Shown here: piece by piece, positions 1-64,000 of the stretch
How positions within the stretch are numbered: position 1 is the first letter of the stretch
How the letters are laid out: each line of letters begins with the position of its first letter
Assembly: GCF_003671765.1 (NCBI RefSeq)
Contig: NZ_QPIB01000007.1
Span: 124,001-188,000, forward strand
DNA length: 64,000 nt
Reading direction: 5' to 3'
DNA from: Xenophilus sp. E41
GTDB taxonomy: Bacteria; Pseudomonadota; Gammaproteobacteria; Burkholderiales; Burkholderiaceae_C
Notes under the pieces: model-generated
Told to the model about the DNA's origin: nothing
The model's input: the letters and a program-made list of their open reading frames with translations, nothing else
Databases searched by the model: none
Position numbers and translations under genes: made by a program

Positions 1-388
1 CGTAGCCGAACATCAGGCCCTGGTCGCCGGCGCCGGTGTTCAGGTGGTCGTCCGATGCGTGGTCCACGCCCTGCGCGATGTCGTTGGACTGCTTGTCGTA
101 GCAGACCATCACCGCGCAGCCCTTGTAGTCGATGCCGTAGTCGGTGTTGTCGTAGCCGATGCGCTTGATGGTGTCGCGTGCGACCTGGATGTAGTCGACG
201 TGTGCGTTGGTCGTGATCTCGCCGGCCAGCACCACCAGGCCGGTGTTGGTCAGCGTCTCGGCGGCCACGCGGCTGCGCGGGTCCTGCTCGAAGATCGCGT
301 CGAGGATCGAGTCCGAGATCTGGTCCGCGACCTTGTCGGGATGGCCCTCGGAAACCGATTCGGAAGTGAAGAGAAAGTCGTTCGCCAT
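1..388 (-). CDS. metK: S-adenosylmethionine synthetase, 5' part
   Basis: Makes S-adenosylmethionine from methionine and ATP in the cytoplasm. Only the first 129 residues lie in the window; the gene runs off the left edge (family length about 390). The start [19 protein letters not shown] is typical of the family, with the GHPDK nucleotide-binding motif, and [12 protein letters not shown] (MetK signature 1) ends the visible part. An AAGGAG ribosome site sits 7 bases before the ATG. It diverges from the acyltransferase pair across about 195 bases. The identification is firm. Confidence 0.97.
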
Positions 389-583
389 GAAAGAAAGCTC
401 CTTGTGCAAGTCCATTGGCGCGTTGCCAGGCTTGGTGGAGTCTTGGCGAACGCTTTAGCGGAGTTGTTTAACGTCGCCCCGCAAGTAGTTCCATAACTCG
501 GCGACAATTTGCATTCTATTCAAGCCGCGCAAGGCTCGCCTTGCCCGCGCGTCTGCCCCTCCCATCCCTGTTGCCGCCCCCGA

Positions 584-1456
584 ATGACCGCGCTGTTCCG
601 TCTGCTCGCCCGTGTGCCGCTGCCGCTGATGCACGCGCTGGGCCGGGCCTTCGGCTGGCTCGTGTGGTGGCTGGCACCCGACTACCGGCGGCGCTTTCGC
701 GATAACGCCGAGGCCGCGGGCTTCACGCCCGAACAGTGGCGCCCGGCCATCGGCGCGGCCGGCGAAATGGTGGCCGAGCTGCCCTGGCTGTGGGCCCGCC
801 CGGCCGGCGAGAGCGTGCTGCCCAAGGTCGTGCGCTGGGAAGGCGCGGAAGTCTTCGAGGCAGCCCTGGCCGAACGCAAGGGCGTCATCATGGTCGTGCC
901 GCACCTGGGCAGCTGGGAGATGTACGGCCAGGCCGTGGGCGAGCGCTTCGTCAAGGACCACGGACCGATCACCGCGCTGTTCCGGCCCTCGCGCAAGAAG
1001 TGGATCGCCGAACTCGTCGAGGGTTCGCGCGACCGGCCCGGTCTGCAGACGCTGCCCACCACCGTCAAGGGCGTGCGCGGCCTCATGCGCACCCTCAAGG
1101 AGGGCGGCTACACGGGCATCCTGCCCGATCAGGTGCCACCGTTGGGGCAGGGCGTGTGGGCACCGTTCCTGGGCCGGCCGGCCTACACCATGACGCTGCT
1201 GCCGCGGCTGGCGCAGACCACCGGCGCCAAGGTCTTCCTCGGCGTGTGCGAGCGGCTGCCGCGCGGGCGCTATGCGATCCGCTTCGTTCCCTTCACCGGC
1301 ACCGCGCTCACCGACCGCGAGGCCACGTCCGAGGCCGCGGCGGCCGCCATGAACGAAGGCATCGAGCAGCTCGTGCGCAGCCTGCCGGGCCAGTACGTGT
1401 GGGACTACGCGCGCTACAAGCAGCCCAAGAACGAGCCGATGGAGGTGGCGCAGTGA
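584..1456 (+). CDS. LpxL/HtrB-type lipid A acyltransferase (first of pair)
   Basis: A 290-residue member of the lysophospholipid/lipid A acyltransferase family, which adds a secondary acyl chain to lipid A at the inner membrane. The catalytic HX4E motif is visible as H107 in HLGSWE. The N-terminus is hydrophobic, as in membrane-bound LpxL proteins. The start at MTALFRLL was preferred over a possible start 25 codons upstream, because the upstream residues are Cys/Pro-rich and unlike the family. It is followed 10 bases later by a second family member, so the two are probably co-transcribed. Which acyl chain or position it uses cannot be told from sequence. Confidence 0.88.
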   Translation: MTALFRLLARVPLPLMHALGRAFGWLVWWLAPDYRRRFRDNAEAAGFTPEQWRPAIGAAGEMVAELPWLWARPAGESVLPKVVRWEGAEVFEAALAERKGVIMVVPHLGSWEMYGQAVGERFVKDHGPITALFRPSRKKWIAELVEGSRDRPGLQTLPTTVKGVRGLMRTLKEGGYTGILPDQVPPLGQGVWAPFLGRPAYTMTLLPRLAQTTGAKVFLGVCERLPRGRYAIRFVPFTGTALTDREATSEAAAAAMNEGIEQLVRSLPGQYVWDYARYKQPKNEPMEVAQ

Positions 1457-1466
1457 AGGAGTCGGC

Positions 1467-2342
1467 ATGAGCCTCTCGGCCCGCCTGGGCATCGGCTTCA
1501 TGAAGGTGCTGGCGCACGTGCCGCTGCCGGTCACGCGCGCCCTGGGCGCCGTGCTGGGCCGCCTGCTGCACGCGGTGGCCAGGCCACGCCGGCACGTGGT
1601 GGACGTGAACCTCGCGCTGTGCTTTCCCCACAAGTCGCCCGAGGAGCGTCGCCACATCGCGCGCCGGACCTTCGTCTACGTGGCGCAGGCCTGGCTGGAC
1701 CGCAGCTGGCTGTGGCATGCACCGCCCGACGTCGTCGACCGCCGCATCCGCATCACCGGGGCCATCGGCGAGATCGACGAGGGCCACGACCCGACAATCC
1801 TGTTCGCGCCGCACTTCTACGGCCTCGATGCGGCGGCGACGGCGCTGACCAAGCACAACCCCAAGCCCTCGACCACCATCTACACCACGCAGCGCGACCC
1901 CATGGTCGACGAGTGGACGCGCCAGGGTCGCACGCGCTTCGGCAACGTCACCGTGCTGCACCGCGTCGACGGCGTGAAGGAGATCGTGGGCGGCCTGCGC
2001 AAGGGCGGCGTGCTGTACCTGCTGCCCGACATGGACTTCGGCCCCTCGCAGTCGGTCTTCGTGCCCTTCTACGGCGTCATGGCGGCCACCGTGCCTTCGC
2101 TGTCGCGCTTCGCGCGGCTGGGACGGGCCAAGGTCGTGCCCGTGATCTCGAAGCTCGTGCCCGGTGGCTACGAGATCGAGGTGCTCCCCGCCTGGACCGG
2201 TTTCCCGACCGACGACGCCATCGCCGACACGGCCCTGATGAACCAGCGCCTGGCCGGCTACATCGACGCCATGCCCGAGCAGTACTACTGGGTGCATCGC
2301 CGCTTCAAGTCGCGCCCGCCGGGCGAACCCAAGGTGTACTGA
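1467..2342 (+). CDS. LpxL/HtrB-type lipid A acyltransferase (second of pair)
   Basis: A 291-residue paralogue of the preceding gene with the alternative catalytic form HX4D (H116 in HFYGLD). A good AAGGAG site lies 7 bases before the ATG. Tandem paralogues of this family usually add different secondary acyl chains to lipid A, so this pair probably completes lipid A acylation; that division of labour is inference. The NRPS gene begins 53 bases after its stop, close enough for read-through. Confidence 0.88.
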   Translation: MSLSARLGIGFMKVLAHVPLPVTRALGAVLGRLLHAVARPRRHVVDVNLALCFPHKSPEERRHIARRTFVYVAQAWLDRSWLWHAPPDVVDRRIRITGAIGEIDEGHDPTILFAPHFYGLDAAATALTKHNPKPSTTIYTTQRDPMVDEWTRQGRTRFGNVTVLHRVDGVKEIVGGLRKGGVLYLLPDMDFGPSQSVFVPFYGVMAATVPSLSRFARLGRAKVVPVISKLVPGGYEIEVLPAWTGFPTDDAIADTALMNQRLAGYIDAMPEQYYWVHRRFKSRPPGEPKVY

Positions 2343-2395
2343 CCCACGCGCTGCAGCCCGGCGGCTTCGGCGCCCGAACGAGTTCTTCCGTTGCC

Positions 2396-5300
2396 ATGCA
2401 TCCCCGCGCCCTGCCGACCGATTCCCTCCTGCACGGCCCCGACCGGCCCGAGCTCCTGCGCCACGAGGTGCTGGCCGACATCTTCGAGGCCACGGCCGCC
2501 CGCGTGCCCGAGAAGACCGCGCTGCGCTTCGACACCGTCGCGCTGAGCTACGGCGAACTCGACCAGGCCGCCGACCGCGTGGCGCACCGCCTTATCGAGG
2601 CCGGGGTGCGGCCCGGCGACATGGTGGGCCTGTGGCTCATGCGCGGCATCGAGCTGCTGGTGCTGCAGCTGGGCATCGCCAAGACCGGCGCCGCCTGGCT
2701 GCCCTTCGACGCCGAGGTGCCGGTCGAGCGCATCGCGGTGTGCCTCGACGACGCCGCGGCACGCGTGCTGCTCGTCGACGCCGGCACCGGCGCGGCGCTG
2801 GCCGAGCCGCCCGCCGGCACGCAGGTGATCCAGGCCGGGCACCTGCTGGCGCCGCTGCCGCCCGGCACCGTGCCGCGCCGGCGCGAGGGCGCGCTGCCCG
2901 AGCACACCGCCTACGTCATCTACACCAGCGGCTCCACCGGCAAGCCCAAGGGCATCGCCATCACGCAGGGCAGCATCTGCCACTTCCTGCGCAGCGAGAA
3001 CGCGCGCCTGGGGGTGGAAGAGGGCGACCGCGTGTACCAGGGCTTCTCGGTCGCCTTCGACATGAGCTTCGAGGAGATCTGGATCAGCTACCTGGTCGGT
3101 GCCTCGCTCTGGATCGCGCCGCGCACGCTGGCCGGCGATCCGGAGGCGCTGCCGCGGGCGCTGATCGAGCAGGACATCACCGTGCTCCACGCGGTGCCCA
3201 CGCTGCTGGCGCTGTTCGCCCAGGACGTGCCGAACCTGCGCATCATCAACCTCGGGGGCGAGATGTGTCCGCAGGCGCTGGTCGACAAGTGGGCCGCGCC
3301 CACGCGCCGCATCTTCAACACCTACGGGCCGACCGAGGCGACGGTGTCGGCCTCGCTGGCCGAGCTGCACGCCGGCGAGCCGGTGACCATCGGCGAGGCG
3401 CTGCCCAACTACGGCCTGCTGGTGATCGAGGTCATCGAGCCCGAGTCCATCGTCGACGGGCGGCTGCCGCCGCTCAGGCTGCTGCCGCTGGGCGAGACCG
3501 GCGAGCTGTGCATCACCGGCCCGGGCGTGGCGGCCGGCTACCTCGGCCGGCCGGAACTCACGGCCGAGAAGTTCGTCGCCAACCCCTGGGCCCGCAACGC
3601 GGGCGAGGCGCGCCTGTACCGCACCGGCGACCTGGCCCGCGTCGAGCTGCGCGCCGACGGCACGCCGCAGATGCAGTGCCTCGGCCGGGCCGACGACCAG
3701 GTCAAGGTGCGGGGCTTCCGCGTCGAGCTGGGCGAGATCGAGGCGGTGCTGGCGCAGCAGCCGGGCGTGGGCACCACGGCCGTGGTGCTGCGGCCCGAAG
3801 CTGGCATCGACCAGCTGATCGCCTTCTATGTGCCGGCCGGCGAAGCAGCGGCCGCGTCCGCGCTGCGCTCGGCCCTGGCCGGGCGGCTGCCGCCGTACAT
3901 GGTGCCGGCGCGCTTCGAGCCCCTGGACGCGATGCCCCGGCTGCCCAGCGGCAAGATCGACCGCAAGGTGCTGCGGGCGCTGCCGCTGGCGGCGGCCGGC
4001 GATGCCGAGGGCGGCGACGTGCCGCAGACGCCGGCCGAGGAGCTCCTGTTCGCGACGCTGGGCCGACTGTTCCCCGGTCAGCCGATCCGGCGCACGCTGG
4101 ACTTCTTCGCCGACCTGGGCGGGCATTCGCTGCTGGCGGCGCGGCTGGTCTCGCAGCTGCGGCAGGACGCGCGTTTCGCGCAGGCCACCGTCGGCGACGT
4201 GTATGCCGGCCGGCAGGTGGGCGCGATCGCGGAGGCACTGCAACGCGGCATGGCCGATGCCGGCAGCGCAGCACCCGAGCGCCCCTTCGTCCTGCATTCC
4301 GCCTGGCGCCGCTGGCGCTGCGGGCTGGCGCAGGCGGCGCTGATTCCCTTCCTGGTGCTGCTCAAGATGGCGCAGTGGCTGGCGCCCTTCTTCGCCTACC
4401 ACTTCAACACCGGCGAGGAGGGCGACAGCGTGGCCTTCGCCGTCGCGGCCTCGGTGGCGGCGTTCGTCCTCACCACGCTGGCCGAGTTCGCGGTGGCCTG
4501 GGCCGGCAAGTGGCTGGTGGCCGGCCGCCTGGCGCCGGGCAGCTATCCGCTGTGGGGCTGGGTGTACTTCCGCTGGTGGCTGGCCGACCGGCTGGTCGAG
4601 GCCGTGCCGACCTACATGATCAACGGATCGCCGCTCTACGCCTGGTGGCTGCGGGCACTGGGCGCGCGCGTCGGCGACGAGGTGAACCTCGGCTCGGTCA
4701 CGGTGCGGGTGCCGGAGCTGGTGCGCATCGGCGAGGGCAGCAGCATCGGCAACGCCGTGATGCTGGAGAACGCGCGCGTCGAGGGCGGCCTGCTGCACCT
4801 GGGCCGCATCGACATCGGCGCCCAGGTCGGCATCGGCTCCTACGTGGTCATCGAGGGCGGCACCCGCATCGGCGACTGGGGGCACCTGGAAGGTCAGTCG
4901 GCCCTGTCGGCCGGCCAGTCGGTGCCACCGCGCAAGGTCTGGCACGGCTCGCCCGCCCGCGAGCGTGCCGACTTCGACCCGGCCAGCCTGGCGCCGCGCC
5001 CGGCCGTGAGCCGCCGGCGGCTGCGCTGGGAGATGGCCTTCTTCATCACCGGCGCCCTGGCGGTGGCGGTGCTGTTCTTCATGCCGGTGTTCCCGACCTT
5101 CCTGCTCATCGACCAGCTGGACGTCGAGGCGATCTCCGTGCGGCCGCTGGTCGACGCCGGCACCATCACGGACTGGCAGGCCTTCGGCTTGCGGCTGGTG
5201 AAGTTTTTCCTGCTCGCGCTGCCGGCCAGCCTGGTGTTCATCGCCTTCACCGCGCTGGCGGCCGCTGCCCTGCGCGTGCTGTTCCTGCCGCGCATGCAGG

Positions 5301-6472
5301 CCGGCACTTGGCCGGTGCACGGCAACCGCTACCTGGGCAAGTGGCTGGTCAACCAGATCCAGGAGTCGAGCCTGGCGGTGCTGCACGGCGTGTACGCCAC
5401 CGTGTTCTCGGCCAGCTGGTACCGCCTGCTCGGCGCCAAGGTCGGCAAGGAAACCGAGCTGTCGACCGCGCTGGGGGTGGTGCCCGACATGCTCACGCTG
5501 GGCGACGAGTGCTTCATCGCCGACGCCGTGATGCTGGGCGACGAGCACATCGACGGCGGCTGGATGACGGTGCAGCCCACCGTGGTGTCGCGCCGCAGCT
5601 TCGTCGGCAACGGCGCCTACGTGCCCGACGGCACGGTGATCCCCGAGAACGTGCTGATCGGCGTGATGAGCGCGGTGCCGCGCGCCACCGCCATGCAGCC
5701 GGGCGACACCTGGCTGGGCGCGCCGCCGGTGCATTTGCCGGCGCGCGAGGTGGTCGGCGGCTTCGCGCCGCACCTGACCTTCGCGCCCTCACGCTGGCGC
5801 AAGCTGGGCCGCGGCACGGTGGAGGCCTTCCGCATCGCCTCGCCGCATGCACTGGTCATCGCCGTCGGTTATGCGATCGTGCTGGACGCCATGCCGCTGG
5901 CCGAGTCGGGGCGCTGGGGCGACGTGGCGATCGACCTGGCGGTGGGCGGCGCGGCCTTCGCGCTGGCCACCTTCCTCTTCGTGGCGGCCTTCAAGTGGCT
6001 GACGGTGCGGCGCTACGACCGCCGCGCGACGCCGATGTGGACGCCCTTCGTCTGGCTGTCGGAGGCGGTGACCAACATGTACGAGGGCATCACGGTGCCC
6101 TGGTTCCTGCGCTACCTGCGTGGCACGCCGTGGCTCAACAATGCCTTCAACCTGCTGGGGGCGGACATCGCACGCGGCGTGTACCTGGACACCACCGACA
6201 TCACCGAGTTCGACTGCGTGCACATCGGCGAACACAGCGAGCTGAACGCGGCCTGCTGCCCGCAGACCCACCTGTTCGAGGACCGCGTGATGAAGATCGA
6301 CCACGTGCACATCGGCAGCCGGGTGACGGTGGGGCCGCGCACCACGATGCTCTACGGCACCCAGGTGCAGGACGGCGCGCAGCTCGGGCCCATGACGCTG
6401 GTGATGAAGGGCGAGAACATTCCCGCCGGCACGCGCTGGCACGGCCTGCCGGCCGTGCCCTGGCGCGATTAG
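2396..6472 (+). CDS. Pls/PosA-family nonribosomal peptide synthetase
   Basis: A 1358-residue synthetase with the layout of epsilon-poly-L-lysine synthetase (Pls), a family that makes isopeptide-linked homopolymers of cationic amino acids. Adenylation domain: A3 YTSGSTGKPKG (176-186), A4 FDMSFEEIW (from 221), A5 NTYGPTEA (from 308), A8 GRADDQVKVRGF (from 430), A10 PSGKIDRK (517-524). Carrier domain: LGGHSLL, with S578 as phosphopantetheine site. Paired hydrophobic helices near 645-708, 880-965 and 1145-1204 alternate with three beta-helix, acetyltransferase-like blocks near 777-835, 1017-1100 and 1255-1358. No canonical condensation HHxxxDG or thioesterase domain is seen. The start was set at MHPRALP, because the open frame upstream reads antiparallel to nothing and overlaps lpxL. 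The product is unknown; a cationic amino acid oligomer is inferred from the family. Confidence 0.88.
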   Translation: MHPRALPTDSLLHGPDRPELLRHEVLADIFEATAARVPEKTALRFDTVALSYGELDQAADRVAHRLIEAGVRPGDMVGLWLMRGIELLVLQLGIAKTGAAWLPFDAEVPVERIAVCLDDAAARVLLVDAGTGAALAEPPAGTQVIQAGHLLAPLPPGTVPRRREGALPEHTAYVIYTSGSTGKPKGIAITQGSICHFLRSENARLGVEEGDRVYQGFSVAFDMSFEEIWISYLVGASLWIAPRTLAGDPEALPRALIEQDITVLHAVPTLLALFAQDVPNLRIINLGGEMCPQALVDKWAAPTRRIFNTYGPTEATVSASLAELHAGEPVTIGEALPNYGLLVIEVIEPESIVDGRLPPLRLLPLGETGELCITGPGVAAGYLGRPELTAEKFVANPWARNAGEARLYRTGDLARVELRADGTPQMQCLGRADDQVKVRGFRVELGEIEAVLAQQPGVGTTAVVLRPEAGIDQLIAFYVPAGEAAAASALRSALAGRLPPYMVPARFEPLDAMPRLPSGKIDRKVLRALPLAAAGDAEGGDVPQTPAEELLFATLGRLFPGQPIRRTLDFFADLGGHSLLAARLVSQLRQDARFAQATVGDVYAGRQVGAIAEALQRGMADAGSAAPERPFVLHSAWRRWRCGLAQAALIPFLVLLKMAQWLAPFFAYHFNTGEEGDSVAFAVAASVAAFVLTTLAEFAVAWAGKWLVAGRLAPGSYPLWGWVYFRWWLADRLVEAVPTYMINGSPLYAWWLRALGARVGDEVNLGSVTVRVPELVRIGEGSSIGNAVMLENARVEGGLLHLGRIDIGAQVGIGSYVVIEGGTRIGDWGHLEGQSALSAGQSVPPRKVWHGSPARERADFDPASLAPRPAVSRRRLRWEMAFFITGALAVAVLFFMPVFPTFLLIDQLDVEAISVRPLVDAGTITDWQAFGLRLVKFFLLALPASLVFIAFTALAAAALRVLFLPRMQAGTWPVHGNRYLGKWLVNQIQESSLAVLHGVYATVFSASWYRLLGAKVGKETELSTALGVVPDMLTLGDECFIADAVMLGDEHIDGGWMTVQPTVVSRRSFVGNGAYVPDGTVIPENVLIGVMSAVPRATAMQPGDTWLGAPPVHLPAREVVGGFAPHLTFAPSRWRKLGRGTVEAFRIASPHALVIAVGYAIVLDAMPLAESGRWGDVAIDLAVGGAAFALATFLFVAAFKWLTVRRYDRRATPMWTPFVWLSEAVTNMYEGITVPWFLRYLRGTPWLNNAFNLLGADIARGVYLDTTDITEFDCVHIGEHSELNAACCPQTHLFEDRVMKIDHVHIGSRVTVGPRTTMLYGTQVQDGAQLGPMTLVMKGENIPAGTRWHGLPAVPWRD

Positions 6473-7401
6473 GCGGTGGGCGAAGGCGTGCGCGCGATGA
6501 AGGCGGCGATGTCGCGCGCCACGCCCTCGGGCTGCTCGTGGATGATCCAGTGCGTTGCGCCCGGCACGCGCTTGATTTCGAGCTGCGGCACGTAGGCGTC
6601 CAGGCCGTCGAGCAGGCCGGGCAGCAGCGCCGCATCGTCCATGGCCCACAGCACCAGCGTGGGCACCGTCACCGCCAGGCGCTCGTGGGGCAGGGTGGGG
6701 ATGTCGTCGGCGCTGGTCTTGCCCGGGACGGGCGGCTTCATCGGCGTCACGCGGTACAGGTTGCAGGCACCGGTCAGGCCCTGGCTCCAGACATCGCGGT
6801 ACTTCTGCTTGACCGGCTCGGTGAGCCAGCCGAAGCCGTCGGGCCCGGCCTTCATCATGGTGAACATGGCGAAGAGGCGGGCGAAGTCGTTCTCGGCCAG
6901 CACCTTCTCCGAACCCGGCGCCGCGAGCCAGTTCATGTACGCGCTGGCCTTCTGCTGCTCGGCGCTGGTCTTCAGTTCGCGGGTGAAGGTGCCGGGGTGC
7001 GGGGAATTGATGATCACCAGCCGGCGCACCTGGCGCGGGAAGGCGTTGGCATGGCCCCAGCCGAAGGCGCCGCCCCAGTCATGGGCGACCAGCGTGTCGA
7101 TGATGCCGTCCTCGCGCTCGGTCTTCACCAGCTCGACCATGTCCTGGATCAGCAGCTGCGGGCGATAGGCCTCGACCTCCTGGGGCTGGCTCGACTTCTC
7201 GAAGCCGCGCAGGTTGGGCGCGACGCAGCGGTAGCCGCCGTGGGCCGGCTGGGAGAACCACTCGAGCAGCTCGTCCCAGATGAAGGCGGCTTCGGGGAAG
7301 CCGTGCAGGAACACCATGAGCGGCCGGCCCTTGTCGCCGGCGGCGCGGCAGCTGAGGGTGATGCCGTTGGGCAGGGTGCGCTCGAAGGTCTCGATCGTCA
7401 T
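6469..7401 (-). CDS. alpha/beta hydrolase, epoxide-hydrolase-like
   Basis: A 310-residue alpha/beta-fold hydrolase. It shows the HGFPE oxyanion motif near residue 33, an aspartate nucleophile D108 in AHDWGG (as in epoxide hydrolases and dehalogenases rather than serine esterases), and a catalytic His in GATHW near residue 285. The nucleophile and HGxP favour epoxide hydrolase, but the substrate is unknown. The start MTIETFERTL was preferred over a frame extension of 26 codons, which runs through a dispersed repeat. Its TAA overlaps the TAG of the convergent synthetase gene by two bases. Confidence 0.8.
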   Translation of the reverse strand: MTIETFERTLPNGITLSCRAAGDKGRPLMVFLHGFPEAAFIWDELLEWFSQPAHGGYRCVAPNLRGFEKSSQPQEVEAYRPQLLIQDMVELVKTEREDGIIDTLVAHDWGGAFGWGHANAFPRQVRRLVIINSPHPGTFTRELKTSAEQQKASAYMNWLAAPGSEKVLAENDFARLFAMFTMMKAGPDGFGWLTEPVKQKYRDVWSQGLTGACNLYRVTPMKPPVPGKTSADDIPTLPHERLAVTVPTLVLWAMDDAALLPGLLDGLDAYVPQLEIKRVPGATHWIIHEQPEGVARDIAAFIARTPSPTA

Positions 7402-7420
7402 GGGCCTTGTCTCCTGATCT

Positions 7421-7476
7421 GCTCTCGTTTTGATAGCTGCTTGCGCAGGCGGGGCGGGCGCTGGAGCCCGATTCGG
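7421..7476 (+). repeat. dispersed GATAGCTGCT repeat, copy 1
   Basis: A 50-60 base element fills the gap between the hydrolase start and the engB stop. It carries the core GATAGCTGCTTGCGCAGG and the distal block GGCGGGCGCTGGAGCC followed by GATTCGG. The same parts recur near 14.4, 25.8, 39.4, 45.2, 48.7, 51.7 and 55.9 kb. Confidence 0.8.
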
Positions 7477-7479
7477 CAC

Positions 7480-8229
7480 TCAGTCGGCGGCGTTGCCGTC
7501 GGCCGGATTCTCGGCATGGGTCCAGCGCCAGAGCAACTCCGCCGCCTCGTCCACGCCCTGGCGCTTGAGGGCCGAGAAGAGTTTGACCTCGCCCCCGCCG
7601 GCCTGGAGTCGCGCAATCGACAGCGCCTTGGCGCCTTCGGAGCGCGACAGCTTGTCGGCCTTGGTCAGCAGCACCAGGAAGTTCAGGCCTTCCTCGACGC
7701 GCGGCCGGATCACGTCCAGCAGGATCTCGTCGAGCTCGGTCAGACCCAGCCGCGGGTCGACCATCAGCACCACGCCGCGCAGCGTCTCGCGGGTGACGAG
7801 GTAGTTGCCCATCACCCGCTGCCAGCGCAGCTTGGCCTCGCGCGGCACGGCCGCGTAGCCGTAGCCCGGCAGGTCGGCCAGCACGGCGTCGTCGACCTGG
7901 CCCTTGCCGACGCCGAAGAGGTTGATGTGCTGGGTGCGGCCGGGCGTCTTGGAGGCGAAGGCCAGGCGCTTTTGCTGCGTCAGCGTGTTGATGGCGGTGG
8001 ACTTGCCGGCGTTGGAGCGGCCGACGAAGGCGATCTCGGGCAGCGTGAGGGGCGGCAGGTGTTCCAGCTGCGGCGCGCTGGTGAGGAAGTGGGCGGTGTG
8101 CAGCCAGCCCATCGCGGTGCGCGCGCGCGCCGCGAAGGACGAGGCTTCGCCAGGGGCGGACGGGTTCGGGGAAGGGGCAGTGCCCGGCGTCGCTGCGGCG
8201 GCGCGGGCCGGCGAAGGCGGCGGGGTCAT
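7480..8229 (-). CDS. engB: ribosome biogenesis GTPase EngB/YsxC
   Basis: An essential GTPase that helps assemble the large ribosomal subunit. G1 GRSNAGKST, G3 DLPGYG, G4 TKAD and G5-like SALK are all present in order. Up to the first candidate Met the protein has 249 residues, longer than the usual 200-220, because of a Pro/Ala-rich N-terminal tail. A start at MGWLHTAHF (about 40 codons in) would give a family-normal length, and the true start is unsettled. The motif HFLTSAPQLEHLPP just before the G domain is family-typical. Confidence 0.93.
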   Translation of the reverse strand: MTPPPSPARAAAATPGTAPSPNPSAPGEASSFAARARTAMGWLHTAHFLTSAPQLEHLPPLTLPEIAFVGRSNAGKSTAINTLTQQKRLAFASKTPGRTQHINLFGVGKGQVDDAVLADLPGYGYAAVPREAKLRWQRVMGNYLVTRETLRGVVLMVDPRLGLTELDEILLDVIRPRVEEGLNFLVLLTKADKLSRSEGAKALSIARLQAGGGEVKLFSALKRQGVDEAAELLWRWTHAENPADGNAAD

Positions 8230-8277
8230 GGGTCGCGGAGGGCACAGGGCCCAGGCTGGAGAGGCGGGGCACCATTG

Positions 8278-8283
8278 TAGAAT
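8278..8283 (+). promoter_or_regulatory. putative -10 box for cytochrome c4 gene
   Basis: TAGAAT lies 37 bases before the cytochrome ATG, in the short divergent gap with engB. No convincing -35 hexamer is at the right distance, so this is a weak prediction from one box. Confidence 0.35.
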
Positions 8284-8319
8284 CGCCGGGTTTTGCGCCA
8301 ACAAACGTAGCCCCCCGAT

Positions 8320-8988
8320 ATGAAGTTGTTCGCCCATGTCCTGCTTGCGGCCGCACTCGGCGCAAGTGCCAGCGCCGCCCTTGCGGCCGATGCACCCGCC
8401 GCGGCGCCGGCTGCCGCCGCCAAGCCGGCCAAGCCCGATCCCGCCAAGGGCGACACGCTGTTCAACACGGCGCCGGCGAACAGCCAGTCCTGCGCGTCCT
8501 GCCACAACGCCGACGGCAACTCCGCCATCGCGGCCAACCCCAAGCTGGCGCAGCAGCACCCCGAATACATCCTCAAGCAGCTGCAGGACTTCAAGTCCGG
8601 CAAGCGCAAGAGCGCCATCATGAAGCCCTACGCCTCGGCACTGAGCGACGAGGACATGCGCAACATCGCCTGGTTCGTCGGCAGCAAGAAGGTCAAGACC
8701 GGCTTCTCGAAGGAGAAGGACCTGGTCTCGCTGGGCGAGCGCATCTTCCGCGGCGGCATCGCCGACCGCATGGTGCCCGCCTGCGCCGGCTGCCACAGCC
8801 CCAACGGCGCCGGCATCCCGGCCCAGTACCCGCGCCTGGGCGGCCAGCACGCCGACTACACCGACGCGCAGCTCAAGGCCTTCCGCGACGGCGTGCGCAC
8901 CAACAGCCCGCAGATGACGGGCGTGGCCGCCAAGATGAACGACCGCGAGATCAAGGCGGTATCGGATTACATCGCCGGCCTGCGCTGA
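8320..8988 (+). CDS. diheme cytochrome c4
   Basis: A 222-residue secreted cytochrome with a signal peptide ending ALAADA. It has two haem c attachment sites, CASCH in the first half and CAGCH in the second. The two-domain internal duplication, with repeated QHPEYI/QHADYT segments after each haem site, is typical of cytochrome c4, a periplasmic electron carrier to terminal oxidases. It lies directly upstream of the system II cytochrome c maturation genes, which would attach its haems. A terminator follows, so it is probably its own transcript. Confidence 0.93.
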   Translation: MKLFAHVLLAAALGASASAALAADAPAAAPAAAAKPAKPDPAKGDTLFNTAPANSQSCASCHNADGNSAIAANPKLAQQHPEYILKQLQDFKSGKRKSAIMKPYASALSDEDMRNIAWFVGSKKVKTGFSKEKDLVSLGERIFRGGIADRMVPACAGCHSPNGAGIPAQYPRLGGQHADYTDAQLKAFRDGVRTNSPQMTGVAAKMNDREIKAVSDYIAGLR

Positions 8989-9032
8989 ATCAACGCATCA
9001 CCGCGAACCAACCGCCGAAAATAAAACCCAAC

Positions 9033-9073
9033 AAGGGCGGGCCGATCCAACAGGATGGCCCGCCCTTTCGTTT
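9033..9073 (+). terminator. Rho-independent terminator after cytochrome c4
   Basis: An 11-base perfect stem, AAGGGCGGGCC (9033-9043) pairing with GGCCCGCCCTT (9057-9067), is followed by a T-rich tail. It separates cytochrome c4 from resB. Confidence 0.85.
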
Positions 9074-9109
9074 GGTCCTCCTGCCGCCCGCACCCGCCCC
9101 ACGCCCGCC

Positions 9110-11290
9110 ATGTCCGTTTCCACCCACGGCCTTCGACTGAAGACCGGCTCGCAGGCCCTGCGCGCCGGGGTGGAGCTGCTGTCCTCGATGCGTTTCGCCA
9201 TCGCGCTGCTCACGGTCATCTGCATCGCCTCGATCATCGGCACGGTGCTCAAGCAGCATGAGCCGATCGGCAACTACATCAACCAGTTCGGCCCCTTCTG
9301 GGCGCAGGTGTTCCGGGCCGCACGGCTCGATTCGATCTACAGCGCCTGGTGGTTCCTGCTGATCCTGGCCTTCCTGGTCGTCAGCACCTCGCTGTGCATC
9401 GCGCGCAACACGCCGCGCATCCTGGCCGACCTGAAGACCTACAAGGAAGACATCCGCACCCAGAGCCTGAAGGCCTTCGGCCTGCGCGCCGAGGCGGCCC
9501 TGCCCGAAGCGCCCGAGCAGGCCGCCAACCGCATCGGCCAGCTGCTGGTGGGCGGCGGCTGGAAGGTGAAGCTGCAGCGCCGCGACGGCGATGGCAGCGC
9601 CGGCGGCTGGATGGTCGCGGCGCGCGCGGGCGGCGCCAACAAGCTGGGCTACATCGCGGCGCATGGCGCCATCGTGCTGGTGTGCCTGGGCGGGCTGCTC
9701 GACGGCGACCTGATCGTGCGGGCGCAGACCTGGTTCAACGGCAAGAGCGTCTACACCGGCGGGGGCCTGATCTCGGAGGTGCCGGCGCAGTACCGCCTGT
9801 CGCCCAACAATCCCACCTTCCGCGGCAACATCCTGGTGCCCGAGGGCAGCCAGTCCAGCGTCGCGATCCTGAACCAGGCCGACGGCGTGCTGCTGCAGGA
9901 GCTGCCCTTCGCGATCGAGCTGAAGAAGTTCATCGTCGACTACTACTCGACCGGCATGCCCAAGCTCTTCGCCAGCGAGGTGGTGCTGCACGACCGCGCC
10001 ACCGGCGAGCGCAAGGAGGCGCGCATCGAGGTCAACCACCCGGCGAGCTGGAAGGGCATCGAGATCTACCAGTCCAGCTTCGACGACGGCGGCTCGAGCG
10101 TGAAGCTCAAGGCGGTGCCGATGGCCGCGGCGGCCAAGCCCTTCGAGATCGAAGGCACCATCGGCGGCAGTTCCGAACTCACCAACGGCAACGAGCGCCT
10201 GAAGCTCGAGTACACCGCGCTGCGCGTCATCAACGTCGAGAACTTCGCCGACCCGAGCAGCGGCAGCGGGGCCGACGTGCGCAAGGTCGACCTGCAGCAC
10301 AGTCTCGAATCACGCCTGGGTGCGGCCAACAAGGTGAACAAGCCCAAGGTGCTGCGCAACATCGGCCCGAGCATCGGCTACAAGCTGCGCGACGCCTCGG
10401 GCCAGGCGCGCGAGTACCAGAACTACATGGTGCCGGCCGTGATGAACGAGGACGGCCCGCCGGTCTTCCTGCTGGGCATGCGCGACCAGCCCGACCAGCC
10501 CTTCCGCTACCTGCGCGTGCCGGCCGACGAGCAGGGCTCGATGGACGGCTACCTGCACCTGCGCACCGCGCTGGCCGATGTGGCCATGCGGCAGAAGGCG
10601 GTGGACCGCTACGTGGCGCATGCCATCGATCCGGGCAAGACCGAGCAGGTCGAGCAGCTGCGCAATTCGGCCGCGCGCGCGCTGGGGCTTTTCGCGGGGG
10701 CGGAGCGCGTGCGACCGACGCCTGCCGGCAAGGCCGACGACGCCTCGGCCGGCGGCTGGCAGGCGATCGCCGAGTTCATCGACCTGCAGGTGCCCGAGGC
10801 CGAGCGCCAGCGCGCCGGCCAGGTGCTGGTGCGCATCGTCAACGACGTGCTGTTCGAACTGCTCAACCTCAGCCGCGAGCAAGCCGGCCAGGCGGCGCTG
10901 CCGATGGACGACAAGACCCAGGGCTGGCTCACGCAGGCCGTGCTGGCGATCAGCGATGCGCACTTCTACCCCGCGCCGGTGGCGCTGATGCTGACCGACT
11001 TCAAGCAGGTGCAGGCCAGCGTCTTCCAGGTCGCGCGCGCACCGGGCAAGAAGGTGGTCTACCTGGGCTGCCTGTTGCTCATCGTGGGCATCTTTGCCAT
11101 GCTCTACGTGCGCGAACGGCGGCTCTGGGTCTGGATCGCCCCGGGCGGCGGCGCGGAGGCCGGCAGCCACGCGACGATGGCGCTGTCGACCAACCGCCGC
11201 AACCTCGACAGCGACAAGGAATTCGCCCACCTGCGCAGCCGGCTGCTGATGCTGCCCGCGCCCGCCGGCCCTGGAGACACACCCCGATGA
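9110..11290 (+). CDS. resB: cytochrome c biogenesis protein ResB
   Basis: A 726-residue ResB/Ccs1 protein. With CcsA/ResC it forms the system II synthetase that carries haem across the membrane and ligates it to apocytochrome CXXCH motifs. Three hydrophobic segments near the N-terminus (residues about 23-45, 75-98 and 180-200), a large periplasmic domain and a final helix near 645-665 fit the family. Its TGA overlaps the ATG of the next gene (ATGA), so translation is coupled to its partner. Confidence 0.93.
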   Translation: MSVSTHGLRLKTGSQALRAGVELLSSMRFAIALLTVICIASIIGTVLKQHEPIGNYINQFGPFWAQVFRAARLDSIYSAWWFLLILAFLVVSTSLCIARNTPRILADLKTYKEDIRTQSLKAFGLRAEAALPEAPEQAANRIGQLLVGGGWKVKLQRRDGDGSAGGWMVAARAGGANKLGYIAAHGAIVLVCLGGLLDGDLIVRAQTWFNGKSVYTGGGLISEVPAQYRLSPNNPTFRGNILVPEGSQSSVAILNQADGVLLQELPFAIELKKFIVDYYSTGMPKLFASEVVLHDRATGERKEARIEVNHPASWKGIEIYQSSFDDGGSSVKLKAVPMAAAAKPFEIEGTIGGSSELTNGNERLKLEYTALRVINVENFADPSSGSGADVRKVDLQHSLESRLGAANKVNKPKVLRNIGPSIGYKLRDASGQAREYQNYMVPAVMNEDGPPVFLLGMRDQPDQPFRYLRVPADEQGSMDGYLHLRTALADVAMRQKAVDRYVAHAIDPGKTEQVEQLRNSAARALGLFAGAERVRPTPAGKADDASAGGWQAIAEFIDLQVPEAERQRAGQVLVRIVNDVLFELLNLSREQAGQAALPMDDKTQGWLTQAVLAISDAHFYPAPVALMLTDFKQVQASVFQVARAPGKKVVYLGCLLLIVGIFAMLYVRERRLWVWIAPGGGAEAGSHATMALSTNRRNLDSDKEFAHLRSRLLMLPAPAGPGDTPR

Positions 11291-12606
11291 ACACCACCAC
11301 CCTCACCCTGAACGAGAGCTGGTTCTCGCGCCGCACGCTGTTCGACTGGGTCTTCGCGGCCATCGTGGTCGCCGGCGGACTGTTCGCGTTCACCCGCTAC
11401 CAGCCGTCGATGGACGGCTACGAGAAGGCGATCCTGCTGGGCACCATCCCGGCGCTGATCTGGCTGTGCTGGTTCTGGCGGCCGCTGCGGGTGCTGGCGC
11501 TGGTGGTGGGCGCGGCCTCGCTGCTGGCGATCGCGTCGTACCAGGGCGATCTCGCCCGCGCGGACACGGTGTTCTGGCTCAAGTACTTCCTCTCGAGCCA
11601 GTCGGCCATCCTCTGGATGAGCGTGCTCTTCTTCATGAGCACGGTCTTCTACTGGCTCGGCTTCTTCAGCGCCAGCCAGGCGGATGCGATGGAGCGCATC
11701 GGCTCGCGCATCGCCTGGGCCGCGGTCACGATGGCGCTCATCGGCACCATGGTGCGCTGGTACGAGAGCCACCAGATCGGCCCCGACATCGGCCACATCC
11801 CGGTGAGCAACCTCTACGAGGTCTTCGTGCTGTTCTGCTGGCTCACGGCGGCCTTCTACCTGTACTTCGAGGAGCGCTATGCGACGCGCTCGCTGGGCGC
11901 CTTCGTCATGCTGGTGGTCAGCGCGGCGGTGGGCTTCCTGCTCTGGTACACGATCGTGCGCGAGGCGCACGAGATCCAGCCGCTGGTACCGGCCCTGCAG
12001 AGCTGGTGGATGAAGCTGCACGTGCCGGCCAACTTCATCGGCTACGGCACCTTCTCGCTGGCGGCGATGGTCGCCTTCGCCTACCTGATCAAGCAGCAGG
12101 CGGCCGAGACCCGGTGGTGGCGCCTCACCCCGATCTGGCTGCTGGGCGTGGCGATGTGCTTCGTGCCCATCGCCTTCCGCCAGCGCGGCGTGGCCGAGGC
12201 GGGCGGCAGCTACTGGGTCGGCTATGCGCTGGTGTCGGCGCTCATCGCCGCCGGCATCCTGCTGGCGCGCAAGCGCATCGCGGCGCGGCTGCCGAGCTTC
12301 GAGGTGCTGGACGACGTGATGTACAAGTCCATCGCCGTCGGCTTCGCCTTCTTCACCATCGCGACGGTGCTGGGCGCGCTCTGGGCCGCCGACGCCTGGG
12401 GCGGCTACTGGAGCTGGGACCCGAAGGAGACCTGGGCCCTGATCGTCTGGCTGAACTACGCGGCCTGGCTGCACATGCGGCTGGTCAAGGGCCTGCGCGG
12501 CACGATCGCGTCGTGGTGGGCGCTGGTCGGCCTGGCCGTGACCACCTTCGCCTTCCTCGGCGTGAACATGTTCCTGAGCGGACTGCACAGCTACGGCACG
12601 CTGTAG
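11287..12606 (+). CDS. ccsB: cytochrome c biogenesis protein CcsA/ResC family
   Basis: A 439-residue polytopic membrane protein carrying the haem-handling WWD-type motif WGGYWSWDPKETW near the C-terminus, characteristic of CcsA/ResC. The start MNTTTLTLNESWF gives a 4-base overlap with resB; an upstream extension of the frame lies entirely inside resB and is rejected. It is named ccsB in many betaproteobacterial annotations and ccsA or resC elsewhere. The thiol-reducing partners CcdA/DsbD and CcsX are not in this window. Confidence 0.92.
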   Translation: MNTTTLTLNESWFSRRTLFDWVFAAIVVAGGLFAFTRYQPSMDGYEKAILLGTIPALIWLCWFWRPLRVLALVVGAASLLAIASYQGDLARADTVFWLKYFLSSQSAILWMSVLFFMSTVFYWLGFFSASQADAMERIGSRIAWAAVTMALIGTMVRWYESHQIGPDIGHIPVSNLYEVFVLFCWLTAAFYLYFEERYATRSLGAFVMLVVSAAVGFLLWYTIVREAHEIQPLVPALQSWWMKLHVPANFIGYGTFSLAAMVAFAYLIKQQAAETRWWRLTPIWLLGVAMCFVPIAFRQRGVAEAGGSYWVGYALVSALIAAGILLARKRIAARLPSFEVLDDVMYKSIAVGFAFFTIATVLGALWAADAWGGYWSWDPKETWALIVWLNYAAWLHMRLVKGLRGTIASWWALVGLAVTTFAFLGVNMFLSGLHSYGTL

Positions 12607-12765
12607 GCGGCGTCCGGCCAGCGGCGCCGCGCGAATTGAGGCAGACTGAAACCGGACCGGCCTGCGGCGCGTAACCTGATGGAGGGATGCGCCGAATTAA
12701 CCGGTGGTCCCCCTGTCCCATCGAGTGCCGGTCCATCGTGCCGGCGCACCGCGAAAGGTCCCCGC

Positions 12766-13761
12766 ATGCTGATCCGTTCCCACGATTCCGGTTTCAATCA
12801 CCCGCACCCCAGCGAGATCACGCCACGTGCCGTCTACGAAGGGCGTCGCGACATGCTGCGCCTGCTGGCCGGTGGCGCCGCCGGCGCGGCCCTGGCCGGC
12901 TGGGCCGGCCGCGAGGCACTGGCCCAGGCCGCGCCCGGCAAGCTGCCCGCCTTGAAGGGGGCGAAGTCCACGGTGCCCGGCGCCCAGACCATGGAGAAGG
13001 TGACCGATTACAAGGACGCCACCACCTACAACAACTACTACGAGTTCGGCACCGACAAGTCCGACCCGGCCAAGAACGCCGGGACGCTCAAGACCCGGCC
13101 GTGGACGGTCGAGGTCGAGGGCCTGGTGAAGAAGCCCGGCAAGTACGGCATCGAGGACCTGCTCAAGCTCAGCGCGCAGGAAGACCGCACGTATCGGCTG
13201 CGCTGCGTCGAAGGCTGGTCGATGGTGATCCCGTGGGTGGGGTACTCGCTGGCCGAGTTGATCAAGAAGGTCGAGCCGCAGGGCAACGCCAAGTACGTCG
13301 AGTTCCTCACGCTGGCCGACCCGAAGACCATGCCCTTCGTCGGCTCGCGCGTGCTCGACTGGCCGTATGCCGAAGGCCTGCGCATGGACGAGGCGATGCA
13401 CCCGCTCACGCTGCTGACCTTCGGCATGTACGGCGAGGTGCTGCCCAACCAGAACGGCGCGCCGGTGCGCATCGTGGTGCCGTGGAAGTACGGCTTCAAG
13501 TCGGCCAAGTCGATCGTGAAGATCCGCTTCGTCGAGAAGGAGCCGGGCACGGCCTGGAACAAGGCGGCGGCCAACGAGTACGGCTTCTACTCGAACGTGA
13601 ACCCCGACGTCGACCACCCGCGCTGGAGCCAGGCGACCGAACGGCGCATCGGCGACGGCGGCGGCCTCTTCGCCAAGCGGCACAAGACGCTGCTCTTCAA
13701 CGGCTACGAGCAGCAGGTCGGCCAGCTCTATGCGGGCATGGACCTGAAGAAGTTCTATTGA
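12766..13761 (+). CDS. msrP: protein-methionine-sulfoxide reductase, molybdenum subunit
   Basis: A 331-residue MsrP (YedY) protein that repairs oxidised methionines in periplasmic proteins, using a molybdopterin cofactor. A twin-arginine signal is visible near the N-terminus ([11 protein letters not shown], then a hydrophobic stretch ending ALAQA), so it should be exported folded by the TatABC system encoded near 58 kb. The Mo-ligating Cys is expected in LRCVEGWSM. Its heme partner msrQ starts 20 bases downstream. The start MLIRSHDSG was preferred to one 29 codons upstream, since this places the RR motif at a usual distance. Confidence 0.94.
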
Positions 13762-13780
13762 CGCTGGCAGCGGGTTCGCG

Positions 13781-14425
13781 ATGAACAAGCTGTTGCTGCA
13801 TCCGGCGGCCAAGCCGCTGGTCTTCCTGCTGTGCCTGCTGCCCTTCGGGTCGCTGGCTTATGGCGCCTTCACCGACGGCCTGGGTGCCAACCCGGCAGAG
13901 TTCCTGATCCGCGCGACCGGTGACTGGACGCTGCGCTTCATCTGCATCACGCTGGCCGTGACGCCGCTGCGCGTGATGGCGAAGCTGACCGGCCTGGCGC
14001 GCTTTCGCCGCATGCTTGGGCTGTTCGCGTACTTCTACGTCGTGCTGCACCTGCTGAGCTACGCCTGGTTCGACATGGGCTTCGAGGTCGCAGACATCGC
14101 CAAGGACATCGCCAAGCGGCCCTTCATCCTGGTCGGTTTCGCGGCGTTCGTGCTGCTCACGCCGCTGGCGGCGACCTCGTTCAACCGCGCGATCAAGGCG
14201 CTGGGCGCGAAGCGCTGGCAGGCGCTGCACAAGCTGGTGTACCTGATCGCCGGCCTGGGCCTGCTGCACTTCTTCTGGCTGCGCGCCGGCAAGAACAACT
14301 TTGCCGAAGTGAGCGTCTACGCCGCCGTCATTGCCGTGCTGCTGGGCTGGCGTGTGTGGAATTTCGCAAGCAAAAAGTGGCTGCAGCGCCCGCCAGCCGG
14401 GCGTCAGCAGCTATCGAAACCATAG
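13781..14425 (+). CDS. msrQ: MsrPQ heme-binding membrane subunit
   Basis: A 214-residue MsrQ (YedZ) with about six hydrophobic helices. It passes electrons from the quinone pool through b-type haem to MsrP. Histidines in hydrophobic segments (for example VVLHLLSY and ALHKLVYL) are the likely haem ligands. The last dozen or so residues (after KKWLQRPP) and the stop lie within a copy of the dispersed repeat in reverse orientation, so this tail looks acquired. It ends 3 bases from the lysA stop on the other strand. Confidence 0.92.
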   Translation: MNKLLLHPAAKPLVFLLCLLPFGSLAYGAFTDGLGANPAEFLIRATGDWTLRFICITLAVTPLRVMAKLTGLARFRRMLGLFAYFYVVLHLLSYAWFDMGFEVADIAKDIAKRPFILVGFAAFVLLTPLAATSFNRAIKALGAKRWQALHKLVYLIAGLGLLHFFWLRAGKNNFAEVSVYAAVIAVLLGWRVWNFASKKWLQRPPAGRQQLSKP

Positions 14426-14429
14426 CAAT
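14378..14429 (-). repeat. dispersed GATAGCTGCT repeat, copy in msrQ 3' end
   Basis: Read on the minus strand it gives TTGCTATGG, then TCGATAGCTGCT and GGCGGGCGCTGCAGCC, the same parts in the same order as the other copies. It encodes the end of MsrQ, including its TAG stop. Confidence 0.7.
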
Positions 14430-15709
14430 CAGAGGGCCTGCTCGGTGCGCAGCTGGTCCTCGACGGTCTCGCGGCGGCGGATCAGCGTGGCGCTGGCGCC
14501 GCTGACCAGCACCTCGGCGGCGCGGGCGCGGGTGTTGTAGTTGCTCGCCATGCTCATGCAGTACGCGCCGGCCGACAGCACCGCCAGCAGGTCGCCGGCC
14601 TCGACCGCCAGGTCGCGGTCGCGCCCCAGCCAGTCGCCGCTCTCGCACACCGGGCCGACCACGTCGTAGCGGGTGGCCGGCAGCGACGGCCGCTCGGCGA
14701 CCGGCACGATGCGGTGGAACGCCTGGTACATCGCCGGCCGCGGCAGGTCGTTCATGGCCGCGTCGACGATGCAGAAGTTCTTCTCTTCGCCCGGCTTGGT
14801 GTAGAGCACCTCGGTCACGCACAGGCCGGCATTGCCGACCAGCGAGCGGCCGGGCTCGATCAGGATCCGGCGGTCGCCGAAGCCGCGCGCGTCGAGCCGC
14901 GCGAAGAGCTGCTTCCAAAGGGCGTCGGCTGCAGGTGGCGTGTCGCCGTCGTAGTCGATGCCCAGCCCGCCGCCGAAGTCGATGTGGTGCAGCGGCACGC
15001 CGGCCGCTTCGATGGCCTGCACCAGGTCGAGGATGCGGTCCAGCGCGTCGAGGTAGGGCGAGGACTCGGTGATCTGCGAGCCGATGTGGCAGTCGATGCC
15101 CACCACCTGCAGCCCCGGCAGCGCCGCCGCGTGGCGGTACACGGCGACGGCGCGGTCGTGGGCCACGCCGAACTTGTTGCCCTTGAGGCCGGTGGAGATG
15201 TAGGGGTGCGTCTTGGGATCGACGTTGGGGTTGATGCGCACGCTCACGGGCGCCCGCCGGTTCTGCTCGAGCGCCACTTCGTTGAGCACGTCGAGTTCGG
15301 CCTCGCTCTCGACGTTGAAGCAGCCGATACCGGCCGCCAGCGCTTGCCGCATCTCGGCGCGCGTCTTGCCCACGCCCGAGAAGATGACCTTGGCCGGCTC
15401 GGCCCCGGCCGCGAGCACGCGTGCCAGTTCGCCGCCCGACACGATGTCGAAGCCGCAACCCGCCTCGGCGAACACGCGCAGCACGCCGAGCGAGGAGTTG
15501 GCCTTCATGGCGTAGCAGATCAGCGCATCGCGGCCCGCGAAGCCGCGCTGGTAGGCCGCCAGCGCATCCAGCATCCACTGCTTCGAATAGACGAAGAGCG
15601 GCGTGCCGTGCTCGCGCACGAGCGCATCGAGTGCGACGCCCTCGACCTGCAGCGTGGTGCCGCGGCGGGCGATGTGCGGGTGCCCGGGGAGCGTCGGCGC
15701 GCCGCTCAT
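14429..15709 (-). CDS. lysA: diaminopimelate decarboxylase
   Basis: A 426-residue fold-type III PLP enzyme for the last step of lysine synthesis (meso-diaminopimelate to lysine and CO2). Visible motifs: the PLP lysine in CYAMKANSS, the glycine loop FGGGLGIDYDGD, EPGRSLVGNAG, and the catalytic Cys in VCESGDWLGRDR. The start MSGAPTLPG overlaps the stop of lptM by ATGA, so the two are translationally coupled. Family-normal length. Confidence 0.96.
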   Translation of the reverse strand: MSGAPTLPGHPHIARRGTTLQVEGVALDALVREHGTPLFVYSKQWMLDALAAYQRGFAGRDALICYAMKANSSLGVLRVFAEAGCGFDIVSGGELARVLAAGAEPAKVIFSGVGKTRAEMRQALAAGIGCFNVESEAELDVLNEVALEQNRRAPVSVRINPNVDPKTHPYISTGLKGNKFGVAHDRAVAVYRHAAALPGLQVVGIDCHIGSQITESSPYLDALDRILDLVQAIEAAGVPLHHIDFGGGLGIDYDGDTPPAADALWKQLFARLDARGFGDRRILIEPGRSLVGNAGLCVTEVLYTKPGEEKNFCIVDAAMNDLPRPAMYQAFHRIVPVAERPSLPATRYDVVGPVCESGDWLGRDRDLAVEAGDLLAVLSAGAYCMSMASNYNTRARAAEVLVSGASATLIRRRETVEDQLRTEQAL

Positions 15710-15969
15710 CGGGTGGTCCCCGAAGCGGGCGCGCTGGCACCCGGTGCAGCGGGCCGCGCGCCTGCGTCCTCGGGCTTGGTGCTGTTGTCGCGCAGGGCGG
15801 GCACGACGATCTGGGGCAGGGTGGCGCGCTGGGCGGCCGCCGGTTCGGTGGGCAGGTAGAGCGGGCCGCGCTGGCCGCAGGCGGCCAGGCTCAGCAGGCC
15901 CGCCAGGCACGCGACCCCAAGGCCGATACGGGCACGGGCGCTGCCTAGAATTCGCTGGAGATTCAACAT
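15706..15969 (-). CDS. lptM: LPS translocon maturation chaperone LptM
   Basis: An 87-residue small lipoprotein. The hydrophobic signal ends in a lipobox, [15 protein letters not shown]; the CGxxGPLYxP start of the mature part is the LptM (YifL) hallmark. LptM helps the LptDE outer-membrane LPS translocon mature. The remainder is Ala/Pro-rich and low complexity. The lptM-lysA pairing is common in proteobacteria. The ATG lies about one transcription-start distance from a TAGAAT box, so the message may be nearly leaderless. Confidence 0.9.
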
Positions 15970-15982
15970 CGCGAAATTCTAG
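15945..15982. promoter_or_regulatory. divergent overlapping -10 boxes, lptM and cyaY
   Basis: CTAGAATT (15945-15952) is the exact inverse of AATTCTAG (15975-15982). Each arm holds TAGAAT reading toward one gene: rightward for cyaY, leftward for lptM. The leftward start site would fall at or beside the lptM ATG. No strong -35 hexamers are visible. Confidence 0.45.
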
Positions 15983-15984
15983 TC

Positions 15985-16314
15985 ATGACCGACCCCGAGT
16001 ACCTCGACCTTGCGGAAGCCGCGCTGGCGGCCATCGAACAGGGCTGCGACCGCATCAACGAGGCCACCGACGCGGACATCGACAACCAGCGCGTGGGCGG
16101 GATGATCACGCTGACCTTCGCCAACCGGAGCCAGATCGTGGTCAACTTGCAGCCGCCGCTGCACGAGATCTGGCTGGCCGCGCGCACCGGCGGCTACCAC
16201 TACCGGCACGATGGCCGACGTTGGCTGGACACGAAGACGGGCGAGGAGCTGTTCGAGAACCTGTCGCGCGAGGCGAGCCTGCAGGCCGGCCTGCCGCTGC
16301 GCTTTACCGCCTGA
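15985..16314 (+). CDS. cyaY: iron donor protein CyaY (frataxin)
   Basis: A 109-residue bacterial frataxin. The N-terminal helix is acidic ([12 protein letters not shown] and later EATDADID), which forms the iron-binding ridge. The sheet motif with [11 protein letters not shown] and [12 protein letters not shown] is family-typical. CyaY regulates or feeds iron to Fe-S cluster assembly by IscS/IscU, which are not in the window. Length and order are normal. It faces PBP1A convergently with a 37-base gap. Confidence 0.93.
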
Positions 16315-16351
16315 GCGGCCCTGCGGCGAGGGCGCTCGCCGGCGCGGGCCT

Positions 16352-18763
16352 TCAGTTGCGGAACATGTCGAGGATGCGGTTGCGCTCCTCGGTGCCGCCA
16401 CCGCCACCACCGCTGCCGGCCGGCGAAGCATTCGGATCGGCCGTGGCCGGTGCTGCGGCTTCGACGCCCAGCGTGGACACGGCGCGGCCCGGCGTGTAGT
16501 CGTCGAAGTACCACTCGCCACCGACCTGCACGACGCCCGCGGGCGGCGGCAGCTCGGCCACAGGCACGCCCTTGAGCGCGGTCTGCATGAAGCTGATCCA
16601 GATCGGCAGGCTCAGCCCGCCACCGGTTTCGCGGTCGCCGAGCTTGCGTGGCGTGTCGTAGCCCATCCAGACGACGGCGGCGATGGTCGGCTGGAAGCCG
16701 GCGAACCACGCGTCGAGCGAGTCGTTGGTCGTGCCCGTCTTGCCGTACAGGTCGGTGCGCTTGAGCGTGGCCTGCGCCTTGGCGGCCGTGCCGCCGCTGG
16801 CGACGGACTGCAGCAGACTGTCCATGATGAAGGCGTTGCGCTGCGGGATGGCGCGCATCGATTCATTGAGCAGCGGGGGCTGCACGTCGACCAGCACCTT
16901 GTCCTTGTGGTCGGTGATCTTGGTGATGAGGTAGGGAGTGACGCGGTAGCCGCCGTTGGCGAACACCGAGTAGGCGGTGGCCATCTGCATGGGCGTGACC
17001 GAGCCGGCGCCCAATGCCATGGGCAGGTAGGCCGGGTGCTTCTCACGCTCGAAGCCGAAGTTGCCGATCCAGTCCTGCGCGTAGCGCGTGCCGATCGATT
17101 GCAGGATGCGGATCGACACCATGTTCTTCGACTTCATCAGTGCCCGCCGCAGCGACATGGGGCCTTCGAAGGTGCCGTCGTAGTTCTTGGGTTCCCAAGG
17201 CTGCCCGCCCGTGGTGCCGCCGTCGAAGAACAAGGGGCCGTCGTTCACCACGGTGCTGGGCATGAAGCCCTTTTCAAGCGCCGCCGAGTAGATGAAGGGC
17301 TTGAAGCTCGACCCTGGCTGGCGCCAGGCCTGCGTGACGTGGTTGAACTTGTTCTTGCCGAAGTCGAAGCCGCCGACGAGAGCCTTCACGGCGCCGTCGC
17401 GCGGGTCGAGCGCGATGAAGGCTCCCTCCACCTCGGGCAGTTGCGTGATTTCCCAGTTGTTCTTGGGCGTCTTGACCACGCGGATCACGGCGCCACGGCG
17501 GATCTTGATGTTCGGCGGGGCCTTGTCGGACAGGCCGGACTGCGCGGGGCGCAGGCCCTCGCCCGTGATCTGCACCGCGTCGCCGTTGGCGCGCACGGCG
17601 TCGATCTGCTTGGCGTTGGCCTTGAGCACCACGGCCGACATCACGTCGCCGTTGTCGGGGTGTTCGGCCAGTACCTCGTCGACCGCGTCGTCGACGTCCT
17701 TGGGGTCGGTCGGCAGATCGATGAACTTCTCGGGGCCGCGATAGATCTGCCGGCGCTCGTAATCCATGATGCCCTTGCGCAGCGCCGTGTACGCCGCGGT
17801 CTGGTCGGCGGCGACGACCGAGGTGTAGACCTTCAGGCCGCGGGTGTAGGTGCTGTCGCCGTACTGGGCGTACATCAGCTGGCGCACCGTCTCCGCGACG
17901 TATTCGGCATGCAGGCGGCCGGGCTCCTGGCCGTCGCGCAGATGGAGTTCTTCCTTGCGGGCGACTTCGGCTTCCTGCTCGGTGATGAAGCCGGCCTCGA
18001 CCATGCGGTCGATCACGTAGAGCTGCCGGCCGCGCGCGCGCGACGGGTTGTTGACCGGGTTGTTGGCCCCCGGCGCCTTGGGCAGGCCCGCGAGCATGGC
18101 GGCCTGCGCGATGCTGATGTCCTTCAGCGGCTTGCCGAAGTAGGCTTCCGAAGCGGCGGCGAAGCCGTAGGCCCGGTTGCCCAGGTAGATCTGGTTCAGG
18201 TAGATCTCGAAGATCTGGTCCTTCGTCAGCTGGTGCTCGAGCTTGAAGGTGAGCAGGATCTCGTAGATCTTGCGGGTGAGGGTTTTCTCCGAGCTCAGGT
18301 AGACATTGCGTGCCACCTGCATCGAGATGGTCGACGCGCCCTGGCTCTTGATGCGGTTGAGGTTGGCCAGGCCGGCGCGGATCACGCCCTTGTAGTCGAC
18401 ACCGCCATGCGTGTAGAAGCGCGCGTCTTCCGCGGCCAGCACGGCGTCCTTCATCACCTTGGGAATGGTGGAGATGGGCGTGAGGTTGCGGCGCTCCTCG
18501 CCGAATTCGCCCATCAGCACGCCGTCGGAGGTGAACACCCGCAGCGGCAACTTGGGCCGGTAGTCGGCCAGGTCCGACACATCGGGAAGGTTGGGGTAGG
18601 CCACGGCCAGCGCCACCGCGACCACGATCAGCACCGAAGCGAGCCCTGCCAGCAGGATCCCGGTCGTCCAGGCGAAGAAGCGCAGGAGCCAGGTCAGCCA
18701 GGTCGCGCGCTTCGGGGGAGGAGGGGTCTTTGCAGGCCCGGAGGCGCGCGGTGTGTCGGGCAT
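16352..18763 (-). CDS. mrcA: penicillin-binding protein 1A
   Basis: An 803-residue bifunctional class A PBP that polymerises and cross-links peptidoglycan. A short cytoplasmic tail is followed by a membrane anchor near residues 25-55. Next comes a glycosyltransferase domain with the catalytic Glu in EDARFYTHGG and the QVARNVYLSSEKTL region. The transpeptidase domain has SSFK (in PGSSFKPF) as the SxxK motif, SKN as SxN, and KTGT. It ends with a Pro/Gly/Ala-rich tail. It diverges from the pilus operon; the ponA/mrcA-pilM arrangement is widely conserved in proteobacteria. Confidence 0.96.
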   Translation of the reverse strand: MPDTPRASGPAKTPPPPKRATWLTWLLRFFAWTTGILLAGLASVLIVVAVALAVAYPNLPDVSDLADYRPKLPLRVFTSDGVLMGEFGEERRNLTPISTIPKVMKDAVLAAEDARFYTHGGVDYKGVIRAGLANLNRIKSQGASTISMQVARNVYLSSEKTLTRKIYEILLTFKLEHQLTKDQIFEIYLNQIYLGNRAYGFAAASEAYFGKPLKDISIAQAAMLAGLPKAPGANNPVNNPSRARGRQLYVIDRMVEAGFITEQEAEVARKEELHLRDGQEPGRLHAEYVAETVRQLMYAQYGDSTYTRGLKVYTSVVAADQTAAYTALRKGIMDYERRQIYRGPEKFIDLPTDPKDVDDAVDEVLAEHPDNGDVMSAVVLKANAKQIDAVRANGDAVQITGEGLRPAQSGLSDKAPPNIKIRRGAVIRVVKTPKNNWEITQLPEVEGAFIALDPRDGAVKALVGGFDFGKNKFNHVTQAWRQPGSSFKPFIYSAALEKGFMPSTVVNDGPLFFDGGTTGGQPWEPKNYDGTFEGPMSLRRALMKSKNMVSIRILQSIGTRYAQDWIGNFGFEREKHPAYLPMALGAGSVTPMQMATAYSVFANGGYRVTPYLITKITDHKDKVLVDVQPPLLNESMRAIPQRNAFIMDSLLQSVASGGTAAKAQATLKRTDLYGKTGTTNDSLDAWFAGFQPTIAAVVWMGYDTPRKLGDRETGGGLSLPIWISFMQTALKGVPVAELPPPAGVVQVGGEWYFDDYTPGRAVSTLGVEAAAPATADPNASPAGSGGGGGGTEERNRILDMFRN

Positions 18764-18787
18764 GGAAAGAGCGGGAAGTGACCCGCC

Positions 18788-18793
18788 ATTATA
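18788..18793 (-). promoter_or_regulatory. putative -10 box of the PBP1A gene
   Basis: A perfect TATAAT on the minus strand, with transcription starting roughly 18 bases before the PBP1A ATG. The matching -35 position reads GCGGTT and is poor. The rest of the 242-base divergent gap shows nothing else clear. Confidence 0.45.
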
Positions 18794-19005
18794 AAAAGCG
18801 CACCCCTCGAAACCGCCGGCGCGCCGCCCTGAATGCCAATGGCTTCAAATTGTGACCAAAGTGGCAATCGGCGCGCGCAGCCGTCAGCTTTTGACAACGA
18901 TTGCCGTGGTCGCCCTCCCACAGAGCTTGGTTTTGCGCGCGCGCTGCTGATAGCATGCAACCACACGCAATTTTTGCCATTCGTTACAAACAGGCGGGAT
19001 AGCTC

Positions 19006-20085
19006 TTGGTTGCCTTGGGTTCCTTGTTTCGTCGCCAGCCGGCGCCCCTGCTCGGCCTCGACGTCAGTTCCTCCAGCGTCAAGCTGGTCGAATTGACGCA
19101 GGACGCCGGTGGGAAGCTCGTGCTCGAGCGCTGCGCGATCGAGCCGCTTGAGCGTGGCTGGATCACCGATGGCAACGTCGAGAAATTCGACGAGGTGGCC
19201 GAGGCGGTGCGGCGGGTCGTCCGCAAGAGCGGCACGCGCACCAAGAATGCCGCCCTGGCGTTGCCGCCATCGGCCGTCATCACCAAGAAGATCATCCTGC
19301 CCGGCGGCATGAGCGAGCAGGAGCTCGAGCTGCAGGTCGAGTCGGAAGCCAACCAGTACATCCCTTTCTCGCTCGATGAAGTGAGCCTGGACTTCTGCGT
19401 CGTCGGCCCCAGTGCGGGCTCGTCCGACGATGTGGAGGTGCTCATCGCCGCTTCGCGCAAGGAAAAGGTGCAGGACCGCCAAGGCCTGGCCGAAGCCGCA
19501 GGCCTGAAGGCGTCGATCCTCGACGTCGAATCCTTCGCGTCCCGCCTCGCCACCTCGCGGCTGATCGAGCAACTGCCCGGCCAGGGCCAGGACGCCGTGG
19601 TGGCGCTCTTCGAAGTGGGTGCCTTCACCACCAGCATGCAGGTGCTGCGCAACCAGGAAGTGCTCTACGACCGCGACCAGGCCTTCGGCGGCGCCCAGCT
19701 GACCCAGCTCATCGTCCGCCAGTACGGTTTTTCCGCGGAAGAGGCGGAGTCGAAGAAGCGCAGCGGCGAACTGCCGGCGGACTACGCGGCCGGTGTGCTG
19801 AAGCCCTTCGTGGCCAGCATCGCGCAGGAAATCGCGCGTGCCTTGCAGTTCTTCTTCACCAGCACGCCGCACAACCGCGTCGATTACGTGCTCCTGGCCG
19901 GCGGCTCGGCCTCCCTGCCTGGGCTGACCAGCGCCGTGACGCGCCAGACCTCCTTCGCCTGCTCGCTGGTCAATCCCTTCGAAGGCATGGAGTTCGGCTC
20001 CGGCGTGCGCGAGAAGAAGGTGCGCCGCGAAGCGCCTTCGTACCTCACCTCGTGCGGCCTGGCGATGCGGAGGTTCCTGCAGTGA
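19006..20085 (+). CDS. pilM: type IV pilus assembly protein PilM
   Basis: A 359-residue actin-like cytoplasmic ATPase that binds the PilN tail and links the inner-membrane alignment complex. The phosphate-1-like motif GLDVSSSSVKLVEL is near the start, and the nucleotide-binding LLAGGSASLPGL is near the end. The gene appears to use a TTG start, since no ATG or GTG precedes the conserved N-terminus in frame; the GGCGGGA stretch upstream may serve as ribosome site. Its TGA overlaps the GTG of pilN. Confidence 0.93.
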   Translation: MVALGSLFRRQPAPLLGLDVSSSSVKLVELTQDAGGKLVLERCAIEPLERGWITDGNVEKFDEVAEAVRRVVRKSGTRTKNAALALPPSAVITKKIILPGGMSEQELELQVESEANQYIPFSLDEVSLDFCVVGPSAGSSDDVEVLIAASRKEKVQDRQGLAEAAGLKASILDVESFASRLATSRLIEQLPGQGQDAVVALFEVGAFTTSMQVLRNQEVLYDRDQAFGGAQLTQLIVRQYGFSAEEAESKKRSGELPADYAAGVLKPFVASIAQEIARALQFFFTSTPHNRVDYVLLAGGSASLPGLTSAVTRQTSFACSLVNPFEGMEFGSGVREKKVRREAPSYLTSCGLAMRRFLQ

Positions 20086-20696
20086 TCCTCATCAACCTGT
20101 TGCCGCACCGCGAGGCGGCACGCAAGCGCCGGCGCGAGAACTTCTATGCCTCGCTGGGCGCGGCGGCGTTGATCGGAGGCTTGCTGGCCGGTGCAGGCTA
20201 CGTGTGGCTGCAGACCCAGATCACCGAGCAGCAGTCGAAGAACGGCTTCCTGCAGGCCGAAATCAAGAAGCTCGACAACGAGATCAAGGAAATCTCCACG
20301 CTGCAGGCCGAGATCACGGCCCTGAGCGCACGCCAGCAGGCGGTCGAAGACCTCCAGGGGGACCGCAATCTGCCGGTGCACCTGCTCAACGAGCTGGTGC
20401 GCCAACTCCCCGACGGCGTCTACCTGACCAGCATGAAGGAGGACAACCGCACCGTCACGCTGCAGGGCATGGCGCAGTCGAACGAGCGTGTGTCCGAACT
20501 GCTGCGCAACCTCGGCAACAGCAGCCCCTGGCTGATCAAGCCGGAGCTGGTCGAGATCACCGCGGCCACCGTGGCGCTCTCCCAGCGCGACCAGCGTCGC
20601 GTGGCGAACTTCACGGTGCGGGTCGGCGTGAAGCGTCCGACGGATGACAAGAAGCCCGCAGCGGGCGCCGCGGCCCAGGCGGGCGCGAAGGGTTGA
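20082..20696 (+). CDS. pilN: type IV pilus assembly protein PilN
   Basis: A 204-residue bitopic protein. It begins with INLLPHRE, the short cytoplasmic PilM-binding motif, then one membrane helix (about residues 22-42) and a periplasmic coiled-coil and ferredoxin-like domain. A GTG start at the pilM stop was chosen over one ten codons earlier, because the INLLP motif belongs at the extreme N-terminus. It partners PilO in the alignment subcomplex. Confidence 0.93.
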   Translation: MILINLLPHREAARKRRRENFYASLGAAALIGGLLAGAGYVWLQTQITEQQSKNGFLQAEIKKLDNEIKEISTLQAEITALSARQQAVEDLQGDRNLPVHLLNELVRQLPDGVYLTSMKEDNRTVTLQGMAQSNERVSELLRNLGNSSPWLIKPELVEITAATVALSQRDQRRVANFTVRVGVKRPTDDKKPAAGAAAQAGAKG

Positions 20697-20698
20697 AC

Positions 20699-21373
20699 AT
20701 GGCCACGCGACGCACCGCCCCCAAAGTGGACATTGCCGCCACGCTCCAGCGAACGGCCAACCAGTTCCGCGGACTGAACACCAGCGACCCGGCCGGCTGG
20801 CCGCCGGTGCCGCGCTACGTGCTGTGCGCAGCCGTCGCTGCCCTGGTCGTGGTGGCGCTGTGGTTCATCTGGCTGAGCGGCGTCAACGACGAACTCGAAG
20901 CCGAGCGCGGCAAGGAAACGGCGCTGCGCGCCGATTACCAGAAGAAGGTGGCGCAGGCCGTGAACCTCGACCTGCTGAAGAAGCAGCGCGAGCAGGTTCA
21001 GCAGTACGTCACGCTGCTCGAGAAACAACTGCCCAGCAAGGCCGAGATGGATGCCTTGCTGTCCGACATCAACCAGGCGGGCCTGGGCCGCAGCCTGCAA
21101 TTCGAACTCTTCCGTCCGGGCCAGGTGGTGGTGCGTGACTACTACGCCGAGCTGCCCATCGCCGTGAGGGTCAGCGGCCGTTACCACGACATGGGGGCCT
21201 TCGTGGCCGACGTCGCCAACCTTTCGCGCATCGTGACTCTCAACAATCTGTCGATCTCGCCGCAGAAGGATGGAGCGCTGACGATGGATGCCACGGCGCG
21301 CACCTACCGCTACCTCGACGCCGAGGAGCAGGCCGCGCAGAGGCAGGCGACGGCGCAGGCGAAGAAGAAATGA
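20699..21373 (+). CDS. pilO: type IV pilus assembly protein PilO
   Basis: A 224-residue inner-membrane protein with a cytoplasmic N-terminus, one helix near residues 40-60, a coiled coil and a ferredoxin-like domain. It heterodimerises with PilN. The ATG two bases after the pilN stop was chosen; a TTG six bases earlier, overlapping pilN, would add two residues. Its stop overlaps the pilP start as ATGA. Confidence 0.92.
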   Translation: MATRRTAPKVDIAATLQRTANQFRGLNTSDPAGWPPVPRYVLCAAVAALVVVALWFIWLSGVNDELEAERGKETALRADYQKKVAQAVNLDLLKKQREQVQQYVTLLEKQLPSKAEMDALLSDINQAGLGRSLQFELFRPGQVVVRDYYAELPIAVRVSGRYHDMGAFVADVANLSRIVTLNNLSISPQKDGALTMDATARTYRYLDAEEQAAQRQATAQAKKK

Positions 21374-21909
21374 AGGCCCGGTACTTTCCGCTGTGGGTCC
21401 TCGCGACCGTGACCCTGGCCGGCTGCTTCGGCTCGGAGCAGGACGACCTGCGCACCTGGATGCGCGAGCAGCGTGCCCAGGTCAAGCCGCGGGTCACGCC
21501 CATTACCGAACCCACCAAGTTCACGCCGCAGCCGTACACCGAAGGGGCCGCCGTGGAGCCCTTCAGCAGCGTCAAGCTGACCCAGGCCCTGCGCCGCGAT
21601 TCGAGCCAGCCGGGCAATTCCGACCTCATCGCGCCCGAGCTGTCGCGGCGCAAGGAAGCGCTCGAGGCCTTCCCCCTCGACTCGATGGCCATGGTCGGCA
21701 GCCTCAACCGGAACGGACAACGCGTCGCGCTGGTCAGTGTGGACAAGCTGCTGTACCAGGTGCGCGTCGGCAACCACCTGGGCCTGAACTACGGGCGCGT
21801 CACCCGCATCGACGAAACGGAACTCGGCTTGCGTGAAATCGTGCAGGACGCTGCCGGCGAATGGATCGAGCGTACGGCCACGCTGCAACTGCAAGAGAGG
21901 TCGAAATGA
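21370..21909 (+). CDS. pilP: type IV pilus lipoprotein PilP
   Basis: A 179-residue lipoprotein with the lipobox LAGCFG after a short signal. It has a long unstructured segment and then a beta-sandwich domain (DSMAMVGSL to the end) that contacts the PilQ secretin. It connects PilNO to the outer-membrane ring. It overlaps both neighbours by ATGA, so pilO, pilP and pilQ are translationally chained. Confidence 0.93.
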   Translation: MKARYFPLWVLATVTLAGCFGSEQDDLRTWMREQRAQVKPRVTPITEPTKFTPQPYTEGAAVEPFSSVKLTQALRRDSSQPGNSDLIAPELSRRKEALEAFPLDSMAMVGSLNRNGQRVALVSVDKLLYQVRVGNHLGLNYGRVTRIDETELGLREIVQDAAGEWIERTATLQLQERSK

Positions 21910-24074
21910 ATCCCCTAGCGAAGAAGAATATGCGCACTCTCAACTGGTTGCGTGCGGCCGGCCTCTGTGTTGTGGCCCTGGGTGCCGCAGCTGTGGCCCA
22001 CGCGCAGAACGCCATCGAGGCGGTCACCAGCTCCATGCAATCGGGCGCCGAAGTGGTGCGGATCGATCTCGCGCAGCCGCTGGCGGCCGTGCCCGACGGA
22101 TTCGTGGTCCAGAACCCCGCCCGCATCGCACTCGATTTCCCCGGCGTGACGAATGCCATCGGACGCTCCGCCCTGGACATGAACCAGGGGAACCTGCGCT
22201 CAGTCAATGTGGTCCAGGCCGGTGAGCGCACGCGCCTCGTGCTCAACCTCAAGCAGGCGGCCGCCTACCGCGCCGAGATCCAGGGCAAGTCCCTGCTCGT
22301 CGTGCTGGATCCCGTGCCGGGCGCCGCACTGGTCGCCTCGGCGCAGTCGAGCTTCGCCGAGACGCGCAACCGCGACAGCCTGCCGCTCAAGGACATCGAT
22401 TTCCGCCTGGGCCCCGACAACACGGGCCGCGTGATCGTCGACCTGCCGAACAACCAGGTCGGCGTCGACGTGCGCCCGCAGGGCCGCAACCTCGTGGTGG
22501 AGTTCACCAAGTCGACCCTGTCCGAAGGCCTGCGCCGTCGCCTGGACGTGGCGGACTTCAACACGCCGGTGCAGTTCATCAACACGCAGCAGGTGGGCGA
22601 CCGCGTGCGCATGACCATCGAGCCGCGTGGCGAGTGGGAGCACAGCGCCTACCAGAGCGACAACCAGTTCGTCGTCGAAGTCCGTCCGCGCAAGGTCGAT
22701 CCGACCAAGCTGACGCAGGGCGTGGGCTACAACGGCGAGAAGCTGTCGCTGAACTTCCAGAACATCGAGATCCGCTCCCTGCTGCAGGTCATCGCGGACT
22801 TCACGAACTTCAACATCGTGACCTCTGACTCGGTCACCGGCTCGCTGACCTTGCGCCTGAAGGACGTGCCCTGGGACCAGGCCCTGGACATCATCATGCA
22901 GGCCAAGAACCTCGGCATGCGCAAGAACGGCACTGTGCTGTGGATTGCGCCCAAGGACGAGATCAACGCCAAGGAGAAGATGGAGTTCGAGGCCCGCGCG
23001 GCCATCGAGAACCTCGAGCCTCTGCGGACCCAGTCCTTCCAGCTGAACTACACCAAGGCGATCGCCATTGCGCAGGGCCTCACGGGCACGGGGCAAGGCG
23101 CCGGTGGCGGTGGCGGCTCCGGCACGACCACCCGCATCCTGAGCCCGCGCGGCAGCGTCATCGCCGAATCGCGCACCAACCAGCTTTTCGTCTCGGACAT
23201 CCCGTCCAAGCTCGCCCAGGTGGCCGAGCTGATCCAGAAGCTCGACGTCCCCGTGCGCCAGGTCATGATCGAGGCGCGCATCGTCGAGGCGTCCGACACC
23301 TTCGGCAAGTCGCTCGGCGCTCGCCTGGGCGGCGGCGCGATCAACCGGCGCAACTCCTTCGGCACCTGGCCGTCGGTCACCGGCGGCGGGACCACCTCGA
23401 CCACGACCAACGGCGTGACCACGTCGACCACGACGAGCCCGACGGTGAATTTCGCCTCGCCGACGCTGAGCAACCTGATCAACCTGCCGGCGGGTGACGC
23501 CGGCGGTACCGGCAACGCGGCCGGCGCCTTCACCCTGGCGCTGTTCAATTCGAGCTTCTCGCGCATGCTGAACCTCGAGATCTCCGCGCTCGAGGCCGAT
23601 GGCAAGGGCAAGCTGATCTCCAGCCCGCGCGTCATCACGGCCGACCAGACCAAGGCGCTGATCGAGCAGGGCGAGGAAATCCCCTACCAGCAGGCCACCT
23701 CCAGCGGCGCGACCTCGATCTCCTTCCGCAAGGCGGTGCTGAAGCTCGAAGTCACGCCGCAGATCACGCCCGAGGGCAACATCATCCTGACGCTCGACGT
23801 GAGCAAGGATGCCCGCGGCGTGAACACGACGGCCGGCCCGGCCATCAACACCAAGCACGTGCAGACCGAGGTGCTGGTCGAGAACGGCGGCACGGTGGTG
23901 ATCGGTGGTATCTTCGAACTCACCGAAACCAACGACGAATCGCGGATTCCGGTGCTGGGTGAGGCGCCCATCATTGGCGCACTGTTCCGCAATCGCGAGC
24001 GCGTTGCCAACAAGACCGAAATGCTCGTCTTTATCACGCCGAAGATGATCACCGACCGCAACGCGGCGCGCTGA
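21906..24074 (+). CDS. pilQ: type IV pilus secretin PilQ
   Basis: A 722-residue outer-membrane secretin through which pili emerge. The signal peptide ends VAHAQN. Two N-terminal AMIN-like beta-domains (about 25-280) follow, which bind peptidoglycan. Then come an STN-type domain ([16 protein letters not shown]), an N1/KH domain, and the secretin barrel with VIGGIFEL and [14 protein letters not shown] Thr/Ser/Gly-rich low-complexity insert (residues about 497-525) lies in the barrel region. The start overlaps the pilP stop. Confidence 0.95.
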
Positions 24075-24097
24075 GTGCGCCGCGTGCCCGCGCGCGT

Positions 24098-24646
24098 GTG
24101 ACGGCACTCGCTCTGGTGGGTCTGCCCGGTTCGGGCAAGTCGGCCGTCGGCAGGCGGCTGGCGCAACGGCTCGACGTTCCCTTCGTCGACAGCGACCAGG
24201 TCATCGAGCAGCGCATCGGCTGCTCCATCCGCGAATTCTTCGAGCGCGAAGGCGAAGCGCGCTTCCGCGACCTCGAAGCCCAGGTGATTGCCGAGCTCGG
24301 CCGCGCTGCGGCCGGCGTGGTGGCCACGGGCGGCGGCGCGGTGCTGCGCCCGGCCAACCGCGACAGCCTGCGCGCCCATTTCCACGTGATCTACCTGCAG
24401 TCCGCGCCGGAGGACCTGTACCGGCGCCTGCGGCACGACGTCAAGCGGCCGCTGCTGCAGGTGGCCGATCCGCTCGGGCGCCTGCGCGAGCTGCACGCCG
24501 CGCGGGACCCGCTCTACCGCGAGACGGCGCACCGCATCGTCGAGACCGGCAAGCCGTCGGTCGGGGCGCTGGTGCAGTCCATCGTGGCCACGCTCGAAGG
24601 TGCGGGCCTGAGCGTGGCGCCCGCTTCGCCCGCCGCGCCCTGCTGA
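24098..24646 (+). CDS. aroK: shikimate kinase
   Basis: A 182-residue kinase that phosphorylates shikimate in aromatic amino acid synthesis. The P-loop GLPGSGKS is at residues 8-15. [11 protein letters not shown] (shikimate-binding Asp), [13 protein letters not shown] and the glycine-rich TGGGAV are all in place. A GTG start 23 bases after pilQ puts the P-loop at the usual distance. The pilQ-aroK-aroB order is conserved across many proteobacteria. Confidence 0.96.
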
Positions 24647-24720
24647 CGCCGCCCTCGCCGGGTGCGCCGACTTGGCCCGCGCCCTCGAGGGTCGATGCGC
24701 CCGCCACTACACTTCCCGCC

Positions 24721-25824
24721 ATGTCTTCCGTCTCCATCGCCGCGCCCGAGCGCGTCGGCATCGACCTGGGCGAGCGCAGCTACTCGATCGTGATCGGCCC
24801 CGGCCTGATCGCGGACCCTGCAAGCTATGCCGATCTGCCCGCCTCGGCGACGGCCCTGGTCGTGACCAACACCACCGTCGCGCCGCTCTATGCGCAGGCC
24901 GTGCGCGACGCGCTCGCGCAGCGCTTCCGTGCCGTGCGGGTGCTCGAATTGCCCGATGGCGAAGCGCACAAGAACTGGGAGACCCTGAACCTCGTCTTCG
25001 ACGCGCTGCTGGCCCATGGTGCCGACCGCAAGACGGTGCTGTTCGCCCTCGGTGGCGGCGTGGTGGGCGACATGACCGGTTTCGCCGCCGCCAGCTACAT
25101 GCGCGGCGTGCCCTTCGTGCAGCTGCCCACGACGCTGCTGGCGCAGGTGGATTCGTCCGTCGGCGGCAAGACGGCCATCAACCACCCGCTGGGCAAGAAC
25201 ATGATCGGCGCCTTCTACCAGCCGCAGCTGGTGCTGTGCGACCTCGACACGCTGCAGACGCTGCCGCAGCGCGAGATCGCGGCCGGCCTGGCCGAGATCA
25301 TCAAGTACGGGCCCATCGCCGACCTAGCCTTCCTCGACTGGATCGAGGCGAACATCGAGGCCCTCGTGGCGCGTGACGCCCCCGCGCTGGCCCACGCCGT
25401 GCGGCGCAGCTGCGAGATCAAGGCGGCGGTCGTGGGGCAGGACGAGCGCGAAGCGGGGCTGCGCGCCATCCTCAATTTCGGCCACACCTTCGGCCATGCG
25501 ATCGAGTCCGGCCTGGGCTACGGCGAATGGCTGCACGGCGAGGCCGTGGGTTGCGGCATGGTCATGGCGGCCCACCTGTCCGAAAAGCTGGGCGGCGTCG
25601 ATGCCGCCTTCGTGCGCCGGCTCACCGCGTTGATCGAGCGCGCCGGCCTGCCGGTGCGTGCCCCGGACCTGGGCGCGGAGCGCTACCTGTCGCTCATGCG
25701 GGTCGACAAGAAGTCCGAGGCCGGCGAGATCCGATTCGTGGTCATCGACCGGCCCGGCTCGGCCGTGCTGCGCCCGGCGCCCGACGCCCTCGTGCGCGAG
25801 GTGCTGGCCGAATGCTGTGCGTGA
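24721..25824 (+). CDS. aroB: 3-dehydroquinate synthase
   Basis: A 367-residue NAD- and metal-dependent enzyme for the second step of the shikimate pathway. Recognisable motifs are [40 protein letters not shown], and the metal-binding [11 protein letters not shown] with [13 protein letters not shown]. Length is normal. It lies 74 bases after aroK and probably shares its transcript. Confidence 0.97.
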
Positions 25825-25832
25825 GCATCTCG

Positions 25833-25892
25833 TTGCTACGAAATCGATAGCTGCTCGCGCAAGCGGGGCGGGCGCTGGAGCCTGATTCGATG
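25833..25892 (+). repeat. dispersed GATAGCTGCT repeat, copy before dgt
   Basis: The most complete copy: TTGCTACGAAATCGATAGC, then TGCTCGCGCAAGCGG, GGCGGGCGCTGGAGCC and TGATTCGATGC. The final ATG of the element is the start codon of dgt. Confidence 0.85.
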
Positions 25893-27050
25893 CCCAATCC
25901 TGCGCTGCTTGCCGACGTCGCCGCGCCACCGCCCTGGGCCAGCCAGCCGGCCCGGTCGCGCGGGCGCCGGCACCCGGAGCCGGCCGCCCCCACGCGCGAC
26001 GACTTCCAGCGCGACCGCGACCGCATCGTCCATTCCACGGCCTTCCGTCGGCTGGTCTACAAGACGCAGGTCTTTCTGAACCACGAGGGCGACCTGTTCC
26101 GCACGCGGCTCACGCACTCGCTCGAAGTGGCGCAGCTCGCCCGTTCGATCGCCCGGCCGCTGGGCCTGAACGAGGACCTGGTCGAGGCGATCGCGCTGGC
26201 GCACGACCTGGGCCACACGCCCTTCGGCCACGCCGGACAGGACGCGCTGGACGACTGCATGGCCGCGCATGGCGGCTTCGAGCACAACCTGCAGAGCCTG
26301 CGCGTCGTCGATTCGCTGGAGCATCGCTACCCGCAGTTCGACGGCCTGAACCTGTGCTTCGAGACGCGCGAGGGCATCCTCAAGCACTGCTCGCGTGCCA
26401 ACGCCCAGCGGCTCGAGGCGCAGGAGCCGGGCGGCGTCGCCCACCGCTTCCTGCACGGCGGCCAGCCCAGCCTGGAGGCGCAGCTGTGCAACCTGGCCGA
26501 CCAGATCGCCTACAACGCCCACGACATCGACGATGGCGTGCGCTCGGGCCTGCTGCGCATCGAAGACCTGGCCGAGGTCGAGCTCGTGGAGCGCCATCGG
26601 TGCGAGGCCGCCGCCGAGCACCCCGGCCTGGCCGGGCGGCGGCTGCTCTACGAGACCATCCGCCGCATGCTGAGCGCGCAGGTGTACGACGTGATCGACG
26701 CCACCCGCGCCGCGTTGCGCGAGCACGCTCCGGCCGATGCGCAGGGCGTGCGGGCCGTGCCGCCGCTGGTGCAGTTCAGTGCCGGCATGCGCGCGCAGTC
26801 CACGGCGCTCAAGCAGTTCCTGTTCGCCAACCTGTACCGCCATCCGCAGGTGACGCAGACCACGCGGCAAGCCCAGCAGGCGGTGCGCGACCTGTTCGCA
26901 GCCTACGTCGACGGCGCGGCGGCGCTTCCCGAGTCCTATGCCGTGCGGGCCGACCGGCCGCGCGCCGTGGCCGACTACATCGCCGGCATGACCGACCGCT
27001 TCGCCATGCGCGAGCACGAACGCCTGACCGGCGCCCGGTGGGTGGCATGA
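25890..27050 (+). CDS. dgt: dGTP triphosphohydrolase-like HD protein
   Basis: A 386-residue HD-domain phosphohydrolase of the dGTPase family, which splits dNTPs to nucleoside and triphosphate. The HD metal site is visible as RLTHSLEV and AHDLGHTPFGHAG. The length fits the shorter dGTPase-like subgroup. The start codon is the last ATG of a dispersed repeat copy; no better in-frame start precedes the RDDFQRDRDRI region. Its TGA overlaps the ATG of the MFS gene. Confidence 0.93.
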   Translation: MPNPALLADVAAPPPWASQPARSRGRRHPEPAAPTRDDFQRDRDRIVHSTAFRRLVYKTQVFLNHEGDLFRTRLTHSLEVAQLARSIARPLGLNEDLVEAIALAHDLGHTPFGHAGQDALDDCMAAHGGFEHNLQSLRVVDSLEHRYPQFDGLNLCFETREGILKHCSRANAQRLEAQEPGGVAHRFLHGGQPSLEAQLCNLADQIAYNAHDIDDGVRSGLLRIEDLAEVELVERHRCEAAAEHPGLAGRRLLYETIRRMLSAQVYDVIDATRAALREHAPADAQGVRAVPPLVQFSAGMRAQSTALKQFLFANLYRHPQVTQTTRQAQQAVRDLFAAYVDGAAALPESYAVRADRPRAVADYIAGMTDRFAMREHERLTGARWVA

Positions 27051-28276
27051 GCAGCACGGCACGCGTTCCGCCGGCGGCGCTGGTCGTCGTGGCCGCCGGG
27101 GTCGCGGCCTCGCTGCACGTCGGCAAGCTGCCGCCCGCCGTGCCGGCATTGCAGGCGCAGCTGCAGGTCAGCCTGCTCGAAGCGGGCTTCCTGCTGTCGC
27201 TGGTGCAGGTGGCGGGCATGCTGCTGGGCATGGTGGCGGGCCTGGCGGCCGACTCGATCGGGCTGCGCCGCAGCATGCTGGCCGGGCTGCTGCTGCTCAG
27301 TGCCGCCAGCGCCGCCGGCAGCCTGGCAGGCCACGTCGCCACGCCGGTGGCTTGGCTGCTGGGTTGGCGGGGCGTCGAGGGGCTGGGCTTCCTGTTGGCC
27401 GTGATGCCCGGACCGGGACTGATCCGGCGCCTTGCGCCCGCGGGCGCCGACAAGGCGGCGATGGGGCTGTGGGGCGCCTACATGCCGGTCGGCGTGGCGC
27501 TCGCCTTGCTCCTGGGCCCGACGGTCATCGCGCGCGGTGGCTGGGCGCTGTGGTGGCAGGGCCTGGCGGCGGCCTCCGCCATGGCGGCGTTCGGGCTGTG
27601 GCGCGCGGTGGCGCCCGACCCGCGCCAACGGTCCACGGGCGCCGGTGGCACCGAGTCCTGGTCGCAGCGCCTCGCGCTCACCGTGCGCACGCCGCGCGGC
27701 TGGGGCGCTGCCGCGGCTTTCGGCTTTTACGCGGCGCAGTGGATCGCCGTGATCGGCTTCCTGCCCACCATCTGCGTCGCTGCGGGCCTCGGCGCCGGCG
27801 CGACCTCCGGGCTGACGGCATTGGCGGCGGCGCTCAACATGGTGGGCAACATCGTCGGCGGGCGGCTGCTGCAGCGCGGCTGGGCACCGGTCCACCTGCT
27901 TCGGCTCGGCTTCGCGGCGATGGGCGTGGCCGCCGTGGCGGCCTTCGCCGGCTGGAACGGCGCGCCCGCGGGCGCGCTGTCGCTGCTGCCGCGCTATGTG
28001 GCCATCTGCCTGTTCTCGCTCTGCGGCGGCATGGTGCCGGCCACGCTCTTCATGCTGGCGGTGCGCGTGGCGCCCACGCCCTCGACGGTGTCGACCACGG
28101 TGGGCCTGATGCAGCAGGCCTCGTCGCTCGGGCAGTTCGTCGCGCCGCCGGTGGTGGCCTGGGTGGCGCACCGCGCCGGCGGCTGGCAATGGACCTGGGC
28201 CTGCACGCTGGCCTGCTCGCTCGCCGGCATCGCCGTGGGCACGGCACTGGCCTCGTCGAGGAGGGCTGCGGCATGA
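27047..28276 (+). CDS. MFS transporter, CynX/NimT-like
   Basis: A 409-residue major facilitator protein with about 12 hydrophobic helices in two halves. It resembles the cyanate/nitroimidazole (CynX/NimT) branch in size and in its short loops. The substrate cannot be read from sequence. It sits in a tightly overlapping run (dgt, this gene, DUF1415), with ATGA at both junctions, so it is expressed with them. Confidence 0.8.
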   Translation: MSSTARVPPAALVVVAAGVAASLHVGKLPPAVPALQAQLQVSLLEAGFLLSLVQVAGMLLGMVAGLAADSIGLRRSMLAGLLLLSAASAAGSLAGHVATPVAWLLGWRGVEGLGFLLAVMPGPGLIRRLAPAGADKAAMGLWGAYMPVGVALALLLGPTVIARGGWALWWQGLAAASAMAAFGLWRAVAPDPRQRSTGAGGTESWSQRLALTVRTPRGWGAAAAFGFYAAQWIAVIGFLPTICVAAGLGAGATSGLTALAAALNMVGNIVGGRLLQRGWAPVHLLRLGFAAMGVAAVAAFAGWNGAPAGALSLLPRYVAICLFSLCGGMVPATLFMLAVRVAPTPSTVSTTVGLMQQASSLGQFVAPPVVAWVAHRAGGWQWTWACTLACSLAGIAVGTALASSRRAAA

Positions 28277-28836
28277 ACGGGGATCCGGGTCAGGCGATCG
28301 CCGACACGCTGCGCTGGCTGGAACGCGCCGTCATCGGCCTCAACCTGTGCCCGTTCGCCAAGGCAGTCCACGTCAAGGGGCAGGTCCACCACGCGGTGTT
28401 CGGCGGCGACGACCTCGACGCGCTGATGGACTGCCTCCTGGCCGAGGCGCAGGCGCTGGTCGACACCGACCCGGCCGAGCACGACACCACGCTGCTGGTC
28501 GTTCCCGATGCGCTGCAGGATTTCCTCGACTTCAACGACTGGGTGGTCCGGGCCGACAAGCGCCTGCGCCGCGCCGGCCATGAGGGTGTGCTCCAGCTCG
28601 CGAGCTTTCACCCGCACTTCCAGTTCGCCGGCACCGAGGCCGACGACATCGGCAACGCCACCAACCGCTCGCCGTATCCCACGCTGCATCTGCTGCGCGA
28701 GGACAGCGTGGCCCGCGCGGTCGAGGCCTTTTTCGAGGCGGCCGCCATCTTCGAGCGCAACATCGACACGCTGGAGGCGCTGGGCGCCGACGGCTGGCAG
28801 GCCCTGGATGTGGGCCCGCACGACGCCAAGGATTGA
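28273..28836 (+). CDS. DUF1415 family protein
   Basis: A 187-residue cytoplasmic protein of the uncharacterised DUF1415 family, recognised by NLCPFAK near the N-terminus and the FHPHFQFAG and NRSPYPTLHLLRE motifs. It has no signal or membrane segment. Function is unknown. The Cys-Pro-Phe and conserved His residues hint at a metal or redox site, but that is a guess. The start overlaps the MFS stop. Confidence 0.85.
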   Translation: MNGDPGQAIADTLRWLERAVIGLNLCPFAKAVHVKGQVHHAVFGGDDLDALMDCLLAEAQALVDTDPAEHDTTLLVVPDALQDFLDFNDWVVRADKRLRRAGHEGVLQLASFHPHFQFAGTEADDIGNATNRSPYPTLHLLREDSVARAVEAFFEAAAIFERNIDTLEALGADGWQALDVGPHDAKD

Positions 28837-28842
28837 TTGCCC

Positions 28843-29703
28843 ATGAGCCGACCGTCCAAGTCCACCGCCGCCGATGAGGCGCTCGCCCAGGAACTGCGCC
28901 CCGGCCAGTCCGTCGAGCTGCTGAAGGAGCTGCACATCCTCACCCGCGAGGGCCGGCTCAACCAGGACTCGCGCCGCAAGCTCAAGCAGGTGCACCACCT
29001 GTACCAGTTCATCGAGAAGCTGCTGCTCGAACTGCCAGACGAAGGCGCCCACGCCACGCTGGCCGACCACGGCGCCGGCAAGTCCTACCTGGGCTTCATC
29101 CTCTACGACCTGTTCTTCAAGTCGCGCGGCGATGGGGTCATCTACGGCATCGAGACGCGCACCGAACTGGTCGAGCGATCGCGTGCGCTGGCGGCGCGGC
29201 TCGGGTTCGAGCGCATGCGCTTCCTGCCGCTGTCCGTGGCCGAATCCGCGCAGTCGAGCGAGCTGCCGGCCCGCATCGACGTCGTGACGGCCCTGCACGC
29301 CTGCGACACGGCCACCGACGACGCCATCGCCTTCGGCCTGGCGAAGCAGGCCCGCGCCATGGTGCTGGTGCCCTGCTGCCAGGCCGAGGTGGCCGCCTGC
29401 CTGCGCCAGACCAAGGCGCTGGCGCTGTCGCGCACGCCGCTGTCGGAGCTGTGGCGCCATCCGCTGCACACGCGCGAGATCGGCAGCCAGCTCACCAACG
29501 TGCTGCGCTGCCTGTACCTGGAGGCCAGCGGCTACCAGGTCACCGTGACGGAACTGGTGGGCTGGGAGCACAGCATGAAGAACGAATTGATCATGGCGCG
29601 CCACACCGGCCAGCGCAAGGTCAGTGCGGCCCAGCGCCTGCGCGCGCTGCTGGCGGAATTCGGGCTCGAAAGCCTGGAGGCCACGCGCTTCAAGCTGGCC
29701 TGA
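28843..29703 (+). CDS. class I SAM-dependent methyltransferase (Methyltransf_32 type)
   Basis: A 286-residue protein with a Rossmann methyltransferase core. The motif I region is ADHGAGKSYLGFIL (HGAGK in place of the usual GxGxG), the acidic motif is YGIETR, and motif IV is ALHACDTATDDAI followed by VPCCQ. The LHACDxATD and PCC motifs point to the PF13679 group, whose characterised members act on RNA or protein. The N-terminal part is rich in Lys/Arg and may bind nucleic acid. The target is unknown. The start ATG is 6 bases after the DUF1415 stop. Confidence 0.75.
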   Translation: MSRPSKSTAADEALAQELRPGQSVELLKELHILTREGRLNQDSRRKLKQVHHLYQFIEKLLLELPDEGAHATLADHGAGKSYLGFILYDLFFKSRGDGVIYGIETRTELVERSRALAARLGFERMRFLPLSVAESAQSSELPARIDVVTALHACDTATDDAIAFGLAKQARAMVLVPCCQAEVAACLRQTKALALSRTPLSELWRHPLHTREIGSQLTNVLRCLYLEASGYQVTVTELVGWEHSMKNELIMARHTGQRKVSAAQRLRALLAEFGLESLEATRFKLA

Positions 29704-29716
29704 AGCGCTTGCGCCC

Positions 29717-30412
29717 ATGGCCCGACTCGCGCGCCTGTCCATCGCCCAGCAGCCGCACCACGTGGTGCAGCGTGGCAACAACCGCCAACCCATCTTCGTG
29801 GACGCGGCCGATCGGGAGCGCTTCCTGGCGCTGGTGGGGGAGGGCGCCGCGCGCTTCGGCATCGCCCTGCACGCCTACTTGCTGATGGACAACCACTTCC
29901 ATCTGCTGGCCACGCCCGCCACGGCCGATGCGCTGCCGCAGTGGATGCAGGCGGTGGGGCGGGCCTACGTGCGCCACTTCAACGACCGGCACGGCCGCAG
30001 CGGCACGCTGTGGGAAGGGCGCTACCGATCCACCTTGGTCCAGGCCGAGCGCTACCTGCTGCCCTGCATGGCTTACATCGACCTCAACCCGGTGCGTGCG
30101 GGCCTGGTGTCCGAGCCGCTGCAGCACCCCTGGTCGAGCCATGCGCATTACGTGGGCCAGCGGCACGACCGGATCGTCACGCCGCATGCGCTGTACTGGG
30201 GCCTGGGCAACACCCCCTTCGACCGGGAGGCGGCCTATGCCGACTTGGTGCGCGCCGGCGTCAGCGCGGCGGACCAGGCATTGCTGACCGACGCCGTCTT
30301 CAAGGGCTGGGTCGCCGGCGACGCCGCCTTTGTCGCGAAGATGCAAAGCGATACACCGCGGCGCCTGACCCCTTCCAAAGCGGGCCGGCGGCCTGCCGCG
30401 GCGCGCGACTGA
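29717..30412 (+). mobile_element. REP-associated tyrosine transposase (Y1/IS200-like)
   Basis: A 231-residue single-copy Y1 transposase of the RAYT group. The HUH motif is YLLMDNHFHLL, and the catalytic Tyr region is RYLLPCMAYIDLNPVRAGLV. The N-terminus with HHVVQRGNNRQPIF is family-typical. RAYTs are thought to mobilise short palindromes (REPs), and a 15-base-arm palindrome lies 64 bases after the stop. The gene follows the methyltransferase by 13 bases, so no left-end element is present. It appears intact. Confidence 0.88.
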
Positions 30413-30437
30413 CTGCCAAATCGGCCGCCGGCCCTCG

Positions 30438-30470
30438 CCGGTCCTGCGTCCATAGCTATCAATTTTGATA
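30438..30470 (-). repeat. partial dispersed repeat, left palindrome only
   Basis: Minus strand reads TATCAAAATTGATAGCTA, the left half of the dispersed repeat with its TATC/GATA inverted ends. The GC-rich right half is not clearly present. Confidence 0.45.
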
Positions 30471-30475
30471 TGTCC

Positions 30476-30514
30476 CCATTTAAGTTCCGATCGATTTCGT
30501 CGGAAATTAAATGG
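30476..30514. repeat. REP-like imperfect palindrome downstream of RAYT
   Basis: Two 15-base arms, CCATTTAAGTTCCGA (30476-30490) and TCGGAAATTAAATGG (30500-30514), pair at 14 of 15 positions around a 9-base loop. They are AT-rich against the surrounding DNA and are followed by TTCTGACCCCAATT. The position beside a RAYT gene suggests a target palindrome. Confidence 0.6.
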
Positions 30515-30536
30515 ATTCTGACCCCAATTAAAGCGT

Positions 30537-30565
30537 TTGGCATTGTTTGTGCGACGCACTATCCT
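30537..30565 (+). promoter_or_regulatory. putative sigma-70 promoter of gltBD
   Basis: TTGGCA (30537-30542), a 17-base spacer and TATCCT (30560-30565) precede gltB by 35 bases. An AGGAG ribosome site lies between. The promoter begins 22 bases after the REP-like palindrome. Confidence 0.5.
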
Positions 30566-30600
30566 CTGCTTCCCCCGCGAAAACCCCTAGGAGCGCACCC

Positions 30601-35337
<4,737 letters not shown>

Positions 35338-35371
35338 ACGCAGCACGACCGACCAAGAACAGGATCACACG

Positions 35372-36850
35372 ATGGGAAAGATCACCGGCTTCATGGAGTA
35401 CGAGCGCATCGAGGAGGGCTACCGCCCCGCCTCCGAGCGCCTGAAGCACTACAAGGAATTCGTCGTCGGCCTCGATGAGAAGCAGGCCAAGGTGCAGGGT
35501 GCGCGCTGCATGGACTGCGGCACGCCCTTCTGCAACAGCGGCTGCCCGGTCAACAACATCATTCCGGACTTCAACGACCTGGTCTACCGCAACGACTGGG
35601 CCAACGCGATCGAGGTGCTGCACAGCACCAACAACTTCCCCGAGTTCACCGGCCGCATCTGCCCCGCGCCCTGCGAGGCCGCCTGCGTCCTGAACGTGAA
35701 CGACGACGCGGTGGGGATCAAGTCGATCGAGCACGCGATCATCGACCGCGCCTGGAGCGAAGGCTGGGTCAAGCCCCGGCCCGCAGCGCACAAGACGGGC
35801 AAGAAGGTCGCCGTGGTCGGTTCCGGCCCGGCCGGCATGGCGGCGGCCCAGCAGCTGGCGCGCGCAGGCCACGACGTCACGCTGTTCGAGAAGAACGACC
35901 GCATCGGCGGACTGCTGCGCTACGGCATTCCCGACTTCAAGATGGAGAAGTCGCACATCGATCGCCGCGTCGAGCAGATGAAGGCCGAGGGTGTGGTCTT
36001 CCGTACGGGCGTCGTGGTCGGCGCCGCGAAGGACACGCTGGGCAAGGGCTCCAAGGTCACCAACCTTGCCAAGGAGACCGTCACGCCCGAGCAGCTGCAG
36101 AAGGAATTCGACGCCGTGTTGCTCACGGGTGGCGCGGAACAGTCGCGCGACCTGCCCGTGCCCGGCTGCGACCTGGACGGCATCCATTTCGCGATGGAGT
36201 TCCTGCCGCAGCAGAACCGTGTGAACGCCGGCGACAAGGTCAAGGGCCAGCTGCGCGCCGACGGCAAGCACGTCATCGTGATCGGCGGCGGCGACACCGG
36301 CTCCGACTGCGTCGGCACCAGCAACCGTCATGGCGCCGTGAGCGTCACCCAGTTCGAGCTGATGCCCCAGCCGCCCGAAGAGGAGAACCGCCCGCTGACC
36401 TGGCCGTACTGGCCGTACAAGCTGCGCACCAGTTCCAGCCACGAGGAAGGCTGCGAACGCGAGTTCGCCATCTCGACCAAGGAGTTCGTCGGCGAGAAGG
36501 GCAAGGTCACCGGCCTGAAGACCGTGCGCGTCGAGTGGAAGGACGGCAAGATGGTCGAGGTGCCCGGCAGCGAGCAGGTGCTCAAGGCCGACCTGGTGCT
36601 GCTGGCCATGGGCTTCGTGAGCCCGGTGGCGTCCGTGCTCGACGCCTTCGGCGTCGAGAAGGACGCCCGTGGCAATGCGAAGGCCAGCATGGACTTCGTC
36701 GGCGGCTATGCGACCAACGTGCCCAAGGTGTTCGCGGCCGGCGACATGCGACGCGGCCAGTCTCTTGTCGTGTGGGCGATCCGCGAGGGCCGCCAGGCCG
36801 CGCGCTCGGTGGACGAGTTCCTGATGGGGTTCAGCGACCTGCCTCGATGA
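35372..36850 (+). CDS. gltD: glutamate synthase (NADPH) small subunit
   Basis: A 492-residue small subunit that passes electrons from NADPH through FAD and 4Fe-4S clusters to GltB. Cluster motifs are [14 protein letters not shown] and CPAPCEAAC in the N-terminus. The FAD Rossmann motif is [16 protein letters not shown] and the NADPH motif is [13 protein letters not shown]. The C-terminus [20 protein letters not shown] is complete. Its last 68 coding bases and the following spacer are repeated downstream in decayed form. Confidence 0.97.
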
Positions 36851-37099
36851 GGGGCGCGGATCGCCCTGCGGGCGTCCATGGATGCGCGGCCTGTCCGGCC
36901 GCGCAGCGCGAGGGTCGCCAGGCCGCGCGCTCGGTGGGCGAGTTCCTGATGGGGTTCAGCGACCTGCCCCGATAACGGGCGCGGATCGCCGAAGGGCCTG
37001 CGTGGATGGGTGGAATGTCGGGCGGCGCAGTGTGCGGGTCGCCGGGCAATGCGTTCAGTGGACGAATTCGTGACGGGTTTCACCTGCCTGCCCTGATGA
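36783..37099 (+). repeat. three tandem units of the gltD 3' end, progressively decayed
   Basis: Unit 1 (36783-36907) is the true gltD tail plus spacer. Unit 2 (36908-37031) repeats it 125 bases on, still reading [20 protein letters not shown] and a stop (TAA). Unit 3 (from 37032, shift 124) reads [19 protein letters not shown] and a stop. Units 2 and 3 have no start codon in frame. This fills most of the 358-base gene-free gap between gltD and mlaF; the spacers between units are also recognisably alike. Confidence 0.88.
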
Positions 37100-37111
37100 A
37101 TGGAGAGGCGA

Positions 37112-37131
37112 ATGCCTGCCTGGGCAGGCAT
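37112..37131. repeat. perfect inverted repeat upstream of mlaF
   Basis: ATGCCTGCC and GGCAGGCAT form a 9-base stem with a 2-base loop. No T-run follows. It overlaps the only promoter-like sequence before mlaF (TGCCTG, 17-base spacer, TATCAT at 37136-37141), so it could be an operator; it could equally be a dispersed palindrome. Confidence 0.45.
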
Positions 37132-37153
37132 CCCTTATCATCCGCGCACCGCC

Positions 37154-37188
37154 AAGCCGGGACCGCCTGAAGGGGGCCCCGGCTTTTT
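37154..37188 (+). terminator. Rho-independent terminator between gltD tail and mlaF
   Basis: AAGCCGGG (37154-37161) pairs with CCCGGCTT (37178-37185) and runs into a T5 tract. It ends only 20 bases before the mlaF start codon, leaving no room for a promoter between. Confidence 0.8.
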
Positions 37189-37208
37189 CATTGGATGGAT
37201 CACCGCCC

Positions 37209-38024
37209 TTGTCTTCGCCGCCCCTGATCGAATTCCGCGACGTACGCTTCGGCTACAGCGAGCGCGCCATCCTCGATGGCGTGTCGTTCAGCGTGCCGCG
37301 CGGCAAGGTGACTGCGCTCATGGGCGCATCGGGCGGCGGCAAGACGACGGTGCTTCGCCTCATCGGTGGCCAGGCGCGCGCCCAGCGCGGCGAAGTGCGG
37401 TTCGACGGGCAGGACGTGGGGCGGCTTTCCAGCGATGCACTCTACGCCGCGCGGCGCCGCATGGGCATGCTGTTCCAGTTCGGCGCGCTGTTCACCGACA
37501 TGAGCGTGTTCGAGAACGTGGTCTTCCCGCTGCGCGAACACACCCGGCTGCCGGAGCCCCTGCTGCGCGACATCGTGCTCATGAAGCTCGAAGCGGTGGG
37601 GCTGCGCAATGCGCGCGACCTCATGCCCAGCGAGATCTCCGGCGGCATGGCGCGGCGCGTCGCACTGGCGCGGGCCATCGCACTCGATCCCGAACTCGTC
37701 ATGTACGACGAGCCCTTCGCCGGGCTCGACCCGATTTCGCTGGGCACGGCGGCGAGGCTCATCCGGCAGCTCAACGATGCGCTGGGGTTGACCAGCCTCA
37801 TCGTCTCGCACGACCTCGAGGAAACCTTCCGGATCGCCGACCACGTGATCGTGCTGGCCAACGGCGGCGTGGCGGCGCAGGGCACGCCCGAGGACGTGCG
37901 GCGCAGCACCGATCCGCTGGTGCACCAGTTCGTCAACGCCCTGGCCGACGGACCGGTGCGCTTCCACTACCCGGGCAGCAGCGTGGAAGCCGACTTTGCC
38001 GCCAACGGTGGAGGTCGCCGATGA
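37209..38024 (+). CDS. mlaF: phospholipid transport ABC ATPase MlaF
   Basis: A 271-residue ATPase of the MlaFEDB inner-membrane complex that moves phospholipids between the inner and outer membranes. Walker A is GASGGGKTT, the signature is ISGGMARR, Walker B is [12 protein letters not shown] and the switch is SHDLEE. Only TTG codons are available as start: 37209 (MSSPPLIEF) fits the family, and 37191 would add six residues but begins beside the terminator tail. Its stop overlaps a 29-codon ORF leading to mlaE. Confidence 0.93.
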
Positions 38025-38110
38025 ATGTCTTGCCAGCCCGCCACGTGCATGCCCGCCCTCCGCTGGCGGCATCCGCGTGCGCGCCCGTTGCCCTGCGGAG
38101 CTTGCCATGA
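38021..38110 (+). CDS. 29-residue ORF bridging mlaF and mlaE
   Basis: This ORF starts at an ATG overlapping the mlaF stop (ATGA) and ends at a TGA overlapping the mlaE ATG (ATGA). The peptide begins [14 protein letters not shown] and is Ala/Pro/Arg-rich with no recognised domain. Its likely role, if translated, is to carry ribosomes across the 82-base gap and keep ATPase and permease synthesis coupled. This is inference, and chance is possible. Confidence 0.35.
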
Positions 38111-38889
38111 GCTGGTACCGCCCCGCCGACGCCGGTTTTGCCGTGCGTCACAAGCTGGCCGACCTGGGGCTGGGCGCGCGCCTTTTCGTGCGGCTGCTGG
38201 CACAGGCCGGCGCCTGCCTGCGCCGCTTCGGCCTGGTGCGCGACCAGATCCACTTCCTGGGCAACTACTCGCTGGCGATCATTGCCGTGTCGGGCCTCTT
38301 CGTCGGCTTCGTGCTCGGTCTGCAGGGCTATTACACGCTGCAGCGCTATGGCTCTTCCGAGGCGCTGGGCCTGCTGGTGGCGCTGTCGCTGGTGCGCGAA
38401 CTCGGGCCGGTGGTGGCGGCGCTGCTGTTCGCGGGCCGCGCCGGCACCTCGCTGACGGCCGAGATCGGCCTCATGAAGGCCGGCGAGCAGCTCAGCGCGA
38501 TGGAGATGATGGCGGTCGATCCCGTGCGGCGCGTGCTGGCGCCGCGCTTCTGGGCCGGCGTCATCACGCTGCCGCTGCTGGCGGCGGTCTTCAGTGCCGT
38601 CGGCGTGATCGGCGGCTACGTGGTGGGCGTGCTCATGCTCGGCATCGACTCGGGTGCCTTCTGGAGCCAGATGCAGGGCGGCGTCGATGTCTGGCGTGAT
38701 GTCGGCAACGGTGTCGTCAAGAGCATCGTCTTCGGCTTCACCGTGACCTTCGTCGCACTGCTGCAGGGCTACGAGGCACTTCCCACGCCCGAGGGCGTGT
38801 CGCGCGCGACGACCCGAACCGTGGTGGTCGCCTCGCTGGCCGTGCTCGGGCTCGATTTCCTGCTGACCGCCATGATGTTCAGCATCTAG
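38107..38889 (+). CDS. mlaE: phospholipid transport permease MlaE
   Basis: A 260-residue membrane permease with an amphipathic N-terminal helix and about five hydrophobic segments. Family motifs [19 protein letters not shown] and [19 protein letters not shown] form the coupling region to MlaF. The start [10 protein letters not shown] overlaps the stop of the small bridging ORF; a 37-codon upstream extension is Pro/Arg-rich and unlike MlaE. Confidence 0.94.
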
Positions 38890-38899
38890 GAGAAAAGAT

Positions 38900-39391
38900 A
38901 TGCAACGCTCCAGCAACGACATCTGGGTCGGCCTGTTCGTGCTCATCGGCGCGGCGGCGCTGCTGTTCCTGGCCCTGCAATCGGCCAACCTGCTGAGCCT
39001 GAATTTCCAGCGCAGCTACGAGGTGACGGCGCGCTTCGACAACATCGGCGGCCTGAAGCCCCAGACCGCCGTGAAGAGCGCAGGCGTGGTGGTCGGCCGT
39101 GTCCAGTCCATCACGTTCAACGACAAGACTTTCCAGGCCGACGTCACGCTCTCGTTGCAAAGCCGTTACAGTTTCCCCAAGGACAGCTCGCTCAAGATCC
39201 TGACCAGTGGTTTGCTGGGAGAGCAATACATTGGCATCGAAGCGGGCGCCGAGGAGAAGAACCTGCAACCCGGTGACACCATCACCGCCACGCAGTCGGC
39301 CGTCGTGCTGGAGAACCTGATCAGTCAGTTCCTCTACAGCAAGGCCGCCGACAGTGGGACGCCGCAACAAGGGACGGCGAACAAGAAATGA
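38900..39391 (+). CDS. mlaD: MCE-domain lipid-binding protein MlaD
   Basis: A 163-residue protein with one N-terminal membrane helix (about 10-30) and an MCE domain. The domain starts YEVTARFDNIGGLKPQ and includes AGVVVGRVQSI, forming the periplasmic hexameric ring through which lipid passes. A strong AGGAGA site precedes the ATG. The protein is shorter at its C-terminus than E. coli MlaD (183). Its stop overlaps the first ATG of mlaA. Confidence 0.94.
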   Translation: MQRSSNDIWVGLFVLIGAAALLFLALQSANLLSLNFQRSYEVTARFDNIGGLKPQTAVKSAGVVVGRVQSITFNDKTFQADVTLSLQSRYSFPKDSSLKILTSGLLGEQYIGIEAGAEEKNLQPGDTITATQSAVVLENLISQFLYSKAADSGTPQQGTANKK

Positions 39392-40134
39392 ACCGACGAA
39401 CCGATGCCATGTTTGCTATGAAAAAGATAGCCGCTTGCGCCCGCTGGATGGGCATTGTGGCCACTTTTTCTCTCGGAGGCGGCCTGGCAGCCGCACAGGA
39501 CGCCGCGCCGGCCGGCAACGACCCCTTCGAGCCCTTCAACCGCGGCGTGTACCGATTCAACGACGGTGTCGACCGGGCCGTGCTGCGCCCTGTGGCAACG
39601 GTCTACCGCGACGCGGTGCCCTCGCTCGTGCGGCAGGGCGTGAGCAACTTCTTCGGCAACCTGGGCGATGTGTGGAACCTGGCGAACAACGTGATGCAGC
39701 TGAAGCTGCAGAACAGCGCCGAGACCTTCATGCGCCTGAACGTCAACACCTTCTTCGGCCTGGGCGGCCTGCTCGACATCGCGTCCGAGGCAGGCATCGA
39801 GCGGCACTCCGAGGATTTCGGCCAGACCCTCGGGCGCTGGGGCGTGCCCTCGGGCCCCTACCTCGTGCTGCCCATCCTGGGCCCCTCCACGGTGCGCGAC
39901 ACGGCGGCGCTGCCGGTCGATTTCAAAGGCGATGCGCTGGCGCACGTCAACGACATCCCGGCACGCAATTCGCTCACGGTCCTGCGCGCCGTCGACACGC
40001 GCGCCAATCTGCTGAGGGCCAGCACGCTGATCCAGGACGCCGCGCTCGATCCGTACAGCTTCACGCGCGATGCGTTCCTGCAGAAGCGCCGCAGTGACAT
40101 CCGCGACAGCAACGAGCCGGACGAAAGCAAGTAA
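39388..40134 (+). CDS. mlaA: outer-membrane lipid asymmetry protein MlaA (VacJ)
   Basis: Up to 248 residues. The mature part is clearly MlaA (DPFEPFNRGVYRFND, then VSNFFGNLGDVWN and the LPILGPSTVRD motif), which removes misplaced phospholipids from the outer leaflet and hands them to MlaC. The signal region is unusual: the stretch from about codon 10, MKKIAACARWMGI, lies in a dispersed repeat copy, and the peptide ends GGGLAAAQ with no lipobox Cys, although E. coli MlaA is a lipoprotein. The start is either 39388 (ATGA with mlaD) or 39418. Confidence 0.92.
   Translation: MNRRTDAMFAMKKIAACARWMGIVATFSLGGGLAAAQDAAPAGNDPFEPFNRGVYRFNDGVDRAVLRPVATVYRDAVPSLVRQGVSNFFGNLGDVWNLANNVMQLKLQNSAETFMRLNVNTFFGLGGLLDIASEAGIERHSEDFGQTLGRWGVPSGPYLVLPILGPSTVRDTAALPVDFKGDALAHVNDIPARNSLTVLRAVDTRANLLRASTLIQDAALDPYSFTRDAFLQKRRSDIRDSNEPDESK
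39413..39460 (+). repeat. dispersed repeat copy inside mlaA signal region
   Basis: TTGCTATGAAAAAGATAGC, then CGCTTGCGCCCGCTGG and ATGGGCATTGTGGCCAC. The left palindrome and GCTTGCGC core match the other copies; the right half is a variant. It encodes MKKIAACARWMGIVA of MlaA. Confidence 0.6.
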
Positions 40135-40254
40135 TTTTTGGCATTCGGCCGCTTGCAGATGGTTGCACCCTGCCCCTGGGGGGCGGAACCCGTCGGCGGT
40201 CTCGCTCTCCAACGCGTTCCGGTCACCGGACCGTTTCAAAGAAGGATTGACCCC

Positions 40255-40908
40255 ATGAACACCCTCCTGCAACGTCGCACGTTCGGCCGCTGGGCATTGG
40301 CCGGCGCCCTCGTGCTCGGGGCTACAGCCGGCGCCATGAAGCCGGCCTTCGCTGCCGACGAGGCGCCCGACGTTCTGGTCAAGCGCCTGTCCACCGAGGT
40401 GCTCGACACCATCAAGGCCGACAGCTCGATCAAGGCCGGTGACGTCAACAAGATCATGGCGCTGGTCGACACGAAGATCATGCCCAACGTGAACTTCCAG
40501 CGCATGACGGCCTCGGCCGTGGGCCCGGCCTGGCGCCAGGCCACGCCCGAGCAGCAGAAGCGCCTGCAGGACGAGTTCAAGGCCCTGCTGGTGCGCACCT
40601 ACGCCGGCGCGCTCGACCAGGTGAGCGACCAGACGGTGACGATCAAGCCCTTCCGCGGCTCGCCGAACGACCAGGACGCGCTCGTGCGCTCCGAGATCCG
40701 CGGCCGGGGCGAGCCTGTGCAGCTGGACTACCGCCTGGAGAAGACCCCCGGCCAGGGCTACGGCTGGAAGGTCTACAACCTCAATGTCATGGGCGTCTGG
40801 CTGGTCGACACCTACCGCACCCAGTTCGCCCAGGAAATCAACAGCAAGGGCATCGACGGCCTCATCGCCGCCCTGGCGGCGCGCAACAAGGCGAACGCCA
40901 AGGGCTGA
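40255..40908 (+). CDS. mlaC: periplasmic phospholipid carrier MlaC
   Basis: A 217-residue MlaC that ferries phospholipid between the MlaA complex and MlaFEDB. A signal peptide with RRTFGRWALAGALVLG ends AFAADE. The mature part shows VLVKRLSTEVL, the MPNVNFQRMTASAVG region and GWKVYNLNVMGVWLVDTYR, typical of the family. AAGGA precedes the ATG. The 120-base gap after mlaA holds no other gene; the longer open frame through it was rejected. Confidence 0.94.
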   Translation: MNTLLQRRTFGRWALAGALVLGATAGAMKPAFAADEAPDVLVKRLSTEVLDTIKADSSIKAGDVNKIMALVDTKIMPNVNFQRMTASAVGPAWRQATPEQQKRLQDEFKALLVRTYAGALDQVSDQTVTIKPFRGSPNDQDALVRSEIRGRGEPVQLDYRLEKTPGQGYGWKVYNLNVMGVWLVDTYRTQFAQEINSKGIDGLIAALAARNKANAKG

Positions 40909-40914
40909 GCGGGG

Positions 40915-41220
40915 ATGGCAGGGCCCATGGCTGCATCCGAAGCCCACATGCTGGTGCTGCCCCCGCGGCTCACCCATGACGAAGCTCCGGACTGCATGCG
41001 CATGCTGCAGCAGGGGCTGGCGGGCCAGCAGGGCTCGGCGGCCGTGATCGATGCCAGCGCGCTGTCGCACTTCGACTCCTCGGCCCTGGCGGTGCTGCTC
41101 GAATGCCGGCGCGAGGCCAGTGCCCTCGGCCGTGGCTTCGCCGTCAAGGGGCTGCCGCAGCGCCTGCGCGAACTCGCCATGCTCTACGGCATCGCCGGCC
41201 TGCTGCCCGCGGCACCCTGA
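40915..41220 (+). CDS. mlaB: STAS-domain protein MlaB
   Basis: A 101-residue cytoplasmic STAS-domain protein that binds and stabilises MlaF in the Mla complex. AAVIDASALSHFDSSALAVLLECRREA is split between strand and helix as expected; the DSSA motif is the conserved STAS loop. It begins 6 bases after mlaC, from ATG 40915 or in-frame ATG 40927. It is the last mla gene, giving the order F-E-D-A-C-B. Confidence 0.88.
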   Translation: MAGPMAASEAHMLVLPPRLTHDEAPDCMRMLQQGLAGQQGSAAVIDASALSHFDSSALAVLLECRREASALGRGFAVKGLPQRLRELAMLYGIAGLLPAAP

Positions 41221-41263
41221 GCGGGCGCAAAGCCACGCACCAGCGTGGCGCAGGCGGGCCGCC

Positions 41264-41269
41264 TAAAAT
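41264..41269 (+). promoter_or_regulatory. putative -10 box of the ABC exporter genes
   Basis: TAAAAT lies 10 bases before the ATG of the ATPase gene, giving a very short leader. No clear -35 is seen. The same arrangement occurs before several other genes in the window. Confidence 0.35.
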
Positions 41270-41279
41270 CCCGCCTCCC

Positions 41280-42227
41280 ATGCCCGCGATCTCGTTCCAG
41301 TCGGTCTGCAAGACCTACCCCGCCTCACGCCAGCAACGGGCCCACGGACAGTCGGGGCTGCGTGCACTGGACGACGTCAGCTTCGAGATTCAGGAGGGCG
41401 AGTTCTTCGGCCTGCTGGGACCCAACGGCGCGGGCAAGACCTCCCTGATCAGCATCCTGGCCGGCCTGTCGCGGCCGACCGCCGGCAGCGTGAGCGTGCG
41501 CGGCTTCGACGTGCAGACGCACTACGCCGAGGCACGCCGCCAGCTCGGCATCGTGCCGCAGGAGCTGGTCTTCGACCCCTTCTTCAACGTGCGCGAGACG
41601 CTGCGCATCCAGTCCGGCTACTTCGGCATCGCGAAGAACGACGACTGGATCGACGAGCTGCTGAGCAGCCTGGGCCTGGCCGACAAGGCGACGGCCAACA
41701 TGCGCCAGCTCTCGGGCGGCATGAAGCGCCGCGTGCTGGTGGCGCAGGCGCTGGTGCACAAGCCGCCGGTGATCGTGCTCGATGAACCCACGGCCGGCGT
41801 CGACGTCGAACTGCGCCAGACGCTCTGGCAGTTCGTCGCCCGCCTGAACAAGCAGGGCAGCACCGTGCTGCTCACCACCCATTACCTGGAAGAGGCCGAG
41901 GCCCTGTGCAACCGCATCGCCATGCTCAAGAAGGGGCGGGTGATCGCACTGGACAGCACCAGCGCCCTGCTCAAGTCCTCGGCCAGCAACGTGCTGCGCT
42001 TCAAGACCGATGGCAACCTGCCCTGGGCGCTGGCCCAGCATGCGCGCATCACCGGCCGCATCGTCCAGCTGCCGGCGCACGATGCGCGCGAGGTGGAGCA
42101 GGTGCTGGCCGCGCTGCGCGAGGCCGGTGTGGCCGTGGAGGACGTCGAGATGCGCAAGGCCGACCTGGAAGACGTCTTCATCGACCTGATGGCCGGCGAG
42201 CAGACGCCGCTGGAGGTGGCGCGATGA
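41280..42227 (+). CDS. ABC-2 type exporter ATPase, YadG-like
   Basis: A 315-residue ATPase with Walker A GPNGAGKTS, signature LSGGMKRR, Walker B VIVLDEPTAGVD and switch HYLEEAE. Its C-terminal extension after the switch is typical of ABC-2 export ATPases. It pairs with the permease that follows, and the set resembles YadG-YadH. The substrate is unknown. The position between mla and murA suggests an envelope molecule, by context only. Confidence 0.87.
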   Translation: MPAISFQSVCKTYPASRQQRAHGQSGLRALDDVSFEIQEGEFFGLLGPNGAGKTSLISILAGLSRPTAGSVSVRGFDVQTHYAEARRQLGIVPQELVFDPFFNVRETLRIQSGYFGIAKNDDWIDELLSSLGLADKATANMRQLSGGMKRRVLVAQALVHKPPVIVLDEPTAGVDVELRQTLWQFVARLNKQGSTVLLTTHYLEEAEALCNRIAMLKKGRVIALDSTSALLKSSASNVLRFKTDGNLPWALAQHARITGRIVQLPAHDAREVEQVLAALREAGVAVEDVEMRKADLEDVFIDLMAGEQTPLEVAR

Positions 42228-42247
42228 GCCCGGAGGCCCGGCCATGA
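42224..42247 (+). other. 7-codon ORF bridging ABC ATPase and permease
   Basis: ATG 42224 overlaps the ATPase TGA, and its own TGA (42245-42247) overlaps the permease ATG. The peptide is MSPEARP. The geometry mirrors the 29-codon bridge between mlaF and mlaE. It may serve reinitiation, but it is short enough to be chance. Confidence 0.3.
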
Positions 42248-43011
42248 TGGTCACCGCACTCGGCTGGCGGGCGCTCCTGTACAAGGAAGTGCTGCGCTTC
42301 TGGAAGGTCGGCCTGCAGACCGTGGGCGCGCCGGTGCTCACGGCGGTGCTGTACCTCATGGTCTTCGGCCACGTGCTGGAAGACCACGTGAAGGTTTACG
42401 GATCGGTGAGCTACACCGCCTTCCTCATTCCAGGCCTGGTGATGATGAGCGTGCTGCAGAACGCCTTCGCCAACAGCTCGTCGTCGATCATCCAGAGCAA
42501 GATCATGGGCAACCTGGTCTTCGTGCTGCTCACGCCACTGTCGCACTGGGGCTGGTTCCTGGCGTACGTGGGCTCCTCGGTGATCCGTGGGCTGGTGGTG
42601 GGGCTGGGCGTGCTGGTGGTCACCCTCTTCTTCGCAGTGCCGCCCTTCGCGCAGCCGTTGTGGATCGTGGTCTTCGCGCTGCTGGGCGCGGCGCTGCTCG
42701 GCACGCTGGGCCTCATCGCGGGGCTCTGGGCCGAGAAGTTCGACCAGATGGCCGTGTTCCAGAACTTCCTGATCATGCCCATGACCTTCCTGTCGGGCGT
42801 GTTCTATTCCATCCACTCGCTGCCGGCCTTCTGGCAGGGCGTGAGCCACGTCAACCCGTTCTTCTACATGATCGACGGCTTCCGCTACGGCTTCTTCGGC
42901 GTGTCCGACGTGTCGCCCTGGCTGAGCCTGGGCATCGTGGGCAGCGCCTGGCTGGTGGTGAGCGCCGTGGCCATCCACCTGCTGCGCATTGGCTACAAAC
43001 TCAGATCATGA
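42244..43011 (+). CDS. ABC-2 type permease, YadH-like
   Basis: A 255-residue membrane protein with about six helices and the ABC-2 signature near MPMTFLSGVFYSIHSLP, followed by NPFFYMIDGFRYGFFG. It is the channel partner of the preceding ATPase. An ATG directly follows at 42247 and could also be used. Its stop overlaps the ibaG start as ATGA. Confidence 0.88.
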   Translation: MMVTALGWRALLYKEVLRFWKVGLQTVGAPVLTAVLYLMVFGHVLEDHVKVYGSVSYTAFLIPGLVMMSVLQNAFANSSSSIIQSKIMGNLVFVLLTPLSHWGWFLAYVGSSVIRGLVVGLGVLVVTLFFAVPPFAQPLWIVVFALLGAALLGTLGLIAGLWAEKFDQMAVFQNFLIMPMTFLSGVFYSIHSLPAFWQGVSHVNPFFYMIDGFRYGFFGVSDVSPWLSLGIVGSAWLVVSAVAIHLLRIGYKLRS

Positions 43012-43250
43012 CGGCCGAAGAACTCCAATCCATCATCCAGTCGGGCCTGGCCTGCGAACACATCGCGCTCGAGGGCGACGGGCGACACTGGTACGCCACC
43101 ATCGTCTCGCCCGAGTTCGAGGGCAAGCGCGCCATCCAGCGGCACCAGCGGGTCTACGCCACCCTGGGTGCGAAAATGCATACCGACGAAGTGCATGCGC
43201 TGTCGATGAAGACCTTCACGCCGGCCGAGTGGGCCGCGCAGGGTCACTGA
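43008..43250 (+). CDS. ibaG: BolA-family protein IbaG
   Basis: An 80-residue BolA-like protein with the KH-type fold. The conserved stretches are EGDGRHWYATIVSPEFEGK and HTDEVHALSMKTFTP. IbaG-type proteins bind monothiol glutaredoxin and Fe-S clusters and are linked to envelope maintenance. The yadGH-ibaG-murA order is common in proteobacteria. It overlaps the permease gene by ATGA. Confidence 0.9.
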   Translation: MTAEELQSIIQSGLACEHIALEGDGRHWYATIVSPEFEGKRAIQRHQRVYATLGAKMHTDEVHALSMKTFTPAEWAAQGH

Positions 43251-43301
43251 CATTTCCGGCCGGCGCACGGCGCCGGCTCCCTGATCTCGCTGGACTTCCC
43301 G

Positions 43302-44575
<1,274 letters not shown>

Positions 44576-44579
<4 letters not shown>

Positions 44580-45217
44580 TCACCCTCGCCTTGTCCAAGG
44601 GCCGCATCTTCGAGGAGACGCTGCCCCTGCTGGCCGCCGCCGGCATCGAGGTCACCGAAGACCCCGAGAAGTCGCGCAAGCTCATCCTGCCCACCACCCG
44701 GCCCGACGTGCGCGTGGTGCTGGTGCGCGCCTCCGACGTCCCGACCTACGTGCAGTACGGCGGCGCCGACCTCGGCGTCACCGGGCTCGACGTGCTGCTC
44801 GAGCACGGCAACCAGGGCCTGTACCAGCCGCTGGACCTGCGCATCGCCGCCTGCCGCCTCAGCGTGGCCGTGCGCGCCGACTACGACTACGCCAGCGCCG
44901 TGAAGCAGGGCTCGCGCCTGAAGGTCGCGACCAAGTATGTCGGCCTGGCGCGCGACTTCTTCGCCCGCAAGGGCGTGCACGTCGACCTGATCAAGCTCTA
45001 CGGCAGCATGGAGCTGGCGCCGCTCACCGGTTTGGCCGACGCCATCGTCGACCTCGTCTCCACCGGCAACACGCTCAAGGCCAACCAGCTGGTCGAGGTC
45101 GAACGCATCATGGACATCAGCGCCCGCCTGGTCGTGAACCAGGCCGCGCTCAAGCTCAAGCGCGAGCCGATCCGCCACATCATCGACGCCTTTGCGTCGG
45201 CCATCCCGTCACGTTGA
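44576..45217 (+). CDS. hisG: ATP phosphoribosyltransferase, short form
   Basis: A 213-residue catalytic subunit for the first step of histidine synthesis (ATP plus PRPP). It starts [20 protein letters not shown] and contains the PRPP-binding [15 protein letters not shown]. The C-terminal regulatory domain of long HisG is absent, so this is the HisG-short type that needs the HisRS-like HisZ for activity and feedback; hisZ is not in the window. Coupled to murA by ATGA. Confidence 0.96.
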
Positions 45218-45260
45218 TGCTATGAAATTGATAGCTGCTCCCGCCCGCCTGTCGACGGCT
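45218..45260 (+). repeat. dispersed repeat copy spanning the hisD start
   Basis: TGCTATGAAATTGATAGCTG, then CTCCCGCCCGCC. The left palindrome and GATAGCTGCT core are exact, while the right half is lost. The ATG inside GCTATGAAA is the hisD start codon. Confidence 0.65.
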
Positions 45261-46595
45261 TCAGCCACTTTCGATGCCGAGTTCAAGGCGCGGCTGCACT
45301 GGTCGGCCGACACCGATGCGGCGATCGAGCAGCGCGTGGCGGACATCCTGGCCGACGTGCAGAAGCGCGGCGACGCAGCGGTGCTGGAGTACACGCGCCG
45401 CTTCGACGGGCTGGCCGCCGAATCGATGGCGCAGCTGGAGTTGACGCAGGCGGATTTCCAGCAGGCCTTCGACTCCTTGCCCGCCGCCCAGCGCGACGCG
45501 CTGCGTGCGGCCGCCCAGCGGGTGCGCAGCTACCACGAGGCGCAGAAGAAGGCCTCCGGCGAAAGCTGGAGCTACCGCGACGCCGACGGCACCCTGCTGG
45601 GCCAGAAGGTCACGCCGCTGGACCGCGTGGGCATCTATGTCCCCGGTGGCAAGGCGGCGTACCCGTCGAGCCTGCTGATGAACGCCATTCCGGCGCATGT
45701 GGCCGGCGTGCAGGAAATCATCATGGTCGTGCCCACGCCAGCCAAGGGCAGCGTGGCCACCGGCGGTGCGGGCGGCGAGGCCGCCAAGCGGGGCGAGCGC
45801 AACGTGCTGGTACTGGCCGCGGCCCACGTGGCCGGCGTCACCCGCGCCTTCACCATCGGCGGCGCGCAGGCCGTGGCCGCGCTGGCCTACGGCACGGCGA
45901 CCGTGCCCGCGGTGGACAAGATCACCGGTCCCGGCAATGCCTACGTGGCCGCCGCCAAGCGCCGCGTGTTCGGCACCGTGGGCATCGACATGATCGCGGG
46001 CCCGAGCGAGATCCTCGTGCTGGCCGACGGCACGACGCCGCCCGACTGGGTGGCCATGGACCTGTTCAGCCAGGCCGAGCACGACGAACTGGCGCAGAGC
46101 ATCCTGCTGTGCCCCGATGCGGCCTACATCGACGCCGTGCAGCGCGAGATCGACCGCCTGCTGCCCACCATGCCGCGCGCCGGGATCATCGCCGCCAGCC
46201 TGAACGGCCGCGGCGCGCTGATCCACACGCGCGACATGCAGGAGGCTTGCGCCATCAGCAACCGCATCGCGCCCGAGCACCTGGAGGTGAGCAGCCGCGA
46301 CCCGCACCAGTGGGAGCCGCTGCTCAAGCACGCCGGCGCGATCTTCCTCGGCGCCTTCACCAGCGAATCGCTGGGCGACTACTGCGCCGGCCCGAACCAT
46401 GTGCTGCCCACCAGCGGCACCGCACGCTTCTCGTCGCCGCTGGGCGTGTACGACTTCCAGAAGCGCAGCAGCCTGATCGAGGTGAGCGAGCAGGGTGCGC
46501 AGGTGCTCGGGCCCATCGCGGCCGAGCTGGCGTATGGCGAAGGGCTGCAGGCGCACGCGCAGGCGGCCGAGATGCGGCTGCGTCGCGCCGGTTGA
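45222..46595 (+). CDS. hisD: histidinol dehydrogenase
   Basis: A 457-residue zinc enzyme that oxidises histidinol to histidine in the last two steps. Motifs include [34 protein letters not shown] and the zinc site region [10 protein letters not shown]. The length is slightly above normal (about 430-440) because the first residues, [11 protein letters not shown], come from a dispersed repeat. No other start precedes the conserved [12 protein letters not shown] region, so the repeat appears to supply initiation. Confidence 0.96.
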
Positions 46596-46600
46596 GCGCC

Positions 46601-46957
46601 ATGCGGCCTGCGATGCGTCCGCTGCTGCTGCTGTGCGCGATGTTGGCCGCCGGCGCGGCGCACGCCATGAGCATCCGCGAACTGCGCACCCTCGAGGCCA
46701 ACGAGAAGGACGGCCGCGCCTACGCCGGCTACTACCTCGTGGGCGTGGTCGAAGGCCTGCGCGAGGCCGCCGACACGGTGCAGCGCAGCGGCCAGAAGCC
46801 GCCCTTCTGCATCAATGGCCGGCGGCTCGAGCCCTCGATGGCGCGATCGCTCTACCAGGGCGAACTCGCACGCCACGCCGACCAGTACGAGGCCGACATG
46901 CCCGTGCAACTCGTTCTTTCCGCGGCGCTGCAGAACAGCTACCGCTGCAGCCCCTGA
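46601..46957 (+). CDS. small secreted protein, Rap1a/Tai-like fold suspected
   Basis: A 118-residue protein with a signal peptide (LLLLCAMLAAGAAHAM) and a mature part of about 96 residues. Two cysteines bracket the pattern FCINGRRLEP and SAALQNSYRC; this C...AL...C arrangement recalls the Rap1a/Tai immunity-like fold, whose members are periplasmic. No effector gene is nearby, so an immunity role is unlikely. It sits 5 bases after hisD and 8 before hisC, so it is transcribed with the his genes. The function is not known. Confidence 0.65.
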   Translation: MRPAMRPLLLLCAMLAAGAAHAMSIRELRTLEANEKDGRAYAGYYLVGVVEGLREAADTVQRSGQKPPFCINGRRLEPSMARSLYQGELARHADQYEADMPVQLVLSAALQNSYRCSP

Positions 46958-46965
46958 ATCCGCCC

Positions 46966-48075
46966 ATGATCGCTCCGACCTCCGACCTCACCCGCCGCGC
47001 CCTGGCGCGCCTGCGCCCCGACGTGCAGTCCATGCACGCCTACGCCGTGCAGGACGCGCGCGGCCTGCTCAAGCTCGACGCGATGGAGAACCCCTACACG
47101 TTGCCGGCCGACCTGCAGGCCGAGCTCGGCGCGCGGCTGGGGGCGCTGGCGCTCAACCGCTACCCGGGCGAACGCGGCGCCGACCTGCAGCGCGCGCTGG
47201 CCGCCTATGCGCAGGTGCCGGAGGGCTTCGGCCTCATGCTAGGCAACGGCTCCGACGAGCTGATCTCGCTGCTGGCGATGGCCTGCGACCTGCCGGGGGC
47301 CACCATCGTGGCGCCGGTGCCGGGCTTCGTGATGTACGCCGTGAGCGCGCAGCTGCAGGGGCTGAAGTTCGTCGGCGTGCCGCTGAGCGAGGACTTCGAG
47401 CTCGACGCGGGCGCCATGCTCGCCGCCATCGAGCGCGAGCGCCCGGCCATCCTGTACCTGGCGTACCCCAACAACCCGACCGCCAACCTGTGGGACGCCG
47501 ACGCCATGCAGCGCCTGGTCGACGCGCAGGGCGCCCAGGGCGGCCTGGTGGTCATCGACGAGGCTTATCAGCCCTTCGCCGGCCGCAGCTGGCTCGACGT
47601 CATCCGCCGCGACCCGGCGCGTCACGGCCACGTGCTGCTGATGCGCACCCTGAGCAAGTTCGGCCTGGCGGGTGTGCGCCTGGGCTACCTCATCGGGCCG
47701 GCCGCGCTGGTGGCCGAGGTCGACAAGGTGCGCCCGCCCTACAACATCAGTGTGCTCAACTGCGAGTGCGCGCTCTTCGCGCTCGAGCATGCCGGCGTGT
47801 TCGCCGAGCAGGCCGACGCGATCCGCCGCGAGCGCACGGGCCTCGTCGCGCGCCTGGCCGAGCTGCCGGGCGTCCGCGTCTGGCCCAGCGACGCGAACAT
47901 GGTGCTGGTGCGCGTCCCCGATGCCGACAAGGCCTTCGCGGGCATGAAGGCGCGCGGGGTGCTGGTGAAGAACGTTTCTAGAATGCACCCTCTGCTGGCG
48001 AACTGCCTGCGCCTGACGGTCGGCACTCCCGACGAGAACGCGCGCATGTTCGCGGCACTCGAAGGCTCCCTATGA
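46966..48075 (+). CDS. hisC: histidinol-phosphate aminotransferase
   Basis: A 369-residue class I/II PLP aminotransferase. LDAMENPY binds substrate, [10 protein letters not shown] and [11 protein letters not shown] line the cofactor, and the PLP lysine lies in [16 protein letters not shown]. It converts imidazole acetol phosphate to histidinol phosphate. The start MIAPTSDL was preferred over a long upstream frame that runs through hisD. Its stop overlaps the hisB ATG. Confidence 0.96.
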
Positions 48076-48695
48076 ACACCCCCACGGCCCCCGAGGCGAC
48101 CAGCGCGGCGCGCGTTGCGGAGGTCACCCGCAACACCGCCGAGACGAAGATCCGCGTGCGCGTCGACCTCGACGGCACCGGCCGGGCGAAGCTCGCCACC
48201 GGCATCGGCTTCTTCGACCACATGCTCGACCAGATCGCCCGCCACGGCCTGATCGACCTCGAGATCGAGTGCGAGGGCGACCTGCACATCGACGGCCACC
48301 ACACGGTGGAAGACGTGGGCATCACGCTCGGCCAGGCGGTGGCCAGGGCCGTGGGCGACAAGAAGGGCATCCGCCGCTACGGCCATGCCTACGTGCCGCT
48401 CGACGAAGCGCTGTCGCGCGTGGTGATCGACTTCTCGGGCCGCCCCGGCCTGGTGATGGACGTGCCCTTCACCAGCGGCATGGTCGGCGCCTTCGACACC
48501 CAGCTCACCTACGAGTTCTTCCAGGGTTTCGTGAACCATGCGGGCGTGACACTGCACATCGACAACCTCAAGGGCGTGAACGCGCACCACCAGTGCGAGA
48601 CGGTGTTCAAGGCCTTCGCGCGCGCGGTGCGCGCCGCGCTGGAGTTCGACCCGCGTTCGGCCGGCGTCATCCCCTCGACCAAGGGTTCGCTCTAG
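48072..48695 (+). CDS. hisB: imidazoleglycerol-phosphate dehydratase
   Basis: A 207-residue monofunctional dehydratase without the phosphatase domain of enterobacterial HisB. The metal-binding histidine motifs are [30 protein letters not shown] and [16 protein letters not shown]. An N-terminal extension (about 10 residues) is Thr/Ala-rich. An 79-base gap containing a dispersed repeat separates it from hisH. Confidence 0.97.
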
Positions 48696-48706
48696 TTCTT
48701 GAAAGA

Positions 48707-48765
48707 AATCGGGCTGCAGTGCCCGTCCCGCCTGCGCGAGCAGCTATCAATCCAGTAGCGAAATA
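48707..48765 (-). repeat. dispersed GATAGCTGCT repeat, copy between hisB and hisH
   Basis: Minus strand reads TTTCGCTACTGGATTGATAG, then CTGCTCGCGCAGGCGG and GACGGGCACTGCAGCCCGAT. It fills the gap between the two his genes almost exactly. Confidence 0.8.
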
Positions 48766-48774
48766 CCACTTCCT

Positions 48775-49419
48775 ATGAACAGCGTCGCCGTCGTCGACTA
48801 CGGCATGGGCAACCTCTGGTCCGTCTCGCAGGCGGTGCGCCATGCGGCCGATGCAGCCGGCGTCGAGGTCTTCGTCACGTCCGACCCCGAGGTGGTGCGC
48901 AAGGCCACCCGCGTGGTGCTGCCGGGGCAGGGCGCCATGCCCGACTGCATGCGCGAGCTGCGCGATTCGGGCCTGCAGGAGTCGGTGCTCGAGGCGGCGG
49001 CCAGCAAGCCGCTCTTCGGCGTCTGCGTGGGCATGCAGATGACCCTGTCGCACAGCGACGAGGGTCCCACGCCCGGCCTGGACCTGATCCCCGGCGAGGT
49101 GGTGCGCTTCCAGCTCGAAGGGCAGCGTCAGCCCGACGGCAGCCTGTACAAGGTGCCGCAGATGGGCTGGAACCAGGTCTTCCAGGCCCGGCCGCACCCC
49201 GTGTGGGCGGGCGTGCCCGACGGCGCGTACTTCTATTTCGTCCACAGCTTCTACGCGCGGCCGCGCGACGCGGCGCACAGCGTGGGCGAGGCCGAGTACG
49301 GCGCGCGCTTTACCGCCGCGGTGGCACGCGATAACATTTTTGCGACCCAGTTCCACCCCGAGAAGAGTGCGGACCACGGGTTGCAGCTGTACCGAAACTT
49401 CCTCCACTGGAACCCCTGA
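48775..49419 (+). CDS. hisH: imidazole glycerol phosphate synthase glutaminase subunit
   Basis: A 214-residue class I amidotransferase that feeds ammonia to HisF. The nucleophile Cys is in [11 protein letters not shown], and the His-Glu pair is in [12 protein letters not shown]. It starts [14 protein letters not shown], as usual. The gap before it is filled by a repeat, so it may depend on read-through from hisB. HisF, its partner, is 5.7 kb downstream. Confidence 0.96.
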
Positions 49420-49533
49420 CGTCCTGAACCTGCCGTCCGCGCGGCCGCCCCCCGGGCCTGCGCACGCCTGTCCTGCCGGCGTCGTCCATCTCCTTCCTTT
49501 CCTTCCTCCAGCGCCCGTTTTCCGCGTCCCACC

Positions 49534-50274
49534 ATGCTTCTCATTCCCGCGATCGACCTCAAGGATGGCCACTGCGTTCGACTGAAGCAGGGCGACATGG
49601 ACCAGTCGACCGTCTTCAGCGAAGACCCGGCCGCCATGGCACGCCAGTGGGTGGACAAGGGCGCACGGCGCCTGCACCTGGTCGACCTGAACGGCGCCTT
49701 CGCCGGCAAGCCGCAGAACCACGCCGCCATCAAGGCCATCCTGCGCGAGGTGGGCGAGGACATCCCGGTGCAGCTGGGCGGCGGCATCCGCGACCTGGAC
49801 ACGATCGAGCGCTACATCGACGACGGCCTGCGCTACGTCATCATCGGCACGGCCGCGGTGAAGAACCCCGGCTTCCTCAAGGACGCCTGCAGCGCCTTCG
49901 GCGGCCACATCATCGTGGGCCTGGACGCCAAGGACGGCAAGGTCGCCACCGACGGCTGGAGCAAGCTCACCGGCCATGAAGTGGCGGACCTGGGCAAGAA
50001 GTTCGAGGACTACGGCGTCGAGTCCATCATCTACACCGACATCGGCCGCGACGGCATGCTCTCGGGCATCAACATCGACGCGACCGTGAAGCTCGCGCAG
50101 GCGCTGACCATTCCCGTGATCGCCTCGGGCGGCCTGTCGAACATGGCCGACATCGAGAAGCTCTGCGCCGTCGAGAGCGAAGGTGTCGAGGGGGTGATCT
50201 GCGGGCGCGCGATCTACTCCGGCGACCTGGACTTCGCCGCGGCGCAGGCGAGGGCGGACGAACTGGCCGAGTGA
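49534..50274 (+). CDS. hisA: ProFAR isomerase HisA
   Basis: A 246-residue TIM barrel that isomerises ProFAR to PRFAR. The first catalytic Asp is in [12 protein letters not shown] and the second in [12 protein letters not shown]. Phosphate loops such as GGGIRD are present. The 114-base gap after hisH is pyrimidine-rich, with no clear ribosome site or promoter. Confidence 0.96.
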
Positions 50275-50307
50275 GGCGGCCGGCGCTGTCCGAACACGGG
50301 CAGCCGG

Positions 50308-50347
50308 ACGCGAAGGGCGCGAAGGTTTCGCCAAGGTCGCGAAAGGA
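50308..50347 (+). repeat. short tandem GCGAAGG-type repeat
   Basis: Four imperfect units of about 10 bases, each an ACGCGAAGG or TTTCGCCAAGG variant, lie in the gap after hisA. I recall similar tracts dispersed in related genomes but cannot confirm it here. Confidence 0.5.
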
Positions 50348-50416
50348 TTTCAGGATTCGTTCGATGGGCTGTTCGCTGCTCGGCGCCCTTGGTCGTTCGG
50401 GCCGTGATCCGGCCGC

Positions 50417-50422
50417 CAGAAT
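50417..50422 (+). promoter_or_regulatory. putative -10 box of the orphan ATPase gene
   Basis: CAGAAT lies 6 bases before the ATPase ATG, similar in placement to TAGAAT and TACAAT boxes before other genes in the window. No -35 is evident. If used, the message would be leaderless. Confidence 0.25.
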
Positions 50423-50428
50423 CGAGTC

Positions 50429-51619
50429 ATGCTCTCCGCCCTCGCCATCGCCAACTACCGTTCGCTGCGCCAGCTGACAGTGCCGCTGGCGCGGCTCACG
50501 GTCATCACCGGGCCGAACGGGAGCGGCAAGTCGAGCGTGTACCGCGCGATGCGGCTGCTGGCCGAGGTGGCGCAGGGCGGCGTCGTGCGCTCGCTGGCGC
50601 GCGAGGGCGGCCTGGGCTCCACGCTGTGGGCGGGGCCGGAGCGCATCTCGGCGGCCATGCGGCGCGGCGAGGTGCCGGTCGAGGGCACGAAGAGCGGGCG
50701 CGATCCGGTGGCGCTGCGCCTGGGGTTCAGCAGCGCCGACGCCGCGGGCTTCGGCTACGCCATCGACATCGGGCTGCCGCCGCCGGTCCCGTCCACGGCG
50801 TTCTCGCTCGATCCCGAGATCAAGCAGGAGGTGATCTGGAACGGCCCGGTGCTGAGGCCGGCGGCGCTGCTGGTCGAGCGCAAGGGCGCTGCACTGCGCG
50901 CGCGCGGCGAGGGCGGCGGCTGGCAGGCGATCGGCCGCCCGGTGCCGGCCTGGGCCAGCATGCTCACCGAGTTCGCCGACCCGCGCAGCGCGCCCGAGAT
51001 GCTGGCGCTGCGCGAGCAGGTGCGCGGCTGGCGCTTCTACGACCACTTCCGCACCGACGCGGACAGCCCCGCGCGGCAGCCGCAGCTCGGCACCCGCACG
51101 CCGGTGCTGTCGGCCGACGGTGCCGACCTGGCTGCGGCCGTGCAGACCCTCTTCGAGATCGGCGACGAGGCCGCGCTGCAGGCCGCGGTGGACGATGCCT
51201 TTCCGGGCGCCCGCGTCGCGGTGCAGTGCGGCGGCGACGGCCGCTTCGCCCTCCAGATGCGCCAGCACGGCCTGCTGCGCCCGCTGGCGACGGCCGAGCT
51301 CTCCGACGGCACGCTGCGCTACCTGCTGTGGACCGCGGCCCTGCTGTCGCCGCGACCGCCGCCCCTCCTGGTGCTGAACGAACCCGAGACCAGCCTGCAC
51401 CCCGACCTGCTGCCCGCGCTGGGCCGGCTGATCGTGCGCGCGGCGCGCGACGCGCAGGTGATCGTGGTCTCGCACGCCAACCGGCTCATTGCCGCGCTCG
51501 ATGCGGCGGCGCAGGCCGATGCGCTGCAGCGCATCGAGCTGGAGAAGGACTTCGGCGAGACGCGTATCGCCAACCTCGACATGGACGAGATTCCGCTCTG
51601 GCACTGGCCCGCGCGCTGA
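50429..51619 (+). CDS. AAA-family ATPase, RecF/SMC-like, stand-alone (COG4637 type)
   Basis: A 396-residue ATPase with Walker A TGPNGSGKSSVYRAM near residues 29-43, and near the end a signature-like ELSDGTLRYLLW, Walker B LLVLNEPETSLHPDLL and VVSHANRLI. There is no coiled-coil arm, nuclease or TOPRIM domain. It resembles predicted ATPases related to RecF and OLD that lack a known function. A defence role is possible for relatives, but no partner is next to it. It interrupts the his gene run. Confidence 0.8.
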   Translation: MLSALAIANYRSLRQLTVPLARLTVITGPNGSGKSSVYRAMRLLAEVAQGGVVRSLAREGGLGSTLWAGPERISAAMRRGEVPVEGTKSGRDPVALRLGFSSADAAGFGYAIDIGLPPPVPSTAFSLDPEIKQEVIWNGPVLRPAALLVERKGAALRARGEGGGWQAIGRPVPAWASMLTEFADPRSAPEMLALREQVRGWRFYDHFRTDADSPARQPQLGTRTPVLSADGADLAAAVQTLFEIGDEAALQAAVDDAFPGARVAVQCGGDGRFALQMRQHGLLRPLATAELSDGTLRYLLWTAALLSPRPPPLLVLNEPETSLHPDLLPALGRLIVRAARDAQVIVVSHANRLIAALDAAAQADALQRIELEKDFGETRIANLDMDEIPLWHWPAR

Positions 51620-51676
51620 AGGCCCGAGAAAAGAAGAAGAAGGCCCGACGGGCGGGTGTGCCCGACAGGTCTTGAA

Positions 51677-51736
51677 TGCTATCGAATTCATAGCTGCCTG
51701 CGCTCATTCCACGGGCGCTGCAGACCGATTCGATGC
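51677..51736 (+). repeat. dispersed GATAGCTGCT repeat, copy at ATPase/SBP junction
   Basis: TGCTATCGAATTCATAGCTG, then CCTGCGCTCATTCC and GGGCGCTGCAGACCGATTCG. The left end GCTAT...ATAGC is a near-perfect palindrome around GAATTC. It abuts the stop of the binding-protein gene. Confidence 0.8.
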
Positions 51737-52660
51737 TTATTCCGCCTTTACCGCCATGGTCTGGATGATGGTCTCCAGCTGCGCGCTCATCGGCAGGTTC
51801 AGGCTTGTGCCCGAAGGCAGCTTGCGCAGGAACCAGCGCTTGTACTGGCGCTCGATCTCGCCGTCCTCGGCCAGCACCTGGAAGGCGTCCTTCACCACCT
51901 TGGCCAGCTGCGGGTCGTCCTTGCGGAACATGATCCCGTAGGGGTCGTACGAGAGGAAGTCGCCCACCACGACGAAGGGGCCGCCGGGCTTGTTCGCGTT
52001 CTCGGCGATCAGGCCGTAGAGCAGCACGTCGTCGGTGGCGAAGGCATCCACCTCGCCGCTGGCCACCTTGGCGAAGCCCTCGGCGTGGTCCTTCGACACC
52101 ACGAGCTGGATGCCCAGCTTGAACTTGTCCGAGAGCTCGCGCATGGCCTTCTCGTTGGTCGTCCCGGCCGTCACGTCCACCTTTCTGCCGGCCAGGTCGC
52201 GGAAGTCGCGGATCGGCGAGCCCTTCCTGACCATGACCTTGGTGCCGGCCACGAACACGATGGGCGAGAAGGCGACGCGCTTCTGCCGCTCGACGTTGCT
52301 GGTGGTGGAGCCGCATTCGAGGTCGACGCGGCCGCTGGTCACGGCGTCTATGCGGTTGTCCGACGTGACCGGCTCCCAGCGGATCGTGAGGCTGCGGTTG
52401 ACGGCGTCCTCGATCGAACTCACCAGCGCCTTGCACAGCTCGACCGAGTAGCCGATGGGTTCCTTGCGCGGGCCGACGTACGAGAAGGGCACCGAGGATT
52501 CGCGGTAGCCCAGCGCAATGGTGCCGGACTGGCGCACCTTGGCGAGCGTGCCGGTCAGGGCGGCGGGTGCGGGCGGCACCTCCTGCGCATGGACGCCGAG
52601 GCCCAGGACGGCGGCCGAGAGCGCGAGCGCCGCGGCACGCATCGATGAGGCGATGGTCAT
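51737..52660 (-). CDS. amino acid ABC transporter substrate-binding protein
   Basis: A 307-residue periplasmic binding protein of family 3 (GltI/FliY type; glutamate/aspartate-like). The signal peptide ends GVHAQE. Motifs YRESSVPFSYVG, GYSVELCKALV and DLECGSTTSNVER resemble glutamate/aspartate receptors. No permease or ATPase lies beside it; its upstream neighbour is a dicarboxylate/amino acid symporter, whose stop is 17 bases inside the next upstream ATG option (52687). The start 52660 was chosen for a normal signal peptide. Confidence 0.88.
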   Translation of the reverse strand: MTIASSMRAAALALSAAVLGLGVHAQEVPPAPAALTGTLAKVRQSGTIALGYRESSVPFSYVGPRKEPIGYSVELCKALVSSIEDAVNRSLTIRWEPVTSDNRIDAVTSGRVDLECGSTTSNVERQKRVAFSPIVFVAGTKVMVRKGSPIRDFRDLAGRKVDVTAGTTNEKAMRELSDKFKLGIQLVVSKDHAEGFAKVASGEVDAFATDDVLLYGLIAENANKPGGPFVVVGDFLSYDPYGIMFRKDDPQLAKVVKDAFQVLAEDGEIERQYKRWFLRKLPSGTSLNLPMSAQLETIIQTMAVKAE

Positions 52661-52679
52661 CACCTTGCGCCTCGCCGCG

Positions 52680-53984
52680 TCATGCATGGGCCGGATGGGC
52701 CATGGTGGTGGCCGCTTCGCCGTCCAGGCGTCTTGCGTTCTCGGCGGCCTCGGCCTCGGGCAGCAGTTCGCCCTCCCACTTGGCGACCACGGCGCTGGCA
52801 ATCGAGTTGCCCACCGCGTTGGTGGCCGAGCGGCCCATGTCGAGGAAGGTGTCCACGCCCAGGATCAGCAGCAGGCCCGCCTCGGGAATGTTGAACTGGT
52901 TGAGCGTGGCGGCGATCACCACCAGCGACGCGCGCGGCACACCGGCCATGCCCTTGGAGGTGAGCATCAGGATCAGCAGCATCGTGATCTGCGTGCCGAT
53001 CGACAGGTGGATGTTGTAGGCCTGCGCGATGAAGAGCACCGCGAAGGTGCAGTACATCATCGAGCCGTCGAGGTTGAAGGAGTAGCCCATCGGCATCACG
53101 AAGCTGGAGATCTTGCGCTTGACGCCGAAGCGGTCGAGCGCGTCCAGGATCTTGGGGTAGGCGGCCTCGGAGCTGGCGGTGGCGAAGGACAGCATGAAGG
53201 CTTCCTTGATGAGCACCAGCAGCTTGAGGATGCGCGGCCCGAGGAACAGGAAGCCCGCGCCGACCAGCACGGCCCACAGCACGAACAGCCCCAGGTAGAA
53301 GTCGCCCATGAACACGGCGAACTTCAGCAGGATGCCCAGGCCGTTCACGGCCACGGTGGCGGCCATCGCGGCCAGCACGGCCAGCGGGGCCAGCTTCATC
53401 ACGTAGCCGGTGATCTTGAGCATGACGTGCGAGAGCTCGTCGATGGCGGCCACCAGCGTCTTGCCCTTCTCGCCCAGCGCGGCGAGCGCCACGCCGAAGA
53501 ACATCGAGAACACCACGATCTGCAGGATCTCGTTGTTGGCCATCGCCTCGGCGAAGGACTTGGGGATCAGGTGGCTCACGAAATCCTTGAGCGTGAACTT
53601 GGCCGTGGCGAGGTTGGCCGAAGCGCCGATGTCCGGCAGCGGCAGGCCCAGGTTGTGGCCCGGCTGCAGCAGGTTCGCCAGGATCAGCCCCAGCACCAGC
53701 GACACCAGCGAGGCGGTCACGAACCAGCCCATCGCCTTGGCGAACACGCGCCCCACCGAGGCCGCGTCGCCCATGTGGGCGATGCCCACCACGAGGGTGG
53801 AGAACACCAGCGGGCCGATCAGCATCTTGATCAGCCGCAGGAACACGTCCGACATGATCGAGATGTAGCCTGCGATCTCGCTCGCCGTCTTCTTGTCCGG
53901 AAAGCTGGCGAAGATCATCCAGCCGACCAGGATCCCGATCACCATGGCGATCAGGATCCATGCGGCCATGGGAAGCTTTTTCAT
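52680..53984 (-). CDS. dicarboxylate/amino acid:cation symporter (DAACS)
   Basis: A 434-residue DAACS transporter (DctA/GltP family) that takes up C4-dicarboxylates or glutamate/aspartate with protons or sodium. Family motifs: AFMLSFATASSEAAYPKI (Ser-rich hairpin), GYSFNLDGSMMY and SKGMAGVPRASLVV, then DTFLDMGRSATNAVGN. The C-terminal tail is hydrophilic. It is followed by the substrate-binding protein on the same strand, probably in one transcript. The precise substrate cannot be separated from sequence. Confidence 0.92.
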   Translation of the reverse strand: MKKLPMAAWILIAMVIGILVGWMIFASFPDKKTASEIAGYISIMSDVFLRLIKMLIGPLVFSTLVVGIAHMGDAASVGRVFAKAMGWFVTASLVSLVLGLILANLLQPGHNLGLPLPDIGASANLATAKFTLKDFVSHLIPKSFAEAMANNEILQIVVFSMFFGVALAALGEKGKTLVAAIDELSHVMLKITGYVMKLAPLAVLAAMAATVAVNGLGILLKFAVFMGDFYLGLFVLWAVLVGAGFLFLGPRILKLLVLIKEAFMLSFATASSEAAYPKILDALDRFGVKRKISSFVMPMGYSFNLDGSMMYCTFAVLFIAQAYNIHLSIGTQITMLLILMLTSKGMAGVPRASLVVIAATLNQFNIPEAGLLLILGVDTFLDMGRSATNAVGNSIASAVVAKWEGELLPEAEAAENARRLDGEAATTMAHPAHA

Positions 53985-54195
53985 GGAAATCCCCTTGTCT
54001 GTTGTTGATGGTTTTCGAGGTCCGCGCGCCGCACGGCCTGGGAAGAGGCCGTTGCTCGCGCCACCGGGAACTCACGGTGGTGAACGGGCGCGGCTCGCCG
54101 ATGGTCGATGCGAGTTGCATGCCTGTGAAGGGGGCCGGCCATGCCGATCCGGCCTGCGTCCATGCACACGATGCCTGATGTCGCGGGCCTCTCCC

Positions 54196-54201
54196 TAGAA
54201 T
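54196..54201 (+). promoter_or_regulatory. putative -10 box of the mutarotase gene
   Basis: TAGAAT lies 7 bases before the mutarotase ATG. The rest of the 224-base divergent gap with the symporter gene shows no clear operator or second promoter. Confidence 0.35.
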
Positions 54202-54208
54202 CGTCGGC

Positions 54209-55057
54209 ATGGCGGTTCAACGCATCGAATTCCACGGCCAGCCGGCGGCCGAACTTGTTCTGCCCACGGGCGATCGCGTCGTGGCGTCGCTGCATGGCGC
54301 GCAGCTGCTGTCGTGGCGCACCGCCGACGGCACCGAGCGGCTGTACCTCAGCCCGCAGGCGATCTTCGACGGCCAGGCCGCGATCCGCGGCGGCGTGCCG
54401 GTGTGCTTTCCGCAGTTCAACCAGCGCGGCCCGCTCCCCAAGCACGGGTTCGTGCGCAACCTGCCTTGGCGGATCGCGCCGGAGGCTGGCGATGGTGCGA
54501 CGCTGGTGCTCACGCTGTCCGACGACGAGAGCACCCGGCGCCTCTGGCCGGTGCAGTTCGAGGCCCGCCTGCAGGTGGTGCTGGCGCCGGGCCGGCTGCG
54601 CGTCGCGCTGGTGGCGCGCAACACCGGCGACGCGCCCTGGTCCTTCACCGCCGCGCTGCACACCTACCTGCACGTGGACGACGCGACCGAAGTGCGGCTC
54701 GAAGGCCTGCAGGGCCGCCCGCGCTGGGACGCGGTGCGCGACGAACGCTTCGTCGAGAGCGCGCCGGCGCTGCGCTTCGGCGAGGAATTCGACAGCGTGT
54801 TCACCGCCGCGCCGGGCGCCGGGCTGACCCTGGTGCAGCCCGCGGGCCGTCTCGCACTGACGCAGAGCGACAGCTGCACCGAGACGGTGGTGTGGAACCC
54901 CGGCCCGGCGCTGAGCCAGCGGCTGGCCGACATGCCGGACGACGGCTGGCGCCACATGCTCTGCGTGGAGGCGGCGAGCATCGACGCACCGGTCTCGCTG
55001 GCGCCGGGCGACCGATGGGAAGGCTGGCAGGAACTGCAGGTGCTGCCCACGGCCTGA
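54209..55057 (+). CDS. D-hexose-6-phosphate mutarotase-like epimerase
   Basis: A 282-residue aldose-1-epimerase fold protein of the YeaD type, which interconverts alpha and beta anomers of hexose 6-phosphates. It shows GAQLLSW, the GGVPVCFPQFNQRGPLPKHGFVRN block with the catalytic His, and VVWNPGPAL near the end. It stands between the interrupted his genes, 27 bases before hisF, and could carry hisF transcription. Confidence 0.87.
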   Translation: MAVQRIEFHGQPAAELVLPTGDRVVASLHGAQLLSWRTADGTERLYLSPQAIFDGQAAIRGGVPVCFPQFNQRGPLPKHGFVRNLPWRIAPEAGDGATLVLTLSDDESTRRLWPVQFEARLQVVLAPGRLRVALVARNTGDAPWSFTAALHTYLHVDDATEVRLEGLQGRPRWDAVRDERFVESAPALRFGEEFDSVFTAAPGAGLTLVQPAGRLALTQSDSCTETVVWNPGPALSQRLADMPDDGWRHMLCVEAASIDAPVSLAPGDRWEGWQELQVLPTA

Positions 55058-55069
55058 ACGCGTGCTTCC

Positions 55070-55075
55070 TACAAT
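55070..55075 (+). promoter_or_regulatory. putative -10 box of hisF
   Basis: TACAAT lies 9 bases before the hisF ATG, within the 27-base gap after the mutarotase gene. No clear -35 is visible. Confidence 0.35.
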
Positions 55076-55084
55076 CGCGCTCCC

Positions 55085-55864
55085 ATGCTGGCCAAACGCA
55101 TCATTCCCTGCCTCGACGTCACCGGCGGCCGTGTCGTCAAGGGCGTCAACTTCGTCGAACTGCGCGATGCCGGCGACCCGGTCGAGATCGCCGCGCGCTA
55201 CAACGCCCAGGGCGCCGACGAGCTCACTTTCCTCGACATCACCGCCACCAGCGACGACCGCGACCTGATCCTGCCGATCATCGAGTCGGTCGCCTCGCAG
55301 GTCTTCATCCCGCTCACCGTGGGCGGCGGCGTGCGCACCGTCGACGACGTGCGGCGCCTGCTCAACGCCGGCGCCGACAAGACCAGCTTCAACTCGGCCG
55401 CCATCGCCAACCCGCAGGTGATCTCGGACGCCTCGGCCAAGTACGGCGCCCAGTGCATCGTGGTGGCCATCGATGCCAAGCGCCGCAGTCCCGAAGAGGC
55501 CGCCGCACGCGGGCCGGGCTGGGACGTCTACAGCCACGGGGGTCGCAAGAACACCGGCCTGGACGCGGTGCAGTGGGCCGTCGAGATGGCGCGCCGCGGT
55601 GCCGGCGAGATCTTGCTCACCAGCATGGACCGCGACGGGACGAAGAGCGGCTTCGACCTGGAACTCACGCGCGCCGTCAGCGATGCGGTGACGGTGCCGG
55701 TGATCGCTTCGGGCGGCGTGGGCAAGCTCGACGACCTGGCCGACGGCGTGCAGCAGGGCGGCGCCGACGCGGTGCTGGCCGCGAGCATCTTCCACTACGG
55801 CGAGCACACGGTGGGCGAAGCCAAGGCCTGCATGGCCGGGCGCGGCATTCCCGTGCGCCTGTGA
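55085..55864 (+). CDS. hisF: imidazole glycerol phosphate synthase cyclase subunit
   Basis: A 259-residue TIM barrel that joins PRFAR and ammonia from HisH to give imidazole glycerol phosphate and [22 protein letters not shown] carries the first catalytic Asp, and [13 protein letters not shown] carries the second. It is separated from its partner hisH by hisA and the 4.8-kb insertion. Confidence 0.97.
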
Positions 55865-55884
55865 GCAACGCACGATTTTCCGAG

Positions 55885-55941
55885 CCGAATCGGGCCGAAG
55901 CGTCCGCCCTGTCTGGGCATTCAGCTATTGATTCGATAGCA
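55885..55941 (-). repeat. dispersed repeat copy between hisF and hisI
   Basis: Minus strand reads TTGCTATCGAATCAATAGCT, then GAATGCCCAGACAGGG and CGGACGCTTCGGCCCGATTC. Left palindrome intact, right half diverged. Confidence 0.65.
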
Positions 55942-55999
55942 AGTCCGGCCATGCCCGGGCGCACCGGGCGGGGTTGACTCTTCGCTGACAATGGCGTCC

Positions 56000-56389
56000 A
56001 TGGATTGGCTCGACGAAGTGAAGTGGGACGACAGCGGCCTCGTGCCGGTGATCGCCCAGGAGCGCGGCAGCAAGGACGTGCTCATGTTCGCCTGGATGAA
56101 CCGCGAGGCGCTCGCGAAGACGGCCGAACTGGGTCGCGCCGTGTACTTCAGCCGCTCGCGCGGCAAGCTGTGGTTCAAGGGCGAGGAATCGGGCCATGTG
56201 CAGACGGTGCACGGCATCCGGCTCGACTGCGACAACGACGTGGTGCTGCTCGAAGTCACGCAGCTCGGGCACGAGCCGGGCATCGCCTGCCACACCGGCC
56301 GTCACAGCTGCTTCTTCCAGAAATACCAGGATGGCGCCTGGCACAGCGTCGAACCGGTCTTGAAGGACCCGGAATCCATCTACAAATAG
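56000..56389 (+). CDS. hisI: phosphoribosyl-AMP cyclohydrolase
   Basis: A 129-residue zinc enzyme for the third step of histidine synthesis. Visible are [12 protein letters not shown], the substrate and zinc region ESGHVQTV with [12 protein letters not shown], and the zinc cysteines in [11 protein letters not shown]. The start [11 protein letters not shown] is the family norm; an ATG three codons earlier lies inside a GACAAT -10-like box. hisE follows as a separate gene after 7 bases. Confidence 0.95.
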
Positions 56390-56396
56390 GGCCCCG

Positions 56397-56777
56397 ATGA
56401 GCGCCACCCCGAGCACCACCGACATCCTCGACCGCCTGGCCGCCGTGATCGAGTCGCGCCTCCCCGTGCGCGGCGGCGACCCCGAGGCCAGCTACGTGGC
56501 ACGGCTGTTGCACAAGGGTCCCGACGCCTTCCTGAAGAAGATCGGCGAGGAGGCCACCGAGGTGGTGATGGCCGCGAAAGACGCCGACCACGGCGGCGAG
56601 CGGCAAAAAATAGTGAACGAAGTGGCCGACCTGTGGTTCCACAGCATGGTGGCGCTGGCGCATTACGGCTTGGCGCCGCGCGACGTGGCGGCCGAACTGG
56701 CGCGCCGCGAGGGCACCAGCGGCATCGAGGAAAAGGCACTGCGCAAGGCGCAGGCACGCGAAGCGGCGCAGGACTGA
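56397..56777 (+). CDS. hisE: phosphoribosyl-ATP pyrophosphohydrolase
   Basis: A 126-residue MazG-like all-alpha enzyme that removes pyrophosphate from PR-ATP. The metal-binding [12 protein letters not shown] helix and [14 protein letters not shown] are visible. The [21 protein letters not shown] stretch is split across two helices and is typical. It is the last his gene in the window. Confidence 0.95.
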
Positions 56778-56816
56778 GCTGCTCCACCCACCCCAAGGAC
56801 ACGGAAGGACATCGCC

Positions 56817-57194
56817 ATGGCCAACGACATCGTCACCGTTCCCGACAACGACTCGCTCAAGACCATCGGCTGGGTCAGCTACATCCTGCACCTGGTCGTC
56901 GCCATCGCGGCCGTGGTGCCCGGTGCGCAGGTCTCGATCCTGCTGCTGCTGGTCGCGCTGCTGATCGACTTCGTCAAGCGCGACGACGCGGCCGGCACCT
57001 GGCAGGCCTCGCACTTCAGCTGGCGCATCCGCTCGGTGCTGTGGGCCGGCGTGCTGTACCTGGTCACGTCCTGGCTGTGGCTGCTGCTGCTCGTGCCGGG
57101 CTGGATCGCCTGGAGCCTGATCTCGCTCTGGTTCCTCTACCGCATCGTCAAGGGCATGGTCCGCATGAACGCGAACCGCCCGATGGACGCCTGA
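56817..57194 (+). CDS. DUF4870 family membrane protein
   Basis: A 125-residue integral membrane protein with about three hydrophobic helices (roughly 20-50, 68-85 and 88-110), ending in the basic tail YRIVKGMVRMN. It matches the DUF4870 pattern (small membrane proteins of unknown role). It lies between hisE and the HIT gene, in the same direction with short gaps, so it is probably co-transcribed. Confidence 0.8.
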   Translation: MANDIVTVPDNDSLKTIGWVSYILHLVVAIAAVVPGAQVSILLLLVALLIDFVKRDDAAGTWQASHFSWRIRSVLWAGVLYLVTSWLWLLLLVPGWIAWSLISLWFLYRIVKGMVRMNANRPMDA

Positions 57195-57223
57195 CACCCC
57201 GCCGAACCCTGGAGACACCCCCC

Positions 57224-57583
57224 TTGGCATCCGACCCGAACTGCATCTTCTGCAAGATCATCGAAGGCAAGATCCCCTCGAAGAAGGTGTACGAAGACGA
57301 GGAGCTCTACGGCTTCCACGACATCGCCCCCTGGGCGCCGGTGCACTTCATGCTGGTGCCCAAGCGGCACATTCCGTCGATGGCGCAGCTCACCCCCGAG
57401 GACGCCGGCCTGATGGGCCGCATCATGACGCTGGCCCCCAAGCTCGCGCTCGAGCAGGGCTGCAACCCCTACCCGGACGGCGGCTTCCGCGTGGTGGTCA
57501 ACACCGGCGCCGAGGGCGGGCAGGAGGTGCACCATCTCCACGTTCACGTCATGGGCGGTCCGCGCCCCTGGGCCCGGGGCTGA
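57224..57583 (+). CDS. hinT: histidine triad nucleotide-binding protein
   Basis: A 119-residue HIT protein. CIFCKIIEGKIPSK starts the domain and the catalytic triad is EVHHLHVHVMGG. HinT hydrolases act on adenosine phosphoramidates. The gene appears to use a TTG start with GGAG 9 bases upstream; there is no ATG or GTG before the conserved Cys-x-x-Cys. The hisIE-hinT-tatABC order is common in this group. Confidence 0.93.
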   Translation: MASDPNCIFCKIIEGKIPSKKVYEDEELYGFHDIAPWAPVHFMLVPKRHIPSMAQLTPEDAGLMGRIMTLAPKLALEQGCNPYPDGGFRVVVNTGAEGGQEVHHLHVHVMGGPRPWARG

Positions 57584-57620
57584 TTGCAGGGCATTGGGCC
57601 CGCGCACCGCACCCCCCGAC

Positions 57621-57626
57621 TAAAAT
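57621..57626 (+). promoter_or_regulatory. putative -10 box of tatABC
   Basis: TAAAAT precedes tatA by 24 bases, with an AGGAGA ribosome site between. A TTGGGC further upstream gives a 21-base spacer, too long to be convincing. Confidence 0.4.
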
Positions 57627-57650
57627 CGTTCGATTCTTCAGGAGAAATCC

Positions 57651-57884
57651 ATGGGTTCCTTTTCCATCTGGCACTGGCTGATCGTGCTGCTGATCGTCGT
57701 CATGGTGTTCGGCACCAAGAAGCTCAAGAACATGGGCTCCGACCTGGGCGGCGCCGTCAAGGGCTTCAAGGACGGCATGAAGGACGGCCAGTCCGACGCG
57801 CCCGCCACGCCGCCCCAGCAGGTGACCGGCAACCCGGCCGCTGACAAGTCGACCATCGACGTCGAAGCCCGTCAGAAGTCCTGA
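57651..57884 (+). CDS. tatA: twin-arginine translocase subunit TatA
   Basis: A 77-residue TatA. A short N-terminal membrane helix (about 5-21, [18 protein letters not shown]) leads into an amphipathic helix, [18 protein letters not shown], then an acidic and Pro-rich tail. It forms the pore oligomer of the Tat system, which here should export MsrP. Strong ribosome site. Confidence 0.95.
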
Positions 57885-57910
57885 TCCCTCCGGCCTGAGT
57901 CCGCGCACCC

Positions 57911-58381
57911 GTGATCGACCTCGGCATTTCCAAGATGGCGCTGATCGGCGCGGTGGCGCTGATCGTCATCGGCCCCGAGAAGCTGCCGCGCGTGGCCCGA
58001 ACCGTGGGCACGCTGCTGGGCAAGGCGCAGCGCTACGTCAACGACGTCAAGGCCGAGGTCAACCGCTCGATGGAGCTGGACGAGCTGCGCAAGATGAAGG
58101 ACACGGTCGAGGGCGCAGCCCGCGACGTGGAACAGAGCATCCGCAGCAACGCCCACGAGGTCGAGCAGCACCTCTCGGGCCTGGACACCGACACGGCCGC
58201 GTCCACCGTGGCCGGCATCGAGGCCGCCCCGGTCTACCCCGAATACAAGCACCCGCGCAAGAACTGGCGCCTCAAGCAGGGCGCGGTCCCCCACTGGTAC
58301 AAGGCGCGCAACGGCGTGCGCACGCGCGCGCTGTCCGGCGCCGCGCGCGTCGCCCGCTACCGTCCGCACAAGTTCAACTAG
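57911..58381 (+). CDS. tatB: twin-arginine translocase subunit TatB
   Basis: A 156-residue TatB with a GTG start. The N-terminal helix [20 protein letters not shown] with [11 protein letters not shown] at its end is diagnostic. A long amphipathic and coiled stretch follows. TatB joins TatC in the receptor for twin-arginine signals. The C-terminus is unusually basic for TatB (many Arg), but this is common in the group. Confidence 0.95.
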
Positions 58382-58453
58382 CGCCTGCCGCGCACCGGCT
58401 GCCGGCGATCCTCACACCCGCCCCGGACCTCGGCCCTGCGGCATTTCCCCTCG

Positions 58454-59260
58454 ATGGCTGATTCCGATCCCCCCCACAAAGAAGACGAGCTGGCCGGCAC
58501 CGAGCAGCCCTTCGTCGCGCACCTCATGGAACTGCGCGACCGGCTGCTCTACTGCATCTACGGCATGGCCATCGCCGCCGTCCTGCTCGCCATCTGGCCC
58601 GGTCCCAGCGGCCTCATCGACTGGGTGGCCGTGCCGATCCGCCACCACATGCCGCCCGACGCCAAGCTGATCGCGGTGGGCGTGTTCTCGCCCTTCTTCG
58701 TGCCGCTGAAGGTGCTGATGATGGCCTCGGTGCTGCTGGCGCTGCCCTGGCTCATGTACCAGTGCTGGATGTTCGTGGCGCCGGGCCTGTACAGCCACGA
58801 GAAGAAGTTCGCGCTGCCGCTCATCATCTTCGGCAGTTTCCTGGCCTATGCCGGCATCGCCTTCGTCCAGTTCTTCGTGCTGGACAAGATGTTCGGCTTC
58901 ATCCAGAAGTTCACGCCCGAGTCGGTGGCGGCCACGCCCGACATCTCCTCGTACGTCGAGTCGATCCTCTCGCTCTACCTCGCCTTCGGCGTCGCCTTCC
59001 AGGTGCCGATCGTGGTGATGCTGCTGGTGCGCTTCGAGATGGTCACGATCGAGAAACTGCGCTCCTTCCGCGGCTACTTCATCGTGGTGGCCTTCGTCGT
59101 GGCGGCGGTGCTCACGCCGCCGGACGTGGTGTCGCAGCTGGCGCTGGCCGTGCCGATGTGCCTGCTGTACGAGGTCGGCATCATCGGCGCGCAGTATTTC
59201 GTGCGGGCCAGCAAGCGGCCCGAAGACGAGGCCGAAGGCGCGGATTCGACGCCCTCCTGA
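58454..59260 (+). CDS. tatC: twin-arginine translocase subunit TatC
   Basis: A 268-residue TatC with six membrane helices. It starts with PFVAHLMELRDRLLYC (the LxELRxR cytoplasmic motif that binds signal peptides) and includes YQCWMFVAPGLYSHEKK and the VLTPPDVVSQLALAVPM loop. It ends with a charged tail. The gene lies 72 bases after tatB and ends before a bidirectional terminator. Confidence 0.96.
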   Translation: MADSDPPHKEDELAGTEQPFVAHLMELRDRLLYCIYGMAIAAVLLAIWPGPSGLIDWVAVPIRHHMPPDAKLIAVGVFSPFFVPLKVLMMASVLLALPWLMYQCWMFVAPGLYSHEKKFALPLIIFGSFLAYAGIAFVQFFVLDKMFGFIQKFTPESVAATPDISSYVESILSLYLAFGVAFQVPIVVMLLVRFEMVTIEKLRSFRGYFIVVAFVVAAVLTPPDVVSQLALAVPMCLLYEVGIIGAQYFVRASKRPEDEAEGADSTPS

Positions 59261-59282
59261 GGCGCCTCTCGAAGCAAGAAAG

Positions 59283-59306
59283 AAGCCCCGCATCGCGGGG
59301 CTTTTT
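59283..59306. terminator. bidirectional terminator between tatC and protease gene
   Basis: AAGCCCCGC (59283-59291) and GCGGGGCTT (59295-59303) form a 9-base stem with a 3-base loop. T5 follows on the plus strand, and a T-rich TTCTTTCTT tail follows on the minus strand. It serves both converging genes. Confidence 0.9.
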
Positions 59307-59334
59307 CATCTTGGGCGGCGCAGCGGCCGGGGTC

Positions 59335-60501
<1,167 letters not shown>

Positions 60502-60775
60502 GGGATGAAAGGTCAGGGCAGGGCAGGGCCCCCGCGGCGCGGGGAGGGCCGGATTGTCCCTCAAGCCCCGGCCCCAGAAACCGCGCGGGCGGATCGAGAT
60601 TGGACCACCGCGACGGCGCGTATTGGTGCAAACCCTTAGCATGGGCGCTTCGGACCGACCCGGTCCCCTGCGCTCGTCCGGCGCGGCCTACCCGGCCGCG
60701 CGGCCTTTGGGGCGCACCGATCCGCACCGCGGCCCGCCGGGGCCCGTGGTTCGCGCACCCTTTCAGAACGCCCCT

Positions 60776-62119
60776 ATGACTTCGCCCACTTCCACGTCGG
60801 GCGGCGCCGACGCGCCGTCCGCCCGCACGCTCGACGCGCGCGACTACAAGACCCTTGCCCTGTCGGCCCTCGGCGGCACGCTCGAGTTCTACGACTTCGT
60901 CATCTACGTCTTCTTCGCCGCGGTGCTGGGCGGCCTGTTCTTCCCGGCCGACATGCCCGACTGGCTGCGCCAGCTGCAGACCTTCGGCATCTTCGCCGCC
61001 GGCTACCTGGCCCGGCCGGTGGGCGGCATCGTCATCGCCCACTTCGGCGACCTGCTGGGCCGCAAGCGCATGTTCACGCTGTCGATCTTCCTGATGGCGC
61101 TGCCCACGTTGGTGATCGGGCTGCTGCCGACCTACGCCACCCTCGGCGTCGCGGCGCCGCTGCTGCTGCTGGCCATGCGGGTGCTGCAGGGCGCGGCCAT
61201 CGGCGGCGAGATGCCCGGCGCCTGGGTGTTCGTGGGCGAGCACGTGCCGGCGCACCGCTACGGCTTCGGCGTGGGCACGCTGACCTCGGGCATCACCGGC
61301 GGCATCCTGCTGGGCTCGCTGGTGGCGGTGGCCATCAACACGCACTACACGCCGGCCCAGGTGGCCGACTTCGCATGGCGCATCCCCTTCATCCTGGGCG
61401 GCGTCTTTGGCCTGGTGTCGGTCTACCTGCGCCGCTTCCTGCACGAGACGCCGGTCTTCCGCGAGCTGGCCGACCGCCGCAGCGTCGCGCGCGAGCTGCC
61501 GCTCAAGACCATCGTGCGCGAGCACCGCAGCGCCAGCGTCTTCGTGGCGCTGCTGACCTGGGTGCTCTCGGCCGCCATCGTGGTGGTGGTGCTGTACACG
61601 CCGACCTACCTGCAGAAGGTGCACCACATCCCGGCGGCACTGGCGCTGGAGGCCAACGCGCTGGCCACCCTCACGCTCACCATCGGCTGCGTGATCGTCG
61701 GCTGGGCCAGCGACCGCATCGGCACGCGCGCCACCATGCTGATCGGCTGGGCGGGGCTCTTCGTTACCGCCTACCTGTTCTACCGCGGGCTGCCCGGCAC
61801 GCCGCAGTCGCTGTTCTGGCACTACGGGCTGGTGGGCCTGTTCGTCGGCACCATCGCCACGGTGCCGATCGCCGGCGTGCGGGCCTTCCCGGCGCCGGTG
61901 CGCTTCTCGGGGCTGTCTTTCGCCTACAACATGTCCTATGCCGTGTTCGGCGGGCTGACGCCCGTGATCCTCACGCTCTGGCTGCAGCACGACACGCTGG
62001 CGCCGGCGCACTACGTGGCGGCCCTGTCGGTGCTGGGCTTCCTGCTGGCCCTGTCGCCCCTGGCGGCGCGCGGCCATGCGATGCGCAGCGGCGCCACGGG
62101 GGCGACAATCCCCGCATGA
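60776..62119 (+). CDS. MFS transporter, metabolite:H+ symporter (MHS) type
   Basis: A 447-residue transporter with 12 helices. GGTLEFYDFVIYVFFA in the first helix and the loop GDLLGRKRMF are typical of the MHS branch, which carries organic acids or betaine-like compounds. The specific substrate is not evident. It lies 274 bases from the divergent protease gene, a gap that holds nothing clear beyond promoters. Its TGA overlaps the next ATG. Confidence 0.87.
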   Translation: MTSPTSTSGGADAPSARTLDARDYKTLALSALGGTLEFYDFVIYVFFAAVLGGLFFPADMPDWLRQLQTFGIFAAGYLARPVGGIVIAHFGDLLGRKRMFTLSIFLMALPTLVIGLLPTYATLGVAAPLLLLAMRVLQGAAIGGEMPGAWVFVGEHVPAHRYGFGVGTLTSGITGGILLGSLVAVAINTHYTPAQVADFAWRIPFILGGVFGLVSVYLRRFLHETPVFRELADRRSVARELPLKTIVREHRSASVFVALLTWVLSAAIVVVVLYTPTYLQKVHHIPAALALEANALATLTLTIGCVIVGWASDRIGTRATMLIGWAGLFVTAYLFYRGLPGTPQSLFWHYGLVGLFVGTIATVPIAGVRAFPAPVRFSGLSFAYNMSYAVFGGLTPVILTLWLQHDTLAPAHYVAALSVLGFLLALSPLAARGHAMRSGATGATIPA

Positions 62120-62889
62120 GCACCACGCGCCACGAGCTGCTGCACGCCTTCGACCTGCTGCTGGCGCCCGAGCGCTTTCGCGACTACGGGCCCAACGGCC
62201 TCCAGGTCGAGGGCCGCACCACGGTGCGCAAGATCGTCTCGGGTGTGACCGCGAGCCGGGCGCTGATCGAAGCCGCGATCCGCGCCGAGGCCGACGCCAT
62301 CTTCGTGCACCACGGCCTCTTCTGGCGCGGCCAGGACGGCCGGGTCACCGGCTGGATGAGGCAGCGGCTGGGCCTGCTGCTGGGCGACGACGTCAACCTC
62401 TTCGCCTACCACCTGCCGCTGGACGCCCACCCCGAGCTGGGCAACAACGCACAGCTGGGCCTGCAGCTGGGGCTGGTGGCGGAGCCGGGGGCCGAAGGAC
62501 GCTTTGGCGAGCAATCGCTGGGCTTCGTCGGCGGGCGCGCGGACGGTTCGGGCTTCGCCAGCGCGGGCGCCCTCGCCGCGCATGTCGAACAGGTGCTGAA
62601 ACGGCCCGTGACGCTCGTCGGTCCTGCGCAGGGTGCCATCAAAAAGATAGCGTGGTGCACGGGCGGGGCGCAAGGCTACTTCGAAGCCGCCATCGCCGCG
62701 GGGGCGGACGCCTTCCTCACGGGAGAGATCTCCGAACCCCAGGCCCACTACGCGCGCGAGATGGGCGTCGCCTTCCTCGCCTGCGGGCACCACGCGACCG
62801 AGCGCTACGGCGCCCCGGCCGTGGCCGGCCATGTGGCGGCGCAGCTCGGGCTGGTGCACGAGTTCATCGACGTCGACAACCCGGCGTGA
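62116..62889 (+). CDS. Nif3-like dinuclear metal centre protein (YbgI family)
   Basis: A 257-residue member of the Nif3/YbgI family, toroidal hexamers with a two-metal centre and no firmly assigned activity (sometimes called GTP cyclohydrolase type 1-like). Motifs FVHHGLFWRG, FAYHLPLDAHPELGNN and CGHHATERYG carry the metal-binding histidines. The segment AIKKIAWCTGGAQGYF is family-like but is written with rare AAA and ATA codons and resembles a dispersed repeat copy. It overlaps the MFS gene by ATGA. Confidence 0.9.
   Translation: MSTTRHELLHAFDLLLAPERFRDYGPNGLQVEGRTTVRKIVSGVTASRALIEAAIRAEADAIFVHHGLFWRGQDGRVTGWMRQRLGLLLGDDVNLFAYHLPLDAHPELGNNAQLGLQLGLVAEPGAEGRFGEQSLGFVGGRADGSGFASAGALAAHVEQVLKRPVTLVGPAQGAIKKIAWCTGGAQGYFEAAIAAGADAFLTGEISEPQAHYAREMGVAFLACGHHATERYGAPAVAGHVAAQLGLVHEFIDVDNPA
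62634..62670 (+). repeat. possible dispersed repeat remnant inside the Nif3-like gene
   Basis: TGCCATCAAAAAGATAGCGT, then GGTGCACGGGCGGGGCG, resembles the left palindrome and core of the dispersed repeat at most positions. It encodes a stretch conserved in the protein family, so coincidence is a real alternative. Confidence 0.35.
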
Positions 62890-62900
62890 CGGGCCGATCC

Positions 62901-63950
62901 GTGAACCGCGAACGCCTGCCCATCGCCGTCACGATCGGCGACCCGGCCGGGATCGGGCCGGAGATCATCGTCAAGGCCTGGCGCGACGCGCCCGAGCTGA
63001 TGCGCGGCTGCTTCGTTGCCGGCGATGTCGACACCGTCCGCCGCGCCGCGCAGGCCTTGGCAGGCCCGGGTGCACCGGCCCTGCCGGTGGCGGTGCTGGA
63101 CGCATCGGCCCAGGCCTGGGACGTGCCGCCGCTTTGCGTGCCGGTGCTGCAGGTGGTGCAGCCGCCTGGCGAACTGGCGATCGGACGCGTGAGTGCCGAG
63201 GCCGGGCGCGTCGCCGGCGATGCGGTCGTGTGGGCCGCCCGCGCCGCCTTGCGTGCGGAGATCGCCGCACTGGTGACGGCACCCCTGCACAAGGAGGCTC
63301 TGGCTGCGGCCGGCTTCCCCTATCCCGGCCACACCGAACTGCTGCAGGCCGAAGCTGCGGCGCATCTGGGGCGCGCGGTGGCCGACGTGCCCGTGCGCAT
63401 GATGCTGGCCAACGACGAACTGCGCACGGTGCTGGTCAGCATCCACATGGGGCTGCGCCAGGCCATCGACACGCTGGACACCGCGGGCGTGCTGCAGACC
63501 CTGCGCATCGCCCATCAGGCGCTGTCGGCCATGCTCGGTGCGCCGCCGCGCATCGGTGTGGCGGGCCTGAATCCGCACGCGGGCGAGGGCGGCCTCTTCG
63601 GCCGCGAGGACCTGGACATCATCGCCCCGGCCATCGAGGCCGCGCGGGCCGAGGGCATCCTCGCCGACGGGCCGCACGCGCCCGACACCGTGTTCATGCG
63701 CGCCCGCGCGCACGGCGGCCGGACCGGCGAGTTCGACGTGGTGATCGCGATGTACCACGACCAGGGATTGATCCCGGTCAAGTACCTGGGGGTGGAGCAG
63801 GGCGTCAACGTGACGCTGGGGCTGCCGCTGGTGCGCACCAGCCCGGACCACGGCACGGCTTTCGACATCGCCGGGCAGGGCATCGCCGACGCCCGCAGCC
63901 TGCTGGCTGCCGTGCGCATGGCGCGTGCGCTCTCGGCGCACGCGGGCTGA
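62901..63950 (+). CDS. pdxA: 4-hydroxythreonine-4-phosphate dehydrogenase
   Basis: A 349-residue enzyme of the DXP-dependent vitamin B6 pathway. GDPAGIGPEI starts the domain. PYPGHTELLQ and MYHDQGLIPVKYLG carry metal-binding histidines, and RTSPDHGTAFDIAG is present. A GTG start is used: 62901 (MNRERLPIAV) was chosen, and a GTG at 62886 overlapping the Nif3 stop would add five residues. Its stop is directly followed by the mscL stop on the other strand. Confidence 0.95.
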   Translation: MNRERLPIAVTIGDPAGIGPEIIVKAWRDAPELMRGCFVAGDVDTVRRAAQALAGPGAPALPVAVLDASAQAWDVPPLCVPVLQVVQPPGELAIGRVSAEAGRVAGDAVVWAARAALRAEIAALVTAPLHKEALAAAGFPYPGHTELLQAEAAAHLGRAVADVPVRMMLANDELRTVLVSIHMGLRQAIDTLDTAGVLQTLRIAHQALSAMLGAPPRIGVAGLNPHAGEGGLFGREDLDIIAPAIEAARAEGILADGPHAPDTVFMRARAHGGRTGEFDVVIAMYHDQGLIPVKYLGVEQGVNVTLGLPLVRTSPDHGTAFDIAGQGIADARSLLAAVRMARALSAHAG

Positions 63951-64000
63951 TCAGGGGCGCTTGAGGCTGTCGCGGATCTCGCGCAGCAGCACGATGTCTT
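63951..64000 (-). CDS. mscL: large-conductance mechanosensitive channel, 3' tip
   Basis: Only the last 15 or so codons are in the window. The minus-strand reading DIVLLREIRDSLKRP then stop matches the C-terminal LLxEIRDLLK helix of MscL, the membrane channel that opens under osmotic shock. The identification rests on this short segment alone. Confidence 0.65.
   Translation of the reverse strand, partial: DIVLLREIRDSLKRP

Follow-up and report, generated by a model that had tools for sequence, protein, structure and literature searches.

The 64,000-nt stretch of Xenophilus sp. E41 DNA analysed here (the window) carries, at 2396..6472 (+), a posA/pls-like gene whose 1358-aa product is very probably (about 0.82) the ortholog of Acinetobacter PosA, and is predicted to be a single-gene, membrane-bound delta-poly-L-ornithine synthetase. 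Based on matches to TIGR02353 and TIGR01733, identity to PosA and the coding pattern, we infer both the synthetase activity and its product in Xenophilus from sequence. The gene is a fresh example of a known enzyme type and not a new kind of machine.

The CDS at 2396-6472 (+) is an uninterrupted reading frame of 1358 codons, with its start codon set by homolog alignment. Comparison with the Xenophilus aerolatus ortholog showed that 199 of 250 nucleotide differences fell at third codon positions and that only 48 of the 1358 residues were changed, indicating that this CDS is coding and under purifying selection. Inspection by eye revealed no clear ribosome-binding site upstream, and a search of positions 1-7000 of the window returned no match to a sigma-70-type promoter, a result that is uninformative since 0.3 matches were expected by chance.

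Residues 30-520 (2483..3955, +) form an adenylation domain, which matched PF00501 (residues 30-383, E 1.2e-68) and PF13193 (residues 447-520) in Pfam, as well as TIGR01733 (381.9 bits; cut-off 317.4). Its best solved match was the PosA A domain 8g95/8g96 at 496.6 bits, compared with 254.6 bits for the A domain 7wew. A carrier (thiolation) domain was located at residues 560-614 (4073..4237, +) by PF00550 (PP-binding), which scored 20.0 bits and so slightly below its 20.8 cut-off, and by the aligned phosphopantetheine serine S578 (4127-4129, +) in the carrier motif LGGHS (residues 574-578); GGHS was found in 41 of 48 aligned rows and the serine itself in all 48.

The C-terminal polymerising region (residues 645-1353; 4328..6454, +) was defined by TIGR02353 and by an AlphaFold2 model with a mean pLDDT of 89.9 and a pTM of 0.90, which contained three beta-helix-like blocks. 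Hydropathy analysis identified six hydrophobic segments, all after residue 600 and arranged as three pairs, each corroborated by the model: pair 1 at residues 647-667 and 677-703 (4334..4504, +; model helices H36-70 and H79-109), pair 2 at residues 876-908 and 929-967 (5021..5296, +) and pair 3 at residues 1145-1163 and 1176-1204 (5828..6007, +). These pairs alternate with left-handed beta-helix blocks C1 (about residues 756-860; 4661..4975, +), C2 (about residues 1008-1114; 5417..5737, +), which has invariant D1043 and N1072 and was assigned from the model, conservation and weak sequence matches, and C3 (about residues 1251-1354; 6146..6457, +), assigned from model strands and a weak sequence match. 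The HHxxxDG condensation motif was absent from the 1358-aa protein, and neither Condensation nor Thioesterase was among the five Pfam families matched at E up to 1e-3; on the Pfam and HHxxxDG scans, the synthetase thus lacks the condensation domain of a canonical multimodular NRPS. These features bear out the original prediction, which had described a full adenylation domain, a carrier serine and alternating hydrophobic helix pairs and hexapeptide-like blocks, with no canonical condensation motif or thioesterase.

TIGR02353, the Pls/PosA family profile, matched the protein at 765.1 bits against a cut-off of 423.1, spanning profile positions 2-695 of 695; residues 640-1358 match this family and not an unrelated one. 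The combination of an adenylation domain and carrier serine, six helices in three pairs and three tandem soluble domains is the architecture described for the Pls/PosA family (PMC10522769, PMC4668381, PMC8117764). A. baumannii PosA was 51.2% identical to the Xenophilus protein across 100% of its length, and the PosA row in our alignment (L025) agreed with the solved PosA adenylation domain over 412 identical residues. In the tree, PosA and 28 rows including the Xenophilus protein formed one clade (100/100), outside which fell the Azospirillum, Rhizobium, Sphingomonas, Streptomyces and Streptantibioticus rows, with long branches and unusual composition flagged for PosA and some outgroup rows. 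Profile score, identity to PosA, tree and model all agree with the Pls/PosA-type membership first proposed for this protein.

The amino-acid pocket, read from residues 222, 223, 226, 265, 285, 287, 309, 317, 318 and 520, has the code DMEHNGTVSK (its first residues, D222, M223 and E226, lie at 3059..3073, +, as placed by the aligned code) and is identical to the published PosA code at 10/10 positions (PMC10522769). The product of PosA is delta-poly-L-ornithine (PMC10522769), which does not fit the earlier description of the polymer as uncharacterised. PosA also activates D-Orn, with a kcat/KM about half of that for L-Orn, and weakly L-Lys (PMC10522769), so the pocket code is compatible with D-Orn and L-Lys as well. 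An enzyme of this same family could instead make epsilon-poly-L-lysine or another diamino-acid polymer, and the M218A substitution of PosA, which raises kcat/KM for Lys nearly tenfold (PMC10522769), places the pocket near to a Lys pocket. However, position 2 is Met223 in the Xenophilus protein, as in PosA, whereas lysine-activating members have Ala and the diaminopropionate enzyme has Phe (PMC10522769); with all ten positions equal to those of PosA, we consider a product other than poly-ornithine unlikely.

DMEHNGTVSK was carried by 77 of the 82 aligned proteins, mostly from Burkholderiales, partly because these proteins are related; in a more diverse set it was found in 21 of 48 rows, the other 27 showing nine other codes. 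Two distant rows (L028, from Sphingomonas, and L121; 36-37% identical) differed solely at the ninth residue, so this near-code also occurs outside the PosA clade. The PosA-coded group is known to be widespread across many bacteria (PMC10522769), and a term search of the main text of that paper found no mention of Comamonas, Burkholder-, Betaproteobacteria or Xenophilus.

Searching solved structures by phmmer with residues 601-1358 yielded 35 sequences at E up to 1, all of them weak matches of hexapeptide type, the best at 2.6e-4. C2 weakly matched the hexapeptide proteins 3r3r (E 2.6e-4) and 3tio (E 1.1e-3), and residues 1306-1354 of C3 weakly matched a gamma-carbonic anhydrase (E 4.6e-3). The 50 Foldseek matches listed comprised hexapeptide acyltransferases, gamma-carbonic-anhydrase-type chains and two designed trimers, with TM-scores by query length of 0.08-0.16 among those listed, and the VIA-align matches covered mostly the first beta-helix. 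Some of the gamma-carbonic-anhydrase-type chains are listed under their complex I entry. C1-C3 have already been called related to acetyltransferases (PMC8117764), and a three-beta-helix model was published earlier for PosA (PMC10522769). A stand-alone C3-like protein was considered as a clue to function and set aside, as the 66-bit partial match concerned (L013) looks on inspection like a hexapeptide protein that lacks Q-x-H-xx-E.

Conservation was evaluated in 49 sequences, query included, with counts unweighted for relatedness. The polymerising half contained 17 near-invariant polar residues, 10 of them inside C3, an excess with P 0.003 against polar make-up, kinship again being unweighted. 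All 49 sequences were identical at Q1290-x-H1292-xx-E1295-xxxx-K1300 of C3 (6263..6295, +), the putative catalytic segment, and at Y1320 (6353-6355, +), K1338 and E1340 (6407-6415, +). We tentatively suggest that the bond-forming site may lie in repeat 3, with H1292 as base together with E1295, K1300, Y1320, K1338 and E1340, helped by repeat 2. It is conceivable, at much the same level of caution, that the three Pls/PosA beta-helix repeats constitute an internal pseudo-trimer, two of them having turned into scaffold and a single isopeptide-forming site being left in repeat 3; this site might be centred on the invariant Q-x-H-xx-E-xxxx-K, with a Tyr, a Lys and a Glu lying one to two helix turns further along. 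If true, a hexapeptide-acyltransferase fold would have been converted to the polymerisation of amino acids at one working site. The conservation map offers a short residue list for how a condensation-domain-free enzyme forms its bond.

Any single-site proposal must accommodate the statement that none of the three tandem domains of Pls is dispensable (PMC4668381). Conserved residues in the C domains are marked in parts of earlier work (PMC4668381; PMC7179176), and those for Pls polymerisation were defined by Kito et al. 2013, according to the Fig. 2 legend of PMC7179176; the latter may be the same as the C3 residues proposed here. Titles and abstract openings in the open literature searched gave no pointer to a single active site or a transferase partner.

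Two lipid A acyltransferase genes lie upstream, lpxLa (509..1456, +; PF03279), a neighbour not thought to be part of the system, and lpxLb (1467..2342, +; PF03279), the left border of the insertion site, whose right border is an alpha/beta hydrolase gene (6469..7479, -; PF00561). The tested neighbours in the window are core-type genes. Among 14 genomes of the genus, the synthetase gene was present in five, always between the lpxL pair and the convergent hydrolase gene, and the other nine had an empty site in which lpxLb is followed directly by the hydrolase gene; lpxLb was present in all 14. In the tree the Xenophilus synthetase groups with Ottowia rather than Variovorax, suggesting that the gene probably reached the Xenophilus lineage laterally. 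Its position on the same strand, 53 bases behind lpxLb, might point to a functional tie to lipid A acylation, but lpxL is next door in 4 of 83 loci (L031-L033 and L074; three of the 83 have <1 kb upstream), all from the Xenophilus lineage. With adjacency confined to one lineage and the lpxL pair complete without the synthetase in nine of the 14 genomes, we rejected this link as extremely unlikely.

Many related loci have a phosphopantetheinyl-transferase-like gene behind the synthetase that is absent there in the Xenophilus lineage. This missing partner, together with the presence of the synthetase gene in just five genomes, would fit a laterally acquired relic from which polymer production has been lost; however, the frame is open and shows third-position bias, the pocket is intact, the carrier serine and every invariant residue are in place, and all five carriers have a second transferase match, making such loss very unlikely. 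The second, Sfp-like phosphopantetheinyl transferase is encoded elsewhere in the host genome, at G000:C45. Its match was found in 5/5 carriers versus 1/9 non-carriers (hypergeometric 0.003), an association that we did not treat as strong evidence, since the five carriers are closely related to one another and could go back to a single event.

For poly-ornithine synthesis, the adenylation domain would activate L-ornithine with ATP and then load the carrier phosphopantetheine, with the phosphopantetheinyl transferase supplied from elsewhere in the genome. The C-terminal membrane domain of three helix pairs and three beta-helices, an internal pseudo-trimer per the published PosA model, would then, in repeated rounds, couple each ornithine through its carboxyl group to the side-chain amine of its successor and so build a short cationic isopeptide that perhaps serves in competition with fungi or other microbes. 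The ornithine chain might alternatively be attached to a lipid or polyketide, as the Ottowia thiooxydans cluster suggests: the relative there (L040, 77% identical, same pocket) adjoins a glycosyltransferase gene and another that encodes NMO and ketosynthase domains, in agreement with the lipid/polyketide cluster described in part of PMC13291983, and an NRPS gene (L153) is present elsewhere in the host genome. Against this, the neighbours tested in the window included no identified PKS or lipid-synthase gene, and A. baumannii PosA yields free polymer in vitro (PMC10522769). The capped product of the original prediction, for which this O. thiooxydans relative is the nearest hint, is thus decidedly unlikely. 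For asking what the polymer does, one genus gives a clean pair of insertion and empty site.

Among known systems, PosA (Acinetobacter baumannii; PMC10522769; PDB 8G95-8G98) shares with the Xenophilus protein the domain order, a similar length, the pocket code, the carrier motif and, in its published model, six helices and three beta-helices, whereas the Xenophilus protein has another host and neighbourhood, differs in about half of its residues and is known here from sequence. The Pls/PosA-like genes of Ottowia (77-80% identity), Brachymonas (77%) and Comamonas (70-72%) form the nearest clade in the tree, and those of their rows that are listed by name carry the same pocket, but many of them have the transferase-like gene behind the synthetase and one lies in the lipid-polyketide cluster. 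Hexapeptide acyltransferases (serine acetyltransferase, maltose/galactoside O-acetyltransferase) and gamma-carbonic anhydrases are soluble trimers using acetyl-CoA or CO2; they share the left-handed beta-helix fold of single blocks, whereas the synthetase has three such blocks joined within one membrane protein.

The synthetase is encoded by an open frame of 1358 aa on the forward strand (2396-6472), and comparison with its Xenophilus aerolatus ortholog gave 35, 16, and 199 nucleotide differences at codon positions 1, 2, and 3, with 48 amino-acid changes over 1358 codons, a pattern that identifies the frame as coding. The original prediction of an adenylation domain was confirmed by the NCBIfam model TIGR01733 (381.9; cut-off 317.4) and Pfam AMP-binding, with AMP-binding_C and Hexapep also matched. 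Its carrier serine held as well, aligning in 48/48 rows (as GGHS in 41), though PP-binding fell 0.8 bits below the Pfam cut-off. Hydropathy placed three pairs of hydrophobic segments, six in all, past residue 600, and an AlphaFold2 model of residues 601-1358 (43 sequences; pLDDT 89.9, pTM 0.90) contained three repeats, each a helix pair followed by short strands at regular spacing, which together with the Hexapep match bears out the expected alternation of hydrophobic pairs and hexapeptide-like blocks. The HMM search proposed alongside such modelling for the C-terminal part returned TIGR02353, "Pls/PosA family non-ribosomal peptide synthetase" (NCBIfam, residues 645-1353, 765.1 bits; cut-off 423.1), and a motif search of the 1358-aa protein found no HHxxxDG, agreeing with the predicted absence of this condensation motif. 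Single blocks matched hexapeptide acyltransferases and gamma-carbonic anhydrases in sequence and fold searches.

The best solved match was the PosA adenylation domain (8g95/8g96, 496.6 bits) and the second linear gramicidin synthetase (493.3 bits summed across two stretches), while the Pls domain 7wew gave 254.6 bits. In tblastn, A. baumannii proteins from plasmid-collection records were 51% identical to the synthetase over its full length, and one of them (L025) is identical to the solved PosA adenylation domain over 412 residues. The available sections of PMC10522769 report L-ornithine as the preferred substrate of PosA, delta-poly-L-ornithine 7-12-mers as its in vitro product, and D M E H N G T V S K as its pocket code, which the synthetase reproduces at 10/10 positions (D222, M223, E226, H265, N285, G287, T309, V317, S318, and K520). 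Among 82 aligned proteins, taken from 83 related loci plus the query after two below 1250 aa (L061, L074) were dropped, 77 carried the PosA code, three DMEHNGSVSK, and one each DLEDIGSVVK (Azospirillum) and DMEHNGTVTK (Sphingomonas). A more diverse set of 48 rows held the PosA code in 21 and nine other codes in the remaining 27, including DLED- codes in Azospirillum, Rhizobium, and others, DFE- codes in Streptomyces, Streptantibioticus, and others, and DMEHNGTVTK in two rows, both just 36-37% identical. An IQ-TREE analysis of 34 rows united PosA and 28 rows including the query in one clade (100/100), with a long-branch and composition warning. Because of the PosA match, the identical code, and this clade, the synthetase is predicted from sequence to make delta-poly-L-ornithine, and the "uncharacterised" polymer first proposed was not upheld. 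Lysine as the substrate in place of ornithine is disfavoured, since Met at pocket position 2 speaks against it (PMC10522769). A lipid-capped product is suggested solely by Ottowia thiooxydans, for which the accessible part of PMC13291983 describes a hybrid lipid cluster containing the synthetase; in agreement, behind the synthetase of that species (L040:10190-16055) lie genes for a glycosyltransferase and for a protein combining NMO and ketosynthase domains. Both delta-poly-L-ornithine as the product and the enzyme activity itself are predictions, drawn from the sequence, the pocket, and the modelled fold.

Working from AlphaFold and RoseTTAFold models, Patel and Gulick suggested that the three beta-helices together build one domain of roughly three-fold symmetry. 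They stated that no structure of it was known, and the available sections of their paper name no catalytic residue in it (PMC10522769). We scored conservation over 49 sequences including the query (relatives 24-82% identical, unweighted for relatedness; the truncated L135 and another relative, L008, left out), and 17 polar positions were conserved at ≥97%. Ten of these fell in repeat 3 (E1223, T1244, E1271, Q1290, H1292, E1295, K1300, Y1320, K1338, and E1340), which makes up 153 of the 758 residues scored, three in repeat 2 (R1010, D1043, N1072), and only R726 in repeat 1, with Y603, Q646, and R1139 completing the list. This excess gave P = 0.003 against polar make-up, uncorrected for the choice of segment and borders. 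Y1320 lies 18 residues before K1338, the length of one turn of a left-handed beta-helix, so the two may be stacked on each other. A single active site, mainly in repeat 3, is a tentative reading to which we give roughly one chance in three. Counting against it, Pls requires every one of its three tandem domains according to Kito et al. 2013, as cited in the accessible text of PMC4668381; a shared fold could explain this requirement. That text already remarks on a few universally conserved residues in C1-C3. In the portions available, PMC7179176 follows Kito et al. in highlighting C-domain residues conserved for polymerisation, and PMC8117764 describes a relationship between the C domains and acetyltransferases. 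Part of our list may already have been tested by Kito et al. 2013.

The host is taken to belong to the Xenophilus lineage within Comamonadaceae, since hit coordinates in another genome of its genus (G008) coincide with those in the X. aerolatus genome G450. The host genome holds one full synthetase copy, and 5/14 genus genomes, the host included, carry the gene (one copy split across two contigs). In all five carriers it lies directly 3' of the second lipid-A acyltransferase gene, whereas in the nine non-carriers that acyltransferase gene has the convergent alpha/beta hydrolase and engB genes as its immediate next neighbours, an empty site. This lpxL neighbourhood recurred in 4/83 other loci, all of the Xenophilus lineage (three of the 83 have <1 kb of upstream sequence). 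Synthetase identity was 77-80% to Ottowia, 77% to Brachymonas, 70-72% to Comamonas, and 65-66% to Variovorax, and the 34-row tree grouped the gene with Ottowia and Brachymonas, leaving Variovorax outside. The core genes ranked in the reverse order, lpxLb being 71% identical to one Variovorax genome (that of L057) versus 57-60% to three Ottowia genomes, and LysA 84% versus 73-75%. Lateral acquisition of the synthetase gene is likely on these sequence comparisons. Ordinary neighbours occupy window positions 9110-15703 and 21861-24071: ResB, a molybdopterin oxidoreductase with a ferric-reductase-like partner (presumably MsrP/MsrQ-like), a decarboxylase that we take to be LysA-type, and a secretin with AMIN domains.

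A phosphopantetheinyl-transferase-like gene was detected near the synthetase in 57/83 loci by a profile derived from 41 of their flanking genes. Three of the loci offer no more than one base of downstream sequence, and the profile overlooked one or more annotated cases, among them L028. Forty-eight lay immediately downstream and four at 1.2-1.7 kb; five frames starting further inside the synthetase gene were left outside these classes. All three genes checked, one a 1.3-kb case, reached the PF01648 cut-off. Among these loci (L034-L109, L110) the gene often lies behind the synthetase on its strand, at times overlapping it, and the pair is probably a two-gene cassette in these relatives. An Ottowia-like genome has an extra gene between the two (L034:10148-11392), whose product presumably resembles outer-membrane phospholipase A, judging from an HQSNGQS stretch. 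The profile found no such transferase gene in L031-L033, the three loci of the Xenophilus lineage that include downstream sequence, nor did Pfam among the synthetase's neighbours in the window. In the host genome PF01648 matches two genes: an AcpS-like gene on the synthetase's own contig, at a distance of 270 kb, and an Sfp-like gene adjoining another NRPS gene on contig C45. A second PF01648 match of any kind occurs in 5/5 genus carriers versus 1/9 non-carriers, the carriers being close kin. That separate NRPS gene (G000:C45:30000-48000) has condensation, adenylation, and carrier domains; behind it come the Sfp-like gene and a frame that looks hydrolase-like by eye. The in vitro work on PosA included treatment with Sfp (PMC10522769, available sections), and a transferase encoded elsewhere could serve the synthetase carrier in trans.

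A genome from the host's taxonomic family (L008, G028:C1:448349-462292) has two synthetase matches of equal score, separated by about 12 kb; the frame of the first is long enough for the full gene (1357 aa), that of the other is not (872 aa). Of 14 control genomes, Corynebacterium glutamicum alone had a Pls/PosA family member over the cut-off. For PosA itself, the available text of PMC10522769 reports antifungal activity of a synthetic 12-mer of its product and slightly higher biofilm in the knockout. The Xenophilus synthetase is a further example of the known Pls/PosA-type enzymes.
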